Shown one piece after another: positions 1 to 64,000 of a DNA stretch of 64,000 nt. How positions within the stretch are numbered: the first letter of the stretch is position 1; each line of letters starts with the position of its first letter. The notes under the pieces were generated by a model, which did no database searches, was not told where the DNA came from, and worked only from the letters and a program-made list of their open reading frames with translations. The position numbers and the translations under genes are program-made. The DNA is from Streptomyces sp. SCL15-4 (GTDB taxonomy: Bacteria > Actinomycetota > Actinomycetes > Streptomycetales > Streptomycetaceae), in NCBI RefSeq assembly GCF_033366695.1, contig NZ_JAOBTQ010000001.1:1240001-1304000 (forward strand). Reading direction: 5' to 3'.

Positions 1-19
1 TCCACCGCCTCCCGGCGGG

Positions 20-700
20 TCAGCCGGGCGGGTCCGTGCGGGTCACCCGGGCGACCAGGTCGAGCCAGGCGGCCTCCAGGCGCTCCATGGGCATCCCGCA
101 CTGCCGGGTGAGGTGGTGGATCAGCGCGGGGTCCAGGGAGGCCAGCAGGGTGTGGGCGAGCAGGTCGCAGTCGGCGTCGCGGACGATCTGCCGGAGCAGC
201 ACCGTGATGTGCGCGCGCAGGGCCGCGGAGACGGGGTGGGACAAGCGGCGGGTCGGCTCGGACTGGGCCGCCAGTTGCAGGTCCAGCTGCTCGGCCGAGC
301 GGTACAGCACGGCCACGCCGAACGCGCGGAGCCGGTCCAGCGGCGGTGCGCCGGGGCCCAGCGGCGGGGGCCCGCCCAGGAAGTCGGCCTGGAGCTGCCG
401 GGCGGAGTGGTCGAGGAGGGCCATCAGCAGTCCGCTGCGGTCGCCGAACCGGCGGAAGACGGTGCCCTTGCCCACGTCGGCCGCCGCGGCGACCGCCTCC
501 ATGGTGACCCCGGCCACCCCGTGCTCGGCGATCAGCCGCGCGGCGGCCTCCAGCAGCCGGGCCCGGTTGCGGGCCGCGTCGGCGCGCAGGCACGGCTCGT
601 CGGGAGCCGCGCCGACCGCCAGCAGCGAGGGGGTCTCTGAGGGCTCCTGAGGCTTCGGGAAGGGCGGCAGGGCGCTGGACATGACGCCAGCGTAAAGCAT
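20..700 (-). CDS. TetR/AcrR family transcriptional regulator
   Basis: Predicted one-component DNA-binding repressor of 226 aa, usual length for the family. The helix-turn-helix lies near residues 45-90: the motif GVTMEAVAAAADVGKGTVFRRFGD is split across helices 2-3, with the typical VGKGTVFRRF recognition helix. The C-terminal half is a helical ligand/dimerisation domain without recognisable specificity. A second ATG (MSSALPP) six codons in, at 682, is an equally good start. The gene is divergent from the FMN reductase, and two matching inverted repeats lie between them, so it probably represses itself and that gene. Family assignment is firm; ligand unknown. Confidence 0.9.
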   Translation of the reverse strand: MLYAGVMSSALPPFPKPQEPSETPSLLAVGAAPDEPCLRADAARNRARLLEAAARLIAEHGVAGVTMEAVAAAADVGKGTVFRRFGDRSGLLMALLDHSARQLQADFLGGPPPLGPGAPPLDRLRAFGVAVLYRSAEQLDLQLAAQSEPTRRLSHPVSAALRAHITVLLRQIVRDADCDLLAHTLLASLDPALIHHLTRQCGMPMERLEAAWLDLVARVTRTDPPG

Positions 701-713
701 CGGGAAGAAAACT

Positions 714-762
714 GGACCGCGGTCCGCTTATGGTGATACACACTTAAACGGACTTCGGTCCG
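714..762. promoter_or_regulatory. Paired TetR-type operator-like inverted repeats
   Basis: Two copies of the pattern GGAC-N3-GGTCCG occur at 714-726 (GGACCGCGGTCCG) and 750-762 (GGACTTCGGTCCG), 36 bp apart, in the short gap between the divergent TetR gene and the FMN reductase. Each is a small palindrome. Position and symmetry suggest autoregulatory operators; binding is inferred. Confidence 0.55.
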
Positions 763-799
763 GATCGTGACAGCGATGTTTCAGCCCCTTGGAGTTCCC

Positions 800-1357
800 A
801 TGTCTGTTCGTATCCTCGCGCTGGTCGGCAGCCTCCGTGCCGGTTCGCACAACCGCCAGCTCGCCGAGGCGGCCGTGAAGCTCGCGCCGGAGGGCGCCGA
901 GGTCGAGCTCTTCGAGGGCCTGGCCGACGTCCCGTTCTACAACGAGGACATCGACGTGGAGGGCAGCGTGCCGGCCGCCGCCGCGAAGCTGCGTGAGGCC
1001 GCGAACGCCGCCGACGCCTTCCTGCTGTTCTCCCCCGAGTACAACGGCACCATCCCGGCCGTGCTGAAGAACGCCATCGACTGGCTGTCCCGCCCCTACG
1101 GCGCCGGCGCCTTCGGCGGCAAGCCCGTCGCCGTGATCGGCACCGCCTTCGGCCAGTACGGCGGCGTGTGGGCCCAGGACGACACCCGCAAGGCCGTGGG
1201 CATCGCCGGCGGCAAGGTGATCGAGGACATCAAGCTGTCCATCCCGGGTTCCGTCACCCGCTTCGCCGAGACCCACCCGTCCGACGACGCCGAGGTCGCC
1301 GCCCAGCTGACCGAGGTCGTGGCCCGCCTGCACGGCAACGTGGGCGCCGCCGCCTGA
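800..1357 (+). CDS. NADPH-dependent FMN reductase
   Basis: Flavodoxin-like NAD(P)H:FMN/quinone reductase of 185 aa. The N-terminal phosphate-binding loop (GSLRAGSHNRQLA) and the family signature SPEYNGTIPAVLKNAIDW near the middle are both present, followed by KPVAVIGT and the GGxW/Q region that closes the flavin site. The start is the ATG at 800, with TTGGAG about 6 nt upstream; an in-frame upstream ATG at 767 lies in the operator region and lacks a ribosome site. Probably cytosolic, reducing flavin or quinones in stress defence. It is the likely target of the divergent TetR regulator. Substrate cannot be told from sequence. Confidence 0.9.
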   Translation: MSVRILALVGSLRAGSHNRQLAEAAVKLAPEGAEVELFEGLADVPFYNEDIDVEGSVPAAAAKLREAANAADAFLLFSPEYNGTIPAVLKNAIDWLSRPYGAGAFGGKPVAVIGTAFGQYGGVWAQDDTRKAVGIAGGKVIEDIKLSIPGSVTRFAETHPSDDAEVAAQLTEVVARLHGNVGAAA

Positions 1358-1372
1358 GCCACCCACCCCCAG

Positions 1373-1399
1373 GGGCCGAAGCCACACCGGCTTCGGCCC
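1373..1399 (+). terminator. Rho-independent-like terminator hairpin
   Basis: An 11-bp perfect stem (GGGCCGAAGCC at 1373-1383, GGCTTCGGCCC at 1389-1399) with a 5-nt loop lies 16 nt after the FMN reductase stop. No long U tract follows, as is usual in high-GC actinobacteria. Confidence 0.7.
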
Positions 1400-1456
1400 T
1401 TGCGGTTGCCCTGGCCGGCCGGAGACTGTGCGGACGGCCGGCCGGCACGGGCGATC

Positions 1457-3541
1457 TCACGCGGAGGTCACCGGCTCCCTGACGGATGCGCGTCGCGCCG
1501 GCGGCCGGTCGAAGGGCACCACCACGTTGCCGTAGAAACGCTGTACGGCGTCGTCGACACTGCGGATGAAGCCGGTCGCGGCGTTGCCGCGGCCGCTGCC
1601 CATGCTCTTCGCCAAGGAGAGGCGGAAGCCGGTGATCCGGGCGCCGTCGGCCTTGGGCAGCAGGTCCGCAGGTTCGGGGCGCAACCGCTCCAGCGTTCCT
1701 CGCGGGCCACCCGTCTCACCGTCGACCAGTGTCTCGATGTGCAGGTCGGCGGGCGCCTCGGCCAGCCGCCGGACGAGCCTCTTCGCCCAGGCCAAGGGGT
1801 AGCCCTGGGCAGGGGCGGGGACATCCGTGGAGACCCGGAGCCTGCCGGTCCGCAGGTCCGCCCCGACCGACAGCACACCGGACGTGCCGTCGATACGGAG
1901 TTCGGCCTGGAGCCGGCCCTGGAGGCAGAGCCGGTCGGCCTGGGCCTGGCGCAGTTCTCGCGGGTTCCCGCCACGCTTGCCCCGCTGCACCGGGAGCACC
2001 TTGCGTCCGAGTTCGCCTCCGAGTCCGAGGCACACCTGACGGATGAGCCGTTCCCAGCTCTCCACGACTTCGAGCGCCCTCGGATCGCCCTGGCACAGCG
2101 TCTCGTCGTCGATGCCGTTGCGCACCGGCACCCAGGCGGGGCCCATGTTCTGGAATCCGTGACAGCCGGAATTCTCGTGCTGGAGGTAGTGCAGCAGTTC
2201 CTGGAGCAGCCAGGCGTGTCCCGCGTTGCCGACGCCTTCGTGGCGGATCAGCACCTGGGCCTGGTAGGCGACTTCCGCCCAGGACAGATGCCGGAGGGCC
2301 ACCTTGTGCTTGCGCCGGCCGTCGACCTTGACGTCCACCAAGGGGCTGGCCTCCAGGGCTACGTCGTTCGACAGTGTGATGACGGCCTCGTAGCCCCGGC
2401 GCGCGGCGATATCCATGTACGCCTGCACCTGATCGCTCTTGAGCGCGTTGCCGTTGGTCTTCGTCTCGACCAGCGCGGTCCACAGCTTGCCCGCCCGTTC
2501 GACGCGCACGACACCGTCCGGCCGTCGCGGTGTGTCGCCGTGCGGCAGGGACACCTCGACGAACGTCTCCATGCGGCCCGCGGGCGCTCCGAAACCGGCC
2601 ATGAGCCTTCGGCCGAACTCCGGCACCTGGGCCATCACCGACAGCAGGACCGAGGTCGCGCGGGTCTCCCGGTCCCGGTCGCTCTTGAGTGCCGAGACCG
2701 GAAACAGTCTCGCTTCCCTCCAGGATTCGTTCTCGGCGAGAGACTTCTTCGCCGCCCTGGGAAGGGTGATTTTCCTCTTGGCCGTGCGGGGGCGTGGTGC
2801 CGGGCCGGGCGCCTGAACCGCTTCACCGGACCGGCGGGGGGAGGGTACGGCGGGCAGCGCCGGCCCCGGTGCGGGATCGGCCGTGCCGGCATGCGGCGTC
2901 GCGTCGTCCTCCTCGGCGCCCGCCTCGTCCAGCCCGGACTCCGCCGCCGCGTCGTCATCGATGTCGACGCCGAAATCCGTGGCCAGACCGGCCAGCCCGT
3001 CGGCGTACCCCTGCCCCACGGCACGGAACTTCCATGCGCCGTCCCTGCGGTACAGCTCGCCGAAGATGACCGCGCTCACCGACTGCGCGTCGTCGATGGC
3101 GAACCGGAGGATGCCCTCGCCGGCCGCGTCGGACAGCGTGACCCCCAGGTCCTCCAGCTCACCGAAGCGGGCGCCGCCGTACCGGCTCGCGGCGACGACC
3201 ATCCTGTCGACGTCCTCCGGTACCGCCGTCAGATCGAACCCGATCCGGTCCTCGTCCCCCCGCTCCGCCGGGGCCTTGCCGAGCAACTGCACGCTGCCGT
3301 CCGAGGCCACCGGGTTGTTGTAGAAGTAGAAGTCGGCATCGCTGCGCACCTTGCCGTCCGGCCCGAGCAGCAGGACCGACACATCAGCGTCTCCCTCACC
3401 GCTCGGACTGGCCCAGCGGAGGCTGACGATCACCGAACCGACGTTCTCGCTCAGGGCCGAAAGCGTCGCATTCGAGCCCTTCACCATCTCCCGCACCAAC
3501 AATCCCCCCAGACTGCCGCGTTTCCCCTGCACACACGCCAT
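1457..3541 (-). CDS. TerD-domain protein fused to a probable PD-(D/E)xK nuclease domain
   Basis: 694-aa two-part protein. Residues about 19-195 are a TerD domain (VKGSNATL, then the DADFYFYNNP Ca-binding type motif near 68-77), the fold of tellurite/stress-response Ter proteins. Residues 196-260 are an acidic then Pro/Arg-rich linker. Residues about 290-480 contain an acidic residue in ETFVEV (325-330), RPDG (Asp342) and VETKTNG (Glu359-x-Lys361), the spacing and hydrophobic context of a PD-(D/E)xK nuclease core. The rest of the C-terminus (about 500-694) has no fold I recognise. The start may be 3541 (GAGG close upstream) or a GTG/ATG 15-18 codons later, nearer the usual TerD N-terminus. It is a single gene, not in a ter operon. 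Nuclease activity is inference from motifs. Confidence 0.75.
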   Translation of the reverse strand: MACVQGKRGSLGGLLVREMVKGSNATLSALSENVGSVIVSLRWASPSGEGDADVSVLLLGPDGKVRSDADFYFYNNPVASDGSVQLLGKAPAERGDEDRIGFDLTAVPEDVDRMVVAASRYGGARFGELEDLGVTLSDAAGEGILRFAIDDAQSVSAVIFGELYRRDGAWKFRAVGQGYADGLAGLATDFGVDIDDDAAAESGLDEAGAEEDDATPHAGTADPAPGPALPAVPSPRRSGEAVQAPGPAPRPRTAKRKITLPRAAKKSLAENESWREARLFPVSALKSDRDRETRATSVLLSVMAQVPEFGRRLMAGFGAPAGRMETFVEVSLPHGDTPRRPDGVVRVERAGKLWTALVETKTNGNALKSDQVQAYMDIAARRGYEAVITLSNDVALEASPLVDVKVDGRRKHKVALRHLSWAEVAYQAQVLIRHEGVGNAGHAWLLQELLHYLQHENSGCHGFQNMGPAWVPVRNGIDDETLCQGDPRALEVVESWERLIRQVCLGLGGELGRKVLPVQRGKRGGNPRELRQAQADRLCLQGRLQAELRIDGTSGVLSVGADLRTGRLRVSTDVPAPAQGYPLAWAKRLVRRLAEAPADLHIETLVDGETGGPRGTLERLRPEPADLLPKADGARITGFRLSLAKSMGSGRGNAATGFIRSVDDAVQRFYGNVVVPFDRPPARRASVREPVTSA

Positions 3542-3707
3542 CGGACCTCATCGCACCACTCGATGTGATGTGGCCCACAGAGGAGGACTGTAACCTCCAG
3601 GCAGCACCACAAGGGCCGAAACCGCATGGAGGACCGCGGCCCCTGTGGCTCGGGCGGCCGGCGGCGGGCGGCGGCTCGACGAGGTCGAAGGTGAGGGAGG
3701 GGCTTGG

Positions 3708-4190
3708 GTGAGTTACGAGTTGCGGGCTGTGATCGCGGAGGCCGGGCTGCTGCGTCGTGTGTCACGGGATCTCGCGGGGGCCCGGGTGGCGGCTCTTCGG
3801 CAGGGGCTGGCGTTGATGCCCATGACGGATGAGCCGGCCGGCGCCTTCACGGACGGCGGTGATGCGGAGGTTCTGGGGTTCGGGCGGCTGTCGGCGGGCT
3901 TCGAGAGGACGCTCGGCCGGTGGTCCGTCGCGGGGCCCCTCGCCTATGTCGAGGCCGAGTACTTCGGGGGTGCGGGTGAGCAGCGAGCCGCCGTGTGGGC
4001 TGACGGAACCTTGGTGCTGGGGCCGCTGGACGTGCCGGTGAAGAGGTGGTTCTCGCGGCCGGTCGGTCCCGTCTCGCAGGCCCTGCGGCGGCTCGGTGTG
4101 CGCAGGCGGCCAGGTGGGGACGAATTCGACGCCGTGGGACTCGGCCGGCACCGGCACACCGACGACTGGGCGGCTTCCGGCGCCGGTTGA
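3708..4190 (+). CDS. Hypothetical protein
   Basis: 160-aa protein with no domain I recognise. The start is the GTG at 3708, which follows a strong purine-rich ribosome site (GAGGGAGGGG); an upstream GTG at 3645 lacks one. Visible features are an N-terminal helical region rich in Arg and Leu (LLRRVSRDLAGARVAALRQGLAL), a central beta-rich stretch with paired aromatic/acidic residues (AYVEAEYFGG) and a basic patch near residues 125-135 (LRRLGVRRRPGG). No signal peptide or membrane segment. Divergent from the TerD-nuclease gene, so a functional link is possible but unsupported. Coding is supported by third-position GC and the ribosome site. Confidence 0.6.
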   Translation: MSYELRAVIAEAGLLRRVSRDLAGARVAALRQGLALMPMTDEPAGAFTDGGDAEVLGFGRLSAGFERTLGRWSVAGPLAYVEAEYFGGAGEQRAAVWADGTLVLGPLDVPVKRWFSRPVGPVSQALRRLGVRRRPGGDEFDAVGLGRHRHTDDWAASGAG

Positions 4191-4379
4191 GGACGCGGCG
4201 GCCGACGGCGCCGGCCGGACCGAGACGGGGCGGCGGTGACGGTGGTCGGATGCCGGCCGCAACGGACCGTCTACGCCACGGCCGCGTACGGCGGTCGAGC
4301 CGGTCGCGTCGCAGGTGAGCGCCGTACATGCCGGTCAGGCTCCGCCGGGCCGGGACGCCCGGACGGCCGGGTCCGCAGG

Positions 4380-4808
4380 TCAGGACGTCGCCAGGGTGAT
4401 GCCCAGGGCGAGCAGGGTCGCGGCCTTCAGGATCTCCAGCGCCACGTACCACAGGTGGCTGCGCGAGCGGGGCAGGTGCTCGCCCGCGAGCACCCGGTCG
4501 GACCTGCGGTTGAGGACGGGGCGGACGACGGCCAGCTGTACGGCGAGGAGTGCCGTCGCCGACGCGGTCGGCCCGATGATCGCGGCCGGGGCGCCGCCCA
4601 CGGCCACCGCGATGATCACGGCGACGGCCAGGACCGCCTCCACGGTGTTCAGTGCCCGGAACACCAGCCGGCCGATGCCCAGCCCGAGCGGGATCGTCAC
4701 CCCGGGGGCGCGGAACTTCAGCGGCGCCTCCAGGAAGGAGATCGCCAGCACCATGCCGAGCCAGACGAAGGTGATCGCGCCGGCGGTGGCGGCAGAGGCG
4801 GCGTTCAT
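4380..4808 (-). CDS. Small integral membrane protein
   Basis: 142-aa protein with about four hydrophobic helices: residues 8-28, 53-73, 78-98 and 120-140. Helix 1 is followed by LEAPLKFRAPGVTIPLG, a conserved-looking cytoplasmic or periplasmic loop, and a charged loop (NRRSDRVLAGEHLPRSRSH) precedes the last helix. It lies on the same strand as, and 145 nt downstream of, the cysteine-containing HTH regulator and may share its transcript. Function unknown; it superficially resembles small DUF4149-type membrane proteins, but I do not assign it there. Confidence 0.7.
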   Translation of the reverse strand: MNAASAATAGAITFVWLGMVLAISFLEAPLKFRAPGVTIPLGLGIGRLVFRALNTVEAVLAVAVIIAVAVGGAPAAIIGPTASATALLAVQLAVVRPVLNRRSDRVLAGEHLPRSRSHLWYVALEILKAATLLALGITLATS

Positions 4809-4953
4809 GGGGCTACGGGCCTTTCTCCGCCGGGTCGGCGGGTTGTCCTCGGGGGCCTGGCAGGGGCCCGCGCAAGGGCCTGAGCGGAGGTCCGCCGGTC
4901 GGCTGCGGCGGACCGGGACGCCGGCCGCCCGGGTCCGCCGAGGGCCGGCCGGC

Positions 4954-5625
4954 TCAGGCGGCCGGTGTGCCGGCCAAGTGCGCGACGCACGCGTCCGGTT
5001 CGGCGAACGGCTCCAGCGCGGTGGCCGTCAGCGGCGCGCCCATGCGGGCCAACGCGCCCTGCATCAGGCCCAGATGGAGCGAGCAGACCAGGCCGCCCTG
5101 CTCCTCGGCGAGTTCCAGGAAGGGGCAGTGCCGCAGCCGGATCCGCCGAGGCGGCCGACCGGGCTCGCCGTCGTCTTCGGGCCGCGGGGCGAACCCCAGG
5201 CCGTCCAGCAGGGCGAGCAGCGCGGCCGTCGACCGTTCGGGGGTCGGCGTCTCGTCCGGCGCGGGCGGGTCCGCCAGATAGCGGCCCCAGGTCCGGCCCG
5301 TCTCCCGGGCCTCCGCGCGCGCCTCGGCGGGGTCGGCCGCGGTCCAGCGGCTGAGCAGCATGCGGGCCAGCAGCCGGTACTCGCGCGGGCCGCCGCGGTC
5401 CATGCCGGGACGGGCGGTGTAGACAGTGCGGGGCCGGCCGGGCCCGGAGGGCTTCTCGGTGCGGCGTTCGACCAGGCCGTCGGCCACCAGGGCGTCCAGG
5501 TGGAACCGCACGGTGTTGGCGTGCAGCCCCATCCGCTCGGCGGCCTGCGCGACACCGAGCGGCGCGGGCGCCGCGCGCAGCACGTCCAGCAGCGCTCGGC
5601 GGCGCGGACTCTCCCGCGTGCTCAC
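4954..5625 (-). CDS. HTH transcriptional regulator with C-terminal cysteine cluster (SufR/COG2345-like)
   Basis: About 223 aa. The N-terminus is an ArsR/MarR-like winged helix (LLDVLRAAPAPLGVAQAAERMGLHANTVRFHLDALVADGLVERR) followed by the basic wing GPGRPRTVY. The C-terminal half has HCPFLELA...GLVCSLHLG, then PDACVAHL: Cys-x13-Cys-x2-His and a third Cys 31 residues on. In the SufR/COG2345 family such cysteines bind an Fe-S cluster or metal. I chose the GTG at 5625, which has GAGAGGGG 9 nt upstream; a GTG at 5661 is in frame but poorly served. Divergent from the cupin gene. Probably a redox or metal-sensing repressor; ligand is inference. Confidence 0.75.
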   Translation of the reverse strand: MSTRESPRRRALLDVLRAAPAPLGVAQAAERMGLHANTVRFHLDALVADGLVERRTEKPSGPGRPRTVYTARPGMDRGGPREYRLLARMLLSRWTAADPAEARAEARETGRTWGRYLADPPAPDETPTPERSTAALLALLDGLGFAPRPEDDGEPGRPPRRIRLRHCPFLELAEEQGGLVCSLHLGLMQGALARMGAPLTATALEPFAEPDACVAHLAGTPAA

Positions 5626-5735
5626 GTCCGGGCACCCCTCTCGTCCGCGATCGGTTTTCACGAATCCTACATGTATTAATTGTTAGGGTGGTCGGGAGTG
5701 AGACCGGGGGAACGCGAGACCGAGGGGAACACCAG

Positions 5736-6182
5736 ATGACATCGCCGTCCGCGGCCGACACCGGCCCGGCCGCCCGTCCGGCGACCGAGCCGCGCGTCCT
5801 GTGCGAGACCCGCGCGCTGGCCGAGGCGCCGCCGGTGGCCGCCGGGGTGCTGTGGAAGCTGGCCGAGAGCGGGCGCCAGCTCGACGCGAACGTGGTCCGG
5901 CTGGCTCCGGGCGGCCGGGTACCGGCGCACACCGAGACGCAGTTGGACGTGCTGGTCCTGGTCGTCGCCGGCGACGGTCTGCTCGGCGACGGCTCCTCGG
6001 ACCCGGGGCAGCCGCTCGCCGAGGGCGCCCTGGCCTGGCTACCGCACGGCGCCGCGCGCAGCATCACCGCCGGCCCGGCCGGGCTGACGTACCTGACCGT
6101 GCACAACCGGCGCCCCGGCATGCGGATCGGCGCGCGCCCCGACGCCGTACCGGCCCGGCTGCCCGACGCGGCACCGGCGTGA
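5736..6182 (+). CDS. Cupin-domain protein
   Basis: 148-aa small beta-barrel protein of the cupin type: motif 1 is approximated by PGGRVPAHTETQLDVLVLVVAGDG, motif 2 by PLAEGALAWLPHGAARSI. Only part of the classical metal-binding His/Glu set is visible (His in AHTET, His in LPHGAA), so metal binding may be weak or absent. The ATG at 5736 follows GAGGGGAA at 5722-5729. It is divergent from the cysteine-cluster HTH regulator across a short AT-rich gap (5665-5695) that likely holds both promoters. Substrate unknown; may be an enzyme or a ligand sensor. Confidence 0.75.
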   Translation: MTSPSAADTGPAARPATEPRVLCETRALAEAPPVAAGVLWKLAESGRQLDANVVRLAPGGRVPAHTETQLDVLVLVVAGDGLLGDGSSDPGQPLAEGALAWLPHGAARSITAGPAGLTYLTVHNRRPGMRIGARPDAVPARLPDAAPA

Positions 6183-6250
6183 CAGCCGGGTCCTGAGGGG
6201 CGTAACACCCGGCCGCCCCAGGCGGATTGCCCGGGCGTTAGGGTTCCCGC

Positions 6251-6697
6251 GTGAGCACCTTCACCGACGACAACGCCCCCGGCCGCCACGGTCCGCACGC
6301 CACCACCGAGGCCGACCCGCGCGAGGTGGGCCGGGTGCGCACCGAGTACTCCCCGGCCCATGACGGCGACCCCGACCCCGGGGAGATCGTGTGGACGTGG
6401 GTGCCGTTCGAGGAGAACGACGGCCGGGGCAAGGACCGTCCGGTGCTGGTCGTGGCCCGGGAGGCGGCGGGCACCCTGCTCGCCGTACGGCTGTCGAGCA
6501 AGCGGCACGACCGGAACCGGGACTGGGTGGCGATCGGCGGCGGACCGTGGGACCGGTCGGGCCGCGACTCCTGGGTGGACGTGGACCGGGTGCTACGGCT
6601 GCACGAGCGGGGCATGCGGCGGGAGGCCTGCGCGCTGGACCGCATGCGCTTCGACCTGGTCCGGCAGCGGCTGCGCGAGCGTTACGGCTGGACCTGA
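6251..6697 (+). CDS. PemK/MazF-like protein without adjacent antitoxin
   Basis: 148-aa protein. Residues about 40-148 match the PemK/MazF fold pattern: PGEIVWTWVPFEENDGRGKDRPVLVVAR (beta1-beta2 with the RPVLVV strand), then AVRLSSK, and a WVDVDRVLRL strand before a C-terminal helix. In true MazF toxins this fold is an RNA endoribonuclease; here the N-terminal 40 residues are an extra Asp/His-rich tail and the first loop is long. No small antitoxin-like gene precedes or follows it, so it may be a solitary, non-toxic or differently controlled member. The GTG start at 6251 gives a protein beginning MSTFTDDN. Confidence 0.75.
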   Translation: MSTFTDDNAPGRHGPHATTEADPREVGRVRTEYSPAHDGDPDPGEIVWTWVPFEENDGRGKDRPVLVVAREAAGTLLAVRLSSKRHDRNRDWVAIGGGPWDRSGRDSWVDVDRVLRLHERGMRREACALDRMRFDLVRQRLRERYGWT

Positions 6698-6768
6698 CAC
6701 CGGACCGGGCCGACGGACGCCGGGCCCGCGCCGGACGGCCGCGGACCACCGGCCCGCACAACCGCCGT

Positions 6769-7596
6769 TCACTCCCGCGTCCCGGGAAACGCCCGCGCGA
6801 ACGCCTCCCGCACCACCGCCCCCGGTGTCCGGTCCAGCACGCCGAACACCACGTGCTCGAACGAGCGCGAGAAACGGCCGCCGGGCCCCAGGGCCGCCCG
6901 GAAGGCACCAGCGACCTGCGCCGGATCGTTCTGGAAGACGCCGCAGCCCCAGGCGCCGAGCACCAGCCGCCGGTAGCCGTGGGCCGCAGCCGTCTCCAGC
7001 ACGCGTTCCGCCCGTGCCGCGAGGACACCCGGCAGTGCGGCGGCCCGCTCCGGCGCCGTGCGCCGGATGACGCCCGCGTTCGGCGCGGCGGCCGTCAGGA
7101 AGCCCGCGAGATACGGCTCGGCGAGCAGCCGGCCCCGGTCGTCGCGGAAGACGGGGACGCCCGGCGAGTGGATCACCCGGTCGGTGTAGAACGGGTCGCG
7201 GTCGGCGCGGTGGTGGTCGTAGAAGCCGCGCGCCGTCAGCAGGCAGGTGTGCAGCGCGGAGGCGCGGCACAAGGCCTCCTCCTGGGCCTGCGCGCCGTTG
7301 AGGTAGCCGCCGCCCGGGTTGCGGGCCGAGGCGAAGTTCAGTACGGCGACGGGCACCTCGGCCAGCCGGCGGGCCGCCTCGAGGCTGCTCTCCCCGGTGA
7401 CCTCGAGCCGTGTGCCGCCCTCCGGCACCGGCACCGCGGGCATCGGCACCGGGCCGGGGCCGAACATCCGGGTGCCCGCCCGCGCGGCCTCGACCGCCTC
7501 CGCGACCGGCACCTGCCGGCCGTCCGGTGCCCGGTACCGGCCCGCGGCCACGATCTGTTCCGTCTCCGCGGCGATCCCGCGCAGCCGCGCGCTCAC
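6769..7596 (-). CDS. TIGR02452/PARG-like macrodomain protein
   Basis: 275-aa protein of the microbial poly(ADP-ribose) glycohydrolase-like family (DUF2263 N-terminal region plus macrodomain). Hallmarks are LNFASARNPGGGYLNGAQAQEEALCRAS, which contains the GGG-x6-QEE catalytic loop of bacterial PARGs, and the later LGAWGCGVFQNDP, the ADP-ribose phosphate-binding loop. It should hydrolyse ADP-ribose polymers or protein ADP-ribose modifications in the cytosol. I chose the GTG at 7596 (VSARLRG); the longer frame upstream has no homology-like sequence. Divergent from egtA. Not clearly part of a larger operon. Confidence 0.85.
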   Translation of the reverse strand: MSARLRGIAAETEQIVAAGRYRAPDGRQVPVAEAVEAARAGTRMFGPGPVPMPAVPVPEGGTRLEVTGESSLEAARRLAEVPVAVLNFASARNPGGGYLNGAQAQEEALCRASALHTCLLTARGFYDHHRADRDPFYTDRVIHSPGVPVFRDDRGRLLAEPYLAGFLTAAAPNAGVIRRTAPERAAALPGVLAARAERVLETAAAHGYRRLVLGAWGCGVFQNDPAQVAGAFRAALGPGGRFSRSFEHVVFGVLDRTPGAVVREAFARAFPGTRE

Positions 7597-7774
7597 GGCG
7601 CCACCCCCGTGGGCGCCACGGCCGCGCGCCGCGCGGTCTCCCCCGTCGTGCTCATGCACGCATCCTGGGCGATGCTGGGGAGACGGCGCAACGGAATTGC
7701 CGGCGCGCCCGCGACGGCCGGACCCGCGCTCTTGTGCGCGGCCGCCGAAGGGTCTTGGCTGGGAACTGCTTGTT

Positions 7775-7793
7775 CGGCCCGCGCCACGGGCCG
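7775..7793 (+). other. Hairpin in the egtA 5' region
   Basis: A 7-bp perfect inverted repeat (CGGCCCG / CGGGCCG with loop CGCCA) sits about 20 nt before the egtA ribosome site. It could be an operator or a leader hairpin affecting translation. Role unknown. Confidence 0.35.
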
Positions 7794-7825
7794 ATGGCAT
7801 GCTGGAACCTCAGGAGGATCCCGAC

Positions 7826-9139
7826 ATGTCCGATATACAAAGCGACGGCGGCGACTGTACGGAGCACCGCACCGCCGTCACCGAGGCCGAGGTGGAGGCC
7901 CTGGTCCGGGGCATCTGCTTCAAGACCGGACCGCCGCGCGCACTCGGTGTCGAGCTGGAATGGCTCGTGCACTCGCTGGAGCTGCCACAGCTCCCGGTCC
8001 CACCCGAACGACTCGAAGCGGCCTACGCCGCGGTGCGGAAACTGCCCCTGGCCTCGGCGCTCACCGTCGAGCCCGGCGGCCAACTGGAGCTCAGCTCGCC
8101 GCCCGCCGCCTCCCTGATGGAGTGCGTGGAGACCGTATCCGCCGATCTGGACGCCGTACGGGCCGTCTTGGCCGGTGACGGCCTCGGGCTCGCCGGCATC
8201 GGCCACGACCCCTGGCACCCGCCCCGCAGATTCCTGCACCAGCCCCGCTACGACGCCATGGAAGCCTGTCTGGACCGCACCGGTCCGGCCGGCCGGCACA
8301 TGATGTGCTCCTCCGCCTCCGTCCAGGTGTGCGTGGACGCCGGGCAGGAGGAGCCGGGCCCGCTGGGGCACGCCCGGCGCTGGTGGCTGGCGCACCAGCT
8401 GGGCGCGGTCCTGGTGGCCGCGTTCGCCAACTCCCCGCTGATCGGCCTGCGGCGCACCGGCTGGCGGTCCGCCCGTCAGCTGACGTGGATGGAGATAGGG
8501 CCCGGCCGGGCCGGCGCTCCGCCGCTGGACGGCGAGCCGCGCGCCGCGTGGGCCCGGCACGTCCTGGACTCGCCGGTGATGTGCGTGCGCCGGGACAGCG
8601 GCCCCTGGGAGGTTCCCGAGGGGCTCACCTTCCGGGAGTGGACGCGTACCGGCGCGCCCCGGCCGCCCACCCGGGCGGACCTCGACTACCACCTGAGCAC
8701 CCTGTTCCCGCCGGTCCGGCCGCGCGGCCATCTGGAACTGCGGATGATCGACGCGCAGCCCGGCGCGGACGGCTGGATCGTGCCGCTCGCGGTGACGGCG
8801 GCGCTGTTCGACGATCCGCAGGCCGCCGAGACCGCCTACCGGACCGTGAAGCCGCTCGCCGAACGGGCCCTGGACCGGCCCGCACCGCACAATCCGCTGT
8901 GGGCCGACGCGGCCCGGCACGCTCTCGCCGACCCGGAGCTGCGCGAGGCAGCCGACGGCTGCTTCGCGGCGGCCCTGGAGGCCCTGCCCCGGCTCGGCGC
9001 CACGACGCGGGTCGTCGACGCGGTGGCCGGGTTCCGGGACCGCCATGTGGCCCGGGGCCGCTGCCCGGCCGACGACCTGCTGGACGAAACCCCACCCGGA
9101 GGCACCCGTGCCCACGGGAGGAAGGACAGCCGCACATGA
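7826..9139 (+). CDS. egtA: Glutamate-cysteine ligase EgtA
   Basis: 437-aa member of the GCS2-like glutamate-cysteine ligases, first step of the mycobacterial/streptomycete ergothioneine route (gamma-Glu-Cys formation, ATP-dependent, cytosolic). Seen: LGVELEWLVH near the start of the catalytic domain (Mg-binding acidic strand), VEPGGQLELSSPP, the HMMCSSASVQVCVD strand and RGHLELRMIDAQP, typical for this family. The ATG at 7826 has a perfect AGGAGG at 7812-7817, nine nt upstream. Its stop overlaps the egtB ATG by four nt (ATGA). First gene of egtABCD, which makes the assignment secure. Confidence 0.93.
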   Translation: MSDIQSDGGDCTEHRTAVTEAEVEALVRGICFKTGPPRALGVELEWLVHSLELPQLPVPPERLEAAYAAVRKLPLASALTVEPGGQLELSSPPAASLMECVETVSADLDAVRAVLAGDGLGLAGIGHDPWHPPRRFLHQPRYDAMEACLDRTGPAGRHMMCSSASVQVCVDAGQEEPGPLGHARRWWLAHQLGAVLVAAFANSPLIGLRRTGWRSARQLTWMEIGPGRAGAPPLDGEPRAAWARHVLDSPVMCVRRDSGPWEVPEGLTFREWTRTGAPRPPTRADLDYHLSTLFPPVRPRGHLELRMIDAQPGADGWIVPLAVTAALFDDPQAAETAYRTVKPLAERALDRPAPHNPLWADAARHALADPELREAADGCFAAALEALPRLGATTRVVDAVAGFRDRHVARGRCPADDLLDETPPGGTRAHGRKDSRT

Positions 9140-10473
9140 CCGCCCCGGAGACCGGAACCACGACCACCGAGACGGACACCGAGACCCTGCGCGAGCGCGC
9201 GCTGGCCTGCCTCACCACGGCCCGTGACCGCACCACGCTGCTGACCACCTGTGTCGACGAACCGGACCTCACCGCCCAGCACTCCCCGCTGATGTCCCCG
9301 CTGGTGTGGGACCTGGCGCACATCGGCAACCAGGAGGAGCTGTGGCTGCTGCGGGCGGTCGGCGGCCGGGAGGCCATACGGCCGGAGATAGACGGCCTCT
9401 ACGACGCCTTCGAGCACCCGCGCGCCGAGCGCCCCAAGCTGCCGCTGCTGCCGCCCGCCGAGGCCCGCCGGTACGCGGCCGAGGTGCGCGGCCGGGCGCT
9501 GGACCTGCTGGCGAAGGCGGACTGTGACGGCGGCCGGCTGACCGAGGCGGGTTTCGCCTTCGGCATGGTCGCCCAGCACGAACAGCAGCACGACGAGACC
9601 ATGCTGATCACGCATCAGCTCAGGAAGGGCCCGCAGGCGCTCACCGCGCCGGACCCCGAGCCGGTGCCGCCGTTCACCGGTCCGGCCGAAGTCCTGGTGC
9701 CGGGCGGCCCGTTCATGATGGGCACCTCCGGCGAGCCCTGGGCGCTGGACAACGAACGGCCGGCGCATCCCCGGGAGGTGGCGCCGTTCTGGATCGACAC
9801 CGTCCCGGTGACGAACGCGGCCTACCAGGCGTTCATCGCGGACGGCGGGTACGACACCGAACGGTGGTGGACGCCCGAGGGCTGGGCGCACATCCGGCGG
9901 CACCACATCACCGCCCCGCTGTTCTGGCGGCGGGACGGCGACCGGTGGCTGCGGCGCCGGTTCGGCGGCACCGAGCCGGTGCCGCCGGACGAGCCGGTGC
10001 TGCACGTGTGCTGGTACGAGGCGGACGCCTACGCCCGCTGGGCCGGACGCCGGCTGCCGACCGAGCCGGAGTGGGAGAAGGCGGCCCGCTTCGACCCGGT
10101 CACCGGCCGTTCCCGGCGCTACCCGTGGGGCGACGCCGACCCGGCGCCCGAACACGCCAACCTCGGCCAGCGGCACCTGCGGCCCGCCCCCGCCGGCAGC
10201 TACCCGGCCGGACAGTCGCCGCTGGGCGTACGGCAGTTGATCGGCGACGTGTGGGAGTGGACGGCGAGCGACTTCCTGCCGTACCCGGGGTTCAGGGCCT
10301 TCCCGTACAAGGAGTACTCGGAGGTCTTCTTCGGCTCCGACCACAAGGTGCTGCGCGGCGGCTCCTTCGCCGTGGACCCGGTGGCCTGCCGGGGCACGTT
10401 CCGCAACTGGGACTATCCCGTGCGCCGGCAGATCTTCTCCGGGTTCCGCACCGCCCGTTCGGAGGCCGTCTGA
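9136..10473 (+). CDS. egtB: Ergothioneine sulfoxide synthase EgtB
   Basis: 445-aa non-haem iron enzyme that joins gamma-Glu-Cys to hercynine with O2. An N-terminal DinB-like helical domain supplies the iron ligands: His62 (LAHIGNQEE) and the HxxxHxE motif at 148-154 (HEQQHDE). The C-terminal half is a formylglycine-generating-enzyme (sulfatase-modifying) fold: VPGGPFMMGT, DNERPAHPREV, RLPTEPEWEKAAR, YPWGD, and the closing VLRGGSFAVDP...RNWDYPVRRQIFSGFR. The start overlaps the egtA stop, and its stop overlaps the egtC start (TGATG), so translation is coupled. Confidence 0.95.
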   Translation: MTAPETGTTTTETDTETLRERALACLTTARDRTTLLTTCVDEPDLTAQHSPLMSPLVWDLAHIGNQEELWLLRAVGGREAIRPEIDGLYDAFEHPRAERPKLPLLPPAEARRYAAEVRGRALDLLAKADCDGGRLTEAGFAFGMVAQHEQQHDETMLITHQLRKGPQALTAPDPEPVPPFTGPAEVLVPGGPFMMGTSGEPWALDNERPAHPREVAPFWIDTVPVTNAAYQAFIADGGYDTERWWTPEGWAHIRRHHITAPLFWRRDGDRWLRRRFGGTEPVPPDEPVLHVCWYEADAYARWAGRRLPTEPEWEKAARFDPVTGRSRRYPWGDADPAPEHANLGQRHLRPAPAGSYPAGQSPLGVRQLIGDVWEWTASDFLPYPGFRAFPYKEYSEVFFGSDHKVLRGGSFAVDPVACRGTFRNWDYPVRRQIFSGFRTARSEAV

Positions 10474-11252
10474 TGTGCCGTCATCTCGCCTATCTGGGGC
10501 CCGAGGAGCCGCTCGGCCGGCTCCTGGTGGAGCCCGCGCACGGGCTGTACCAGCAGTCGTGGGCGCCGCGCCGGCAGCGGTACGGGACGGTCAACGCCGA
10601 CGGGTTCGGGGTCGGCTGGTACGCGCCGGGGGATCCGGCGCCGGCCCGCTACCGGCGGTCCGGGCCGATCTGGGCCGACCTGTCCTTCGCCGACCTGGCC
10701 CGGGTGGTGCGCTCGGGCGCCGTCCTCGCGGCGGTCCGGGACGCGACCCTGGCCGGAGCGGACGCCGAGGCCGCGGCGGCGCCGTTCGCGGCCGGGCGGT
10801 GGCTGTTCAGCCACAACGGGCTGATCGCGGGCTGGCCGGACGCGGCGGCACCGCTGGTGTCCGCGCTGCCCCCGGTCGAGTTGCTGTCGCTCCAGGCCCG
10901 CACCGACTCGGCGTTCGTCTGGGCCCTGGTCCTGCACCGGCTGCGGGCCGGTCAGGCACCGGAGCGGGCGCTGGGGGAACCGGTGCGCGAACTGGCCCGG
11001 GCGGCCCCGGCCTCCCGGCTCAATCTGCTGCTGACCGACGGAGCCACGATCACCGCGACCACCTGGGGCGACTCGCTCTGGTACCGCGCGGAGCCCGGCC
11101 GGAGCACGGTCGTCGCCTCCGAGCCGTACGACGACGATCCGCTCTGGCGGGAGGTCCCCGACCGCACCGTGCTCACCGCGAGCCGCACCGGCGTGCTGCT
11201 CGCCCCGCTGGAGGATCCGGCGGCCGTACCCTCGAAGGAGCCCTGCCGTTGA
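10473..11252 (+). CDS. egtC: Gamma-glutamyl hercynylcysteine sulfoxide hydrolase EgtC
   Basis: 259-aa class II glutamine-amidotransferase-like N-terminal nucleophile enzyme, removing glutamate from the EgtB product. Cys2 follows the initiator Met (MCRHLAYLG) and becomes the nucleophile. Other visible signatures are NADGFGVGWY, AAVRDAT, FSHNGLI and QARTDSAFVWAL. Its start overlaps the egtB stop; its own stop codon overlaps the egtD TTG start. Cytosolic. Family and role are clear from sequence and context. Confidence 0.94.
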   Translation: MCRHLAYLGPEEPLGRLLVEPAHGLYQQSWAPRRQRYGTVNADGFGVGWYAPGDPAPARYRRSGPIWADLSFADLARVVRSGAVLAAVRDATLAGADAEAAAAPFAAGRWLFSHNGLIAGWPDAAAPLVSALPPVELLSLQARTDSAFVWALVLHRLRAGQAPERALGEPVRELARAAPASRLNLLLTDGATITATTWGDSLWYRAEPGRSTVVASEPYDDDPLWREVPDRTVLTASRTGVLLAPLEDPAAVPSKEPCR

Positions 11253-12211
11253 GCCCCTTGCACATCACCCGCACCCTTGCCGAGGACGCGACGGAGGCCG
11301 CGCTGCGCGCCGACGTCCTGCGCGGCCTCACCGACACCCCCAAGTGGCTGCCGCCCAAGTGGTTCTACGACGCCCGCGGCAGCGAGCTGTTCGAGCGGAT
11401 CACCGAGCTGCCCGAGTACTACCCCACGCGGGCCGAGCGGGAGATCCTCGTCACCCGGTCCGGGGAGATCGCGGCCGCGAGCGGCGCCCGCACCCTGATC
11501 GAACTGGGCTCCGGTTCCTCGGAGAAGACCCGCCACCTGATCGACGCGCTGCCCGCGCTCGCCGCGTACGTGCCGGTCGACGTCAGCGAGAGCGCGCTCA
11601 CGCGGGCCGGACGGGCGCTCGTCGAGGAGCGTCCGGGGCTCGACGTGCACGCGCTGATCGCCGACTTCACCGCCCCGCTGACGCTGCCCGCCACGCCCGG
11701 GCCCCGGCTGCTGGCCTTCCTCGGCGGCACCATCGGCAATCTGCTGCCCGCCGAGCGCGCCCGGTTCCTCGCCTTGGCGCGCGCGCTGCTCGCCCCGGGC
11801 GACGGACTCCTGCTCGGCACGGACCTGGTCAAGGACGAGCGGGTGCTGGTCCGCGCGTACGACGACGCGGCCGGGGTGACGGCCGCGTTCAACCGGAACG
11901 TGCTGGCCGTGATCGACCGCGAGCTGGGCGCCGACTTCGATCCGGAGGCGTTCGACCACGTGGCCCGGTGGGACGCCGAGCGGGAGTGGATCGAGATGCG
12001 GCTGCGCTCCCGTACCGCCCAGACCGTGAAGGTGCCCGCGCTCAGTCTCGCCGTGGAGTTCGCGGCGGGCGAGGAGCTGCGCACCGAGGTGTCGGCCAAG
12101 TTCCGCAAGGAGGGCGTGACCTGCGAACTCGCCGCGGCGGGCCTGGAGCTGACCCACTGGTGGACGGACGCGCCGGGCCGCTTCGCGCTGTCGCTGAGCG
12201 TGGCGCGGTGA
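11249..12211 (+). CDS. egtD: L-histidine N(alpha)-methyltransferase EgtD
   Basis: 320-aa SAM-dependent methyltransferase that trimethylates histidine to hercynine. Seen: WLPPKWFYDARGSELFERITELPEYYPTRAE, the conserved N-terminal EgtD signature, then the SAM loop IELGSGSSEKT, FLGGTIGN and the C-terminal KFRKEGV...LTHWWTD. The start is inferred to be TTG at 11249, overlapping the egtC stop (TTGA) with AAGGAG at 11235-11240; no ATG or GTG gives a full N-terminus. Last gene of the operon. The C-S lyase EgtE is not encoded next to it. The 3' end lies 16 nt from a convergent lipoprotein gene. Confidence 0.94.
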   Translation: MSPLHITRTLAEDATEAALRADVLRGLTDTPKWLPPKWFYDARGSELFERITELPEYYPTRAEREILVTRSGEIAAASGARTLIELGSGSSEKTRHLIDALPALAAYVPVDVSESALTRAGRALVEERPGLDVHALIADFTAPLTLPATPGPRLLAFLGGTIGNLLPAERARFLALARALLAPGDGLLLGTDLVKDERVLVRAYDDAAGVTAAFNRNVLAVIDRELGADFDPEAFDHVARWDAEREWIEMRLRSRTAQTVKVPALSLAVEFAAGEELRTEVSAKFRKEGVTCELAAAGLELTHWWTDAPGRFALSLSVAR

Positions 12212-12227
12212 CCGCGGAACCGGCGGC

Positions 12228-13487
12228 TCAGCCCACGTCCGGGGCGAGCGCTCCGGTGATCTTCCGGGAGGCACGGCGGGCCTCGGCCGCCGGGTCCGCG
12301 CCCTTGAGCACCCGGGACATGTACTCCTTGATCGGGTTGTCGGCCTCGACGTCGGCCCACTGAGGAGTGGTGGGGGTCGCCCTGCCGTGCGCCGCGCCCG
12401 CGGCCATGGCGGCGACCCCCTCCGCGCCGGCGACCTCGCCGGCCAGCGTGGTCTTGTTGGGCACGTAGTTCATGGCGCGGGCCAGCTCGGTGTCCCACTT
12501 GGCGCCGGTGAGCGCGCCGACCACGGTGGTCGCGGCGAACTGGTCGTCGGTGTTGCGCGGGACGACGAGGTCGGAACCGCCGGTGAAGACCGTACCGGGC
12601 CGGCCGGCCGTGCGGCCGGGCACCGGGAAGAAGCCGATCTTGTCCTTGAGTCCGGGATTCTGCCGGACGATCGACTGGGCCAGCCCGGGCAGGGCGATGA
12701 TCTGTGCGACCTCGCCGCCGGCGAACACCCCGGCGTGGGGCGGGTGTTCCTCGTCGGCGTCCGCGGGGCCCCGGCCGAGCGCCTGGAGCCGCCGGTAGAA
12801 GTCCATGCCGCGCAGCGCGGCCGGGCTGTCCAGGGTGCCCCGCCACTCGTGGTCCTTCTCCTCGGCGAGTTCGCCGCCCTCGTCCCAGACGAACCCGGCG
12901 AGCGTGTACCAGTCCTGGCCCGCGAGGTAGATGCCCTGCTTCCCGCCGCTGTTCAGCTTCTCGGTGGCGGCGAGCCATTCGTCGCGGGTCCGCGGCGGTC
13001 GGGCGATGCCGGCCTGCCGGAACAGGTCCTTGCGGTAGACGACGACCCGGTTGGCCGCGTACCAGGGGATGCCGTACTGCTTGTTGCCGTCCTTGCCGGG
13101 CTCGGCGAGGCCGGGCAGCCACTTGTCCTTGTCCCAGTCCCGCATCGACTCCAGGGTGAGGTCCGCCAGCCGGCCGCCGTCGGCGTACAGCGGCACCTGG
13201 GTGTTGCCGACCTCGATGACGTCCGGGCCGTCGCCGGAGGGTGCCTTGAGCGCGCCGCGGACCTTCTCGACGATGCCGGTCCATTCCTGGATGCGGATGT
13301 CGAGGCGCAGGTCGTCGTGGGTGCGCTCGAAGTCCTCGGTGAACCGCCGCAGGTACTCCTTGGAGGCGCTGTCCTTCATCAGCCACACGGTGACGGTCGT
13401 CCGCTCCTCGTCGTCGCCGGGAAGCATCCCGCAGGCGCTGACGAGGGAGCCGGTGGCACAGAGGAGGGCGAGCAGACGACGTCTCAC
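12228..13487 (-). CDS. Orphan sugar ABC transporter substrate-binding lipoprotein
   Basis: 419-aa extracellular solute-binding protein of family 1. The signal peptide ends in a lipobox (LVSAC, Cys19), so it is anchored outside the membrane. The mature part shows VTVWLMKDSASKEYLRRFTEDFERTHDDLRL, the typical first strand-helix, then GPDVIEVGNTQVPLYADGG, KQYGIPWYAANRVVVYRK and GGSDLVVPRNTDD. No permease or ATPase genes flank it, so it must pair with proteins encoded elsewhere. A dre-like palindrome lies about 100 bp upstream, suggesting an amino-sugar or chitooligosaccharide link, but the ligand is unproven. Converges on egtD. Confidence 0.9.
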   Translation of the reverse strand: MRRRLLALLCATGSLVSACGMLPGDDEERTTVTVWLMKDSASKEYLRRFTEDFERTHDDLRLDIRIQEWTGIVEKVRGALKAPSGDGPDVIEVGNTQVPLYADGGRLADLTLESMRDWDKDKWLPGLAEPGKDGNKQYGIPWYAANRVVVYRKDLFRQAGIARPPRTRDEWLAATEKLNSGGKQGIYLAGQDWYTLAGFVWDEGGELAEEKDHEWRGTLDSPAALRGMDFYRRLQALGRGPADADEEHPPHAGVFAGGEVAQIIALPGLAQSIVRQNPGLKDKIGFFPVPGRTAGRPGTVFTGGSDLVVPRNTDDQFAATTVVGALTGAKWDTELARAMNYVPNKTTLAGEVAGAEGVAAMAAGAAHGRATPTTPQWADVEADNPIKEYMSRVLKGADPAAEARRASRKITGALAPDVG

Positions 13488-13585
13488 GAGGGGTCCTGTT
13501 CTGTCTGGCGAGGGTGCTGGGACAGGGGTGGGGGGCCCGACGTGGGGGGACGGAGCGCAACAGGCTCGTACGGGTGTGCTGGATT

Positions 13586-13599
13586 TTGGTATGGACCAA
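13586..13599. promoter_or_regulatory. dre-like palindrome (DasR/GntR type)
   Basis: TTGGTATGGACCAA is a TGGT-N4-ACCA inverted repeat extended by one base each side, the architecture of the DasR-responsive element (consensus TGGTCTAGACCA core). It lies 99 bp upstream of the orphan binding-protein start. The assignment to DasR is inference. Confidence 0.5.
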
Positions 13600-13704
13600 T
13601 CAGGAGGTCAAGCGCTACCGGGCGGTACGCCGCCCGGGACGCCGTGCGCACACCGCGCGGATAGTGCACGGTGGAGTACGGCGTGACACGAGAGGAGCAC
13701 CCGC

Positions 13705-13920
13705 ATGACGAACCACACCTACCGGGTCACCGAGATCGTCGGCACCTCGCACGAGGGCGTCGACCAGGCCATCCGCAACGGCATCGCCCGCGCCGACCGG
13801 ACGCTGCGCAATCTGGACTGGTTCGAGGTGACCCAGGTCCGCGGCCAGATCGAGAACGGCCGGATCGAGCACTACCAGGTGGGTCTGAAGGTCGGCTTCC
13901 GCATCGAGGACGGCGACTGA
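13705..13920 (+). CDS. Dodecin
   Basis: 71-aa member of the dodecin family, small flavin-storing dodecameric proteins of the cytosol. The fold pattern is complete: strand (TYRVTEIVGTSHEG), helix (VDQAIRNGIARADRTLRNLDWFEV) and two strands (TQVRGQIENGRIEHYQVGLKVGFRIED). The Trp in LDWFEV is the residue that stacks on the flavin in known dodecins, and Gln in HYQV is also conserved. GAGGAG at 13691-13696 precedes the ATG. Convergent with, and 16 nt from, the HAD phosphatase gene. Confidence 0.93.
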   Translation: MTNHTYRVTEIVGTSHEGVDQAIRNGIARADRTLRNLDWFEVTQVRGQIENGRIEHYQVGLKVGFRIEDGD

Positions 13921-13936
13921 GCCGCTCCGGCGCGCG

Positions 13937-14428
13937 TCAGGTACGGCCCTCCCGCTCCTGCGCCTCCTCCAGCGCGGCCGACTTCCGCGCCCAGCGCGCC
14001 CGTACGACGGTGAAACCGGCGCGCTCGGCGTCGTCGCACACCAGCTCGTCGTCGTCCACGAGCATCCGGACCTCATGGTCCCGGGCGAGCCGGCGCAGGA
14101 TCGCCAGCTTGGTGAACCGGGCCGGCCTGCGGTCGGCGTCGTCCCGCATGAACACCCGTCCCTCGGGCAGTTGCCGAGCCGCGAGCCACTCCAGGGTGTC
14201 CCGGCGGTACCGCTCGGGGCGGCCGGTCAGATAGACGACCTCGCAGACGCGGGCGCTCTCCATGGCCAGCGCCATGCCTTCGGCGAGCGGCGGGTCCGCG
14301 GGCGCGGCGGCGAAGAACGCGGCCCAGTCCCGCCGCCGGCCCTCCAGGAAGTGCTGGCGGTGGGCGGTGTCGGCCAGCGTGTTGTCGAGGTCGAACACGG
14401 CGATCGGCGGCCTGCTGTGGTCGGTCAC
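13937..14428 (-). CDS. HAD-superfamily phosphatase (polynucleotide-kinase-3'-phosphatase-like)
   Basis: 163-aa haloacid dehalogenase-type hydrolase. Motif I is FDLDNTLADT (the DxDxT nucleophile pair), motif II is VVYLTGRPERYR (Thr), and the motif III/IV region is FTKLAILRRLA followed by MLVDDDELVCDDA. The arrangement resembles the phosphatase half of T4 polynucleotide kinase and related short HADs. I chose the GTG at 14428 (VTDHSRPP); upstream sequence in frame has no family character. Substrate unknown. It is divergent from the LLM flavin monooxygenase with about 96 nt between starts. Confidence 0.82.
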   Translation of the reverse strand: MTDHSRPPIAVFDLDNTLADTAHRQHFLEGRRRDWAAFFAAAPADPPLAEGMALAMESARVCEVVYLTGRPERYRRDTLEWLAARQLPEGRVFMRDDADRRPARFTKLAILRRLARDHEVRMLVDDDELVCDDAERAGFTVVRARWARKSAALEEAQEREGRT

Positions 14429-14524
14429 ACCGGCCACCCTAGCCAGCCGCGGCCACCCGCCCGCCACGGGCGCCGGCGCGGCACGGCCGGGGAATTGCGT
14501 GCGCGTCCGCGCGTTGAACCCTGT

Positions 14525-15532
14525 GTGAGCAGCACAGTGATCAGCCGCACCCGGTTCTCCGTCCTCGACCGCTCCCGCACCCGGCAGGGCCGCCCGGCGG
14601 CCGAGGCGCTGCGGGACACCGTCGCGCTGGCCCGGGAGGCGGAGGCGCTCGGCTACCACCGGTTCTGGGTGTCCGAGCACCACGGGGTGCCGGGCGTCGC
14701 CGGGTCCGCGCCGACCGTGCTGGCCGCCGCGGTCGCCGCGGCCACCCGCACCATCCGGGTCGGCACCGGCGGGGTCATGCTGCCCAACCACCGGCCCCTC
14801 GTCGTCGCCGAACAGTTCGGGGTGCTGGAGGCGCTGTTCCCGGGGCGGATCGACATGGGGCTCGGCCGGTCGGTGGGGTTCACGGACGGGGTGCGCAAGG
14901 CGCTCGGCCGGGACAAGGAAGACGCCGAGGACTTCGCGGCGCAGCTCGGCGAACTGCTCGACTGGTTCACCGGCGGCTCGCCGACCGGGGTGCGGGCCCG
15001 TCCCTCGGAAGGCCTGACCGTGCCGCCGTTCGTGCTGGCCCTCGGCGAGGGCGCGCGGATCGCGGCCCGCGCCGGCCTGCCCATGGTCATCGGCGACCTT
15101 CGGGACCGGGAGAAGATGCTGCGCGGCATCGACCGCTACCGCTCCCTCTTCCGCCCCTCGCGCTGGGCGACCGAGCCGTACGTGGTGATCTCCGGCACGG
15201 TCGCGGTCGCCGGCAGCGAGGCCGAGGCGCGCCGGCTGCTGGTCCCCGAGGCCTGGTCGCTGGCGTACTCCCGCACCCACGGCACCTTCCCGCCGCTCGC
15301 CCCCGCCGAGTCGGTGCGGACGCACACGATGACGGCGCGGGAACGGGACCTGTACGAGTCCGCGCTCGCCGGGCACATCGCGGGCACCCCCGACCGGGTC
15401 GCGCACGAGCTGGAGACGGTGCTGAAGGAGACGGGCGCCGAGGAGGTGCTCGTCACGACCAGCACCTACGACCGTACGGCCCTGCTGGAATCCTGCCGGC
15501 GGCTCGCCGCGCTCTTCGCGCCGGGCCGGTGA
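14525..15532 (+). CDS. LLM class flavin-dependent oxidoreductase
   Basis: 335-aa luciferase-like monooxygenase of the MsnO8 subgroup: FSVLDRSRTRQGRPAAEALRDTVALAREAEALGYHRFWVSEHHGVPGVAGSAP carries the family WxxEHH motif, followed by VGTGGVMLPNHRPLVVAEQFGVLEALFPGRIDMGLGR. These proteins use reduced F420 or FMN. GTG at 14525 is taken as the start; no strong ribosome site is visible, so the transcript may be leaderless. Near its C-terminus GTPDRVAHELE is the usual cofactor-contact segment. Substrate unknown; not in an obvious operon. Confidence 0.88.
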   Translation: MSSTVISRTRFSVLDRSRTRQGRPAAEALRDTVALAREAEALGYHRFWVSEHHGVPGVAGSAPTVLAAAVAAATRTIRVGTGGVMLPNHRPLVVAEQFGVLEALFPGRIDMGLGRSVGFTDGVRKALGRDKEDAEDFAAQLGELLDWFTGGSPTGVRARPSEGLTVPPFVLALGEGARIAARAGLPMVIGDLRDREKMLRGIDRYRSLFRPSRWATEPYVVISGTVAVAGSEAEARRLLVPEAWSLAYSRTHGTFPPLAPAESVRTHTMTARERDLYESALAGHIAGTPDRVAHELETVLKETGAEEVLVTTSTYDRTALLESCRRLAALFAPGR

Positions 15533-15610
15533 ACCCGGCCCCGAGATGCGATCCCGGCGCGGGCCGGTGACCCTGGGAGGGCAAGCCTGTCAGCGACTAG
15601 GAGGGCCGCC

Positions 15611-15805
15611 ATGTCCTTCATGGACAAGATCAAGGGCATGCTCAAGGGCCACGAGAGCACGGCCGACAAGGGCATCGACAAGGGCGGGGACTACCTCGAC
15701 CAGCGCACCGGCGACAAGTACCGGTCCCGGGTCGACACCGGCCAGGACAAGCTCCGGGACGAGTTCGGCACCCGGCCGCAGGACCCGGGCAACCCTCCGC
15801 GGTAG
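15611..15805 (+). CDS. MT0933-like small antitoxin-family protein
   Basis: 64-aa highly charged protein (MSFMDKIKGMLKGHESTADKGIDKGGDYLDQRTG...), matching the Rv0909/MT0933-like antitoxin family in its short amphipathic N-terminal helix and the KGIDKGGDYLDxRTGxKY core. A ribosome site, AGGAGGG, lies just upstream. No toxin gene is adjacent, which is usual for Streptomyces members; many may be general stress proteins and not true antitoxins. Possibly intrinsically disordered at the C-terminus. The gene sits 30 nt before the UvrA paralogue on the same strand. Confidence 0.8.
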   Translation: MSFMDKIKGMLKGHESTADKGIDKGGDYLDQRTGDKYRSRVDTGQDKLRDEFGTRPQDPGNPPR

Positions 15806-15835
15806 TGGCGCACGGGGGCGGATAGAGTTCCCCCG

Positions 15836-18166
15836 ATGCACATCCCCCACGACCCCTTCGTCCGCGTCCGCGGCGCCCGCGAGCACAACCTCAAGAGCGT
15901 GGACGTGGACATCCCCCGGGACGTACTGGCCGTGTTCACCGGGGTCTCCGGCTCGGGCAAGTCCTCCCTGGCGTTCGGCACCGTCTACGCCGAGGCCCAG
16001 CGGCGGTACTTCGAGTCGGTCGCGCCGTACGCGCGCCGGCTGATCCACCAGGTCGGCGCGCCGAAGGTCGCCGAGATCACCGGGCTGCCCCCGGCGGTCT
16101 CGCTCCAGCAGCGCCGCTCGTCCCCCACCTCCCGCTCCTCGGTGGGCACGGTCACCAATCTCTCCAACTCTCTGCGGATGCTGTTCTCGCGGGCCGGCAG
16201 CTATCCGCCCGGCGCCGGGCGGCTCGACTCGGACGCCTTCTCGCCGAACACGGCGGCCGGTGCCTGTCCGCGCTGCCACGGCCTCGGGCAGGTGCACGAG
16301 ACGGCCGAGGAACTCCTGGTCCCGGACCCCTCGCTGTCCATCCGCGAGGGCGCGATCGCGGCGTGGCCGGGCGCCTGGCAGGGCAAGAACCTGCGGGACA
16401 TCCTGGACACGCTCGGCTACGACGTGGACCGGCCCTGGCGCGAGCTGCCCGCCGAGCAGCGCGACTGGATCCTGTTCACCGACGAGCAGCCGGTGGTCAC
16501 CGTCCACCCGGTGCGGGACGCCGACCGCATCCAGCGGCCCTACCAGGGCACCTACACGAGCGCCCGCCGGTATGTGCTCAAGACGTTCTCCGACACGAAG
16601 TCGGCCACGCTGCGGGCCAAGGCCGAGCGGTTCCTGACCAGCACCCCGTGCCCGGCCTGCGGCGGCAGCCGGCTGCGGCCCGAGGCGCTCGCGGTGACCT
16701 ACGACGGCCGGACCATCGCCGAGCTGGCGGCGCTGCCGCTGACCGGCCTCGCGGACCTGCCGGACGGCGGCGACGAGACGGCGAGGGTCCTCACGGCCGA
16801 CCTGAAGTCCCGGATCGCGCCGGTCGTCGAACTGGGCCTCGGCTACCTCAGCCTGGACCGGGCCGCGCCCACGCTCTCCGCGGGCGAGCTGCAACGGCTG
16901 CGGCTGGCCACCCAGTTGCGGTCCGGGCTGTTCGGCGTGGTGTACGTGCTGGACGAGCCGTCCGCCGGACTGCACCCGGCGGACACCGAGGCGCTGCTCA
17001 CCGTCCTGGACCGGCTGAAGGCGGCCGGGAACTCGGTGTTCGTGGTGGAACACCATCTGGACGTGGTGCGCGGCGCCGACTGGGTGGTGGACGTGGGTCC
17101 CGGTGCGGGCGAGCACGGCGGGCGGGTGCTGTACAGCGGGCCGCCGGCCGAACTGGCCTCGGTGGCCGGGTCGGCGACGGCCGTCCATCTCTTCGACGAG
17201 GCGCCCGGTCCGGCGCGCGAGGTCCGCGAGCCGCGCGGCTGGCTGGCGGTGGGCCCGGTGACCCGGCACAATCTGCGCGCGGTGACGGCCCGGTTCCCGC
17301 TCGGCGTGTTCACCGCGGTCACCGGTGTCTCCGGTTCCGGGAAGTCCACGCTCGTCGGGGAGCTGACGCAGGAGCTGCCGGGGGTGGGTCGGCTGGTCCG
17401 GGTCGACCAGAAGCCCATCGGGCGCACCCCGCGCTCCAACCTGGCCACGTACACGGGCCTGTTCGACGTGGTCCGCAAGGTGTTCGCGGGCACCGAGGAG
17501 GCGCGGGCGCGCGGATACGGCGTCGGGCGGTTCTCCTTCAACGTGCCCGGAGGGCGCTGCGAGACCTGCCAGGGCGAGGGGTTCGTCAGCGTGGAGCTGC
17601 TGTTCCTGCCGAGCACCTACGCGCCCTGCCCGGACTGCGCGGGCGCCCGCTACCGTCCCGAGACGCTCCGGGTGTCGTATCGCGGCCGGAACATCGCCGA
17701 GGTGCTGGACCTGACGGTGGAGGCCGCGGCGGAGTTCTTCGCGGGCACCCCGGGCGCCGCCCGGAGCCTGGGCGCCCTCCTCGACGTGGGCCTCGGGTAT
17801 CTGAAGCTCGGTCAGCCCGCGACCGAGCTGTCCGGCGGCGAGGCGCAGCGGATCAAGCTGGCGAGCGAACTCCAGCGCGGGCGCCGGGGCCACACCCTGT
17901 ATCTGCTGGACGAACCGACGACCGGTCTGCACCCGGCCGACGTGGAGGTGCTGACGGACCGGCTGCACGGGCTGGTCGACGCCGGGCACACGGTCGTCGT
18001 GGTGGAGCACGACATGACGGTGGTCGCGGGCGCCGACTGGGTGATCGACCTCGGTCCGGGCGGCGGCGACCGCGGCGGCCGCATCGTGGCGGAGGGCCCG
18101 CCGGACCGGGTGGCCCGGACGGAGGGCGGCGCGACGGCGCCTTATCTCGCGCGGGTCATGCCCTGA
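15836..18166 (+). CDS. Short UvrA-like excinuclease ABC subunit A paralogue (UvrA2 type)
   Basis: 776-aa duplicated ABC ATPase of the UvrA family. Two Walker A loops (GVSGSGKSSLAF near residue 36 and GVSGSGKSTLV near 500), two signature regions (LSAGELQRLRLA; LSGGEAQRIKLA) and two Walker B/D-loop stretches (VLDEPSAGLHPAD; LLDEPTTGLHPAD) are all present. Cys pairs (CPRCHG, CPACGG, CETCQG, CPDCAG) form the zinc modules. Genuine UvrA is about 950-1000 aa; the missing length fits UvrA2-type paralogues that lack the UvrB-binding insertion. Such proteins are linked to repair tolerance or export/resistance to DNA-binding drugs. Convergent with the acyltransferase gene. Confidence 0.9.
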   Translation: MHIPHDPFVRVRGAREHNLKSVDVDIPRDVLAVFTGVSGSGKSSLAFGTVYAEAQRRYFESVAPYARRLIHQVGAPKVAEITGLPPAVSLQQRRSSPTSRSSVGTVTNLSNSLRMLFSRAGSYPPGAGRLDSDAFSPNTAAGACPRCHGLGQVHETAEELLVPDPSLSIREGAIAAWPGAWQGKNLRDILDTLGYDVDRPWRELPAEQRDWILFTDEQPVVTVHPVRDADRIQRPYQGTYTSARRYVLKTFSDTKSATLRAKAERFLTSTPCPACGGSRLRPEALAVTYDGRTIAELAALPLTGLADLPDGGDETARVLTADLKSRIAPVVELGLGYLSLDRAAPTLSAGELQRLRLATQLRSGLFGVVYVLDEPSAGLHPADTEALLTVLDRLKAAGNSVFVVEHHLDVVRGADWVVDVGPGAGEHGGRVLYSGPPAELASVAGSATAVHLFDEAPGPAREVREPRGWLAVGPVTRHNLRAVTARFPLGVFTAVTGVSGSGKSTLVGELTQELPGVGRLVRVDQKPIGRTPRSNLATYTGLFDVVRKVFAGTEEARARGYGVGRFSFNVPGGRCETCQGEGFVSVELLFLPSTYAPCPDCAGARYRPETLRVSYRGRNIAEVLDLTVEAAAEFFAGTPGAARSLGALLDVGLGYLKLGQPATELSGGEAQRIKLASELQRGRRGHTLYLLDEPTTGLHPADVEVLTDRLHGLVDAGHTVVVVEHDMTVVAGADWVIDLGPGGGDRGGRIVAEGPPDRVARTEGGATAPYLARVMP

Positions 18167-18196
18167 GCGCCGTAGCCGCCACGCGTCGTGCCGCCG

Positions 18197-19084
18197 TCAG
18201 GCCCTGAGGACCGGACGGCTCGCCCGGGTGCCGTGGCCGGGCGGGCGGACCTGGGCGCCGGCGACCAGGGCCTCGTGGGTCCAGGCGGGCTCGGACGCGG
18301 CCGGCTGGGCCGCGCGGGCCAGGCTACGGCGGTCGGAGTGGGTGCCCGGCCGGATCAGCGGCCGTATCTCCACCTCGGCGACCAGGCCGCGGGTCCGGGC
18401 CACCCGCCACAGCGAGGCCGTCAGGGTGTCCTCGCCGACGAAGGCCGCCGCGGTGCCGGGACCGCCGTCGTGCCGCCGGTAGCGCAGGCCGACCGGCTGG
18501 ACCGGCACGCCCGCGTCGAGCGCGGCCTGGAAGACGGCGCGGCGGAAGCGGCCCTGGGCGCGCCCGCACCAGGTGCTGCCCTCGGGAAAGGCGGTCACCG
18601 CCCCGCCGGCGCGCAGGGTGCCGGCGATCCGGGCCACCGTGCCGGGCAGGGCGCGCAGCCGGTCCCGTTCGATGAACAGGGCCCCGCCGCGCGCGGTGAG
18701 CGCGCCCGCCACGGGCCAGCGCCGGACCTCGGCCTTGGCGAGCATCCTGGCCGGGCGTACGGCGGTGAGCAGCGGGATGTCCAGCCAGGAGACATGGTTG
18801 GCGACCAGCAGCAGCCCGCCGTCCGGCGGAACGGCGCCGGTGATCCGGACCCGCACCCCGGCGGCCCGCACGATCAGCCGGCACCACCGCCGGACCCACT
18901 CGGCGGGGATCCTGCCCCGCGAGCGGGGCAGACCCCGGCCGAGCGGGGACAGCGCGATCCCGGCGAGCACCAGGGCCGCGACCGCGGCCAGCCGCAGCAC
19001 GGCCCGCGGGACGGACGCGGCGGCCCGCACGGGTTCCACACAGGCGCCCGGGGTGCACGGCGCGGTGGGCAGCCAGCCGCTCAT
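18197..19084 (-). CDS. olsA: 1-acyl-sn-glycerol-3-phosphate-type acyltransferase (probable OlsA)
   Basis: 295-aa membrane-associated PlsC-family acyltransferase. An N-terminal hydrophobic helix (residues about 28-48) anchors it. The catalytic HxxxxD motif is NHVSWLD, followed by the substrate-binding FPEGSTW block and GVPVQPVGLRYR. Its ATG overlaps the stop of the upstream GNAT gene by one codon frame shift (ATGA), showing translational coupling. In the ornithine-lipid pathway OlsB makes lyso-ornithine lipid and OlsA adds the second acyl chain; the adjacent GNAT protein makes that role likely. A general phospholipid acyltransferase remains possible. Confidence 0.75.
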   Translation of the reverse strand: MSGWLPTAPCTPGACVEPVRAAASVPRAVLRLAAVAALVLAGIALSPLGRGLPRSRGRIPAEWVRRWCRLIVRAAGVRVRITGAVPPDGGLLLVANHVSWLDIPLLTAVRPARMLAKAEVRRWPVAGALTARGGALFIERDRLRALPGTVARIAGTLRAGGAVTAFPEGSTWCGRAQGRFRRAVFQAALDAGVPVQPVGLRYRRHDGGPGTAAAFVGEDTLTASLWRVARTRGLVAEVEIRPLIRPGTHSDRRSLARAAQPAASEPAWTHEALVAGAQVRPPGHGTRASRPVLRA

Positions 19085-19854
19085 CAGGCCGGGGCGAGGG
19101 AGAGGAAGTGCCGCAGATAGCGGGGATCGACCCGGCGCATCGACAGCAGGACGTAGAGGTCGGCGACGCCGAAGTCCGGGTCGTGCGCGGGTGCGCCGCA
19201 CACCCAGGCGCCGAGCCGCAGGTAGCCGCGCAGCAGGGCGGGCAGTTCGGTGCGGGCGGCCGGGGCGCCGGCCGGAGCGGTCCACGGCAGCAGCGGCCGG
19301 ACCCGGAACTCCTCGGGCGCCAGGTGCCGTTCGCGCACCCGCTGCCAGGTGCCGGCGGCGAGGGCGCCGCCGTCGGCGAGCGGCACGGAGCAGCAGCCCG
19401 CCAGCCACGCGTGGCCCCGGTCGGTCATGTAGCGGGCTATGCCGGCCCAGATCAGGCCGATGACGGCGCCGTCGCGGTGACCGGGGTGGACGCAGGAGCG
19501 GCCGACCTCGACCAGCTGCGATCGGATCGGGTCGAGCGCGGCGAGGTCGAACTCGCCGTCGGAGTACAGCCGGCCGGCGACGGCGGCCCGCTCGGGCGGC
19601 AGCAGCCGGTAGGTGCCGACGACCTGTCCGGTCGTCTCCTCGCGGACGAGGAGGTGGTCGCAGTAGGCGTCGAAGGCGTCGGTGTCGTGCCCCGGTTCCG
19701 GGCCGGCCAGCAGGGCTCCCATCTCCCCGGCGAAGACGTCGTGCCGCAGCCGCTGCGCGGCCCGCACGTCGGCCTCGTCGCGGGCGAGGGTGACGGTGTA
19801 GCGGGCGGGGGCCGCGGGCTGCGGGGGACGGTCGAGGGTGGGAACGCCGGTCAT
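19084..19854 (-). CDS. olsB: GNAT acyltransferase, probable OlsB (ornithine-acyl-ACP N-acyltransferase)
   Basis: 256-aa hemolysin-like GNAT protein. Seen: AAQRLRHDVFAGEMGA, the family N-terminal RxxVF motif; VVGTYRLLPPERA; LVEVGRSCVHPGHRDGAVIGLIWAGIARYM, the acyl-donor loop; and ADLYVLLSMRRVDPRYLRHF at the C-terminus. Such proteins transfer a 3-hydroxyacyl chain from ACP to ornithine. Coupled by a 4-nt overlap to the PlsC-type gene. A paired role in ornithine lipid synthesis, giving phosphorus-free membrane lipids, follows from that arrangement. Exact substrate not proven by sequence. Confidence 0.78.
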   Translation of the reverse strand: MTGVPTLDRPPQPAAPARYTVTLARDEADVRAAQRLRHDVFAGEMGALLAGPEPGHDTDAFDAYCDHLLVREETTGQVVGTYRLLPPERAAVAGRLYSDGEFDLAALDPIRSQLVEVGRSCVHPGHRDGAVIGLIWAGIARYMTDRGHAWLAGCCSVPLADGGALAAGTWQRVRERHLAPEEFRVRPLLPWTAPAGAPAARTELPALLRGYLRLGAWVCGAPAHDPDFGVADLYVLLSMRRVDPRYLRHFLSLAPA

Positions 19855-19993
19855 GGCTACTCCTGGGCACGGGCCGGGTCGGCAGGGGCGGCGGGCCGGT
19901 GTGCGCGGTCCGCCGTTCCTGTTCTTCCGAGACCGGGCGGCGTGCGTGTGACCGGTGCCAGGAGCGCGGATGTGGAGCTGGTGAACGCCCCGG

Positions 19994-21019
19994 TCAGCCG
20001 TCCGCGGTGAGGCAGCCGGCGAGCAGCCGCCGGGCCTCGGCCTCGTCCAGCACCCGTTCCAGGACGAGGTCGCCCTTCATGTGCGGGAAGAAGCGGCCCG
20101 CGGGCCAGCTCCGCTCGTACGGCGGCGGGTCCAGGACGAGCAGCCGAACGCCGTCCACGACAGGGATGTCCGAGGGGGTGCCCTCGTTCCACACCCAGTC
20201 CCCGGAGGGGGTGACGAGGTTGAAGGAGCCGGTGGTGTCCACCTGTCCGGGCCGGTCCCGGCAGACGGCGGCCTCTCCGGCGGACGGGGCCCGGCCGGGC
20301 AGGTGGCCGCCGCCTATGAGGACGTCGGCGAGCAGGGTGTGCAGCTGGAAGTTGTCGCCGATGCCGGTCATGCGCAGGGCGTAGCCGGTGCCGGTGGGGC
20401 GGTGCAGGACGACGAGGGGCTCGTCGAGGACGAGCAGGGCGTAGGCCAGGCACTTGAAGTCGTACCCGGAGTCCTCCTCGACCGAGCGCAGGGTCCGCAG
20501 CAGGCGGGTGCGGGTGCCGGCGTCGAGCGCGGTGCGGACGGTGGCGTGGTTGAGCATGGCGACGGCGGCCATCTCCCAGTGGTGCAGGGTGAGCCAGGCG
20601 ACGGCCTGGTCCGGGTTCACCCGGTCGAGGAGGTCCTCGGGCGGCTCCTCGGCTCGCGGGTCGGGGAAGTCGCCGCCGCCGGTGGCCGCCCAGCGGTCGC
20701 AGAACGCGCGGGCGTCGTCGAGGGCCCCGGCGAGGCCGGCGAGGACGTGGGGTGCGCAGGGGGTGGGGTCGGCGCCGCGTTCGACGCACGCGCCGACGAG
20801 CACGGCGACGGTGGCGCGGGGGGCCGGCGGCATCTCGTCCAGGACCGCCGCCAGCCGTGGCCCGGCGTCCCGGAACTCCTGGTCGTCCGCTTCGCCGAAG
20901 TACCGGTGCAGGTCCTGGAAGTACTGCTGCGAGCGGTCGGCGTCCTGCGCGCGGACGGCGGTCTCGAAACCGGCCACGGCATCGCCGAACCGTGCCGTCC
21001 GCTTGTTCTCGGAGATCAT
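19994..21019 (-). CDS. Hypothetical protein, conserved-looking
   Basis: 341-aa soluble protein with no domain I can name. The first about 170 residues are helical and Ala/Arg-rich (GDAVAGFETAVRAQDADRSQQYFQDLHRYF...; LTLHHWEMAAVAMLNHATV), suggesting a helical-repeat or scaffold-like domain. The second half is beta-rich with LHTLLADVLIGG, SGDWVWNEGTPSDIPVVDGVRLLVLDPPPY and a C-terminal helix (LVLERVLDEAEARRLL). No signal peptide or membrane helix. On the same strand as olsBA and sdhCAB but separated from both by more than 100 nt, so operon membership is doubtful. Confidence 0.65.
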   Translation of the reverse strand: MISENKRTARFGDAVAGFETAVRAQDADRSQQYFQDLHRYFGEADDQEFRDAGPRLAAVLDEMPPAPRATVAVLVGACVERGADPTPCAPHVLAGLAGALDDARAFCDRWAATGGGDFPDPRAEEPPEDLLDRVNPDQAVAWLTLHHWEMAAVAMLNHATVRTALDAGTRTRLLRTLRSVEEDSGYDFKCLAYALLVLDEPLVVLHRPTGTGYALRMTGIGDNFQLHTLLADVLIGGGHLPGRAPSAGEAAVCRDRPGQVDTTGSFNLVTPSGDWVWNEGTPSDIPVVDGVRLLVLDPPPYERSWPAGRFFPHMKGDLVLERVLDEAEARRLLAGCLTADG

Positions 21020-21052
21020 GGCGGCAGGCTACCGGGGCCCGGAACACCAGAC

Positions 21053-21080
21053 GGGGCCGGGTGAGCACCTCCCCGGCCCC
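21053..21080 (-). terminator. Terminator hairpin after sdhCAB
   Basis: A 9-bp perfect stem (GGGGCCGGG at 21053-21061, CCCGGCCCC at 21072-21080) with a 10-nt loop lies about 40 nt beyond the sdhB stop, between sdhB and the next gene on the same strand. Confidence 0.6.
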
Positions 21081-21120
21081 GCCCGCCCGCCTCCGGTCGG
21101 CGAACGTCTTCAGGTGGCGG

Positions 21121-21866
21121 CTACCTCTTGCCGGCCTTCCGGGTGGCCCGCAGCCACTCCCTGTTCATGCCGGTGATGGACATCAGCGGGATGCCCTTGG
21201 GACAGGCCGTGGCGCACTCGCCGGTGAGCGTGCATCCGCCGAAGCCCTCGGCGTCCATCTGGGCCACCATGTCCAGCACCCGGGTCTCCCGCTCGGGCGC
21301 GCCCTGGGGCAGCACGTTGAGGTGGTTGACCTTGGCGGAGGTGAAGAGCATCGCCGCGCCGTTGGGGCACGCGGCCACGCACGCCCCGCAGCCGATGCAC
21401 TCGGCGTGCTCGAACGCGAAGTCGGCGTCGGCCTTGGGCACCGGGGTGGCGTGGGCCTCCGGCGCGGAACCGGTGGGCGCGGTGATGTAGCCGCCGGCCT
21501 GGATGATCCGGTCGAACGCCGAACGGTCCACCACCAGGTCCTTGATCACCGGGAACGCGGACGCCCGCCACGGTTCGATGTCGATCGTGTCGCCGTCCCT
21601 GAAGGACCGCATGTGCAGCTGGCAGGTGGTGGTGCGCTCCGGCCCGTGCGCGTCGCCGTTGATGACGAGGCTGCACGCGCCGCAGATGCCCTCGCGGCAG
21701 TCGTGGTCGAAGGCGACGGGATCCTCGCCGGACAGGATGAGCTGTTCGTTGAGGACGTCCAGCATCTCCAGGAAGGACATGTCGGGCGAGATGTCGTCCA
21801 CCTCGTAGGTGGACATCGCTCCTTCGGCGCCGGCGTTCTTCTGCCGCCAGACGCGCAGGGTGAGCT

Positions 21867-21870
<4 letters not shown>
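21121..21870 (-). CDS. sdhB: Succinate dehydrogenase/fumarate reductase iron-sulfur subunit
   Basis: 249-aa electron-transfer subunit. The N-terminal ferredoxin domain binds [2Fe-2S] through [10 protein letters not shown] and the later Cys in TTTCQLHM. The C-terminal domain carries [18 protein letters not shown] for [4Fe-4S] and [17 protein letters not shown] for [3Fe-4S]. It docks with SdhA at the cytoplasmic face of the membrane. Its ATG overlaps the sdhA stop (ATGA), giving the order sdhC-sdhA-sdhB. This order and a single membrane subunit are typical of the actinobacterial type B complex, which can work with menaquinone. Confidence 0.95.
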
Positions 21871-23813
<1,943 letters not shown>

Positions 23814-23815
23814 GG

Positions 23816-24523
23816 TCAGCTCACCACTCCGGTCATGACGCCCACGGGTACGGCGATGAAGCCGGCCGTGAGCAGCAGCGCGAGGACGTTGGCGACGGTC
23901 TTCAGGGCGCGGTCGCGGGCGCGGCTGCCGACGCCGAGGGTCTGGGCGGCGCTCCAGAAGCCGTGCCGGATGTGCAGGCCGAGCGCGAGCATCGCGACGA
24001 TGTAGACGACGTTGCCGTACCAGGTGGAGAAGGTGTCCACGACGTTCTGGTACGGGTGTCCCTCCTGGAAGCCGCCGGAGTGCACGGTGCCGGTGGTCAG
24101 GTCGAGGACGTGCCAGACGATGAACAGCCCGAGGATGACACCGCCCCAGCGCATGGTGCGCGTCGCGTAGCTCGCCCGCGGCTTGGCGTGGACGTACTTG
24201 GCGGGGCGGGCCTTGAGGTCGCGGCGGCTGAGCTGGTAGGCGGAGGTGGCGTGGGCGGCCACGGCCACGACGAGGACGATCCTCACCAGCCAGAGCGTCC
24301 ACTCGTAGTGCATGAACGGTTCGCCGACGGTGCGCAGCCAGTGCCCGTAGTGGTTGAACTCGTCGGCGCCGAAGAAGATCTTCAGATTGCCGATGACGTG
24401 GGCGACCAGGTACAGCAGCATGATCACGCCGCTGACGGCCATGACCGTCTTCTTGCCGACGGAGCTGTCCCACACGGTACGCGCCATGGACGGCCGTCGG
24501 TCCGTCCGCGTTGCCAGAGCCAT
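23816..24523 (-). CDS. sdhC: Succinate dehydrogenase cytochrome b subunit (single-subunit type B anchor)
   Basis: 235-aa integral membrane protein with five predicted transmembrane helices (about residues 28-45, 74-95, 125-145, 170-190 and 205-228). Several His residues within them (AHVIGN, YGHW, AHATSAY, WHVLDL, LHIRHGF) suit ligation of two haems b. This is the one-polypeptide anchor seen in Gram-positive type B complexes. The start ATG at 24523 begins [10 protein letters not shown]. Its promoter region faces the divergent LysR gene and includes an LTTR-like box. Confidence 0.93.
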
Positions 24524-24583
24524 GGGACAGCACGCTAGGGCCGAAGGTCCCGATCGGTCCAAGACATGGTGCAGCTTGTTTCC

Positions 24584-24598
24584 ATAGGCTGTGGCTAT
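24584..24598. promoter_or_regulatory. LysR-type box (ATAG-N7-CTAT) between sdhC and lysR
   Basis: ATAGGCTGTGGCTAT is a 15-bp interrupted palindrome with T-N11-A-like spacing, 9 nt before the divergent LysR start and about 60 nt from the sdhC start. This is the usual place for autoregulation by a LysR protein. Binding is inferred. Confidence 0.5.
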
Positions 24599-24607
24599 TC
24601 TGGCTGG

Positions 24608-25492
24608 GTGCAGTTCACCCAGCTCCAGTACTTCGTGGCCGTCGCCGAGACCCGGCACTTCACCCGGGCCGCCGAGCGCGTCCATGTGGCCCAGCCGTCG
24701 CTGTCGCAGCAGATCAAGGCGCTGGAGCGGGAGCTGGGCGCGGATCTGTTCCTGCGCGCCCGGGGCAACATCACGCTCACCGACGCGGGCGAAGCGCTGC
24801 TGCCGCTGGCCCGGCGGATCCTGGCCGACGCGGACACCGCCCGGCACGAGGTGCAGGAGCTGGTGCAGCTGCGGCGGGGGCGGGTGCGGCTGGGCGCGAC
24901 GCCGAGCCTGTGCACCGGGCTGCTGCCGGATGTGCTGCGCGCCTTTCACGACCGGTACCCGGGCATCCGGCTGCTGATCGAGGAGGGCGGCTCGCACGAC
25001 CTGGTGCGGGAGCTGGCGCGCGGGGCGCTGGACCTGGCGCTGGTCGTGCTGCCGCTGCCGTCGCCGGCGCCCGCGCTGACCACGGTGGAGCTGCTGCGCG
25101 AGGACCTGGTGGTGGTGTCCTCGCCGGAGGCACCGGCGCCCGGCCGGGGCGGGCCGGTGATCCGCATCGCCGACCTGGCGGGTGAGCGGCTGGTGATGTT
25201 CCGGCACGGGTACGACCTGCGGGAGCTGACCGTGGCCGCGTGCCGGGCCGAGGGTTTCGAGCCGGACTTCGCGGTGGAGGGCGGCGAGATGGACGCGGTG
25301 CTGGGCTTCGTACGGGCGGGGCTGGGGGTGGCGGTGGTGCCGCGCATGGTCGCCACCCGGGCCGGGCGCGGGCTGCGGGTGACCCCGCTGGCCCGGCCCG
25401 GACTGCACCGTACGATCGCGCTCGCCCACCGCAGCGACGTGGCGCCGCCGCGGGCGGCGCGGGAGTTGCAGCGGATGCTGCTGGAGCGCTGA
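24608..25492 (+). CDS. LysR family transcriptional regulator, divergent from sdhCAB
   Basis: 294 aa, full length. The winged HTH occupies residues 1-60 ([48 protein letters not shown]), followed by a linker helix and a two-lobed periplasmic-binding-like effector domain from about residue 90 ([29 protein letters not shown]). The GTG at 24608 gives the exact LysR N-terminus; the earlier in-frame ATG adds an unlikely leader. Effector unknown. The shared promoter with sdh suggests control of respiration or of its own gene. Confidence 0.92.
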
Positions 25493-25500
25493 GCCCCGGC

Positions 25501-26391
25501 TCAGCCGGTGACGGCGGGCCTGAGCACCTCCTCGCACCACTGGCGGAAGCCGGTCGGCGCGGTGTCGGGGGTGACGGGCACGCCGGCGCCGTAGAAGTCC
25601 TGGCGGGTGAGGGCGCGCATCATGTCGGCCAGGGCCCGGGCGGCGTCCTCGCTCGCGCCGTACCGCAGGAGCGCCGCCCTCTGGTCCTCGGCGTCGATCC
25701 GGCGGAAGCGGACCGGCCGGTCCAGCACCTCGGACACGATCCGCGCCATGGCCTCGGGCGTCAGGTCGTCGGCACTCACCAGCGGTACGTCCTCCTGGCC
25801 GGTCCAGGAGCCGTCCAGCAGCAGCCGCGCGGCCGTGGCGCCGATGTCCCGGGTGGCGCAGGTGCGCAACACCCGGTCACCGGGCACCGCCATGGTCAGC
25901 TCGCCGCCGTCGCGGAGGGCGGCGGCCTGGTTGAGCAGGTTCTCCATCAGGTAGGGCGGGCACAGCGCGCGGTGGTGGACGCCGGTGGCCCGGACCTCGT
26001 CGTCGGCGGCCAGCGCGGCGGAGATCTGCCCGGCGTGTTCGGCCACCCCGCGGCCCAGCGTGGAGACGGCGACGACCCGCTCGACGCCCTGCGTGGCGAC
26101 CGCGTCGGCGAGCGGCCGGGCGAAGGCACGGAAGTGGCCCTCGACGCTGTCGGCGGTGAGGGACGGCGGCACCAGCCAGAACACCCGGTCGACGCCCGCG
26201 CACGCCTTGGCCATGACGTCGGGATCGGCGTGCGAGCCGGCGACGGCCTCCACGCGGTCGCGCACCTGCGGGGCCAGGCGGGCGGGGTCGCGGACGACGA
26301 CGCGCACCGGTCCCGCCGCCTCCCCGGCGGCGAGGAGGGAGGCGAGGACCCGGCCGCCGATCTGGCCGGTCGGGGTGGTGACGAGGATCAT
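25501..26391 (-). CDS. NmrA-like/atypical SDR NAD(P)-binding protein
   Basis: 296-aa Rossmann-fold protein of the NmrA/ergot-alkaloid-type atypical SDR group. The N-terminal nucleotide loop is VTTPTGQIGGRVL, followed by VRVVVRDPARLAP and, lower down, CAGVDRVFWLVPPSL and VERVVAVSTLGRG. The classical YxxxK pair is absent, so it may be a redox-sensing or NADP-binding protein more than a dehydrogenase. Divergent from the next LysR gene, which is its likely regulator. Confidence 0.85.
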   Translation of the reverse strand: MILVTTPTGQIGGRVLASLLAAGEAAGPVRVVVRDPARLAPQVRDRVEAVAGSHADPDVMAKACAGVDRVFWLVPPSLTADSVEGHFRAFARPLADAVATQGVERVVAVSTLGRGVAEHAGQISAALAADDEVRATGVHHRALCPPYLMENLLNQAAALRDGGELTMAVPGDRVLRTCATRDIGATAARLLLDGSWTGQEDVPLVSADDLTPEAMARIVSEVLDRPVRFRRIDAEDQRAALLRYGASEDAARALADMMRALTRQDFYGAGVPVTPDTAPTGFRQWCEEVLRPAVTG

Positions 26392-26522
26392 GAGGACTCC
26401 GGAAAGGTCTGCGGAAGCGGAGGAAGACGTGCCCGAGCCTGCCCGCCGGGCTCCGGGAACTGAAGGTCCGGCCGGCTCAGGGTTGTTACCCTCAAGGCAA
26501 TACCGAGCGCAGGAGGTGCGGG

Positions 26523-27368
26523 GTGGACTCCCGCCTGTTGCACTACTTCGTCGCCGTGGCCGAGGAACTGAACTTCGCCCGCGCCGCCGAGCGGCTCGGC
26601 ATCTCCCCGCCGCCGCTGTCCCGAGCGATCCGCCGGCTGGAGTCAGAGCTGGGCGTGCCGCTGTTCGACCGGAGCACGCACCACGTCGCGCTGACCGAGG
26701 CGGGAGAGGTGCTGCTGCCGGAGGCGCGGTTCGCGCTGGACGCCCTCCAGGCGGCCGGGCGGCGGGCGCGGCGCGCGGCCGGGCCGGACCGGAAACTGGT
26801 CCTGGCGGTCAAGGCCGACGGCGACGCGGGCCTGCTGGAGCCCGTCCTGGAGCACTACGCCGCCCGGCCGGGCGCGCTGCCGGTGACGGTCCGCCTGTGC
26901 GCGTGGCGGGAACAGCCCCGGCTGCTGCGGTGCGGGGAGGCCGACGTGGCGCTGGTGCACGAGCCGTTCGACCGCACCGGCCTGGACAGCGAGCCGCTGC
27001 TCGTCGAGGACCGCGTCGCCGCCCTCGGCTCGGCCCATCCCCTGGCCGCCCGCGCCGGCATCACCCTCGGCGACCTCGGCCTGCGGCCCGGAGAGCTGCA
27101 CCGGTTCCTCGAGGAGACCCGGAGCGCGGGCCGGGACCTCGCCCAACTGCTCACGCTCATCGCGCTCGGGGACGCGGTGGCCGTGCTGCCGGCGTCCGTC
27201 GCCGACCGCTATCCGCGTCCCGGGGTCGTCTACCGGACGGTCGCGGACGCACCGCCCTCGGTCCTGGCGATCGCCTGGCCACAGCAGTCCCGCTCCCTGG
27301 CCACGGCGGCACTGGTACGGTCCGCCACCACCGTGGCCGCGACGGCGCACGGGAAACGGCCGGCGTGA
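26523..27368 (+). CDS. LysR family transcriptional regulator
   Basis: 281 aa. HTH at residues 1-60 (MDSRLLHYFVAVAEELNFARAAERLGISPPPLSRAIRRLESELGVPLF), effector-binding domain after residue 90. The GTG start has AGGAGG close upstream. It faces the NmrA-like gene across a 131-nt gap containing TTGTTACCCTCAAGGCAA, a loosely symmetrical stretch that might be its operator. Converges with the PAS-GGDEF-EAL gene. Effector not predictable. Confidence 0.9.
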   Translation: MDSRLLHYFVAVAEELNFARAAERLGISPPPLSRAIRRLESELGVPLFDRSTHHVALTEAGEVLLPEARFALDALQAAGRRARRAAGPDRKLVLAVKADGDAGLLEPVLEHYAARPGALPVTVRLCAWREQPRLLRCGEADVALVHEPFDRTGLDSEPLLVEDRVAALGSAHPLAARAGITLGDLGLRPGELHRFLEETRSAGRDLAQLLTLIALGDAVAVLPASVADRYPRPGVVYRTVADAPPSVLAIAWPQQSRSLATAALVRSATTVAATAHGKRPA

Positions 27369-27456
27369 CGGTGACCGGACGTACGACGGCCCGGCCCGTC
27401 CCAACCGGGGACCGGTGGCGGGCGGGCGGCGGCCCGCCGGGGTCTGCCGCCGTAGT

Positions 27457-29601
27457 TCAGCCCGTCGCGTCCACCAGGGCCAGGTCGTGGAGCCGCTCCG
27501 GTGGGCCCGGGCGGGCGTAGTACCAGCCCTGGGCCGTGTCGCAGCCCAGGATGCGCAGTTGCTCGGCCTGGGCGCCGGTCTCCACGCCCTCGACCGTGAC
27601 CGCCAGGTCGAGGCTGTGGGCCAGGGAGACGATGCCCTCCACGATCTTGAGGTCGACGGGATCGGCGGGGAAGCGCTGCATGCCCTGGGTGAAGGAGCGG
27701 TCGAGCTTGAGGATGCTGACCGGCAGCCGGCGCAGGTTGGCGAGGTTGGAGTAGCCGGTGCCGAAGTCGTCCAGGGCGATGTCGACGCCCATCTCGGCGA
27801 GCCGGCGCAGCGGTTTGAGGAGGTCGTCGTCGGCGCCGATGAGCGCGGACTCGGTGACCTCCAGGCACAGCGCGTCCGGGGTGACGCCCGCGCGTTCGAG
27901 GATGTCGACGGTGTCCTGCACCAGCCCCGGGTGCCCGAGCTGGCAGGGCGAGAGGTTGACGTTGATCCGCAGCGGGCCGGCGCCGGCCTGGCCGCCGTGC
28001 CGTTCACGCCAGGCACGGGCCTGCCGGATCGACTCCTCCAGCACCCAGCGGCCGAGCGGCACGATGAGGCCGGTGTGCTCGGCGAGCGGGATGAAACGGT
28101 CCGGGCCGAGGACCCCGTGCTGCGGGTGCAGCCAGCGCACCAGGGCCTCGGCACCGCGTACGCTGCCGTCGCCGAGGTGCACCAGGGGCTGGTACTCGAT
28201 GAAGAACTCGCCGCGCTCCAGGGCGGTCGGCAGCGCCGTCGTCAGGCCGTGCCGGGTGATGGCGCGGGCGTCGGCCTCCGGGTCGGCCAGCTCCGCGCGG
28301 TTGCCGCCCGCCGACTTCGCCCGGTACATGGTGATGTCGGCGCTGCGCAGCACCTCGGCGGCGGTACGCTCGCCGGCCGGACCCTCCACGACGCCGAGGC
28401 TGCCGCGGACCAGCAGATCGCGCCCGTCGACGCTGATGGGGGTCACCAGCGCGTTCAGGATGCGCTCGGCGAGTTCGTCGACCCCGCGCTCGGTGCCGGG
28501 GCCGGTGGTCAGGGCCACGAACTCGTCGCCGCCGAGCCGGGCCACCATCTCGCCGGGCGCGGTCGCGCAGGACTGGAGCCGGTCGGCCACCTCCACCAGC
28601 AGCCGGTCGCCGGCCGCGTGGCCGAGGCTGTCGTTGATGGTCTTGAAGCCGTCCAGGTCCAGGTAGCACAGGCCGAAGCGCTGGCCCTCGCCCGCGTTCA
28701 GGGCCTTCTCCAGCCGCTCGAAGAACAGGGTGCGGTTGGGCAGGCCGGTCAGGGCGTCGTGGGTGGCCTCGTAGCGCAGCCGCAGGTTGAGCAGCCGGCG
28801 CTCGGTGGTGTCCTCCATCAGGGCGAGCTGGTACTGCGGGCTGCCGTCGGCGTCGCGCAGCAGCGAGACCGTCAGGTTGGTCCACAACACCGTTCCGTCG
28901 GGCCGGTTGAACGCCTTCTCCACGTGATAGTGCTCGCGCTCGCCGCGGACGAGTTCCTCGTACAGCCGCCGGATCTGCGGGGCGTCCTCGGGGTGCACCC
29001 AGTCCTGCACGCGCCGGCCGCGCAGGGTCTGCTCGGACAGGCCGAACATGCGCAGCAGCGCCTCGTTGACCTGGAGGACGTGGCCGTCGAGGTCGGCGAT
29101 GCCGATCCCTATGGCGGCGCCCTCGAAGACCGCGCGGAACCGGGCCTCGCTCGCGTGCAGCGCCTGCGCGACCACGCCCTGGGCCCGCAACGCGGCCTGG
29201 GCGATGGCCTCCTGCTCGGCGCGGGTGCGCGCGCGCAGCGCCTGCGCGTAGCCGGCGGCCATCGCGTGCTGCAACTTCGAGGATCGCAGCCGCAGTTCGT
29301 CCTGGAGGCCGTCCTCGCCGCAGTACAGGACCAGATAGGCGTCCACGCAGTCCAGGGTGCGGGCCAGCGCCTCGGGGTCGGTGCAGTGCGCGCCGACCAG
29401 GGCGGCGCCGACCGCCTTCGCCGCTTCCGCGTCGAATTTGCGGGCGCGCAGCAGCTCGCTCAACCGGCGGGCGAGCGGCAGGAGTTCCTCCGCGAACTCG
29501 GCGCGGGTCAGCGAAGTCGAGGTCACCGGGTAGACCGCCCGGCTCCAGATGGTCGTGAGCCGGTGCAGTCTGTCCTCCGGCCCGTCCGGCTCCGCGCTCA
29601 C
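27457..29601 (-). CDS. rmdA: PAS-GGDEF-EAL cyclic-di-GMP turnover protein (RmdA-like)
   Basis: 714 aa, cytosolic, no membrane segments. Residues 1-145: alpha-helical regulatory region with a coiled-coil-like ARTRAEQEAIAQAALRAQ stretch; PAS/PAC about 150-270; GGDEF with intact signature at 357-361 (RLGGDEF) and LDLDGFKTINDSLGHAAGD; EAL with EALVRW at 485-490, followed by NVNLSPCQL, EVTESALIG, DDFGTGYSNL, KLDRSF and EGVETGAQ, so the phosphodiesterase metal-binding set looks complete. In S. coelicolor RmdA has this layout and regulates morphological differentiation; context agrees with that identity. The GTG start at 29601 overlaps the methyltransferase stop. Confidence 0.85.
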   Translation of the reverse strand: MSAEPDGPEDRLHRLTTIWSRAVYPVTSTSLTRAEFAEELLPLARRLSELLRARKFDAEAAKAVGAALVGAHCTDPEALARTLDCVDAYLVLYCGEDGLQDELRLRSSKLQHAMAAGYAQALRARTRAEQEAIAQAALRAQGVVAQALHASEARFRAVFEGAAIGIGIADLDGHVLQVNEALLRMFGLSEQTLRGRRVQDWVHPEDAPQIRRLYEELVRGEREHYHVEKAFNRPDGTVLWTNLTVSLLRDADGSPQYQLALMEDTTERRLLNLRLRYEATHDALTGLPNRTLFFERLEKALNAGEGQRFGLCYLDLDGFKTINDSLGHAAGDRLLVEVADRLQSCATAPGEMVARLGGDEFVALTTGPGTERGVDELAERILNALVTPISVDGRDLLVRGSLGVVEGPAGERTAAEVLRSADITMYRAKSAGGNRAELADPEADARAITRHGLTTALPTALERGEFFIEYQPLVHLGDGSVRGAEALVRWLHPQHGVLGPDRFIPLAEHTGLIVPLGRWVLEESIRQARAWRERHGGQAGAGPLRINVNLSPCQLGHPGLVQDTVDILERAGVTPDALCLEVTESALIGADDDLLKPLRRLAEMGVDIALDDFGTGYSNLANLRRLPVSILKLDRSFTQGMQRFPADPVDLKIVEGIVSLAHSLDLAVTVEGVETGAQAEQLRILGCDTAQGWYYARPGPPERLHDLALVDATG

Positions 29602-30410
29602 GCCGGACGCCCCACGCCGGCGAACCCGGAGAAGGCATACGGATCCTCGTCCTCCGGCGCCGAATCCGGGCGCCAGTGCGGCATCTGCACCAGTCCGGGT
29701 TCCACCATGTCGTACCCCTCGAAGAACCGCGCGATCTCCTCGCGCGAGCGCATGATCAGCGGGTTGCGAATGTCCTTGTATACGTCCACCGCGCCCTCGG
29801 CCCGCTCGGCGGGCAGCGGGATTCCCTCGTACGAGGCATGGGTGAGGATCAGCAGGCTGCCGGGCGCGAGCGCCTCGCGCAGCTCGGCCACCGCGCCGTA
29901 GGGGTCGTCCGCGTCGTCCACGAAGTGCAGTATGGCAACGAGCAGCAGGGCCACCGGCCGCTTCAGGTCGATGAGCCGCTCCAGCCGCGGGCTGGACAGG
30001 ATCTCCCGGGGCTTGCGGAGGTCGGCGGCGATCACGTCCGCGTCGTCGTTGCCGGCGAGCACGGCCTCGCTGTGCGCGACGGCCACCGGGTCGTGGTCGA
30101 CGTAGACCACCCGGGCGCCCGGTACGGCGGCCTGGGCCACCTCGTGGACGTTGCCGAACGTGGGGATGCCGGAGCCGATGTCGAGGAACTGGGTGATGCC
30201 CTCGCCGGCCGCGAACCGCACCGCGCGGCGCATGAACGCCCGGTTGGCCTGCATGACCTTCGGCAGTCCCGGCATGAATTCCATGGCCCGGCGCGCCGCC
30301 TCCCGGTCCACCTCGAAGTTGTGCGAACCGCCCAGGTAATAGTCGTAGATCCGCGAGACGCTCGGCACCGAGATGTCGATGCTGCGTGGGGCCCAGGCAG
30401 GACGCTCCAT
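29598..30410 (-). CDS. SAM-dependent methyltransferase (PF04672/DUF574 family)
   Basis: 270-aa actinobacterial methyltransferase-like protein: APRSIDISVPSVSRIYDYYLGGSHNFEVDREAA is the characteristic N-terminal signature, followed by the SAM-binding region ITQFLDIGSGIPTFGNVHEVAQ, VVYVDHDPVAVAH and LLLVAILHFVDDADDP. The ATG at 30410 has GGAG seven nt upstream. Its stop is overlapped by the GTG start of the cyclic-di-GMP gene (4 nt), so the two are translationally coupled, with this gene first. Substrate of this abundant Streptomyces family is unknown. Confidence 0.88.
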   Translation of the reverse strand: MERPAWAPRSIDISVPSVSRIYDYYLGGSHNFEVDREAARRAMEFMPGLPKVMQANRAFMRRAVRFAAGEGITQFLDIGSGIPTFGNVHEVAQAAVPGARVVYVDHDPVAVAHSEAVLAGNDDADVIAADLRKPREILSSPRLERLIDLKRPVALLLVAILHFVDDADDPYGAVAELREALAPGSLLILTHASYEGIPLPAERAEGAVDVYKDIRNPLIMRSREEIARFFEGYDMVEPGLVQMPHWRPDSAPEDEDPYAFSGFAGVGRPA

Positions 30411-30591
30411 GTATGTCTCCAAAGCGTGGACAAGTGTAGGCGATCCGGTGTTCGAGCTGAGGCTACTGATCGCCCGCCAAAGGAGCGACCCGAAACGGAA
30501 ATTGACCATCCGTTCCCGGTCACTGCCTGCGGCAAGTGCCCGTACGACCCCGGTGCGTGACGGCACGGGACCGTCCGGCTCCGCGCGCAGC

Positions 30592-30628
30592 GATCCGCCC
30601 CCTCCGCGCGGTGCGGAGGGGGCGGATC
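30592..30628. terminator. Strong 16-bp perfect hairpin terminator
   Basis: A perfect 16-bp inverted repeat, GATCCGCCCCCTCCGC (30592-30607) and its complement (30613-30628), with a 5-nt loop. It lies 50 nt past the lipoprotein stop and upstream of the methyltransferase gene, and should end transcription of the lipoprotein gene. Confidence 0.8.
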
Positions 30629-30678
30629 TTCGGCCGCGCGCCGGGCCGGGGCGGGGTGATCGACCCTGGGGAGGTGAT

Positions 30679-31638
30679 CTATTCGCCCGGCGCGCCGACC
30701 GGCTTGCCGTCGGGCGAGACGGCGTACCAGGTGCCGCCCACGCCCTGACCGTTGGTGTCGCCCGGGGCCTTGTCCCCGGTGAAGGTGTAGACCGGCCAGC
30801 AGTTGACCGTCATCTGCCGGGTTCCGTCGGGACGGGTGAAGGGCATGAGGCCCTTCTTCTTCACGCCCTCGGTGTCGTCGGCGGCGACCGGGGCGACGGC
30901 CGGCCACTTCTCCAGGCAGGCTCCGGTGCAGTTCGAGACGGACTTGGGCCAGGCCTTGTCCTTCATGAAGCGGTAGACCGTCATGCCGTCGCGGTCGACG
31001 ACGATCTCGCCGAGCTCGGGGTCCTCGCGGACGGACAGGCCGGGCCGGTCGGACGGCTCGGCCTTCTTGCCGGTCGGGGCCAGCGCGAACCAAGTGCCGC
31101 CCACGCCCTGCCCGTTCACGTCGCCGGCGTTGACGTCCTTGGCGTAGCGGTAGGCGGGCCAGCCGCCGATGGTGAGCTGCTTGGAGCCGTCGGCGCGGGT
31201 GACCTCGCCGAGCAGCGCCTTGTCGACACCGGCGCCGGCGGTGGCGTCGTCGGCGGGGACCGGGGGCCAGGTGGTGGCGCAGTCGCCGGCGCAGTTGGTC
31301 TTCGGCGGGTCGGCGGTGTCCTTGTCGAACCGGTAGAGGGTGAGGCCGGAACCGTCGGTCAGCACCTCGCCCAGCTCGGGGTTGCTCGCCACGGTGAGCT
31401 TGCCGGCCGGGATGACCTGGGCCGTCGCGCCCTGTTTGCCGTCGGCGCCGTATCCGTTGCCCGCGCCGATCGCGGTGCCGCCGCCCGGGCCGCCGTCGTC
31501 GCCGGCCGCGACCGTCGCCCCGGCGTTCCGGGCCGCCGAGGCGGGCGTGGTGGTGTTGTCCTGACCGCACGCCGTCGTCAGCGCCAGCACCGCGGCGGCC
31601 GTGGCCACCAGTGAGGCGGTCCGCCAGGAGGTCTTCAT
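30679..31638 (-). CDS. Secreted-repeat lipoprotein (SCO0930-like)
   Basis: 319-aa exported lipoprotein: a signal peptide ending in a lipobox (LALTTAC, Cys24), a Gly/Ala-rich spacer to about residue 75, then two copies of a repeat of the PF03640 type. Each copy shows PELGE(V/I)(L/V)xDxxGxTxYRFxKD, a pair of cysteines (NCAGDCATTWPP; NCTGACLEKWPA) and a closing VNGQGVGGTWxA segment. The family is linked to redox or electron-transfer proteins of the cell surface, but its function is not settled. ATG at 31638. Divergent from the proline-rich exported protein; followed by a strong hairpin. Confidence 0.85.
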   Translation of the reverse strand: MKTSWRTASLVATAAAVLALTTACGQDNTTTPASAARNAGATVAAGDDGGPGGGTAIGAGNGYGADGKQGATAQVIPAGKLTVASNPELGEVLTDGSGLTLYRFDKDTADPPKTNCAGDCATTWPPVPADDATAGAGVDKALLGEVTRADGSKQLTIGGWPAYRYAKDVNAGDVNGQGVGGTWFALAPTGKKAEPSDRPGLSVREDPELGEIVVDRDGMTVYRFMKDKAWPKSVSNCTGACLEKWPAVAPVAADDTEGVKKKGLMPFTRPDGTRQMTVNCWPVYTFTGDKAPGDTNGQGVGGTWYAVSPDGKPVGAPGE

Positions 31639-31935
31639 CGTCAGCTCCCCATCATCACCTGGATACCGCAGCGCCTGCCGCGCCGCCGCACGGCCATGGG
31701 TACGGAGAGAGGGGTCCGCCGCGTTCAGCACCGGCCGCGAATTCTTTCCGGGAGCGGTGGGCCGGCGGGGCCCGGGCGGGTGGGGCCGGTGATCCGCGGC
31801 GGGCCCGAAAACCACCGCGGCGGGCAGTGCGTTCCGCATATGCGGCTGTTTCGTGCGGCAAACCTCCGGTTACTCAATCTCCCTCTTTCGGAGCAATCTC
31901 GGGCCACTGCGGGGTAATACGGTCGCCCGCGCCCC
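31639..31935. other. Intergenic region between divergent envelope genes
   Basis: 297-nt gap with no coding sequence I can support. TAATAC at 31915-31920 is a possible -10 element for the proline-rich gene, but no convincing -35 lies 17 nt before it. No clear operator seen. Confidence 0.35.
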
Positions 31936-32625
31936 ATGATCTGCGTCGTGCATGGACCCCGAGTGACCCGATGCGCGCCCGCCGCACGGGTGTTGGCCCT
32001 GCTGACGCTGACCTGGGCCCTGGTGGGCTGGCCGGCCGGCGGCGCGTCGGCCGACGCCTGCGCGTACGCCTCGACGGGCCCGGACGGCACGGTCGCGGTG
32101 GCCCGAGCCGGCGCCCACCACCACCCCCATCCGCCCGGCGGCCACCACCGTCCCCACCCGCCCGGTGGTCACCACTGGCCCGACCCGCCCTGCCCGAAGC
32201 CGCCGCCCCCGCCCCCGTGCCCGCCCGAACCGACGCCCGCGCCCACTCCCACTCCCCCGCCGAAGCCCACCCCGCCGCCCGAGCCGACGCCCCCGCCACC
32301 ACCGGCCCCGCCGAAGCCGGCCCCCAGCCCCACGCCCACACCGGCCCCGACTCCCACGCCCCGGCCACCCGCCCGGCCCGCCCCGGCACCCCCGGCCCCG
32401 CGCCCGGCACCCAACCCGGCCCGCACCCCGGCACACCCGCCCACACCCACACCGAAACCCACGCCCAAACCCACCCCGAGGCCCTCCGCGACCCCCGTGA
32501 GCTACCCGGTGTACCACCCGCACACCGTCCGCCGCCCGGCGCGCCGCCACACCACTCCCGTCACCTACGTCCTGCTGATCACCATCCCCGCGATCGTGGC
32601 CGTCGCCGCCCTGCGCCCGCGCTGA
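31936..32625 (+). CDS. Secreted proline-rich protein
   Basis: 229-aa exported protein. The N-terminus has a signal peptide (ARVLALLTLTWALVGWPAGGASADA); GTG codons at 31948 and 31963 would give shorter n-regions and are possible real starts. Residues about 60-75 are His/Pro-rich (HHHPHPPGGHHRPHPPGGHH), a possible metal-binding patch. About residues 80-185 consist of PxP, PTPTP, KPTP and PAP repeats of cell-wall-spanning type. A C-terminal hydrophobic segment (TYVLLITIPAIVAVAAL) is followed by RPR. Structural or metal-trapping surface role suggested. Low complexity makes family assignment weak. Confidence 0.7.
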   Translation: MICVVHGPRVTRCAPAARVLALLTLTWALVGWPAGGASADACAYASTGPDGTVAVARAGAHHHPHPPGGHHRPHPPGGHHWPDPPCPKPPPPPPCPPEPTPAPTPTPPPKPTPPPEPTPPPPPAPPKPAPSPTPTPAPTPTPRPPARPAPAPPAPRPAPNPARTPAHPPTPTPKPTPKPTPRPSATPVSYPVYHPHTVRRPARRHTTPVTYVLLITIPAIVAVAALRPR

Positions 32626-32656
32626 CGCACCGGCCCCTCACCTCTGGAGGCACCAG

Positions 32657-33421
32657 TTGTCGGATTGGCTTGTTCTCGTCCTCGCGATGGCGGGGGCCTT
32701 CGCCGTCGTCCTCGTCATCACGCTGGTACGGCAGCGGACGGCGTCCGAGGACGAGGATCCCAGCGAGACCCCCGACGTCATCGAGTACATGACGATGTGG
32801 ATCGGCGTCATCTACGCCATCGTCCTGGGCCTGGCCATCGCGGGTGTGTGGGAGGCCCGCAGCGCGGCGCAGGACCATGTGCAGGCGGAGGCGCAGGCGC
32901 TGCACGAGATCTCGGAGCGGGTGCGCGTGTACCCGCCGGACGCCCGCGACCGCGTCCGCGAGGACGTGCAGGCCTACGCCGGATATGTCGTCCACACCGA
33001 GTGGCGGCGGATGGCGGACGAGGAGCGGGTCACGGAGCGCGGCGCCGAACTGCTGGGCCGCGTCCGGGCGGACGTCACCGACTACCGCCCGCGCAACGAC
33101 TTCGAGGCGCAGGCCTACCAGCCGCTGCTGGACCAGATGGCCGCCGCCGACCAGGCCCGCAACGCGCGCGCGGACTCCATCGGGGCCACCATGCCGCCGG
33201 TGGTGTGGTGGGGCCTGATCACCGGCGGGCTGATCACCATCGGCATGGTGTTCGCCCTCCAGATCCGGCGAACGGGGCGGGAGTTGGCCCTCGCCGGGCT
33301 GTTCTCGGCCACCATCGCCTTCATGCTGTTCCTCATCTGGGACTTCGACGCGCCGTACAGCCGGGGGATCGCGGTGACCGCGGAACCGTTCGTCACCATG
33401 TTCCCGGGCATCGCCGGTTAG
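32657..33421 (+). CDS. DUF4239-type membrane protein
   Basis: 254-aa protein with helices at residues about 4-24, 48-68, 180-200 and 208-226, and a long helical segment between the second and third (AARDHVQAEAQALHEISERV type, about 70-165), the layout of the bestrophin-like/DUF4239 family. The start is a TTG at 32657 with CTGGAGG upstream; no ATG/GTG gives the N-terminal helix. Channel or transporter function is suggested for distant relatives only. Same strand as, and 31 nt after, the proline-rich protein, so possibly co-transcribed. Confidence 0.78.
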   Translation: MSDWLVLVLAMAGAFAVVLVITLVRQRTASEDEDPSETPDVIEYMTMWIGVIYAIVLGLAIAGVWEARSAAQDHVQAEAQALHEISERVRVYPPDARDRVREDVQAYAGYVVHTEWRRMADEERVTERGAELLGRVRADVTDYRPRNDFEAQAYQPLLDQMAAADQARNARADSIGATMPPVVWWGLITGGLITIGMVFALQIRRTGRELALAGLFSATIAFMLFLIWDFDAPYSRGIAVTAEPFVTMFPGIAG

Positions 33422-33578
33422 TTCCCGGCCGCGGCCCACAGCCGCCCGGCCGCTCGCCCGGACCCGGCCGCGACAGGCCCGCGCCCCGCTTCCGGCCGGG
33501 AACGCGGAACCGGGGCGTGGGCCGGTCGTGGTGCGGGTGCCCGGCGGGCGGGGACGGTCGCGGTGGCGCACCGGCGGC

Positions 33579-34562
33579 TCAGGCCCCCTTCTCGTGCCGG
33601 CGGCGCAGCCAGAAGGCACCCCCGCCCACCAGGGCCGCGGTCACCAGCCCGCCGCCGATGGCCATGTCGGTGGGTGTCGCGCCGCCGGTCCGGCTGCCGC
33701 CGAGACCGCCGCTGACCCCGCCGAGCACGGTGAAGGCGTCCCGGCGGGTCAGCGTGCGGCCGTCGCAGCGGACGGTGACGCTGTACCGGCCGCGGCGGGC
33801 GTCGCGGTCGACGAAGGCGACGCCCCGCGCCGTGTCGTCGCGGAACGATTCCAGCCGGATGGTGCCGAAGGCGTCGGAACTCGCCGTACCGCCCCGGCAG
33901 CCGTTGACGATGATGGTGAGGCGGCCCCCGGCCGGCAGCACATCGGGCGTGACGAAGATGTCGTGCGAGTTGCCGAAGCCCTCGTCCCGGCCCTCGCCGC
34001 CGTTGCCGTGCCCGAAGTCGCCGCCCCGGTCGCCCCCGCCCTCACGCCCGTTGCCGCCCTCGCCTCCGCGGCCGTTGCCCCCGCCGTCCCCGCCCCGGCC
34101 GTTGCCGAAGCCCTCGCCTCCGCGCCCGTTCCCTTCGCCTCCGCGTCCGTTCCCCTCGCCGCCCCGGCCGTTCCCTTCGCCCCCGCGTCCGTTCCCCTCG
34201 CCGCCCCGGCCGTTGCCGAAGCCCTCACCTCCACGGCCGTTCCCGTTGCCGTTTCCGTTCCCGTTGAAGTTGCCGTTTCCGTTTCCGTTCCCGTTGAAGT
34301 TGCCGTTTCCGTTCCCGTTTCCGTTGAAGTTGCCGTTTCCGTTGCCGTTGAAGTGGCCGTTCCCGTTGGCGTTGCCGTTCCCCGGGAAGACGCCGTTCCC
34401 GCTGAAGGTGCCGATGTTGCCGGTGCCGGGGACGATGACAGTGGTGTCGGTGCCGCTCGGGCCGCCCCCGTTGCCCATGCCGTCCGCGACGGCCACGGGG
34501 ACGGCGAGCCCGAGGACGGCGACCGTGGTGCACGCCGCCGTCAGGGCGCGTTGGTTGCGCAT
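33579..34562 (-). CDS. Gly/Asn-rich exported surface protein with sortase-like C-terminal tail
   Basis: 327 aa. Signal peptide to about residue 27 (cleavage near PVAVADG), then about residues 55-185 of tandem repeats: first GNGNGNFN units, then GRGGEGN/GRGGEGF units. A globular beta-rich region follows (IFVTPDVLPAGGRLTIIVNGCRGG...VTVRCDGRTLTRRDAFTVLGG, about 200-280). The end is GSRTG (289-293), a hydrophobic segment (300-319) and the basic tail RRRHEKGA: the order of a cell-wall sorting signal, but without Leu-Pro. It is divergent from the class F sortase. Likely a wall-linked or membrane-anchored surface protein. Confidence 0.75.
   Translation of the reverse strand: MRNQRALTAACTTVAVLGLAVPVAVADGMGNGGGPSGTDTTVIVPGTGNIGTFSGNGVFPGNGNANGNGHFNGNGNGNFNGNGNGNGNFNGNGNGNGNFNGNGNGNGNGRGGEGFGNGRGGEGNGRGGEGNGRGGEGNGRGGEGNGRGGEGFGNGRGGDGGGNGRGGEGGNGREGGGDRGGDFGHGNGGEGRDEGFGNSHDIFVTPDVLPAGGRLTIIVNGCRGGTASSDAFGTIRLESFRDDTARGVAFVDRDARRGRYSVTVRCDGRTLTRRDAFTVLGGVSGGLGGSRTGGATPTDMAIGGGLVTAALVGGGAFWLRRRHEKGA
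34030..34390. repeat. Coding tandem repeats of the surface protein
   Basis: Two types of short tandem repeat encode the Gly/Asn-rich region: an 18/24-nt GTTGCCGTTTCC-type set (about 34237-34380) and a CCTCGCCTCCGCGGCC-type set (about 34030-34235). Copy number is likely variable between strains and error-prone in assembly. Confidence 0.6.
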
Positions 34563-34891
34563 GTGATCCTCCGCGGGAGGTCACCGGGCCCGTCCCCGGT
34601 GGATCGGCGAGAAGCACCTCCCGGGACGACACTCGGGCGCGCGGAACACGCCCGCATGTCGAGAATGGTCCGTCCTGGTGAGCCGACACACCGGCGTATC
34701 AGCACACAATCGGATATTGCCGCAGGTCACGGACCGTCAGAAATTTCCTGGGAACGGCAACTCGGATGGCTCACCGAGCGCGCGGCCGGCCACCCGTTCG
34801 CCGATCGCCCCGTCGCCCGCCGCCCGCGCGGGACTTAGCGTTTTCCCATGCGCGATGGACGTGGCGCGACCGCGTCGAGAGGGGATGGCGA
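34563..34891. other. Intergenic region between surface protein and sortase
   Basis: About 330 nt without a supported gene. Contains an AT-rich patch (CAATCGGATATTGCC, 34707-34721; palindromic CAATCGGATATTG) that may be a regulator site and the AGAAATTTCCT stretch (34739-34749). Likely divergent promoters for the two cell-wall genes. Confidence 0.35.
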
Positions 34892-35563
34892 ATGTCTGCG
34901 TCCAAGCTGGCCTTGCTTGCCGAAGAGGAGGAGCGGCGGAAGAGGCGCGCCCCCTGGGGCGTGATAGCGCTGGTGCTGCTGACCGGTCTGGCCCTCATCC
35001 GCAACGGTTCCGGGGAGTTCGACGTCGGCCCGCCGCAGCCCGCCTCGGCGGCGGCCCCGGACGCCCGCGCCACCCTGGGCACCCTCGCGCCGGCGCCCGC
35101 CGCGCTGCCGTTCTCCCCCGTGCAACGGGTGCGGATCCCGGCGATCCGGGTGGACGCCCCCGTCGTGCAGGTCGGGCTGGACGCGGACGGCTGGGTCGCC
35201 GCGCCGCCGCCGGAGAACCCGGGCCAGGCCGGCTGGTTCACCGGCGCCGTGTCCCCGGGCGAGAAGGGCACCGCGGTCATCGTCGGCCATGTCGACAACA
35301 AGCAGGGCCCCGCCGTGTTCTACGGCCTCGGGGCGCTGAAGAAGGGCAACCAGGTCGAGGTCCTGCGCCAGGACGGGAGGACCGCCGTGTTCGAGATCTA
35401 CGGCGTCGAGGTCTTCGCCAAGAACGACTTCCCCGGCGACCGGGTCTACGGCTCCAAGGGCACCCCGGAGCTGCGCGTCATCACCTGCGGCGGCGGTTTC
35501 TCGAAGCAGAACGGCTACGAAGGCAACGTCGTCGTCTTCGCCCGCCTGGCCGCGGTCGTCTGA
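34892..35563 (+). CDS. Class F sortase
   Basis: 223-aa membrane-anchored transpeptidase. Cytoplasmic charged N-terminus (LLAEEEERRKRRA), one membrane helix (residues 20-37), Pro/Ala-rich linker, then the sortase beta-barrel. The catalytic residues are His133 (VGHVDN), Cys199 (VITCGG) and Arg218 (VVFARL). Length and short sequence fit class F, common in actinobacteria with unknown sorting motif. The ATG at 34892 has GAGAGGGG eight nt upstream; the longer in-frame ATG is not credible. Partnered, by position, with the divergent Gly/Asn-rich protein. Confidence 0.9.
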   Translation: MSASKLALLAEEEERRKRRAPWGVIALVLLTGLALIRNGSGEFDVGPPQPASAAAPDARATLGTLAPAPAALPFSPVQRVRIPAIRVDAPVVQVGLDADGWVAAPPPENPGQAGWFTGAVSPGEKGTAVIVGHVDNKQGPAVFYGLGALKKGNQVEVLRQDGRTAVFEIYGVEVFAKNDFPGDRVYGSKGTPELRVITCGGGFSKQNGYEGNVVVFARLAAVV

Positions 35564-35619
35564 ACCGCCACGCCTGTGTGCCGCGGCGGCGACGGGACCG
35601 GCGAGGCACCGGGGACCGC

Positions 35620-36456
35620 TCACACCCGGCGGCGCGGCACGGTGAGCCGGTAGCCGGAGTCGAGCAGATAGGGCAGCCATTCGCGGATCGCGCGGACGGT
35701 CTGCGAACGGTCGCCCCCGGCGTCGTGGGAGAGCACCACGACACCGGGGGCGGCGCCTGTCTCCACCTGGTCGACGATGGTGTCGGTGCCGGGCTCCATC
35801 CAGTCGGTGGTGTCCACGGTCCAGGCCATCGGCTCCATGCCCATCTCGGCGCCCAGTTGGAAGGCGGCCCGGTTCCAGGCGCCGTAGGGCGCGCGGAACC
35901 ACTGGGGGCGCTCGCCGTAGGTGTCCTCGATGACATCGCTGGTGCGCTCCATCTCGGAGCGGATCTCCTTGCGGCCGAGGGACGTCAGCAGCGGGTGGGT
36001 CCAGGTGTGGTTGCCGACCACATGGCCCTCGTCGGCCATCCTGGCCAGCAGTTCCCGGTTCTCCACGACGCACTCGCCGCAGACGAAGAACATCGCCCGG
36101 ACGTGGTGGCGGGCGAGGGTGTCGAGGATGTGCGGGGTGTAGTCGGGGTGGGGTCCGTCGTCGAAGGTCAGCACCATGCGCCGGCCGCGCCCGGAGATCC
36201 GCAGGATGGGCTCCTTGCGCACCTTGAGCTTGCGCGGCGGGGTGCGCGGTGCCCCGTATCCGGTGAGTGGCTGGAGCCGGAAGGCGGAGGGCCCCAGCGC
36301 CGGGCGGGCCTGGGGACCGGGGGCGGGGGCCACGGCGGCCCGGACGGTCTCCTCGCCGTCACCCGCCAGCACGGCTCCCGCCGTGCCCGCCGAACCGAGC
36401 GCGGCGACACCGGCGAGGAGCATCCGGCGCCGCGTGAACAACTGATCCTTCTGCAT
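35620..36456 (-). CDS. Tat-exported polysaccharide deacetylase (CE4, NodB homology domain)
   Basis: 278 aa. Twin-arginine signal (FTRRRMLLAG, residues 7-16), Ala-rich leader, then NodB domain: motif 1 TFDDGPHP (Asp99-Asp100), motif 2 HTWTH (His150, His154), motif 3 FRAPYGAWN, and VVVLSHDAGG as motif 5. These give a metal-dependent deacetylase for peptidoglycan, chitin or related polymers outside the cell. Position in an envelope gene region agrees. Substrate not fixed by sequence. Confidence 0.9.
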   Translation of the reverse strand: MQKDQLFTRRRMLLAGVAALGSAGTAGAVLAGDGEETVRAAVAPAPGPQARPALGPSAFRLQPLTGYGAPRTPPRKLKVRKEPILRISGRGRRMVLTFDDGPHPDYTPHILDTLARHHVRAMFFVCGECVVENRELLARMADEGHVVGNHTWTHPLLTSLGRKEIRSEMERTSDVIEDTYGERPQWFRAPYGAWNRAAFQLGAEMGMEPMAWTVDTTDWMEPGTDTIVDQVETGAAPGVVVLSHDAGGDRSQTVRAIREWLPYLLDSGYRLTVPRRRV

Positions 36457-36647
36457 GACCCATCAGTCGCCCGGCCGGGCTCCGCCGCACCGCAACACCA
36501 TCGGTGCGGCGGCGGTAATGCACCCGGACAGCGGAGCCGGCGGACGCTCGCACGGCGACCCTCCCGCCATGTCCGCGGCCGAGCCCGACCACCGGCCGAC
36601 GGGCCCCGGCCCTGGGTGGGAACCGTGGATTCCGCTAGCCTCGGGGC

Positions 36648-37118
36648 GTGACGGAACAGCACGAACAGCCTTCGCACACGTTCGAACGGGGCACGGACGG
36701 CCCCAAGGTCGTCCTCGTCGGCGTGGACGGCTCGGACTCCTCGCTGCGCGCCGCGGCGTACGCCGGCGGTCTGGCCCGGCGCCAGCACGCGCTGCTGGCC
36801 GTGGTGTACGTGCAGCCGGTGCTCGCGGCGGGCGCGGCGCTCGGGGCGCCGGTGGCGGAGACGACCGACGAGATCGCCGAGCACCTGATCGCGCAGATCC
36901 GCGAGGCGGCCGAACGGGTCAAGGGGATATTCGAGGTGCGCTGGGAGTTCCACACCTTCCGCGGCGACCCGTACAACGGGCTGGTGCGGGCGGCGGAGGA
37001 GCTGAAGGCGGACGCGGTGGTGGTGGGCGCGTCGGAGCAGGCCGGCCACCGGATCATCGGTTCGGTGGCGATCCGGCTGGTGAAGGCGGGCCGCTGGCCG
37101 GTGACGGTGGTGCCGTAG
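36648..37118 (+). CDS. Universal stress protein family protein
   Basis: 156-aa UspA-fold protein. The beta1 strand/loop VVLVGVDGSDSSLRAA and the C-terminal ATP-binding loop VVGASEQAGHRIIGSVAIRLV, close to the G-x2-G-x9-G(S/T) ATP motif, are visible, so it may bind ATP. The GTG start at 36648 has no clear ribosome site; a TAGCCT hexamer at 36636-36641 would allow a leaderless transcript. Cytosolic. Preceded by a 191-nt gap from the divergent CE4 gene. Confidence 0.88.
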   Translation: MTEQHEQPSHTFERGTDGPKVVLVGVDGSDSSLRAAAYAGGLARRQHALLAVVYVQPVLAAGAALGAPVAETTDEIAEHLIAQIREAAERVKGIFEVRWEFHTFRGDPYNGLVRAAEELKADAVVVGASEQAGHRIIGSVAIRLVKAGRWPVTVVP

Positions 37119-37299
37119 GCCGCCGGCGGTGGCGACCCGGGCCGGTGACGGTGACGCTCCGGCCCGGACCGGCACCCGGCGCGCGGGAGAGGACGAAGGT
37201 GCCTCGTGCCCGGGCCGTGCGTGGCGTCTTCCCTGGGCGGCGGCGCTGATACATCATGATCCGCCGTCAGGCGTTGCCGTCGGCGAAGAGGTGAGGCGC

Positions 37300-38724
37300 A
37301 TGGGCAGGCTCCGCGCGGGTGAGGGGATCCTCCGCCGCAAACCCATCGAGCACATCGAGGAGACCGAGGTCGGCGAGGGCACCCGGCTGGAGAGGTCGCT
37401 GGGGCTCTGGCAGCTCACCGCGATCGGGGTGGGCGGCATCATCGGCGCCGGCGTGTTCACGCTGGCCGGCACGGTGGCCAACGGCACCGCCGGTCCCGCG
37501 GTGCTGGTGTCGTTCCTGATCGCCGGCGTGGCGAGCGCCTGTGCGGCGCTGTCGTACGCCGAGTTCGCCGGGATGATCCCGAAGGCGGGGTCGGCCTACA
37601 CCTACGGGTACGCGGTGCTCGGCGAGTTCGCGGGCTGGTTCATCGGCTGGGACCTGCTGCTGGAGTACACGGCGATCGTGTCCGTGGTGGCCATCGGCAT
37701 CTCCGGCTACTTCGGTTTCCTGGTCGGCGAGATGGGCGCCCATCTGCCGCGGTGGATGCTGGGCGCGCCCGGCACCGGCAGCGGCCACCGGGTCGACCTG
37801 TTCGCGGCCGTGCTGTGTCTGCTCATCGCGTGGCTGCTAAACCTGGGCATCCGCAGCGCGGCCCGGTTCGAGACGTTCGTGGTCGCCCTGAAGGTGCTGG
37901 TGGTGCTCCTGGTGATCGCGGTGGGCGTGTTCCACATCGACACCGGCAACTACCACCCGTTCTTCCCGTACGGGGTCGGCGGGGCGTTCACGGGCGCGGC
38001 GACGGTGTTCTTCGCGGTGTTCGGCTACGACGCGATGTCGACGGCGGCCGAGGAGTCGAAGGACGCCCAGCGGCACATGCCGAAGGCGATCATCTACTCG
38101 CTGGTGATCTCGATGGTGCTGTACGTGGCGGCCTGCCTGGTGCTGACGGGCATGCAGAACTACAAGGAGATCGACAAGGAGAGCGGCTTCTCCACGGCGT
38201 TCAAGTCGGTGGGGCTCGGCGCGCTGGCGGACGTGATCGCGGTCGGGGCGATCATCGGCATCCTCACGGTGATGTTCACGTTCATGCTGGGCGTGACCCG
38301 GGTGTGGTACTCGATGTCCCGGGACGGCCTGCTGCCCACGTGGTTCGCCAAGACACACCCGACGCGGCACGTGCCGACCCGGGTGACCTGGATCGTCGGG
38401 GCGGCGTCCGCGCTCATCGCCGGGTTCGTCCCGATCGCCGAGGCGGCCGAGCTGACCAACATCGGCATCCTGCTGGCGTTCGTGGTGGTGTGCGCGGCGG
38501 TGATCGTGCTGCGCTACCGGCAGCCGGAGCTGCCGCGCACCTTCCGGACGCCGGGGATGCCGGTCGTGCCCGCGCTGGGAGTGCTCTTCTCCATCTGGCT
38601 GATCACGTTCCTGCAGTGGCAGACCTGGCTGCGGTTCGCGGTGTGGTTCGCGATCGGCTGCGTCGTCTACTTCGCCTACTCCTACCGCCGTTCGGCGCTG
38701 GCCGGCGGGCGGTCCGGCGACTGA
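37300..38724 (+). CDS. APC family amino acid permease
   Basis: 474-aa integral membrane transporter with 12 predicted helices. Helix 1 carries the APC signature IGVGGIIGAGVFTLAG, helix 3 FAGMIPKAGSAYTYGYAVLGEF, and helix 6 ATVFFAVFGYDAMSTAAEESKD. Cationic amino acid transporter-like. ATG at 37300 with AGGTGAGG upstream. Its TGA at 38722-38724 directly abuts the convergent stop codon of the CapA-like gene (TGATCA). Substrate not predicted. Confidence 0.92.
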   Translation: MGRLRAGEGILRRKPIEHIEETEVGEGTRLERSLGLWQLTAIGVGGIIGAGVFTLAGTVANGTAGPAVLVSFLIAGVASACAALSYAEFAGMIPKAGSAYTYGYAVLGEFAGWFIGWDLLLEYTAIVSVVAIGISGYFGFLVGEMGAHLPRWMLGAPGTGSGHRVDLFAAVLCLLIAWLLNLGIRSAARFETFVVALKVLVVLLVIAVGVFHIDTGNYHPFFPYGVGGAFTGAATVFFAVFGYDAMSTAAEESKDAQRHMPKAIIYSLVISMVLYVAACLVLTGMQNYKEIDKESGFSTAFKSVGLGALADVIAVGAIIGILTVMFTFMLGVTRVWYSMSRDGLLPTWFAKTHPTRHVPTRVTWIVGAASALIAGFVPIAEAAELTNIGILLAFVVVCAAVIVLRYRQPELPRTFRTPGMPVVPALGVLFSIWLITFLQWQTWLRFAVWFAIGCVVYFAYSYRRSALAGGRSGD

Positions 38725-39888
38725 TCACTCCGCCATGACCAGGCCGTCCTGGGCGGCCCCGCGGCTGAGGACCACGTCCCTGATCCGGTCGCGGGCGCCC
38801 TCCAGCTCGGCGCCCTGCGCGATGGCCCGGCCGAGGTCGAGCACCCGGCCGGCGTCGAGGTCGTAGAGCTGGGGGACGAACTCGGCCTTCACCACCCGCC
38901 AGGGCCCGCCCGGCCGGTCCGGCGGGGCGAAGGTGAAGCGGCCGAGGGTGGACTCGTTGCCGCGCGGGTCCGGGGCGCCGCGCCCGTCGTGGGGCGGCAC
39001 GGCGATCTGGTCGCCCAGTCCGTAGACCACCCAGGTGCCGTTGACCTTCTCGTACGCCTGGGGGACGTGGGCACAGGTGCCGAGGATCAGGTCGATGTCG
39101 GGGCGGCCGTCCGTGGCCGAGGCGGTCAGGCGCCCGGCGAGGGTGAGCTGGAACGGGTCGGGTTCGTCCTGCCCCTCGGTGCCCCAGTCCAGGGAGACCA
39201 CGACCACGTCGGCGCCGCCCCGCCGGGCGGCGCGGGCGTCGGCGGTGATCCGGTCGGCGTCGATCAGGCTGACCGCCCAGGGCCGGCCGGCGGGCGGCGC
39301 CTGGCCGGTGGAGGCGGCGTAGGACAGATGGGCGACCCGGGCGCCGCCCGCCCGGTGGATCATGACCGAGCGGGCCTCGGCCTCGCTGCGGGCGGTCCCG
39401 GCGTGCCGCAGTCCGGCCCGGTCCAGGGCGTCCAGGGTCCGCCGCACGCCGTCGGCGCCGTCGTCCAGGGCGTGGGCGGAGGCGGTGGAGCAGCCGTCGT
39501 AGCCGGTGGCCGCGAGATCCTCGGCGAGCCGCGGCGGGGCGGTGAGCGGAGGGCCGCCGGCGGGGTCGCCGGCCGGGCCGTAGCCGGTGGCGAGGTGACA
39601 CAGCGCCAGGTCGGCCCGGGAGACGACCGGTTGGACGCCGGAGAGCATGGGACGGAAGTCGTGGCCGTCGCCGCCGGCGTCGTAGGCGGCCCGTTCCACG
39701 ACGGAGGCGTGCGGCAGGATGCTTCCGGAGGCGACGAGGGTGAACGGGCCGGCCGCGGCGGGCGCCGGAGCGGCCGGAGGCGCCGCGGGTCCCGGCGCGC
39801 CGGATTCCTCGTGCTGGTTCCGGCAGGCCGCTCCCGCCGCGAGGACGGCGGTCAGGACCAGCGCCACCTGCTTTCTGCGTCCGATCAT
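38725..39888 (-). CDS. CapA-like (poly-gamma-glutamate synthesis type) exported phosphoesterase-fold protein
   Basis: 387-aa exported protein. The N-terminal signal ends near LAAGAAC, a partial lipobox that is weak because -3 is Gly. An Ala/Pro linker precedes a CapA-type calcineurin-like domain: SGSILPHASVVERAAYDAG, FRPMLSGVQPVVSRADLALCHLAT, GYDGCSTASAHALDDGADG, VVVSLDWGTEG, DLILGTCAHVPQAYEKVNGTWVVYGLGDQI. These are the equivalents of the family motifs, with the usual GN changed, so metal binding may be altered. Surface-associated function assumed. Abuts the APC permease gene head-to-head at their stops. Confidence 0.83.
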   Translation of the reverse strand: MIGRRKQVALVLTAVLAAGAACRNQHEESGAPGPAAPPAAPAPAAAGPFTLVASGSILPHASVVERAAYDAGGDGHDFRPMLSGVQPVVSRADLALCHLATGYGPAGDPAGGPPLTAPPRLAEDLAATGYDGCSTASAHALDDGADGVRRTLDALDRAGLRHAGTARSEAEARSVMIHRAGGARVAHLSYAASTGQAPPAGRPWAVSLIDADRITADARAARRGGADVVVVSLDWGTEGQDEPDPFQLTLAGRLTASATDGRPDIDLILGTCAHVPQAYEKVNGTWVVYGLGDQIAVPPHDGRGAPDPRGNESTLGRFTFAPPDRPGGPWRVVKAEFVPQLYDLDAGRVLDLGRAIAQGAELEGARDRIRDVVLSRGAAQDGLVMAE

Positions 39889-40104
39889 CAACTCACCCCA
39901 GGGTCGTCGTCCGTGCAGACGGAGCCGTGACGGGCATATGGGTATGAAGCTGATGCGTCGGATAAACAGTCCGGGTGGCGTCATTAGCCCGTCCGGGGTC
40001 CCGGTGTACCGCCCGGCCGACCGTTCGCCGACGCGATCGACCGTCCGTCGCACGGCCCGGTCCGCCCCTTGTCCGCCGGGCGCGGCCTGCGCTGGCATAC
40101 GGCC

Positions 40105-40653
40105 ATGACGGCCGGAACCTCACTCACCCACGGGACGACGACCGCCGAGCACGAGCTGGCCGCGCTCCAGCGCGAGCACGGCGGTCCGCTGTTCGCCCTG
40201 CTGCTCAGACTGTGCGACGGAGACCGCCAGCGCGCCGAGGACCTCGTCCAGGAGACGCTGGTGCGGGCCTGGCAGCATCCGGAGGCGCTGCACGCCGACG
40301 ACTTCGACTCGGTACGGCCCTGGCTGCTGACCGTGGCCCGGCGGCTCGCGATCGACGCCCGGCGCGCGCGGCGGGCCAGGCCGCCCGAGACCGGTGACGC
40401 GGTGCCGGAGAACGCGCGGGTGACCGCCGACCACGCCGAGCGGGCCGCGGCGATGCTCGATGTGCGGGAGGCTGTGAAGACACTCACTCCCGCCCACCGT
40501 GACGTGCTCGTACTCGTGTATTTCCGCGGGGCCAGTGTGGCGGAAGCGGCCGAGGCCCTGGGGATTCCACCGGGTACCGTGAAGTCCCGCGCGTACTACG
40601 CGCTGCGTGCCCTGCGCCGGGTCCTGCCGGGTTACGCGGCCGACCTGCGGTGA
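40105..40653 (+). CDS. ECF sigma-70 family RNA polymerase sigma factor
   Basis: 182 aa. Sigma region 2 (LFALLLRLCDGDRQRAEDLVQETLVRAWQHPEAL) binds core RNA polymerase and -10; region 4 (LTPAHRDVLVLVYFRGASVAEAAEALGIPPGTVKSRAYYALRALRRVL) is the HTH for -35. The ATG at 40105 gives the usual length; a GTG 12 codons upstream is possible. No good ribosome site. The anti-sigma factor with a ZAS motif lies two genes on, with an unknown protein between. Close in type to the SigK/SigL-like group. Confidence 0.92.
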   Translation: MTAGTSLTHGTTTAEHELAALQREHGGPLFALLLRLCDGDRQRAEDLVQETLVRAWQHPEALHADDFDSVRPWLLTVARRLAIDARRARRARPPETGDAVPENARVTADHAERAAAMLDVREAVKTLTPAHRDVLVLVYFRGASVAEAAEALGIPPGTVKSRAYYALRALRRVLPGYAADLR

Positions 40654-40796
40654 AACCGGAAGGCTGGTCAAGTTTGAGCAAAGCGCCTTGCCGTGGCCCG
40701 CGTTCGGGCATGGGCTGTCCTCATCCGCGTTCCGGACGGGGGTCCGGGCCCGGCGGTTCGGGCGACGCGCACGCACCGGAGGAAGGGCAGGAAGGG

Positions 40797-41303
40797 ATGC
40801 TGCACAGAGGTCACGAGAGCACGGACGGCGCCGACGGCGGTGGACTGGCCGTCCCGATGGCCTGGCTGTACGCCGAGTACATCGCCGACGAGCTGCTGCG
40901 CACCGGCGATCTGATGCCGCCGACGTCCTTCGAGTACCGGGCCGGCCGGGACGCGCTGGCGCTGACCGTCTTCCTGTCCGACACCGACGGGGAGCTGTCC
41001 GGCATCCGGGTGATCTCCCAGCTGGAGAACTGGCTGGCGCTGACCGCCTACGACCAGCCGTGGCAGGACTGGGTGCGGGCGCGCATGGCCGAGCGGGCGG
41101 CCGGCTCCGGCGCCCCCTGCCCGGACCTGGCGCTGGCCGCCGGCGCCTGGCGCTGGCTGGAGGAGACCGAGCTGCTGGCGCCGGACCTGGACGCGGTGCC
41201 GGGCGGCGGGCCGGTGTTCGGGGAGGACGACGGGCCGAAGGTGTGGACACCGGCGTGGCGGCTGGGGCTGCCGCTCGGTCACCTGGCGATCCACCTGTTC
41301 TGA
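40797..41303 (+). CDS. Hypothetical protein between ECF sigma and its anti-sigma factor
   Basis: 168-aa soluble protein starting at the ATG 40797 with GGAGGAAGGG-type purines upstream. Earlier in-frame ATGs (from 40650, overlapping the sigma stop) give a Gly/Arg-rich leader unlikely to be real. Core: GLAVPMAWLYAEYIADELLRTGDLMPPTSFEYR, DALALTVFLSDTDGELSGIRVISQLENWLALTAYDQPWQDWVRARMAERAAG. Mostly helical and acidic; no transmembrane helix. Not a family I recognise. Its position in the sigma/anti-sigma set suggests a regulatory partner, which is inference. Confidence 0.65.
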   Translation: MLHRGHESTDGADGGGLAVPMAWLYAEYIADELLRTGDLMPPTSFEYRAGRDALALTVFLSDTDGELSGIRVISQLENWLALTAYDQPWQDWVRARMAERAAGSGAPCPDLALAAGAWRWLEETELLAPDLDAVPGGGPVFGEDDGPKVWTPAWRLGLPLGHLAIHLF

Positions 41304-41454
41304 ATCCTTCGCGGCACGCACCGGTCCACGGGCCGGGCGGCTCCGCATGCCTTGGTCACGATTGTGTGCGTGCCTTGAGTGATTCGGTGGTGCGCCGCGT
41401 ACGGGTGGGGGCACGGAGCAACCCCGCCCGCACCCATCGGCACGAGGATTCGGC

Positions 41455-42111
41455 ATGAGGTCCCTGGAAAGGCATCGCGACGCCGGCGCGTACGCGCTCG
41501 GCGTGCTGGACGAGGCGGAGGCCTTCCGCTTCGAGGACCACCTCATGGAGTGTCCCCGGTGCGCGGCACAGGTGACGGAGTTCGGGCCCGCCACCCGGCA
41601 GCTGACGCTGTACCGCCGGGCGACTCCGCCGTTCGTGCACCCGCTGGCCCAGCCCGGCCCCCGGCTGCTGGAGCGGCTGCTCGGCGAGCCGGCGCACCGG
41701 CACCGGGTGCGCCGCCGGCGCCTGCTGTACGGGCTGGCCGCCACGGTGGCGCTGGCCGTGGCCGGTCCGGGGATCGTGGCGTTCGCCGGGCATCCGGGGC
41801 CGCCGGACGCCAAGGTCGCCGCGGCGAGCGACCCGCGCACCGGGGTGTGGGCGCGGGTCACCTCGGCGGACGCGGAGTGGGGCAGCGCGCTGCGTGTCGA
41901 GGTCGGGGACGGCGCCGGGCCGCGGACCTGCCGGCTGGTCGCGGTCGGCCGTGACGGCACCGAACAGATCGCCGCCGGCTGGACCGCCCCGGACGCGGCC
42001 GGCCGCCCCGCCACCGCGCTCGGCGCGACCGCACTGCATCCGGACGAGATCGACCGGTACGAGATCCGAACGGCCGGCGGACGACTCCTGCTCACGGTCG
42101 CGGCGCGCTGA
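41455..42111 (+). CDS. Membrane-anchored zinc-binding anti-sigma factor (ZAS)
   Basis: 218 aa. N-terminal zf-HC2 domain: HRDAGAYALGVLDEAEAFRFEDHLMECPRCAAQV contains the HxxxCxxC zinc motif (His-Leu-Met-Glu-Cys-Pro-Arg-Cys). One membrane helix follows (about residues 93-115: LLYGLAATVALAVAGPGIVAFAG); the C-terminal about 100 residues are extracytoplasmic and beta-rich (RVEVGDGAGPRTCRLVAVGRDG...). It should hold the ECF sigma factor two genes upstream until a signal acts. The ATG at 41455 has GAGG eight nt upstream. Confidence 0.9.
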   Translation: MRSLERHRDAGAYALGVLDEAEAFRFEDHLMECPRCAAQVTEFGPATRQLTLYRRATPPFVHPLAQPGPRLLERLLGEPAHRHRVRRRRLLYGLAATVALAVAGPGIVAFAGHPGPPDAKVAAASDPRTGVWARVTSADAEWGSALRVEVGDGAGPRTCRLVAVGRDGTEQIAAGWTAPDAAGRPATALGATALHPDEIDRYEIRTAGGRLLLTVAAR

Positions 42112-42177
42112 GACCCGCCCCAGGCGGCCCGGACCCCCGGCTCCTCCTACCAGCGCGCGGTCCCTGCCCCGGCGTCC

Positions 42178-43041
42178 TCACTTCAGCAGGCGGGAGAGCC
42201 TGCGGTCGGCCAGCAGTTTGCCGTTCGTCTGGCAGGTCGGGCAGTACTGGAGCGAGGAGTCGCTGAAGGAGACCTCGCGGACGGTGTCGCCGCACACCGG
42301 GCAGGGTTCGCCGGTGCGGCCGTGGACGCGCAGACCGCCCTTCTTCTCCGCCTTCAGCCGGCCCGCCGCCACGCCCCGGGCCCGCTCGACCGCCTCGCCG
42401 AGCGTGCCGCGCAGCGCCTCGTACAGCCGGTGGGTCTCCTCCGGTGTGAGGGAGGCGGCGAGCTTGAACGGGGACATCCGCGCGGCGTGCAGGATCTCGT
42501 CGCTGTAGGCGTTGCCGACGCCCGCGATCAGCGACTGGTCGCGCAGGGCGCCCTTCAGCTGCCGCCGTTCGCCGCCGAGCAGGGCGGCGAGGCGGTCCTC
42601 GGTGAAGTCCTCGGCGAGCGGGTCCGGGCCGAGGCGGGCGATGCCGGGCACCTCGGCCGGGTCGCGCACGACGTACACGGCGAGGCGCTTCTGGGTGCCG
42701 GCCTCGGTCAGGTCGAAGCCCTCCCCGCTCTCCAGCGCGACGCGCAGCGCCAGCGGGCCCTTGCCGGGCCTCGGCGGGCCGTCCGGCAGCCGGTCCCGCC
42801 ACTGGAGCCAGCCCGCGCGGGCCAGATGGACGACCAGGTGGAGGCCGCCGTCCGTCTCGATGTCCAGGAACTTGCCGTACCGGCGCACGGCCGTCACCGC
42901 GGCGCCCTCGACGGCGCCGGGCGCAGGGTCGTACGTCTTCAAAACGCTGACGGCCACCGGCAGCACCCGCACCACCCGGCGGCCGGTCAGGTGTTCGGTC
43001 AGGAAGTCCGTCAGCGCTTCCACCTCGGGCAGTTCGGGCAT
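42178..43041 (-). CDS. Formamidopyrimidine-DNA glycosylase/endonuclease VIII family protein
   Basis: 287-aa base-excision repair glycosylase/AP lyase. Pro1-Glu2 after Met removal (MPELPEVE), Lys in RRYGKFL (equivalent to the catalytic-assist Lys), H2TH region LIAGVGNAYSDEILH, and zinc finger CPVCGDTVREVSFSDSSLQYCPTC. Start ATG at 43041. Several Streptomyces paralogues exist, and this one may not be the main MutM. Located head-on to the anti-sigma gene across a short gap. Confidence 0.93.
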   Translation of the reverse strand: MPELPEVEALTDFLTEHLTGRRVVRVLPVAVSVLKTYDPAPGAVEGAAVTAVRRYGKFLDIETDGGLHLVVHLARAGWLQWRDRLPDGPPRPGKGPLALRVALESGEGFDLTEAGTQKRLAVYVVRDPAEVPGIARLGPDPLAEDFTEDRLAALLGGERRQLKGALRDQSLIAGVGNAYSDEILHAARMSPFKLAASLTPEETHRLYEALRGTLGEAVERARGVAAGRLKAEKKGGLRVHGRTGEPCPVCGDTVREVSFSDSSLQYCPTCQTNGKLLADRRLSRLLK

Positions 43042-43096
43042 ACGTCCAGGGTGCCAGCCGGTGCCGGGAACGCCAGGCGGCGGCCGGGCGCGGCCC

Positions 43097-45184
43097 CTAC
43101 GGCAGCCGGAACTCGCACCACACCGCCTTGCCGGAGCCCCGCGCCGCCACGCCCCAGGCGTCGGCGAGCCGGTCGACCAGGAGCAGGCCGCGGCCGGAGA
43201 CCCCGTTCTCGTCCGCGTCCCGGCGGCGCGGCAGGGCGCTGGAGCAGTCCTCGACCTCGATGCGCAGCCGGCGCTCGTCACCCTCCAGCACCCGCAGGGT
43301 GACGCTCGCCGGGCCCTCGGTGTGCAGCAGGGCATTGGTGATCAGCTCGTCGGCGACCAGCTCGATCTCGTCGGCCTGTGCGCCGGCGCCCCAGGCGCGG
43401 ACCGCGTCGCGGACCATGTGCCGGGCCCGGGCGAGGGCCTCCGGGTCGCCGGACGCCACGTGCCGGCGGAGCCGGCCGCCGGGCCGGGCCGCCTGCCGGA
43501 TGCGGCGGCGCAGCAGGAGCAGCGCCACGTCGTCGTCGCCGCCGTGCTCCTCGGCCGCCCGGATCAGCCGGTCGGCGAGGGCCGCCACCTCGGCGGGCCC
43601 GTCGCGCACGAGCCGCAGAAGCGCGGACACGCCCTCGTCCAGATCGGTGCCGGGCAGTTCCACCAGTCCGTCGGTGCACAGCAGCAGCGTGGCGCCGGGC
43701 TCCAGTTCGACGGTGGCGACGGGGTACTCCAGCCGGCCGAACTCGGCGGACAGGCCGAGCGGCAGCCCGCCTTCGACGGACAGCCGGGCGCAGCGGCCGT
43801 CGCGGTGGCGGACCAGCGGGTCGATGTGCCCGGCGCGGACCATCTGGACGACTCCGGTGGCCAGGTCGGCCTCGGCGTACAGGCACGTGGCGAACCGGTC
43901 GGTGTCGAGTTCGTGCAGGAAGACGGAGGCGCGGGCCATCACGGTGGCCGGGGTGTGGCCCTCGGCGGCGTAGGCGCGCAGCACGATCCGCAGCTGGCCC
44001 ATGACGGCGGCGGCGTGCGTGTCGTGGCCCTGGACGTCCCCGATGACCGCGCCGACCCGGCCGCCCCCGGAGGAGGTGGCGCCGGGCAGCGGGATCAGGT
44101 CGTACCAGTCGCCGCCGATGTCCCGGCCCAGGGCGGCCGAGCGGTAGCGCACGGCGACGTCGGCGCCGCACACGCTGGGGATGGAGCGGGGCAGCATGGC
44201 CTGCTGGAGGCCCTGGGCGAGATCCTTCTCCTGCTCGTAGAGCATGGCCCGCATCAGGCTCTGCGCGATGCTGCCGCCGAGCGCGACCAGGACGGCGCGC
44301 TCCTCGGCGGAGAAGCCGCGCCGGTTGTCGTAGAGCAGGCCCATCGCGCCGATCGGGCGGGCCTGCGCGATCAGCGGGAGGTAGGCGGCCGAGGTGATGC
44401 GCAGGCCGGTCAGGTGCGGCCACAGCAGGGGGTAGTGCGCGGCGAACTCCTCCGGTGACTCGATGAACCGGGGGCTGAGGGAGCGCACGACCTCGCTCAT
44501 CGGGTACGGCTCGTCGATCCGGGTGACGGCGGTGCCGGGGACGAAGCTGCCCGCCGGTCCCTCGGCCACCAGCCGGATCCGGCCCGCCTCCACCAGGCCC
44601 ATCACCAGGCTGGTCGCGCCCAGGTGGCGGACGCCGTGGGTGTCCTTGAGCACGTCGATGACGTCCTGGACGGTGCGGGCGTGCGCGAGGGCGGCGGAGA
44701 TGACCTGGACGACGCCGGTCTGCTGCCGGAACGCCTCGTCCTGGGCGGACCGGAAGCCGCGCGCCGTGCTGTCGGCGAGTTCCTCCGTGGCGTCGCGGAG
44801 GATGCCGACGACCCGGTGCGGGCGGCCGGTGCCGTCGCGGCGGATGCGGCCCCGGGTGTGCGTCCAGCGCATGGTGCCGTCGCGGCGGCGGATGCGGAAG
44901 TAGGCGCTGTAGTGCTCGCTGCCGTCCTTGATCGCCCGGGCGACCGTCGCGTCGAGCCGGGCGGCCTCCGGCGGAGGCACCCGGAGGGCGTTCAGGGTGT
45001 CCAGGCGCCCGTCGTACTCCTCGGGCGGCAGGTCGAGCACCTCGAAGGCCTGGGCGTCCAGGAGGAACAGACCGGCGTCCAGGTCCCAGTCGAAGCTGCC
45101 CATGCCGTTGAGCGCGAGGATCGGGTCCGGATGTGCGGGCCGGTCCTCCGGGAGTGACAGGGCGCTCGCACCCCGATCGGCCAT
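43097..45184 (-). CDS. PAS-GAF-PP2C (SpoIIE)-HATPase phosphatase/anti-anti-sigma regulator
   Basis: 695-aa cytosolic signalling protein. PAS about 25-135 (GSFDWDLDAGLFLLDAQAFEVL...YFRIRRRDGTMRWTHTRGRIRRDG), GAF about 160-330, SpoIIE/PP2C phosphatase about 345-570 (LGRDIGGDWYDLIPL with the metal Asp, VIGDVQGHDTHAAAVMGQLR, and DDDVALLLLR), and a C-terminal histidine-kinase-like ATPase about 580-695 (ELVADELITNALLHTEG; the N box; SGRGLLLVDRLADAWG). Such proteins control anti-sigma/anti-anti-sigma switches through RsbW-type kinase and phosphatase in one chain. ATG at 45184. Confidence 0.92.
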   Translation of the reverse strand: MADRGASALSLPEDRPAHPDPILALNGMGSFDWDLDAGLFLLDAQAFEVLDLPPEEYDGRLDTLNALRVPPPEAARLDATVARAIKDGSEHYSAYFRIRRRDGTMRWTHTRGRIRRDGTGRPHRVVGILRDATEELADSTARGFRSAQDEAFRQQTGVVQVISAALAHARTVQDVIDVLKDTHGVRHLGATSLVMGLVEAGRIRLVAEGPAGSFVPGTAVTRIDEPYPMSEVVRSLSPRFIESPEEFAAHYPLLWPHLTGLRITSAAYLPLIAQARPIGAMGLLYDNRRGFSAEERAVLVALGGSIAQSLMRAMLYEQEKDLAQGLQQAMLPRSIPSVCGADVAVRYRSAALGRDIGGDWYDLIPLPGATSSGGGRVGAVIGDVQGHDTHAAAVMGQLRIVLRAYAAEGHTPATVMARASVFLHELDTDRFATCLYAEADLATGVVQMVRAGHIDPLVRHRDGRCARLSVEGGLPLGLSAEFGRLEYPVATVELEPGATLLLCTDGLVELPGTDLDEGVSALLRLVRDGPAEVAALADRLIRAAEEHGGDDDVALLLLRRRIRQAARPGGRLRRHVASGDPEALARARHMVRDAVRAWGAGAQADEIELVADELITNALLHTEGPASVTLRVLEGDERRLRIEVEDCSSALPRRRDADENGVSGRGLLLVDRLADAWGVAARGSGKAVWCEFRLP

Positions 45185-45255
45185 GGGGCCACCTTGCCAG
45201 GATCCGGCCGATTCTTCGACTCGCCCGCGGGACCGCGGGCGCGACGGGCCCACGC

Positions 45256-46149
45256 TCAGGCGGTGGGGACGGCGGGGCGGTCCGGGGCCGCGGGCCCGCC
45301 CGGCGGGTTCGCGGGCGTCGGTTCCGCGTCCGCGCGGGTGGTCGGGGACGGGCCGGTCGTGGCCCCGGCGGGCGGCGGGACGACGCGGTCGCGCCGGACG
45401 TCGTGGCCGACCCGGCGCTCGGTCCAGGTGCGGTGCCCGGCGTCGACGAGCGTGAGGCTGGCGACGGCCCGGGGCGCCGGACTCACCACGATCACCTTGT
45501 TCGGCCGGTAGCCGGGCCAGGGTGTGCCCCGGGCGCTGGCCCCGCCGCGGGTCGGCGCGGGCGGCGCGAGCGGGTTGCCGCAGGCGCAGCGCACCCGGGG
45601 CACGCCCCGGTCGTCCACGAGGACGGCGGTGCCGGCCTGGAGGACGGCCTGGTAGTCGTCCGCCCGGTGGTCCCGGTAGGCGTGGTTGGTGACCCGGGTG
45701 TCGGAGCCGAGCACGACGGGGGTCAGGCCGCGCAGATAGGCGGGCAGCGCCGCCCGTCCGACCCCGACGACGCCGGCGAAGGCGCCGGCCCTGGACGGGT
45801 CCGCCGCGAGATAGCGGATGTGCCGCTCGACGTCGCAGCGGGCGACGCGCGGGGTACCCCGGTACAGGCCGGGCATCGAGCCGGACACGGTGCGGGCCGC
45901 GCGCAGGGGCGCCGCCAGCTGGCCGGCGGAGATCCTGGCGCCGATCCGGGGGGACTCGGCGACGGGACCGGTGGCCGCGGAGTCGGTGAAGGGCCCGGGG
46001 CCGCGGTCCCCGACGGCCTGGAGGAAGACGAGGTCGCCCACCCGGGTCTGCTTGACGCCGGTGCCCGCGCAGCCGGCGGCGAGCAGCGCGGCCCAGAGCA
46101 CGCAGGCCGTGACCAGGGTTCGGGTGGGGATCCGCACCGCACACTCCAC
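45256..46149 (-). CDS. DUF6777-type lipoprotein
   Basis: 297-aa putative lipoprotein: signal peptide with LLAAGC lipobox (Cys27), then RVGDLVFLQAVGDRGPGPFT and a central domain with CDVERHIRYL, RAGAFAGVVGVGRAALPAYLRGLTPVVLGSDTRVTNHAYRD, and TAVLVDDRGVPRVRCACGNPLAPP, which I recall as the DUF6777 pattern found in Streptomyces. The C-terminal 60 residues are Pro/Ala/Thr-rich. Surface protein with unknown function. Divergent from the lipase maturation factor. Confidence 0.75.
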   Translation of the reverse strand: MECAVRIPTRTLVTACVLWAALLAAGCAGTGVKQTRVGDLVFLQAVGDRGPGPFTDSAATGPVAESPRIGARISAGQLAAPLRAARTVSGSMPGLYRGTPRVARCDVERHIRYLAADPSRAGAFAGVVGVGRAALPAYLRGLTPVVLGSDTRVTNHAYRDHRADDYQAVLQAGTAVLVDDRGVPRVRCACGNPLAPPAPTRGGASARGTPWPGYRPNKVIVVSPAPRAVASLTLVDAGHRTWTERRVGHDVRRDRVVPPPAGATTGPSPTTRADAEPTPANPPGGPAAPDRPAVPTA

Positions 46150-46264
46150 ATCACTATGGGTGATTACGTCCTATTGTTGGCATCGCACGGGTTTGGCTGG
46201 CAACTCGGGGAACGCCGCGCCGGCAGCGGCGACGGCGGAGCCGTACGGAAGGGCGCGCACAGCC

Positions 46265-47686
46265 GTGGACTGGTTCACCGCACCCGACTACTGGCTGAGC
46301 CGGCTGGTCCTCCAGCGGGCCCTGGCCGCCGTGTACCTGGTCGCGTTCCTGTCGGCGGTCCTGCAGTTCCGGGCCCTGCTGGGCGAGCGCGGCATGCTGC
46401 CGGTCCCCCGCTTCACCGCCCGGGTGCCCTGCCGGCGCGCCCCGAGCCTGTTCCAGCTGCACTACTCCGACCGTTTCTTCGCCGGCTGCGCCTGGGCGGG
46501 CTGTGCGGTGTCGGCGGCGCTGCTGGCCGGGGCCGACTCGTGGCTGCCGCTGTGGGCGGGGATCGTGCTGTGGCTGGTGCCGTGGGCGTTGTATCTGTCG
46601 ATCGTGAACGTGGGCCAGACGTGGTACGCGTTCGGCTGGGAGTCGCTGCTGCTGGAGACCGGCTTCCTGGCCGCGTTCCTCGGCAACGGCGAGGTGGCGC
46701 CGCCGGTCGTCGTGCTGTTCCTGCTGCGCTGGGTGCTGTTCCGGGTGGAGTTCGGCGCCGGGCTGATCAAGCTGCGCGGCGACGCCTGCTGGCGGAAGCT
46801 GACCTGTCTGGACTACCACCACGAGACCCAGCCGATGCCGGGCCCGCTGAGCTGGTTCTTCCACCATCTGCCGAGGCCGCTGCACCGGGTGGAGGTGGCC
46901 GCCAACCACGTCACCCAGCTGGTGGTGCCGTTCCTGCTGTTCACCCCGCAGCCCGTCGCGTCGGCCGCCGCCGCCCTGATGATCGTCACCCAGCTGTGGC
47001 TGGTGCTCTCCGGGAACTTCTCCTGGCTGAACTGGATCACCATCGTGCTGGCCCTGTCCGCGCTGCGGCTGCCGGCGGCGGCGCCGTCGGTGCCGGCGGC
47101 GCCGCCGTGGTACGAGGTGCTGGTGCTCGCGGTCGGCGCGCTGCTGCTCTTCCTGAGCCACCGCCCCGTGCTGAACATGATCTCCCGCCGCCAGGTGATG
47201 AACCGGTCCTTCGACCCGCTGCACCTGGTGAACACCTACGGCGCGTTCGGCAGCGTCAGCCGGTTCCGCTACGAGGTGGTGGTCGAGGGCACGCTGGACG
47301 ATGCCCCGCGCGCGGACTCGGACTGGCGGGAGTACGCCTTCAAGGGCAAGCCCGGCGATCCGAGGCGCTGGCCGCGCCAGTTCGCCCCGTACCATCTGCG
47401 CCTGGACTGGCTGATGTGGTTCGCCGCGCTGTCGCCGGGTTACGCGGGAGAGTGGTTCGGCGCTCTGGTGGAACGCCTGCTGGAGAACGACCGGGACACC
47501 TTGAGGCTGCTGCGCCGCTGCCCGTTCCCGCCGGACACCCCGCCCCGCTATGTGCGGGCCCGGCTGTTCCGCTACCGGTACACCAGCCGGCGGGAGCTGC
47601 GGGAGACGGGGGCGTGCTGGGAGCGGACGTACGTGCGGGAGTATCTGCCGCCGACGCGGCTGGCGGAGCCGGCTCAGAGGGCGTAG
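46265..47686 (+). CDS. Lipase maturation factor family membrane protein
   Basis: 473-aa polytopic protein (about 8 helices in the first 320 residues) with the LMF1/LMF2-type C-terminal domain: NTYGAFGSVSRFRYEVVVEGTLDD, EYAFKGKPGDPRRWPRQFAPYHLRLDWLMWFAAL and RARLFRYRYTS. In animals LMF1 helps fold lipases; bacterial members are poorly known. The GTG at 46265 has GGAAGGG about nine nt upstream. Its 3' end overlaps the convergent amidohydrolase by 13 nt. No lipase is encoded beside it. Confidence 0.9.
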   Translation: MDWFTAPDYWLSRLVLQRALAAVYLVAFLSAVLQFRALLGERGMLPVPRFTARVPCRRAPSLFQLHYSDRFFAGCAWAGCAVSAALLAGADSWLPLWAGIVLWLVPWALYLSIVNVGQTWYAFGWESLLLETGFLAAFLGNGEVAPPVVVLFLLRWVLFRVEFGAGLIKLRGDACWRKLTCLDYHHETQPMPGPLSWFFHHLPRPLHRVEVAANHVTQLVVPFLLFTPQPVASAAAALMIVTQLWLVLSGNFSWLNWITIVLALSALRLPAAAPSVPAAPPWYEVLVLAVGALLLFLSHRPVLNMISRRQVMNRSFDPLHLVNTYGAFGSVSRFRYEVVVEGTLDDAPRADSDWREYAFKGKPGDPRRWPRQFAPYHLRLDWLMWFAALSPGYAGEWFGALVERLLENDRDTLRLLRRCPFPPDTPPRYVRARLFRYRYTSRRELRETGACWERTYVREYLPPTRLAEPAQRA

Positions 47687-48513
47687 ACACGCGCCGCGGT
47701 GACCTCGAACAGTGCCGTGCGCTCGGCCTCGGCGAGGCGGGCGGTCAGCTCGCGCGCGGTGTGCAGCACCTCGGCGTAGGAGGCGGCCCGGGTGCACACC
47801 GGCCAGTCGGAGCCGTACATCAGCCGGCCGGGACCGAAGGCGTCCAGGGCGATGTCCGTGTAGGGGCGCAGGGCGTCGGCCGTCCGGGCGCCGGGGGCGG
47901 CCTCGGTGACCAGTCCGGAGAGCTTGGCGACGGTGTTGGGCAGGGCGGCGAGGGCGCGCAGGCGGGTCGCCCAGGGCTCGCGCGCGCCCGTGGCGACCGG
48001 GGGTTTGCCGAGGTGGTCCAGGACGAAGGTGAGCCCGGGCAGCAGGGCGGCGGCCCGCGCGCACGCGGGGAGCTGGTGGGGCAGCACCACGAGGTCGTGG
48101 ACCAGTCCGGCGTCGGCCACGGCGGCCAGGCCGCGCAGCACGTCGGGCCGCAGCAGCCACTCGGGGTCGGGCTCGGACTGGACCTGGTGCCGGATGCCCT
48201 TCAGCAGGGCGCCGCCGGGCAGGGCGCGCAGCCGGGCCAGCTCGTCGGCGATGTCGGGACGGGTGAGGTCCGTCCAGCCGACGACCCCGGCGACCAGGTC
48301 GTGCCCGGCGGCGAGCGCGAGCAGTTCGGGGGTCTCCTCGGGGACGGTGACGGTCTGGACGAGGACGGTGGCACCGATCCCGGCGGCCCGGGCCTCGGGT
48401 TCCAGGTCGGCGAGGAGGAAGTCGCGTCGCAACGGGGCGAGTCCGGGGCCGTGGAGCCAGTCCTGGTCGCGGACGGTCAGGTCCCAGACGTGGTGGTGGG
48501 CGTCCACGGTCAC
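47674..48513 (-). CDS. Amidohydrolase-family lactonase, probable L-fucono-1,5-lactonase
   Basis: 279-aa TIM-barrel metal-dependent hydrolase of the amidohydrolase_2 family. VDAHHHVWDL at the N-terminus is the usual metal-binding HxH; LVQTVTVPEETPELLALAAG, GIRHQVQSEPDPEWLLRPDVLRGLAAVADAGLVHDLVVLPHQL, FVLDHLGKPP and MYGSDWPVCTRAASY follow. It should open the lactone formed by the aldo/keto reductase, whose stop overlaps its GTG start by four nt (GTGA). Last gene of the minus-strand sugar operon. Assignment to fuconolactonase rests on the operon context. Confidence 0.8.
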   Translation of the reverse strand: MTVDAHHHVWDLTVRDQDWLHGPGLAPLRRDFLLADLEPEARAAGIGATVLVQTVTVPEETPELLALAAGHDLVAGVVGWTDLTRPDIADELARLRALPGGALLKGIRHQVQSEPDPEWLLRPDVLRGLAAVADAGLVHDLVVLPHQLPACARAAALLPGLTFVLDHLGKPPVATGAREPWATRLRALAALPNTVAKLSGLVTEAAPGARTADALRPYTDIALDAFGPGRLMYGSDWPVCTRAASYAEVLHTARELTARLAEAERTALFEVTAARVYAL

Positions 48514-49484
48514 GGCGACTCCTCCCGTGCCCGGGGCAGCAGGCCGCTGTCGCGCAGCTCCTGCCAGAAGGCGTCCGGCACCGGTGTGGCGAACTGATCG
48601 GCGCAGTCGTGGACTTCGGCCGCCGAGCGGGCTCCGGCCAGGACGCTCGCCACGGCCGGGTGCCCGGCCGAGAAGGCGAGCGCGGCGGCGCGCAGGGTGG
48701 TGCCGTGCCGTTCGGCCGCCGCCTTCAGCCGCAGGGCGCGGTCCAGGAGCGCGCGGGGTGCGCGGGTGTAGTCGTACGTCGCGCCGGGCGCCGGGGCCGC
48801 CAGCAGGCCGGAGTTGAAGGGGCCGCCGACGACCACCGACACTCCTCGTCGCAGCGCCTCGGGCAGCAGTTCGCCGGCCGCTTGCTGGTCGAGCAGGGTG
48901 TACCGGCCGGCGCACAGCACCACGTCCACGTCGGTGTCGCGGACGAATCGGGTGAGCATCGCGGTCTGGTTCATGCCGGCGCCGATCGCGCCCACCACCC
49001 CTTCCGCGCGCATCCGTTCCAGGGCCGGGTAGCCCTCGCGGAAGGCCTGTTCGGCGTGGTCGTCGGGGTCGTGGAGGTAGACGACGTCGACCCGGTCGAG
49101 GCCGAGGCGGTCCAGGCTCGCCTCCAGGGTGCGGCGGATTCCGTCGGCGCCGAAGTCCCACACGCGGCGGTGGGCGGCGGGGACGGCGTAGCCGTGGGCG
49201 AGGTCGTCGCCGGTGCCGTCGGCCGGCTCCAGGCGGCGGCCTGCCTTGGTGGAGAGCGTGTAGCTCGCGCGGTCGTGCGCGCGCAGGGCCGCGCCCAGGC
49301 GGCGTTCCGACAGGCCGAGGCCGTAGTGCGGGGCGGTGTCGAAGTAGCGGATGCCGCGGTCCCAGGCGGCCTCGACCGCCGCGTGCGCCTGCTCCTCGCT
49401 CACCGGTGTGTACAGGTTGCCGAGGGCGGCGGCGCCGAGGCCGAGCGGGCTGACCTGGACGCCGCTGCGGCCGAGCGCGGTCAC
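48510..49484 (-). CDS. Aldo/keto reductase, probable L-fucose (aldose) 1-dehydrogenase
   Basis: 324-aa (alpha/beta)8 NAD(P)-dependent oxidoreductase. Catalytic tetrad is visible: Asp and Tyr in RYFDTAPHYGLGLSERRLG, Lys in STKAGR, and His in VYLHDPDD. Close in type to D-threo-aldose/L-fucose dehydrogenases that oxidise the sugar to its lactone. Both ends overlap neighbours by four nt (GTGA with the SDR stop and with the lactonase start). Substrate is inferred from the neighbouring L-fuconate dehydratase. Confidence 0.83.
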   Translation of the reverse strand: MTALGRSGVQVSPLGLGAAALGNLYTPVSEEQAHAAVEAAWDRGIRYFDTAPHYGLGLSERRLGAALRAHDRASYTLSTKAGRRLEPADGTGDDLAHGYAVPAAHRRVWDFGADGIRRTLEASLDRLGLDRVDVVYLHDPDDHAEQAFREGYPALERMRAEGVVGAIGAGMNQTAMLTRFVRDTDVDVVLCAGRYTLLDQQAAGELLPEALRRGVSVVVGGPFNSGLLAAPAPGATYDYTRAPRALLDRALRLKAAAERHGTTLRAAALAFSAGHPAVASVLAGARSAAEVHDCADQFATPVPDAFWQELRDSGLLPRAREESP

Positions 49485-50239
49485 CGGTGCGCCGCCGGCC
49501 GGAGCCTGAGGCCCTGCATGCCGCCGTCGACGGCGAGCGCGGTGCCGGTGGTGGCGCCGGCCGAGGGGCTCGCCAAGTAGGCGATGGCGGCCGCGACTTC
49601 GGCGGCGGAGACGAGCCGCCCGGTGGGCTGGCGGGCCTCCAGGGCGGCGCGTTCGGCGGCCGGGTCGGGGGCCGTGTCCAACAGCCGGCCGATCCACGGG
49701 GTGTCCGCCGTACCGGGGTTGACGCAGTTGACGCGGATGCCCTCGCGGACGTGGTCGGCGGCCATGGCGAGGGTCAGGGAGTACACGGCGCCCTTGGTGG
49801 CGCTGTACAGGGCGCGCTGAGGCAGGCCCGCGGTGGCCGCGATGGAACAGGTGTTGACGATCGCGGCATGGGCGGAGCGGCGCAGGTGCGGCAGGCAGGC
49901 GCGGGCGGTGCGGACCATGCCGAGGACGTTCACGTCGAAGACGTGCCGCCACTCGGCGTCGGCGTTGTCCTCGACGGTGCCCTGGGCGCCGATGCCCGCG
50001 TTGTTGACCAGGATGTCGAGGCCGCCGAGCGCGTCGGCGGCCTCCGTCACGGCCCGGCGCACCGAGGCGTCGTCGGTGACGTCGGCGCGCAGCGCGAGCA
50101 TCGGTTCCGGCACCGGGGACGGGTCCAGGTCGAGTACGGCGACCCGGGCGCCGCGCTCGGCGAGGAGGCCGGCGGTGGCCCGGCCGATGCCGGAGGCGCC
50201 GCCGGTGACGAGGGCCCTGAGGCCGGTGAAGTCGCTCAT
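49481..50239 (-). CDS. Short-chain dehydrogenase, probable 2-keto-3-deoxy-L-fuconate dehydrogenase
   Basis: 252-aa classical SDR. Cofactor loop [15 protein letters not shown] motif ([12 protein letters not shown]), catalytic Ser in [10 protein letters not shown] and YxxxK in [10 protein letters not shown]; adjacent [13 protein letters not shown] and the C-terminal GTALAVDGG. Acidic residue at the end of beta2 (VLDLD) favours NAD. In the non-phosphorylative fucose route this enzyme oxidises 2-keto-3-deoxyfuconate. ATG at 50239 overlaps the dehydratase stop. Confidence 0.83.
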
Positions 50240-51576
50240 GTGGACTGCTCCTTGTGGCCGCCTGGGTCGGCGGACCAGTAGGTGCCGCCGGGGAAGGTGT
50301 AGCGCGCGACGGCTTCCGGGCGCAGGGCCGCGGAGAAGCCGGGTGCGGTGGGTGCCGTGTAGTGGCCCGCGCGGATCGTCACCGGGTCCAGGAAGTGCTC
50401 GTGCAGATGGTCGACGTACTCGATGACCCGGTCCTCGGTGCTGCCGGAGACGGACACGTAGTCGAACATCGCCAGGTGCTGGACGAGTTCGCACAGGCCG
50501 ACGCCGCCGGCGTGCGGGCAGACGGGGACGCCGAACTTGGCGGCGAGCAGCAGGATGGCGAGGTTCTCGTTGACGCCGCCGACGCGGGCGGCGTCGATCT
50601 GCACGATGTCGAGGGCGCCGGCCTGGAGGAGTTGTTTGAAGACGATCCTGTTCTGCGCGTGTTCGCCGGTGGCGACCTTGACCGGTGCCACGGCCCGGCG
50701 GATCGCCGCGTGGCCGAGGATGTCGTCGGGGCTGGTCGGCTCCTCGATCCAGTACGGGTCGAATCCGGCGAGCGCCCTGGTCCAGGAGATCGCCTCGTCC
50801 ACGTTCCAGCGCTGGTTGGCGTCGACGGCCAGGCGGATGTCCGGTCCGACGGCCGCGCGGGCCACCCGGCAGCGGCGCACGTCGTCCGCGAGGTCCGCGC
50901 CGACCTTCAGTTTGATCTGCCGGAAGCCGTCGGCGACGGCCCGGGCGGCGAGCCGGGCCAGCTTGTCGTCGTCGTAGCCGAGCCAGCCGGGCGAGGTGGT
51001 GTAGGCGGGGTAGCCGCGCTCCAGCAGGCGGGCCGTACGCTCGCCGGCGCCGTCCCGGCCGCGGCGCAGCAGCGTCAGCGCCTCCTCGGGCGTCAGCGCG
51101 TCCGTCAGGTAGCGGAAGTCGATCTGGCGCACCAGCCACTCGGGTTCGGCCTCGGCGAGCAGCCGCCACAGGGGCCGGCCGGCGCGCTTGGCGGCGAGGT
51201 CCCAGACGGCGTTGACGACGGCGCCGATCGCCATGTGCAGCACGCCCTTCTCGGGGCCGAGCCAGCGCAGTTGGCTGTCGCCGGTCAGGTCCCGGTACAG
51301 CGTGCCCGGATCGGCGCACAGCTCCTCGACGGACCGGCCGACCACATGGTGGCGCAGCGCGTGGAGGGCGGCGACCTGCACCTCGTTGCCGCGTCCGATG
51401 GTGAACGCGAAGCCGTGCCCCTCGCATCCGTCCTCGGCGTCGGTGCGCAGCACGAGGTAGGCGGCCGAGTAGTCGGGGTCGGGGTTCATCGCGTCGGAGC
51501 CGTCGAGTTCGCGCGAGGTGGGGAACCGGATGTCGTAGGTGTCGACGGCGGTGATGCGGGCGGGCGTCGGGGACAC
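50236..51576 (-). CDS. L-fuconate dehydratase (enolase superfamily, ENOSF1/FucD type)
   Basis: 446 aa, the expected family length. The N-terminal capping domain shows [50 protein letters not shown], the hallmark of FucD/ENOSF1. The barrel has KxK ([10 protein letters not shown]), metal ligands in [18 protein letters not shown] and [10 protein letters not shown], and the His base in [10 protein letters not shown]. Removes water from L-fuconate to give 2-keto-3-deoxyfuconate. Start taken as the GTG at 51576; the longer frame upstream is not protein-like. First gene of the operon, transcribed from the regulator-facing promoter. Confidence 0.9.
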
Positions 51577-51642
51577 GGGGGGCCTTTCGGTCCGGGCGGT
51601 GATCGTGCGCGGCCAGCCGAGCGAGGAACAACGTCGCATACT

Positions 51643-51716
51643 TATCAGACCACTGAGCCCGCATGACACCCTCCTGCACGGACATCTCCTCCGTATGCCC
51701 GGATTGGTCGGACCAC
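51643..51716. promoter_or_regulatory. Two FadR/GntR-type operator-like sites
   Basis: TGGTCGGACCA (51705-51715) is an 11-bp palindrome of the TGGT-N3-ACCA type. A second, degenerate site, TATCAGACCAC (51643-51653), shares the GACCAC half. The GACCAC halves lie 63 bp apart, about six helical turns. Both lie between the divergent regulator and the fuconate operon. Confidence 0.55.
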
Positions 51717-51760
51717 AGCCCTGGTTAGACTGCGACGCACCCGGTGACTGGAGGAGTGGC

Positions 51761-52471
51761 GTGGACGACGCGGCCCCGCGCAAGGGCACGGTGACCCAGC
51801 GCGCCGTCGAGGAGATCAAGGCGATGATCGCCGAGGGCCGGCTGGAACCGGGCCAGCGGCTGCCCACCGAACGGGACCTCGCCGTGCGACTGGGCATCTC
51901 GCGCAGTTCGACGCGGGAGGCGATCCGCGCGCTGACGGTCATGGGGGTGCTGGACGCGCGGCACGGCTCGGGGATCTACGTCGGCGCGCTGGAGGCCGGC
52001 GACCTGCTGGAGACCTTCGGCGTGGTCGCGGACCTGTCCCGGGGGCCGCGCCTGGTGGAACTGCTGGAGGTGCGCCGGGTCCTGGAGTCCACGGCGACCG
52101 CGCTGGCCGCCGCGCGCATCACCGAGGACCAACTGGCGGCCCTGGCAGCCCACTTGGCGGCGATGAACGCCACCGACGACCCCGAGGAGATCCTCGCCCA
52201 CGACCTCGCCTTCCACCGCGAGATCGCGTCGGCCGCGGGCAACGCGACGATGGCCGCCATCCTGGACGGCCTGTCCTCCCGCACCTTCCGCGCCCGCCTC
52301 CGGCGCGGCTACCAAGAGGAAGGCGCCCTCGCGCGCACCCGGCGCGAACACGCCGCCATCCACCGCGCCCTCACCGCCCGCGACCCGGAGGCGGCCCGCG
52401 CGGCGGCAGCGGCCCACGTGAGCGAGGTGGAGGAGTGGCTGCGGGGACGGATCGGGGGCGGTGAGCGGTGA
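51761..52471 (+). CDS. FadR-type (GntR family, FCD domain) transcriptional regulator
   Basis: 236 aa. N-terminal winged HTH ([54 protein letters not shown]), then an FCD helical domain with metal-ligand candidates ([26 protein letters not shown]). GTG at 51761 follows GAGGAG at 51751-51756. Divergent from the fuconate operon and likely its repressor. Sugar-acid effector expected. Tail-to-tail with the alpha-mannosidase gene. Confidence 0.92.
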
Positions 52472-52546
52472 GACCACGTCCCGGCCGGGACCCGGTGCGG
52501 CTCGATGGGCCGGCGCCGGGGCCCGCGGTGAGCGGTGCCTCGCGGG

Positions 52547-55500
52547 TCAGGGACGGCCGAACCTGAGGGTGACGAGTTCGAACGGGCGCAGGCACACGGT
52601 GATCCGCTCGCCCTCGCGGATGCCGGGCCGGGCCCCGGCGAGCGGGCGTTCCAGCAGGTCGGTGGCGGTGACGTCGGTGAACGCGAAGCCCGCCGTCAGC
52701 GTCGCCCGGGCCCGGCCGCCGTGGGCCTCGTGGAAGCGGACCACCACGTCCCCGCTGCCGTCGTCGGCGAGTTTCACCGCCGTCACCACCACCGCGTCGT
52801 CGTCCACGGTGACCAGCGGGTCGACCGCGCCGGCGCCGGTCGTACGCCGCTCCGGCAGGTTGATCCGCCAGCCCTCGCGGACCGCGTCGCCGACCGTGGC
52901 GCCAAGCACCAGTGCGTGCCGGAAGCGGTGGACGCCCTGGTCGGTCTCCGGGTCCGGGAAGCGCGGGGCGCGCAGCAGGGACACCCGTACGGTGGTGGTC
53001 GTACCGCGGTCGCCGTCCGCGCGGACGGCGCGGGTCACGTCGTGGCCGTAGGTGGAGTCGTTGACGACCGCCACGCCCCAGCCGGGCTCCTCGAGGTGCA
53101 CGAAGCGGTGGTTGCAGGCCTCGAACCTGGCCGCCTCCCAGGAGGTGTTGGTGTGGGTGGGCCGGAACACGTGCCCGAACTGGGTCTCGGACGCGTACCG
53201 TTCGGCGTGCAGGTCGAGCGGGAAGGCCAGCTTCAGGAACTTCTCCGTCTCGTGCCAGTCCACCTCGGTGTCGATGACCAGCCGGCGCTCCCCGGGCGGC
53301 AGGGACAGCAGCTGGGTGACCCGGGAGGAGCCGAAGGTCCGGACGATCCGCACCGAGGCTTGGTCCTCGCCGGCCGTGACCGACTCCGCGCCGGTGAGGT
53401 CGGTGACGGTGTTGCGGTAGAAGGAGTCGACGTCCCAGGCGTCCCACATGTTCGGGAGGTCCGGGTGGAGCTGGAGGAGGTTGGCGGCGGTACCGGGGGC
53501 GATCGCCTCGCGGTCGGCGGCCGGATCGTAGGCGGAGACGACCAGGCCCCGGGCGTCCACGGTGACCCGCAAGCGGCCGTTGTCCAGCGTGAACCCGCCG
53601 TCCTCGCGGCGCGTGCGCGTGTCGGTGCCGGGCGCCTGAGGGGTGGCGGCGCCGCCCGCCGGGACGCCGTGGCGGGCGTGCGGGGCGGAGTTGAACAGCA
53701 GCGGGGCCGTGCCCTCGCCGGCCAGGGCGCGCTGGGCGGCGTCGATGACCGCGGTCAGCTCGGCGGTCAGCCGCTCGTACGTCGCCCGGGCCTCCCGGTG
53801 CACCCAGGCGATGGACGAGCCGGGCAGGATGTCGTGGAACTGGTGCAGCAGGACCGTCTTCCAGATACGGTCCAGCTCCTCGTACGGATAGGCGAACCCG
53901 GTGCGTACGGCCGCGGTGGCCGCCCAGAGTTCGGCCTCGCGCAGCAGGTGCTCGCAGTGCCGGTTGCCCTGCTTGGTCCGGGCCTGGCTGGTGAGGGTGG
54001 CGCGGTGCAGTTCGAGGTACAGCTCGCCGACCCAGACAGGCGCTTCGGCGTACTCGGCCTCGGCCCGCTCGAAGAACGCGCGCGGGGTCTCCCAGCGGAC
54101 GGTGGCCGAGCCCTCCAGGTCGCGCAGCCGGGCCGCCTTGGCGACCATCTCCCGCGTGGTGCCGCCGCCTCCGTCGCCCCAGCCGGTCGGGGCCAGGGAG
54201 TGCCGGGCCCGGCCCTTGTCCCGGAAGTTGCGTACCGCGTGGGCGATCTCGCCGCCCTTCATCGAGCAGTTGTAGGTGTCGACCGGCGGGAAGTGCGTGA
54301 AGACGCGGGTGCCGTCGATGCCCTCCCAGTGGAAGGTGTGGTGCGGGAACCTGTTGGTCTGCGACCAGGAGATCTTCTGCGTCAGCAGCCACTTGGAGCC
54401 GGCCGCCTTGATGATCTGCGGCAGACCCGCGGCGAAGCCGAAGGTGTCCGGCAGCCAGGCCTCCTCGTTCTCGACGCCGAACTCGTCGAGGAAGAACCGC
54501 TTGCCGTGCACGAACTGCCGGGCCATCGCCTCCGATCCGGGCATGTTGGTGTCCGACTCCACCCACATCCCGCCGGCCGGCACGAACCGGCCCTCCGCGA
54601 CGGCCTCCTTCACCCGGGCCCACACCTCGGGCCGGTGCTCCTTCACCCAGGCCCACTGCTGCGCCTGGGACATGGCGAAGACGAAGTCCGGCTCGTCCTC
54701 GAGCAGCGCGGTCATGTTGGACACCGTCCGGGCCACCTTGCGCACGGTCTCCCTGAGCGGCCACAGCCAGGCGGAGTCGATGTGCGCGTGCCCGACGGCG
54801 CTGAGCCGGTGCGCGGAGGGCACGGCGGGAGCCGACAGGACACCGCCGAGCTGCCGCCGGGCCCGGCCGGCGGTGGCGTTCACGTCCTGGAGGTCGACGG
54901 CGTCCAGGGCCCGGTCGACCGCGCGCAGGATGTCCCAGCGGCGCGGCGATTCCACGGGCAGCTCGGCCATCAGCTCGCCCAGCACCTCCAGGTCCATGAC
55001 CAGCTGCCACACGTTCTCGTCGAACACGGCGAGGTCCATACGGGCGAGGGTGTACTGCGGTTCGCCGCCGGCGGTGTCCTTGTCGCCGAGCGGGGTGGGC
55101 CGGAAGGGGTGGTAGTCGAGGATGACCGGGTTGGAGGCGGCCTCGATGTGCAGGCGCACCTCCTCCCCGCCCGCGACCGGCGCGCCGATCCGCACCCACT
55201 GGTTGCGCGGGTTGAGGCCCTTCACCGGGGTGCCGTCGGGCCGGTAGACCAGGCCCTCGCACTGGAAGCCGGGCATGTTCTCGTCGAAGCCCAGGTCGAG
55301 CAGGGCCTCGACGGTCCGGCCGGCCCACGCCTCGGGCACGGACCCGGTGACGCGGAACCAGCTGGTGCCCCAGGGCGCGCCCCAGCGGGCGCCCGCCTCG
55401 ATCGGCTCGGGCTCGGCGGCGAGCCCCTCGGCGACCGGCACCGGCTCGCCGGGCGCGTGCCACACCGCGACCTCGAGCGGCACGGACTCGGGGTACACGG

Positions 55501-55567
55501 CAGGGCGGATACGTTCGTCGAGCACGCGCCTGAGGCGGGCTTCCACCAGCGTGCGGTCGTCATGCAT
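52547..55567 (-). CDS. GH38 alpha-mannosidase
   Basis: 1006-aa cytosolic glycoside hydrolase family 38 enzyme, no signal peptide. N-terminal beta-rich domain, then the catalytic domain with VGHAHIDSAWLWPLRET (zinc ligands His262 and Asp264) and MWVESDTNMPGSE (probable nucleophile Asp339), followed by the HHTFHWEGIDGTRV segment and a C-terminal beta-sandwich region. It removes alpha-linked mannose from imported oligosaccharides. It is downstream of GH85 on the same strand, with a 57-nt gap containing a 13-bp tandem repeat. ATG at 55567. Confidence 0.93.
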   Translation of the reverse strand: MHDDRTLVEARLRRVLDERIRPAVYPESVPLEVAVWHAPGEPVPVAEGLAAEPEPIEAGARWGAPWGTSWFRVTGSVPEAWAGRTVEALLDLGFDENMPGFQCEGLVYRPDGTPVKGLNPRNQWVRIGAPVAGGEEVRLHIEAASNPVILDYHPFRPTPLGDKDTAGGEPQYTLARMDLAVFDENVWQLVMDLEVLGELMAELPVESPRRWDILRAVDRALDAVDLQDVNATAGRARRQLGGVLSAPAVPSAHRLSAVGHAHIDSAWLWPLRETVRKVARTVSNMTALLEDEPDFVFAMSQAQQWAWVKEHRPEVWARVKEAVAEGRFVPAGGMWVESDTNMPGSEAMARQFVHGKRFFLDEFGVENEEAWLPDTFGFAAGLPQIIKAAGSKWLLTQKISWSQTNRFPHHTFHWEGIDGTRVFTHFPPVDTYNCSMKGGEIAHAVRNFRDKGRARHSLAPTGWGDGGGGTTREMVAKAARLRDLEGSATVRWETPRAFFERAEAEYAEAPVWVGELYLELHRATLTSQARTKQGNRHCEHLLREAELWAATAAVRTGFAYPYEELDRIWKTVLLHQFHDILPGSSIAWVHREARATYERLTAELTAVIDAAQRALAGEGTAPLLFNSAPHARHGVPAGGAATPQAPGTDTRTRREDGGFTLDNGRLRVTVDARGLVVSAYDPAADREAIAPGTAANLLQLHPDLPNMWDAWDVDSFYRNTVTDLTGAESVTAGEDQASVRIVRTFGSSRVTQLLSLPPGERRLVIDTEVDWHETEKFLKLAFPLDLHAERYASETQFGHVFRPTHTNTSWEAARFEACNHRFVHLEEPGWGVAVVNDSTYGHDVTRAVRADGDRGTTTTVRVSLLRAPRFPDPETDQGVHRFRHALVLGATVGDAVREGWRINLPERRTTGAGAVDPLVTVDDDAVVVTAVKLADDGSGDVVVRFHEAHGGRARATLTAGFAFTDVTATDLLERPLAGARPGIREGERITVCLRPFELVTLRFGRP

Positions 55568-55606
55568 GCGGGACGCTCCCTGCGGGTTTCCGGGGTGTTC
55601 ACCAGG

Positions 55607-55631
55607 GGTGATTACCAGCGGTGATTACCAG
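55607..55631. repeat. 13-bp tandem repeat overlapping the GH85 stop
   Basis: GGTGATTACCAG occurs at 55607-55618 and again at 55620-55631, one 13-nt unit apart. The GH85 TAA stop lies inside the second copy. Each copy includes GGT-N4-ACC, so it could bind a regulator of the following mannosidase gene. Role unknown. Confidence 0.45.
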
Positions 55632-57877
55632 GGGTGGGTGAGGGTGACGGGGGGTGAGATGGTGTACAGCTCCCCCACGGCGCGCACTTCGAACCGTGCG
55701 GCCGGCTCGCCCGGCTCGGGCCGCAGGCCGGCGACGAACCAGGCGCGCTGACCGGTGGCGCCGAGGAAGCGGCGGGTGCCGTCGGGGAGGAGGCGGTGGA
55801 GGGTGTAGTGGCGGACGGGGCCGGGTGCGGGGTTCCAGGCGAGGCGGAGGTCGCCGCCGGTCGCGGCGGTGACGCGGGCGGCGGAGGGGGCGGCGGGGGT
55901 GGGCGGGGTGCCGGCGGGGCGGACGGCGAGGCCGCCGAGCCGCCAGCGGACGGGGCCGCCGGTGGGGGTGAGCCGGATGCCGAGGGTGTGCGCGGTGCCG
56001 GAGAGGCCGGTGAGCGGGATGGTGACGGTCTGCCAGCCGTTGACCGTGTTCACACTCGGGTGGGGGCTGTTGGGCCGGGCGGGCACCTGGGTGTGAATCG
56101 AGTTCACGTTGCTGCGGGAGTCGCCCGGTGTTGCCCGGGGTTGCGTGTCAACCGAGTTCACAGCGGTGTCGCTGCCGCGCGCGGCGACGGGTGTGTGCGC
56201 GTGAGGCGTGTTCACACGGCCCGCCGCACGGCCGGAGTTCACGCCCGCCGCCGTAGCCGCCGATTGCCCGGGGATCTCCGTGTTGACGGCGTTCACAGGC
56301 ACATACCTGTACGGCGGCGTCTCCCCCGGGCCGTCCGGTTCCGCCGTTGCCACCGCGAGTTCGACGTCCACAGGCCCAGACTCGCTCCGGTACGTCAGGT
56401 CGACAACCGTGTTCACACCGATCGGCAGCCGGGTCGCGTACAGGTCCAGGACCACCGGTTGATCGAGTTCACCCGTCACCAGCACGCTGCTCCCGCCACG
56501 CCAAGCGTCGGCGAAGTCGAAGGAGACCACCGGCCGTGCCCCGGCCGTCCGGACCACCCACCGCCGCGACGGCAGCCGGTCCTGGAGCCCGAGGTGGTTC
56601 CAGGCAGCCTCCGAGGCCACGGCGCCTTCCTCGTACCACCGCAGCCCGCGGCCCGTGTTGAACACGGTCGCGAACGGAACCGAGGAAACCGTGGACCGGT
56701 CCGCCACGGACGCCGCCAGCGCCCGCCAGGGGTCGTCCGGGTCGGGCCGCGACGGGTCCGCGGACCGCCCGGTCCAGAACCGGTCGTCGGCCGCGTGGAA
56801 GTCGCCGGGCGCGCGGCGGCCGGCGGGCAGGTGGTTGCGGGTCCACTCGGGCCGGTAGAACCCGATCGACGTGACGTGCGGCTTGCCGGCCGGCACGATC
56901 GCGTCCCAGTTCACATACGTCCCGGACCCCTGGGACTCGACGTCGACGCCGGCCCACAGCTCGTAGCGGCTGCGTCCGAGCCCGTCCGCCTTCGTACCGG
57001 ACGACGCCAGCGTGGCCGCGCTCCACCGGAAGTCCACGAACATGCCGTCGGCGGCCTCGAAGAACGCCTGGTTCCGGCTCGTCAGGGCGCCCTGCCAGCT
57101 GACCGTGCCGTTCACGGTCAGCGCGTCGTACCACGTCACCCGCTGCCCCGCGGCCGCCGCCAGCTCCTTCAGCTCCTTGACGAAGCCCAGCACGGCCGTG
57201 CCCAGGGCGGTGTTCCCGCCGCCCGTCTCGGCGTTGAGGAACCAGCCGTCGAAGCCGTACGCCGCCGCCACCGCGACGAGTCGCGCGGCGAGCGGGTGGT
57301 GGCCGGTGGCGTCCTCGCGCACCAGGTCGCGGGTCCACTGGAGTTGTCCGCCGTAGGCCGCGGGGGGCAAGAAGACGTTGCCGAGGACCGGGACGCCGTG
57401 CCGGTGGGCCGCGTCCACGACGGGCGCGTTCGGAGCGAGGATCAGGCCCTCGCCGGCCGAGCCGCCCCAGAACACCAGCTCGTCGATGTACGCCCAGTGG
57501 GTGAGGGCGTAGTAGTCGGCGGTGGCCGAGCCCTGCGAGGGGTTGCCGGAGGTCGGCCCGAAGGAGACGAGGGCCTGGACACGGGCCTGTCCGGAGCGGG
57601 CGGTGGGGTTCGCCGGGGTCGGGGTGAAGCGCGGGGCGAGGGGCACGGTCGCCGCGTTGAAGGCCAGGTCGGGGTCGGTGTCGGCGCGCCAGCTCGTCAG
57701 GCTGCGCCAGGTGATGCCGGGGCCGGGGGTGCCGGAGGGCAGCGCGTCCGGGTACCAGTAGGCGGCGTACGGCGGGGTCGCCGGCGCGGTGCGCGGGGCC
57801 GTCGCCGCCGCGGACGGCACGCGGACCGAGGCGGCGGCACCGGCGGCGATCAGGACGGTGCGTCTGGTGGGGTTCAC
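55625..57877 (-). CDS. GH85 endo-beta-N-acetylglucosaminidase with periodic insertion
   Basis: 750 aa. Tat-type N-terminus (NPTRRTVLIAAG). Catalytic TIM-barrel: YAAYWYPDALPSGTPGPGITW, YIDELVFWGGSAGEGLILAPN, GVPVLGNVFLPP, and GWFLNAETGGG giving the family Asn215-x-Glu217 catalytic pair. A beta-sandwich domain follows, then a fibronectin-like module at about 655-745. Between residues 528 and 609 there is an odd insertion in which Val-Asn recurs every 18 (once 9) residues. The enzyme cuts the chitobiose core of N-glycans, outside the cell. GTG start at 57877 has AGGAGG upstream and overlaps the GH5 stop by four nt. Confidence 0.92.
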   Translation of the reverse strand: MNPTRRTVLIAAGAAASVRVPSAAATAPRTAPATPPYAAYWYPDALPSGTPGPGITWRSLTSWRADTDPDLAFNAATVPLAPRFTPTPANPTARSGQARVQALVSFGPTSGNPSQGSATADYYALTHWAYIDELVFWGGSAGEGLILAPNAPVVDAAHRHGVPVLGNVFLPPAAYGGQLQWTRDLVREDATGHHPLAARLVAVAAAYGFDGWFLNAETGGGNTALGTAVLGFVKELKELAAAAGQRVTWYDALTVNGTVSWQGALTSRNQAFFEAADGMFVDFRWSAATLASSGTKADGLGRSRYELWAGVDVESQGSGTYVNWDAIVPAGKPHVTSIGFYRPEWTRNHLPAGRRAPGDFHAADDRFWTGRSADPSRPDPDDPWRALAASVADRSTVSSVPFATVFNTGRGLRWYEEGAVASEAAWNHLGLQDRLPSRRWVVRTAGARPVVSFDFADAWRGGSSVLVTGELDQPVVLDLYATRLPIGVNTVVDLTYRSESGPVDVELAVATAEPDGPGETPPYRYVPVNAVNTEIPGQSAATAAGVNSGRAAGRVNTPHAHTPVAARGSDTAVNSVDTQPRATPGDSRSNVNSIHTQVPARPNSPHPSVNTVNGWQTVTIPLTGLSGTAHTLGIRLTPTGGPVRWRLGGLAVRPAGTPPTPAAPSAARVTAATGGDLRLAWNPAPGPVRHYTLHRLLPDGTRRFLGATGQRAWFVAGLRPEPGEPAARFEVRAVGELYTISPPVTLTHPW
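56048..56473 (-). repeat. Periodic Val-Asn repeat array coding inside GH85
   Basis: GTTCAC (GTGAAC on the coding strand, Val-Asn) appears at 56048, 56102, 56156, 56210, 56237, 56291, 56411 and 56468. The first six are 54, 54, 54, 27 and 54 nt apart, i.e. exact multiples of 27. This encodes a degenerate 9-residue-unit array (residues 528-609), with VNT, VNS or VNA beginning each unit. Confidence 0.8.
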
Positions 57878-59130
57878 GAGCGGGTGCCTCCTTGGCGTAC
57901 GGGGCGTACCTGGCCGGGAGTGACGACTTCGGTGATGCCGCGCGCGGCGAGGTGGTCCCGGTCGCCTGCGCGGGTGTCGAGCACGGTGGCCGGGCGGGCG
58001 CCGTCGGCGACGAGCCGGAAGAAGGCGTCGTAGACGTCGCCGCCGGGCGCGCAGCGGGAGCGGTGGCCCGGCGCGGCGGGGACGACGAGGGCCGTACGGC
58101 GGGCGGCCGGGGCGCGGAGCGGGGCGCGGGCCGCGCCGGCCAGGACGCGGGCGATGTCCTTCGGCCGCCGTTCGCCGGTGAACAGGCCGAGGGAGTACTC
58201 GAGTTCGGGGAAGTCGGCGAGCGTGCGCGGGACGTCGTGGGAGCACCACCAGGTGACGCCCCACAGGTCGGGGCAGTCCAGGACGTTGCGGATCGTCGCC
58301 TCGGCGAACGCGGCGGCGTGCTCGGCGGGCACCAGGGGCGCGGGGGCGCCGACCTCCTGGAGCCAGACCGCCCGGTGCGGGTCGTCGGCCCATGCCTTGC
58401 TCAGTTCCACCAGGTAGGCGGCGTGGTGTTCGGCCGGCACGGAGGTGCGGCCGTGCCGCTGCGCGGTGCCGTTGAACACCCAGGAGTGGACGGCGGTCAT
58501 GGCGCCGAGCCGGGCGGAGTGACCGGGGGTGAAGGGCTGGTCGTCCTGGTACCAGGCGGCGTCGTAGGAGGCGTGCAGGTGGAGGCGGCCGGGAGCGCCG
58601 TCGGCGCAGGCGTCCAGCATCCGGGTGAGCCAGCGTCCGGCGTCCTCGGGTGTGACCGGGTCGGGGTCGGGGTGGGGGGCGGCGGCGAACTGGTTGACCT
58701 CGTTGCCGACGGTCATGCCGAGGAAGTGCGGCCGGTCGGCGAGGGCGGCGGCGAGGGTGCGCAGATAGGCGGCCTGGCCGTCGGTGACGTCCGGGTCGGT
58801 GAACAGGTTGCGGCGGTGCCAGGTGCGGGTCCAGGCGGGCAGGAAGTCGAAGCTGGACAGGTGGCCCTGCAGTCCGTCCACGGCGGTGTCGAGGCCGCGT
58901 TCGGCGGCGGCGTCGGCGAGGGCCACGAGCTGGTCGACGGCGCGGGGGCGGATCAGGGTGCGGTTGGGCTGGAAGTACGGCCACAGCGGGAAGACGCGGA
59001 TGTGGTCCAGGCCGAGTGCGGCGATCGCGTCGAGGTCGGCGCGTACGGCGTCGAGGTCGAAGTCGAGCCAGTGGTGGAACCATCCTTCGCTGGGCGTGTA
59101 GTTGACGCCGAAGCGCACGGCAGGAGGCAT
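57874..59130 (-). CDS. GH5-type glycoside hydrolase, probable beta-mannosidase (GH5_18-like)
   Basis: 418-aa cytosolic (alpha/beta)8 glycosidase. VRFGVNYTPSEGWFHHWLDFD at the N-terminus, HIRVFPLWPYFQPNRTLIRPRAV, the acid/base Glu144 in VGNEVNQF and the nucleophile Glu259 in VWLQEVGAP define clan GH-A. The C-terminal about 70 residues carry a helical extension. In Bifidobacterium a GH5_18 enzyme of this kind splits Man-beta-1,4-GlcNAc left after N-glycan trimming; gene order here (ABC importer, GH5, GH85, GH38) makes the same job likely. ATG at 59130 has GGAGG just 5' of it in the revcomp. Confidence 0.82.
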   Translation of the reverse strand: MPPAVRFGVNYTPSEGWFHHWLDFDLDAVRADLDAIAALGLDHIRVFPLWPYFQPNRTLIRPRAVDQLVALADAAAERGLDTAVDGLQGHLSSFDFLPAWTRTWHRRNLFTDPDVTDGQAAYLRTLAAALADRPHFLGMTVGNEVNQFAAAPHPDPDPVTPEDAGRWLTRMLDACADGAPGRLHLHASYDAAWYQDDQPFTPGHSARLGAMTAVHSWVFNGTAQRHGRTSVPAEHHAAYLVELSKAWADDPHRAVWLQEVGAPAPLVPAEHAAAFAEATIRNVLDCPDLWGVTWWCSHDVPRTLADFPELEYSLGLFTGERRPKDIARVLAGAARAPLRAPAARRTALVVPAAPGHRSRCAPGGDVYDAFFRLVADGARPATVLDTRAGDRDHLAARGITEVVTPGQVRPVRQGGTRS

Positions 59131-59165
59131 GCGGTGTCCTTGAACTCGGGGTACCCGGTGGAGGT

Positions 59166-60067
<902 letters not shown>

Positions 60068-60071
<4 letters not shown>

Positions 60072-60955
60072 GATTCCTCCTTCCGGTCGGCGCGCAGGAC
60101 GAGCAGCATCAGGGCGACGGTGACGGTGAACACGACGACGGAGAGGGCGGAGGCGTAGCCGACGCGGCCGGACAGGCCGGTGCCGGTGCGCTGGACGAGC
60201 ATGACGAGGGTGGTGTCCTCGCCGGCCGGGCCGCCGCTCGGGCCCGCCATCAGGTACACCTCGGAGAACACCTTGAAGGCGGCGACCGAGGAGAGCGCGG
60301 CGACGAGCACCATGGTGGAGCGTACGGCGGGCACGGTGACGGACAGGAAGCGGCGGACCGGGCCGGCTCCGTCGACGGCGGCGGCCTCGTGCAGTTCGCG
60401 CGGCACGTTGGCCAGTGCGGCCAGGTAGACGACCATGTAGTAGCCGAGGCCCTTCCAGACCGTGACCGCCATGGCGCTGAGCAGGAGCAGCCACTGGTCG
60501 CTGAGGAATCCGACGTGGCCGATGCCCACTGTCTCCAGTACCGAGTTGACCAGGCCGCGTTCGTCCAGCAGCCAGACCCAGATCAGGCCCACGACGACGA
60601 CGGAGGCGACGACGGGGGTGTAGAAGGCGGAGCGGAAGAAGGTGATGCCGGGGATGTTCCGGTGCACCAGCAGGGCGAGCAGCAGGGGCAGGACGACGAG
60701 TGCGGGGACGACGCCGAGGACGTAGAGGGCACTGTTGCGCAGTCCGGTCCAGAACATGTCGTCGTGGAGCAGTTCGCGGAAGTTGGCGAGTCCGACGTAG
60801 CGGCCGGGGAGCAGGGTGCGGCGGTCGGTGAGGGAGTTCGCCAGGGTGGAGAGGAAGGGGTAGAGCACGAAGGCGCCGGTGATCAGCAGTCCCGGTGCGG
60901 CGAACAGCCAGGGGCTGGTGGGGAGGTGGTGACGGACGCGGAGGGGCGTGGCCAT
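60068..60955 (-). CDS. Carbohydrate ABC transporter permease (MalF/UgpA-like)
   Basis: 295-aa, six predicted transmembrane helices. EAA loop VPRELHEAAAVDGAGPVRRFLSVTVP. Begins five nt after the binding protein stop and overlaps the second permease by four nt. Forms the channel with the MalG-like partner. Sugar specificity is set by the binding protein. Confidence 0.94.
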
Positions 60956-60960
60956 GGCGG

Positions 60961-62244
60961 TCAGCCCTGCTGGAGGAGCCGGTCGGCGGCCTTGACAGCG
61001 TTGTCCAGGGCTTCCTTGGGGCTCTGCTTGCCCTGGAGCGCCTTGGCGACCTCGTTGCGTAGCGCGGTCTTCATCTGCTCGCTGAACAGCACCGGTGTGT
61101 AATTGACGGCGGTCTTCAGGGATTTGGCGGCGGCGACGCGTACCCGGGTGGCGTCGGTGCCGTCCTGCCTGGTGAAGTACGGGTCGTCGAGGGAGCCGGC
61201 GGTGCTGGGGAAGATGGCGACCCGTTTGGCGAAGGACATCTGGTTCCGCGCGTCGGTGACGAAGTGGGCGAAGGCGACCGCGGCCGGGGTGTGCCGGGTG
61301 CGGGAGTTGACCATGACGCCCATCACGTACATGTTGGCGTGTCCGGTGCTGGTGATCTGGTCGGTGATGCCGATGTTCCGGTACAGGCCCGGGGCGTTCT
61401 TCCGGAAGTTGTCCAGGTCCAGGGCGCTGCCTGGGTTCATGGCGACGGCGCCGGTGAGGAACTTCTTGCCGGCGGACTCCCCGGTGGCGGTGAGTGCCTG
61501 CGGGTCGAGGGCCCCGGCGTCGTACAACTGCTTGTATCTGGTGAGGAGTTCGACGCCCTTGGGGTCGTTGAAGGCGAATGCGGTGCCCTGTTCGTTCATG
61601 AGCGGAACGCCGTAGCGGCCGAAGTCCTCGATGGTGGGGACGTTGGCGAGGGTGGCGACCTTGCCGCCGGTCTTCCGGGCCATCCTCAGTGCGTCGGCGA
61701 AGAGTTCGCCGTAGGTCTTCGGGGGCTGCCCGGGGTCGAGTCCGGCCTTTTCGAAGAGGGCCTTGTTGTAGAAGAGCGGGCCGGTGTTGAGGTACCAGGG
61801 GAAGGCGTAGGTGCCGGTCAGGCCGGGGACCTTGTGGCCGGCCCAGGCGCCGGGCAGGTACTCCTCGCGATAGCGGGCGGCGGCCTTGTCGAGGTCCAGC
61901 GCGAGACCCGCCTTGGCGAGCGGGGCGAGGAGGTCCGGGGAGACGTTGACGACGTCGGGCAGGGTGCCGCCGCCCGCGTCGGCGCCGATCTTGTCGGCGT
62001 AGCCCTCGGCCGGCTGGTCGATCCACTTGACGTGGGTGTCCGGGTACTTCTCCTCGAAGCCGGCGATCAGGTCCTCGAAGTAGTCCTTGAAGTTGGCGCG
62101 CAGGTTCCAGGTCTGGAAGGTGATGTCGCCCTCGACCTTGCCGGAGGCGTCGCTCGTGCCTCCGTCGCCGCCCGGGCCGCAGGCGCTCAGCGGCAGGACG
62201 AGGGCGACGGCGAGGGCGGTGAGGGCTCTGCGGGAGAGGGGCAC
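60961..62244 (-). CDS. Sugar ABC transporter substrate-binding lipoprotein
   Basis: 427-aa family 1 solute-binding protein. Signal peptide with lipobox LPLSAC. Mature chain: ITFQTWNLRANFKDYFEDLIAGFEEKYPDTHVKWIDQPAEGY, LPDVVNVSPDLLAPLAKAG, GTYAFPWYLNTGPLFYNKALFEKAG and GVMVNSRTRHTPAAVAFAHFVTD, in normal order. The GTG at 62244 (VPLSRRAL) has a GGGAG eight nt upstream; a GTG two codons earlier is too close to it. First gene of the N-glycan block; expected to bind the GH85 product oligosaccharide. Confidence 0.92.
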   Translation of the reverse strand: MPLSRRALTALAVALVLPLSACGPGGDGGTSDASGKVEGDITFQTWNLRANFKDYFEDLIAGFEEKYPDTHVKWIDQPAEGYADKIGADAGGGTLPDVVNVSPDLLAPLAKAGLALDLDKAAARYREEYLPGAWAGHKVPGLTGTYAFPWYLNTGPLFYNKALFEKAGLDPGQPPKTYGELFADALRMARKTGGKVATLANVPTIEDFGRYGVPLMNEQGTAFAFNDPKGVELLTRYKQLYDAGALDPQALTATGESAGKKFLTGAVAMNPGSALDLDNFRKNAPGLYRNIGITDQITSTGHANMYVMGVMVNSRTRHTPAAVAFAHFVTDARNQMSFAKRVAIFPSTAGSLDDPYFTRQDGTDATRVRVAAAKSLKTAVNYTPVLFSEQMKTALRNEVAKALQGKQSPKEALDNAVKAADRLLQQG

Positions 62245-62333
62245 GGACACGGCTCCCTTGCGGTGTCGGGGCTGTGGGTGGCGCGAAAGACCTTGCCCGG
62301 GCCGTTCGGAGAAAGTCAATGGATTCGTCGCCG

Positions 62334-62436
62334 CTAAAGCATTCCGTCCTTCATCAGTGCAGGTGGGCGCCTACTGGCCGAGAACTTGCGGTAGTTGGCT
62401 AATGCGCTTTAGGGTCTTGACACTCAAGCGCTTTAG
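62334..62436. promoter_or_regulatory. LacI-type operator cluster and TTGACA -35 element
   Basis: CTAATGCGCTTTAG (62399-62412) and CTCAAGCGCTTTAG (62423-62436) are close copies of a palindrome CTAAAGCGCTTTAG, centres 24 bp apart. A half-site, CTAAAGC, is at 62334-62340. TTGACA at 62417-62422 lies between the two operators. They sit between the divergent LacI gene and the ABC/glycosidase operon, so LacI probably represses both. Confidence 0.7.
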
Positions 62437-62462
62437 TAGTTCCCTGCCGAAGGGAAGGAAAC

Positions 62463-63575
62463 GTGCCGACCAGACGGTCCCCCGCCCGCCGGCCCACGAT
62501 GAAGGACATCGCCCGGCGCGCCGGAGTCTCCGAGAGTGCCGTGTCCTTCGCGCTCAACGACCGCCCCGGTGTCTCCGAGGCCACCCGGGCCCGGGTCCGC
62601 CGGGTCGCCGAGCAGCTGGGCTGGCGGCCGAGTACGGCGGCCCGCGCGCTGTCCGGGGAGGGCGCGGCCACGGTCGGCTTCGTCCTGGCCCGCCCCGCGG
62701 CCACGCTGGGCGTCGACTCCTTCTTCCTCCAGCTCGTCTCCGGCATCCAGAAGGTGCTGGCCGAGCGCCACTTGGGCCTGCTGTTCCAGGTGGCGGAGGA
62801 CGTGGCCGACGAGTGCGCGGTGTACCGGCGCTGGTGGGCCGAGCACCGGGTGGACGGCGTCCTGGTCGTCGATCCGCGCGCCGACGATCCGCGGCCCGGC
62901 CTGCTGGACGAACTCTCGCTGCCCGCCGTGGTGATCGGCGGCGCCCCGGACGAGCGGCACCCCGGGCTGTCCACGGTCTGGGCGGACGACGCGGGCGCGA
63001 TGGCCGCGGTGGTGGGCGAGTTGACGACGCTGGGGCATCGCCGGATCGTGCACATCGCCGGTCTGCCGGGCCTCGCGCACACCCAGCGCCGCATCCGCAC
63101 GCTGCGCGCCGAGGCGGAGCGGCGTGGGCTCGCCGAGGTGGAGTCGGTGACGACCGACTACTCCGACACCGAGGCCGCCGCGGTCACCCGCAGGGTCCTG
63201 CGCGGCCCCGCTCCCCCGACGGCCCTGGTCTACGACACCGACGTGATGGCCGTCGCCGGCCTCGCCGCCGCGGCCGAGCTGGGGTTCTCGGTGCCGGCCG
63301 GGCTGTCGGTGGTGGCGTGGGAGGACTCGGCCCTGTGCCGCATGGTCACGCCGCGGCTGTCGGCGCTGTCCCGGGACAGCGTGGAGTTCGGGTCGACGGC
63401 GGCGCGGGAGCTGCTGGAGCTGCTGGACGGCGGCCCGGCCCGGACGGTGCGGGTGCCGGTCCCCCGGCTGATCGAACGGCACAGCACGGGCCCGGCACGC
63501 ACGGCCGGCGCCGGCGACCGCGGGTGCGAGCACGGTCCGGACGAGGGCACGGACGGCGGCGCGTCACGGGGTTGA
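62463..63575 (+). CDS. LacI family transcriptional regulator
   Basis: 370 aa. N-terminal HTH (MKDIARRAGVSESAVSFALNDRPGVSEATRARVRRVAEQLGWRPSTAARALSG; the hinge helix follows), then a sugar-binding periplasmic-protein-like core with VGFVLARPAATLGVDSFFLQLVSGIQKVLAERHLGLLFQ and DTDVMAVAGLAAAAELGFSVPAGLSVVAWEDS. GTG at 62463 with GAAGGGAAGG upstream. Divergent from the binding-protein operon and next to matching operators, so it should regulate N-glycan utilisation in response to the imported sugar. Confidence 0.94.
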   Translation: MPTRRSPARRPTMKDIARRAGVSESAVSFALNDRPGVSEATRARVRRVAEQLGWRPSTAARALSGEGAATVGFVLARPAATLGVDSFFLQLVSGIQKVLAERHLGLLFQVAEDVADECAVYRRWWAEHRVDGVLVVDPRADDPRPGLLDELSLPAVVIGGAPDERHPGLSTVWADDAGAMAAVVGELTTLGHRRIVHIAGLPGLAHTQRRIRTLRAEAERRGLAEVESVTTDYSDTEAAAVTRRVLRGPAPPTALVYDTDVMAVAGLAAAAELGFSVPAGLSVVAWEDSALCRMVTPRLSALSRDSVEFGSTAARELLELLDGGPARTVRVPVPRLIERHSTGPARTAGAGDRGCEHGPDEGTDGGASRG

Positions 63576-63715
63576 CCGGCCCGGGCCTGGCGCGCCGGCC
63601 CGGACCGACGGCCTCTCGACGTACCGGCCCGGGCGGTGCACAGTTCTCTCTACGCGCTTTCATACCGACGGGTAACCGATGGGGCGCGCAGTCGACGACC
63701 AGCCGAGGAGTGTCC

Positions 63716-64000
63716 GTGAGCAGCTGGGCCGGCCGCAGTGCCGCCGAGATCGCCGCCGCCGTCCGCGAGGAGCGGGTCACGCCACGGGAGGTGGTGGCCG
63801 AACACCTCGCGCGGATCGACCGGTTCGACGGCCGGATCGGAGCGTTCCGGAAGGTCCGGGCGCGGGCGGCGCTCGCCGAGGCCGACGAGGTGGCCGCCCG
63901 CGCGGATGTGGCCGGGCTGCCGCTGGCGGGCGTGCCGGTGGCGGTCAAGGACAATCTGCCGGTGCGCGGCGAGTCGTGCCGCAACGGCTCCGCCGCCACC
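63716..64000 (+). CDS. Amidase-family protein, 5' part only
   Basis: The first 95 codons of an open gene running off the window. GTG at 63716 has GAGGAG at 63705-63710. Translation begins SSWAGRSAAEIAAAVREE and continues through HLARIDRFDGRIGAFRKV to LAGVPVAVKDNLPVRGE, where Lys in VAVKDN is the catalytic Lys of the amidase signature family. The Ser pair of the triad would lie beyond the end. Substrate unknown. Confidence 0.85.
   Translation, partial: MSSWAGRSAAEIAAAVREERVTPREVVAEHLARIDRFDGRIGAFRKVRARAALAEADEVAARADVAGLPLAGVPVAVKDNLPVRGESCRNGSAAT

What the first reader, a model, noticed from the sequence alone, without database searches (positions are those of the whole stretch)
52547..63575. 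N-glycan utilisation locus: GH85 + GH38 + GH5 + ABC importer + LacI
A Tat-exported GH85 can release glycans, the lipoprotein and permeases import them, and cytosolic GH38 and GH5_18-like enzymes can trim Man-alpha and the core Man-beta-1,4-GlcNAc. The design parallels bifidobacterial N-glycan loci but in a soil actinomycete, and it abuts an L-fucose pathway that would process core fucose. The joint fucose plus N-glycan arrangement may be an undescribed system.
Basis: partly seen in the sequence, partly recalled or inferred. Interest (0 to 1): 0.75.

Follow-up and report, generated by a model that had tools for sequence, protein, structure and literature searches.

The report
Soil bacterium's N-glycan eating operon
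This stretch holds an ordinary, already described kind of Streptomyces gene set for cutting sugar trees off glycoproteins, importing them and digesting them; the fucose-digesting genes next door look like a neighbouring but separately controlled unit.

Summary
Two palindromes between LacI and the SBP gene are the only exact copies of that motif in the 8.42-Mb genome. The nearest solved GH5_18 is ScGH5_18 (PDB 7lr7). A 2021 paper titled as showing that gut and soil actinobacteria share N-glycan core genes covers this kind of locus (text not held; title seen). The L-fucose operon beside it is real, and the adjacency holds in 25 of 30 sampled genomes carrying both genes. The joint system is not supported here: the fucose operon has its own GntR regulator and palindrome, lacks the importer and mutarotase that relatives have, and has no fucosidase nearby. 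On an rpoB-rpoC tree the modules are not gained or lost together (2.5 pairs for, 2.3 against; low power), whereas GH85 and GH5_18 are (15.1 against 1.0). GH85 also leaves core fucose on the protein. Many relatives carry an alpha-1,3/4-fucosidase-like GH29 and a lacto-N-biosidase-like GH20 in the same island, mostly with the fucose importer, hinting at a Lewis-type antenna module.

The parts
62499..63575 (+). LacI-family regulator of the N-glycan operon (open frame from 62463)
   Evidence: Pfam LacI 2e-15, Peripla_BP_3 5e-31; gene call
62399..62412 (.). operator-like palindrome 1, CTAATGCGCTTTAG
   Evidence: kept in SBP-LacI gaps of relatives; exact motif at only two places in the genome, both here, with 14 further places at two mismatches not examined
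62423..62436 (.). operator-like palindrome 2, CTCAAGCGCTTTAG
60961..62244 (-). sugar-binding lipoprotein (SBP_bac_1) of the importer
   Evidence: Pfam 1.2e-44; lipobox LSAC, lipobox pattern in 78 of 80 relatives
60068..60955 (-). ABC importer permease 1
   Evidence: Pfam BPD_transp_1, gene call
59166..60071 (-). ABC importer permease 2
   Evidence: Pfam BPD_transp_1, gene call
57874..59118 (-). GH5_18, Man-beta-1,4-GlcNAc-type beta-mannosidase, no export signal seen by eye
   Evidence: PDB 7lr7 ScGH5_18 E 7e-206; further down BlGH5_18, BlMan5B and 6gvb
55625..57877 (-). GH85 endo-beta-N-acetylglucosaminidase, Tat-type N-terminus, motif FLNAE
   Evidence: Pfam 9e-80; best PDB 2vtf/3fha 5e-104, then Endo-D 2w91 9e-64
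52547..55567 (-). GH38 alpha-mannosidase, no export signal seen by eye
   Evidence: Pfam 4e-95; best PDB 7ufs, 7ufr, 7ufu, 7uft, then Ams1
51761..52471 (+). GntR/FCD regulator of the neighbouring fucose operon (separate unit)
   Evidence: Pfam GntR 4e-19, FCD 3e-25 on the longer frame; gene call
51705..51715 (.). palindrome TGGTCGGACCA in the FucD-GntR gap (candidate GntR site)
   Evidence: motif TGGTCNGACCA exact in 17 of 19 relatives' gaps printed, one mismatch in the other two (G011, G122); five places in the window's genome
50236..51576 (-). L-fuconate dehydratase (FucD)
   Evidence: best PDB 1yey L-fuconate dehydratase, 692 bits, E 2e-207
49481..50239 (-). SDR, probable 2-keto-3-deoxy-L-fuconate dehydrogenase
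   Evidence: Pfam adh_short_C2 3e-55; role inferred from context
48510..49484 (-). aldo-keto reductase, probable L-fucose dehydrogenase
   Evidence: Pfam Aldo_ket_red 2.5e-44; role inferred
47674..48513 (-). L-fucono-1,5-lactonase-like amidohydrolase
   Evidence: NCBIfam FuconLaconase 231 bits, under its cut-off of 400

Best explanation
It is a Streptomyces N-glycan core utilisation operon. Inferred working: the Tat-exported GH85 cuts the chitobiose core and frees mannose-rich glycans ending in one GlcNAc. The lipoprotein and two permeases import them, powered by an ATPase encoded elsewhere. Cytosolic GH38 strips alpha-mannose and GH5_18 splits the last Man-beta-1,4-GlcNAc. The divergent LacI protein represses the operon at two sites in the shared promoter region until a glycan fragment relieves it. 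The L-fucose oxidation operon beside it is a separate unit with its own GntR regulator, and in this genome it is a reduced version without importer and mutarotase. Shown: genes, motifs, conserved palindromes, conservation and inheritance pattern. Inferred: substrate, transport, repression, direction of change in the fucose operon.
For: Family matches and gene order. The core stays together: SBP, both permeases and GH5_18 in 80 of 80 named loci; all six core genes present in 65 of 66 full-length loci, 58 of 66 with GH85 too. GH85 and GH5_18 are gained and lost together on the rpoB-rpoC tree: 15.1 pairs the same way against 1.0 of 20, median p 0.0005 (GH5_18 >=64%); 11.8 against 1.8 of 17, median p 0.013 (>=75%). 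Operator pair kept in the SBP-LacI gap and nowhere else exactly in the genome. Fucose operon: a different palindrome, importer and mutarotase missing, no correlation with the N-glycan operon. Partial fucose operons beside an intact N-glycan operon in relatives, for example S. achromogenes (L145) and NRRL S-1022 (L147).
Against: No substrate, binding or expression data. The binding protein's best solved match is an unspecified substrate-binding protein at 116 bits (6wpm), so its sugar is unknown. GH85 was not found in 12 of 80 named loci, some of them cut by contig ends, so some operons may live on glycans freed by other means. Five relatives (G104, G049, G063, G122, G141) have a diverged operator form. 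The tree test for fucose has few informative pairs, so a loose link cannot be excluded.
Confidence: 0.85

Rival explanations
1. Joint fucose plus N-glycan system: the two operons form one functional island in which fucose from the same glycans feeds the neighbouring pathway.
For: Adjacency within 20 kb on one strand in 25 of the 30 (of 150 sampled) genomes with GH5_18 >=75% and FucD >=80%, the window's included; in two of the other five (G020, G111) GH85 stands next to the fucose operon. On the tree GH85 and FucD lean the same way (3.8 against 1.7 and 4.0 against 1.1 pairs, median p 0.6 and 0.4). Of 66 full-length named loci, 32 of 43 with the fucose importer have a GH29 or the GH20 in reach, 1 of 23 without.
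Against: Different palindromes, neither found at the other operon. No correlated gain or loss of GH5_18 and FucD: 2.5 against 2.3 of 17 pairs (FucD >=82%) and 1.4 against 3.2 (>=79%); 2.6 against 2.4 (>=81%) and, with GH5_18 >=64%, 1.0 against 2.6. The block also keeps LMF1 and amidase genes of no evident link, so adjacency can be mere descent. In this genome no fucosidase nearby and no close importer.
Confidence: 0.12
2. The operon serves another mannoside, such as fungal mannan fragments, and GH85 has an accessory role.
For: GH38 enzymes and sugar importers act on many mannosides (family knowledge); GH85 was not found in 12 of 80 named loci, some on short contigs.
Against: GH5_18 is close to enzymes that papers name for Man-beta-1,4-GlcNAc, and GH85 co-varies with it.
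Confidence: 0.08
3. A chance cluster of unrelated sugar genes.
For: None beyond the fact that sugar genes are many in such genomes (general knowledge).
Against: All six core genes together in 65 of 66 full-length loci and co-inheritance of GH85 with GH5_18.
Confidence: 0.02

Closest known systems
N-glycan degradation genes shared by gut and soil actinobacteria (Higgins et al. 2021, ACS Chem Biol 16:701, doi 10.1021/acschembio.0c00995; not held; title seen in two reference lists; content recalled)
   Same: GH5_18 closest to ScGH5_18 of PDB 7lr7/7lr8, which I recall as that paper's Streptomyces cattleya enzyme; same parts list as far as I recall
   Different: No difference known to me in the core; the published gene order was not checked
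Bifidobacterium longum oligomannose N-glycan gene set (GH85, GH38, GH125, GH5_18 and uptake genes mnaABC: passages of PMC11758915; three GH38 and a GH125 in one operon: passages of PMC10154615)
   Same: GH85, GH38, GH5_18 and a glycan importer
   Different: Here one GH38 and no GH125 in the operon
Cutibacterium acnes GH38/GH5_18/GH20 locus (passages of PMC6160142)
   Same: GH38 and GH5_18 together, cytosolic trimming of the core proposed
   Different: There GH20 belongs to the triad and GH85 is not named among its genes in the passages read; here GH85 is in the operon
L-fuconate dehydratase of PDB 1yey and its pathway (Xanthomonas origin recalled)
   Same: FucD match over the full length, lactonase-like and dehydrogenase-type partners
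   Different: In the window no importer and no mutarotase beside it

Membership tests
Actinobacterial N-glycan core utilisation locus | GH5_18 beta-mannosidase with both catalytic Glu motifs | tested here: met
   motifs in 80 of 80 relatives
Actinobacterial N-glycan core utilisation locus | GH38 alpha-mannosidase without export signal | tested here: met
   absence of signal read by eye
Actinobacterial N-glycan core utilisation locus | exported endo-beta-N-acetylglucosaminidase | tested here: met
   GH85 match and Tat-type N-terminus; export itself not tested
Actinobacterial N-glycan core utilisation locus | binding protein plus two permeases and a local regulator | tested here: met
Actinobacterial N-glycan core utilisation locus | uptake of and induction by N-glycans | not testable with these tools
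   needs binding and expression assays
L-fucose oxidation operon | L-fuconate dehydratase | tested here: met
   692 bits to 1yey
L-fucose oxidation operon | L-fucono-lactonase | tested here: inconclusive
   231 bits, curated cut-off 400
L-fucose oxidation operon | fucose importer and mutarotase in the operon, as in relatives | tested here: not met
   absent in the window, present in 18 loci of relatives; no close importer ATPase elsewhere
Joint fucose plus N-glycan system | shared regulation | tested here: not met
   by motif only: different palindromes, neither found at the other operon; expression not tested
Joint fucose plus N-glycan system | co-inheritance of the two operons | tested here: inconclusive
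   no correlation, but few informative pairs; control pair correlated
Joint fucose plus N-glycan system | fucosidase in the locus | tested here: not met
   window genome's single GH29 match is about 6.95 Mb away; GH29 genes present in many relatives' loci

The most novel reading that the evidence does not exclude
In many Streptomyces the island (N-glycan operon, fucose operon with importer, exported alpha-1,3/4-fucosidase-like GH29 and lacto-N-biosidase-like GH20) dismantles plant complex N-glycans. The GH29 removes the alpha-1,4-fucose of the Lewis a antenna and the GH20 then lifts off Gal-beta-1,3-GlcNAc as one disaccharide. Fucose goes to the GntR operon and the trimmed core to GH85/GH38/GH5_18. 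The window's strain would be a reduced descendant that kept the core part. This would give soil lacto-N-biosidases a natural substrate.
Probability: 0.22. Interest if true: 0.55.

Novelty: new member of a known kind. Interest (0 to 1): 0.27.

Why it matters
The N-glycan operon is common in the genus: GH5_18 in 80 of 150 sampled genomes, 72 of them with a copy at 64% identity or more and 8 with only a diverged copy, and GH85 in 59 of 150. The case also shows that conserved adjacency in a Streptomyces chromosome need not mean a joint system. If the wider island does take plant Lewis a antennae apart, it would supply a substrate for lacto-N-biosidase-type GH20 enzymes of soil bacteria; a 2023 review says that no GH18 or GH85 active on plant N-glycans had been described (PMC10154615, passages).

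Tried and rejected
Considered and rejected: a missing GH5 (the GH5_18 frame has no Pfam hit, but the PDB sequence search names it). Control of the fucose operon by LacI: no operator found there. Control of the GH29/GH20 genes by GntR: the palindrome, at up to one mismatch, was found between genes only at the GntR gap, apart from one one-mismatch site in G049 between two unassigned genes; in the window's genome its five places are not near the GH29 gene. Core-fucose processing: rejected on GH85 chemistry (family knowledge).

Weak points of the counts. The tree used 95 of 150 genomes: 43 of 44 with GH5_18 >=75% and 61 with FucD >=79%, but 49 of 72 with GH5_18 >=64% and only some with neither gene. 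G001 was left out because its rpoB match is a fragment. It is a FastTree tree, 64 of 92 inner branches starred. Trait lists were typed by hand; the partial GH85 hit of G030 and the partial FucD hit of G119 were dropped. One search used the 15 GH29 rows and 63 FucD rows that I copied, not the full tables. The importer/glycosidase Fisher test (p 4e-8) is not corrected for descent. Roles of SDR and AKR are inferred. The 14 further two-mismatch LacI-type sites and the four other GntR palindromes in the genome were not examined.

Led nowhere: ten paper searches, of which some were aimed at fucose, fucosidase or lacto-N-biosidase with Streptomyces. I saw listings, and passages of the papers cited; one search listed 10 of 17,288. 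None that I saw describes the combined island; the library lacks most subscription papers, so this is no proof of absence.
Full report
What is there. The window is base 1240001-1304000 of contig 1 of an 8.42-Mb genome; the window has 73.7% G+C. A codon-usage gene caller gives, on the minus strand in order of transcription: binding protein 60961-62244, permeases 60068-60955 and 59166-60071, GH5_18 57874-59118, GH85 55625-57877, GH38 52547-55567. LacI (62499-63575) diverges from the binding-protein gene. The GH5_18 is not seen by Pfam; its best PDB matches are ScGH5_18 (688 bits), an unspecified glycosyl hydrolase (9y4v), BlGH5_18, BlMan5B and 6gvb, an exo-beta-1,4-mannosidase. Catalytic motifs are kept. 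No ATPase gene is present; three MalK-like hits lie elsewhere, two over the cut-off.

Regulation. The gap between LacI and the binding-protein gene holds two 14-base palindromes (62399-62412, 62423-62436). The pair is kept in relatives, including a more distant one (G021), and a similar pair stands before GH5_18 in G074; G104, G049, G063, G122 and G141 carry a diverged form. In the whole genome the motif is matched without mismatch only at these two places; 14 further places have two mismatches, and the reversed-pattern control has more hits than the pattern (61 and 52 against 10 and 11). It was not found at the fucose operon or the GH29/GH20 genes in the loci scanned.

The fucose neighbour. 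Beyond GH38 lies a GntR gene (51761-52471, plus strand, so its 3' end faces that of GH38), then L-fuconate dehydratase, an SDR, an aldo-keto reductase and an L-fuconolactonase-like gene (47674-51576). The dehydratase assignment is strong (692 bits to 1yey); the lactonase is under its curated cut-off. In 18 loci of relatives the operon also has a ribose-type ABC importer (three genes) and an rhaM-family mutarotase; the window and G024 lack these. No close copy of the importer ATPase exists elsewhere in the window's genome (best 39%), and its single GH29 match is at 8.25 Mb against 1.29 Mb for the operon. FucD relatives at other places in other genomes lie within several kb of GH29 genes, for example G140, G146 and G049 (compare), which supports L-fucose as the substrate.

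Is it one system? In 150 sampled genomes of the genus, GH5_18 is found in 80, GH85 in 59, FucD relatives at E <= 1e-100 in 97. Of 30 genomes, the window's included, with GH5_18 at 75% or more and FucD at 80% or more, 25 have them within 20 kb on one strand. The other five have them on different contigs; in two of these (G020, G111) GH85 stands beside the fucose operon without the other N-glycan genes. But the same block also keeps LMF1 on one side and an amidase on the other in many genomes, so adjacency is what plain descent would give. G016 and G080 have the N-glycan operon without the fucose operon. In the stretches read, G007 and G009 have the fucose operon without the N-glycan operon, G022 keeps a 94-residue piece that reads like a GH38 C-terminus, and G131 only GH38. 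On a tree of rpoB-rpoC from 95 of the 150 genomes, pairs that differ in GH5_18 show FucD going the same way in 2.5 and the other way in 2.3 of 17 pairs (FucD >=82%), 2.6 against 2.4 (>=81%), 1.4 against 3.2 (>=79%); with GH5_18 >=64%, 1.0 against 2.6. The control, GH5_18 against GH85, gives 15.1 against 1.0 (>=64%, median p 0.0005) and 11.8 against 1.8 (>=75%, p 0.013). GH85 against FucD leans the same way without significance (3.8 against 1.7). Few pairs are informative, so this argues against a tight link and cannot exclude a loose one.

The third module. On the far side of LacI many relatives carry a Tat-type GH29 with an F5/8 domain closest to 4zrx and to alpha-1,3/4-fucosidase 3mo4, a GH20 closest to lacto-N-biosidases (8hvb, E 6e-173) and a second GH29. 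The window's genome has no match to the first GH29 or the GH20 at E <= 1e-80. All 26 genomes in the tree with the GH20 at 72% or more also carry FucD at 79% or more (21 of 26 at 82% or more); pairs 4.0 against 0.0, median p 0.125. The GH20 against the N-glycan operon gives nearly as much, 3.6 against 0.4, median p 0.25, so the tree does not tell which of the two it belongs with. Among 66 full-length named loci, all of which carry GH5_18 by selection, 32 of 43 with the fucose importer have one of these glycosidases in reach and 1 of 23 without; this is not corrected for descent. Plant N-glycans bear Lewis a antennae (PMC10154615, passages), hence the novel case.

Partial fucose operons. Several relatives keep only parts of the fucose operon in reach beside the N-glycan operon: L145 (S. 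achromogenes) GntR, FucD, SDR and AKR without importer, L147 and L171 only AKR, L177 GntR, SDR and AKR, L180 only SDR, L148 and L217 only GntR. I read this as loss; the direction is inferred.

Known or new. GH5_18 genes for N-glycans in gut and soil actinobacteria are in print (Higgins et al. 2021; title seen, content recalled, text not held). B. longum and C. acnes counterparts are described in papers of which I read passages. The window's locus is a further member. None of the ten paper searches showed me a description of the fucose neighbour or the GH29-GH20 pair with it, within a library that lacks most subscription journals.

Verdict. Observation confirmed; N-glycan function likely and of a known kind; joint fucose system not supported for this genome; a plausible, untested antenna module in its relatives.

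Noticed in passing
L031:3810-5354 and L031:5379-7040 (relative G063): GH29 close to alpha-1,3/4-fucosidases beside a GH20 close to lacto-N-biosidases, next to the N-glycan operon; 27 of 150 sampled genomes have the GH20 at 72% identity or more.
   Followed up: partly
L044 (G022), GH5_18-like at 50% identity: A second, diverged kind of locus: GH5_18-like, two permeases, binding protein and GH38-like (46-58% identity to the window's), with a GH85 match about 600 bases away. GH5_18 relatives at 51-59% occur in 21 of 150 sampled genomes.
   Followed up: no
L142:10971-11252 (G022) and L144 (G131): A 94-residue piece that reads by eye like a GH38 C-terminus, and a GH38 without the rest of the operon: probable traces of loss of the N-glycan operon beside a kept fucose operon.
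   Followed up: partly
L036 and L038 (G020, G111): GH85 sits beside the fucose operon while GH38, GH5_18, importer and LacI are on another contig (L037, L039).
   Followed up: no
window 46265-47686: Lipase maturation factor family gene (LMF1), a frequent neighbour of the block in relatives, of no evident link to sugars.
   Followed up: no
window 15836-18166: Large open frame whose N-terminus reads by eye like a UvrA-type ATPase; not searched.
   Followed up: no
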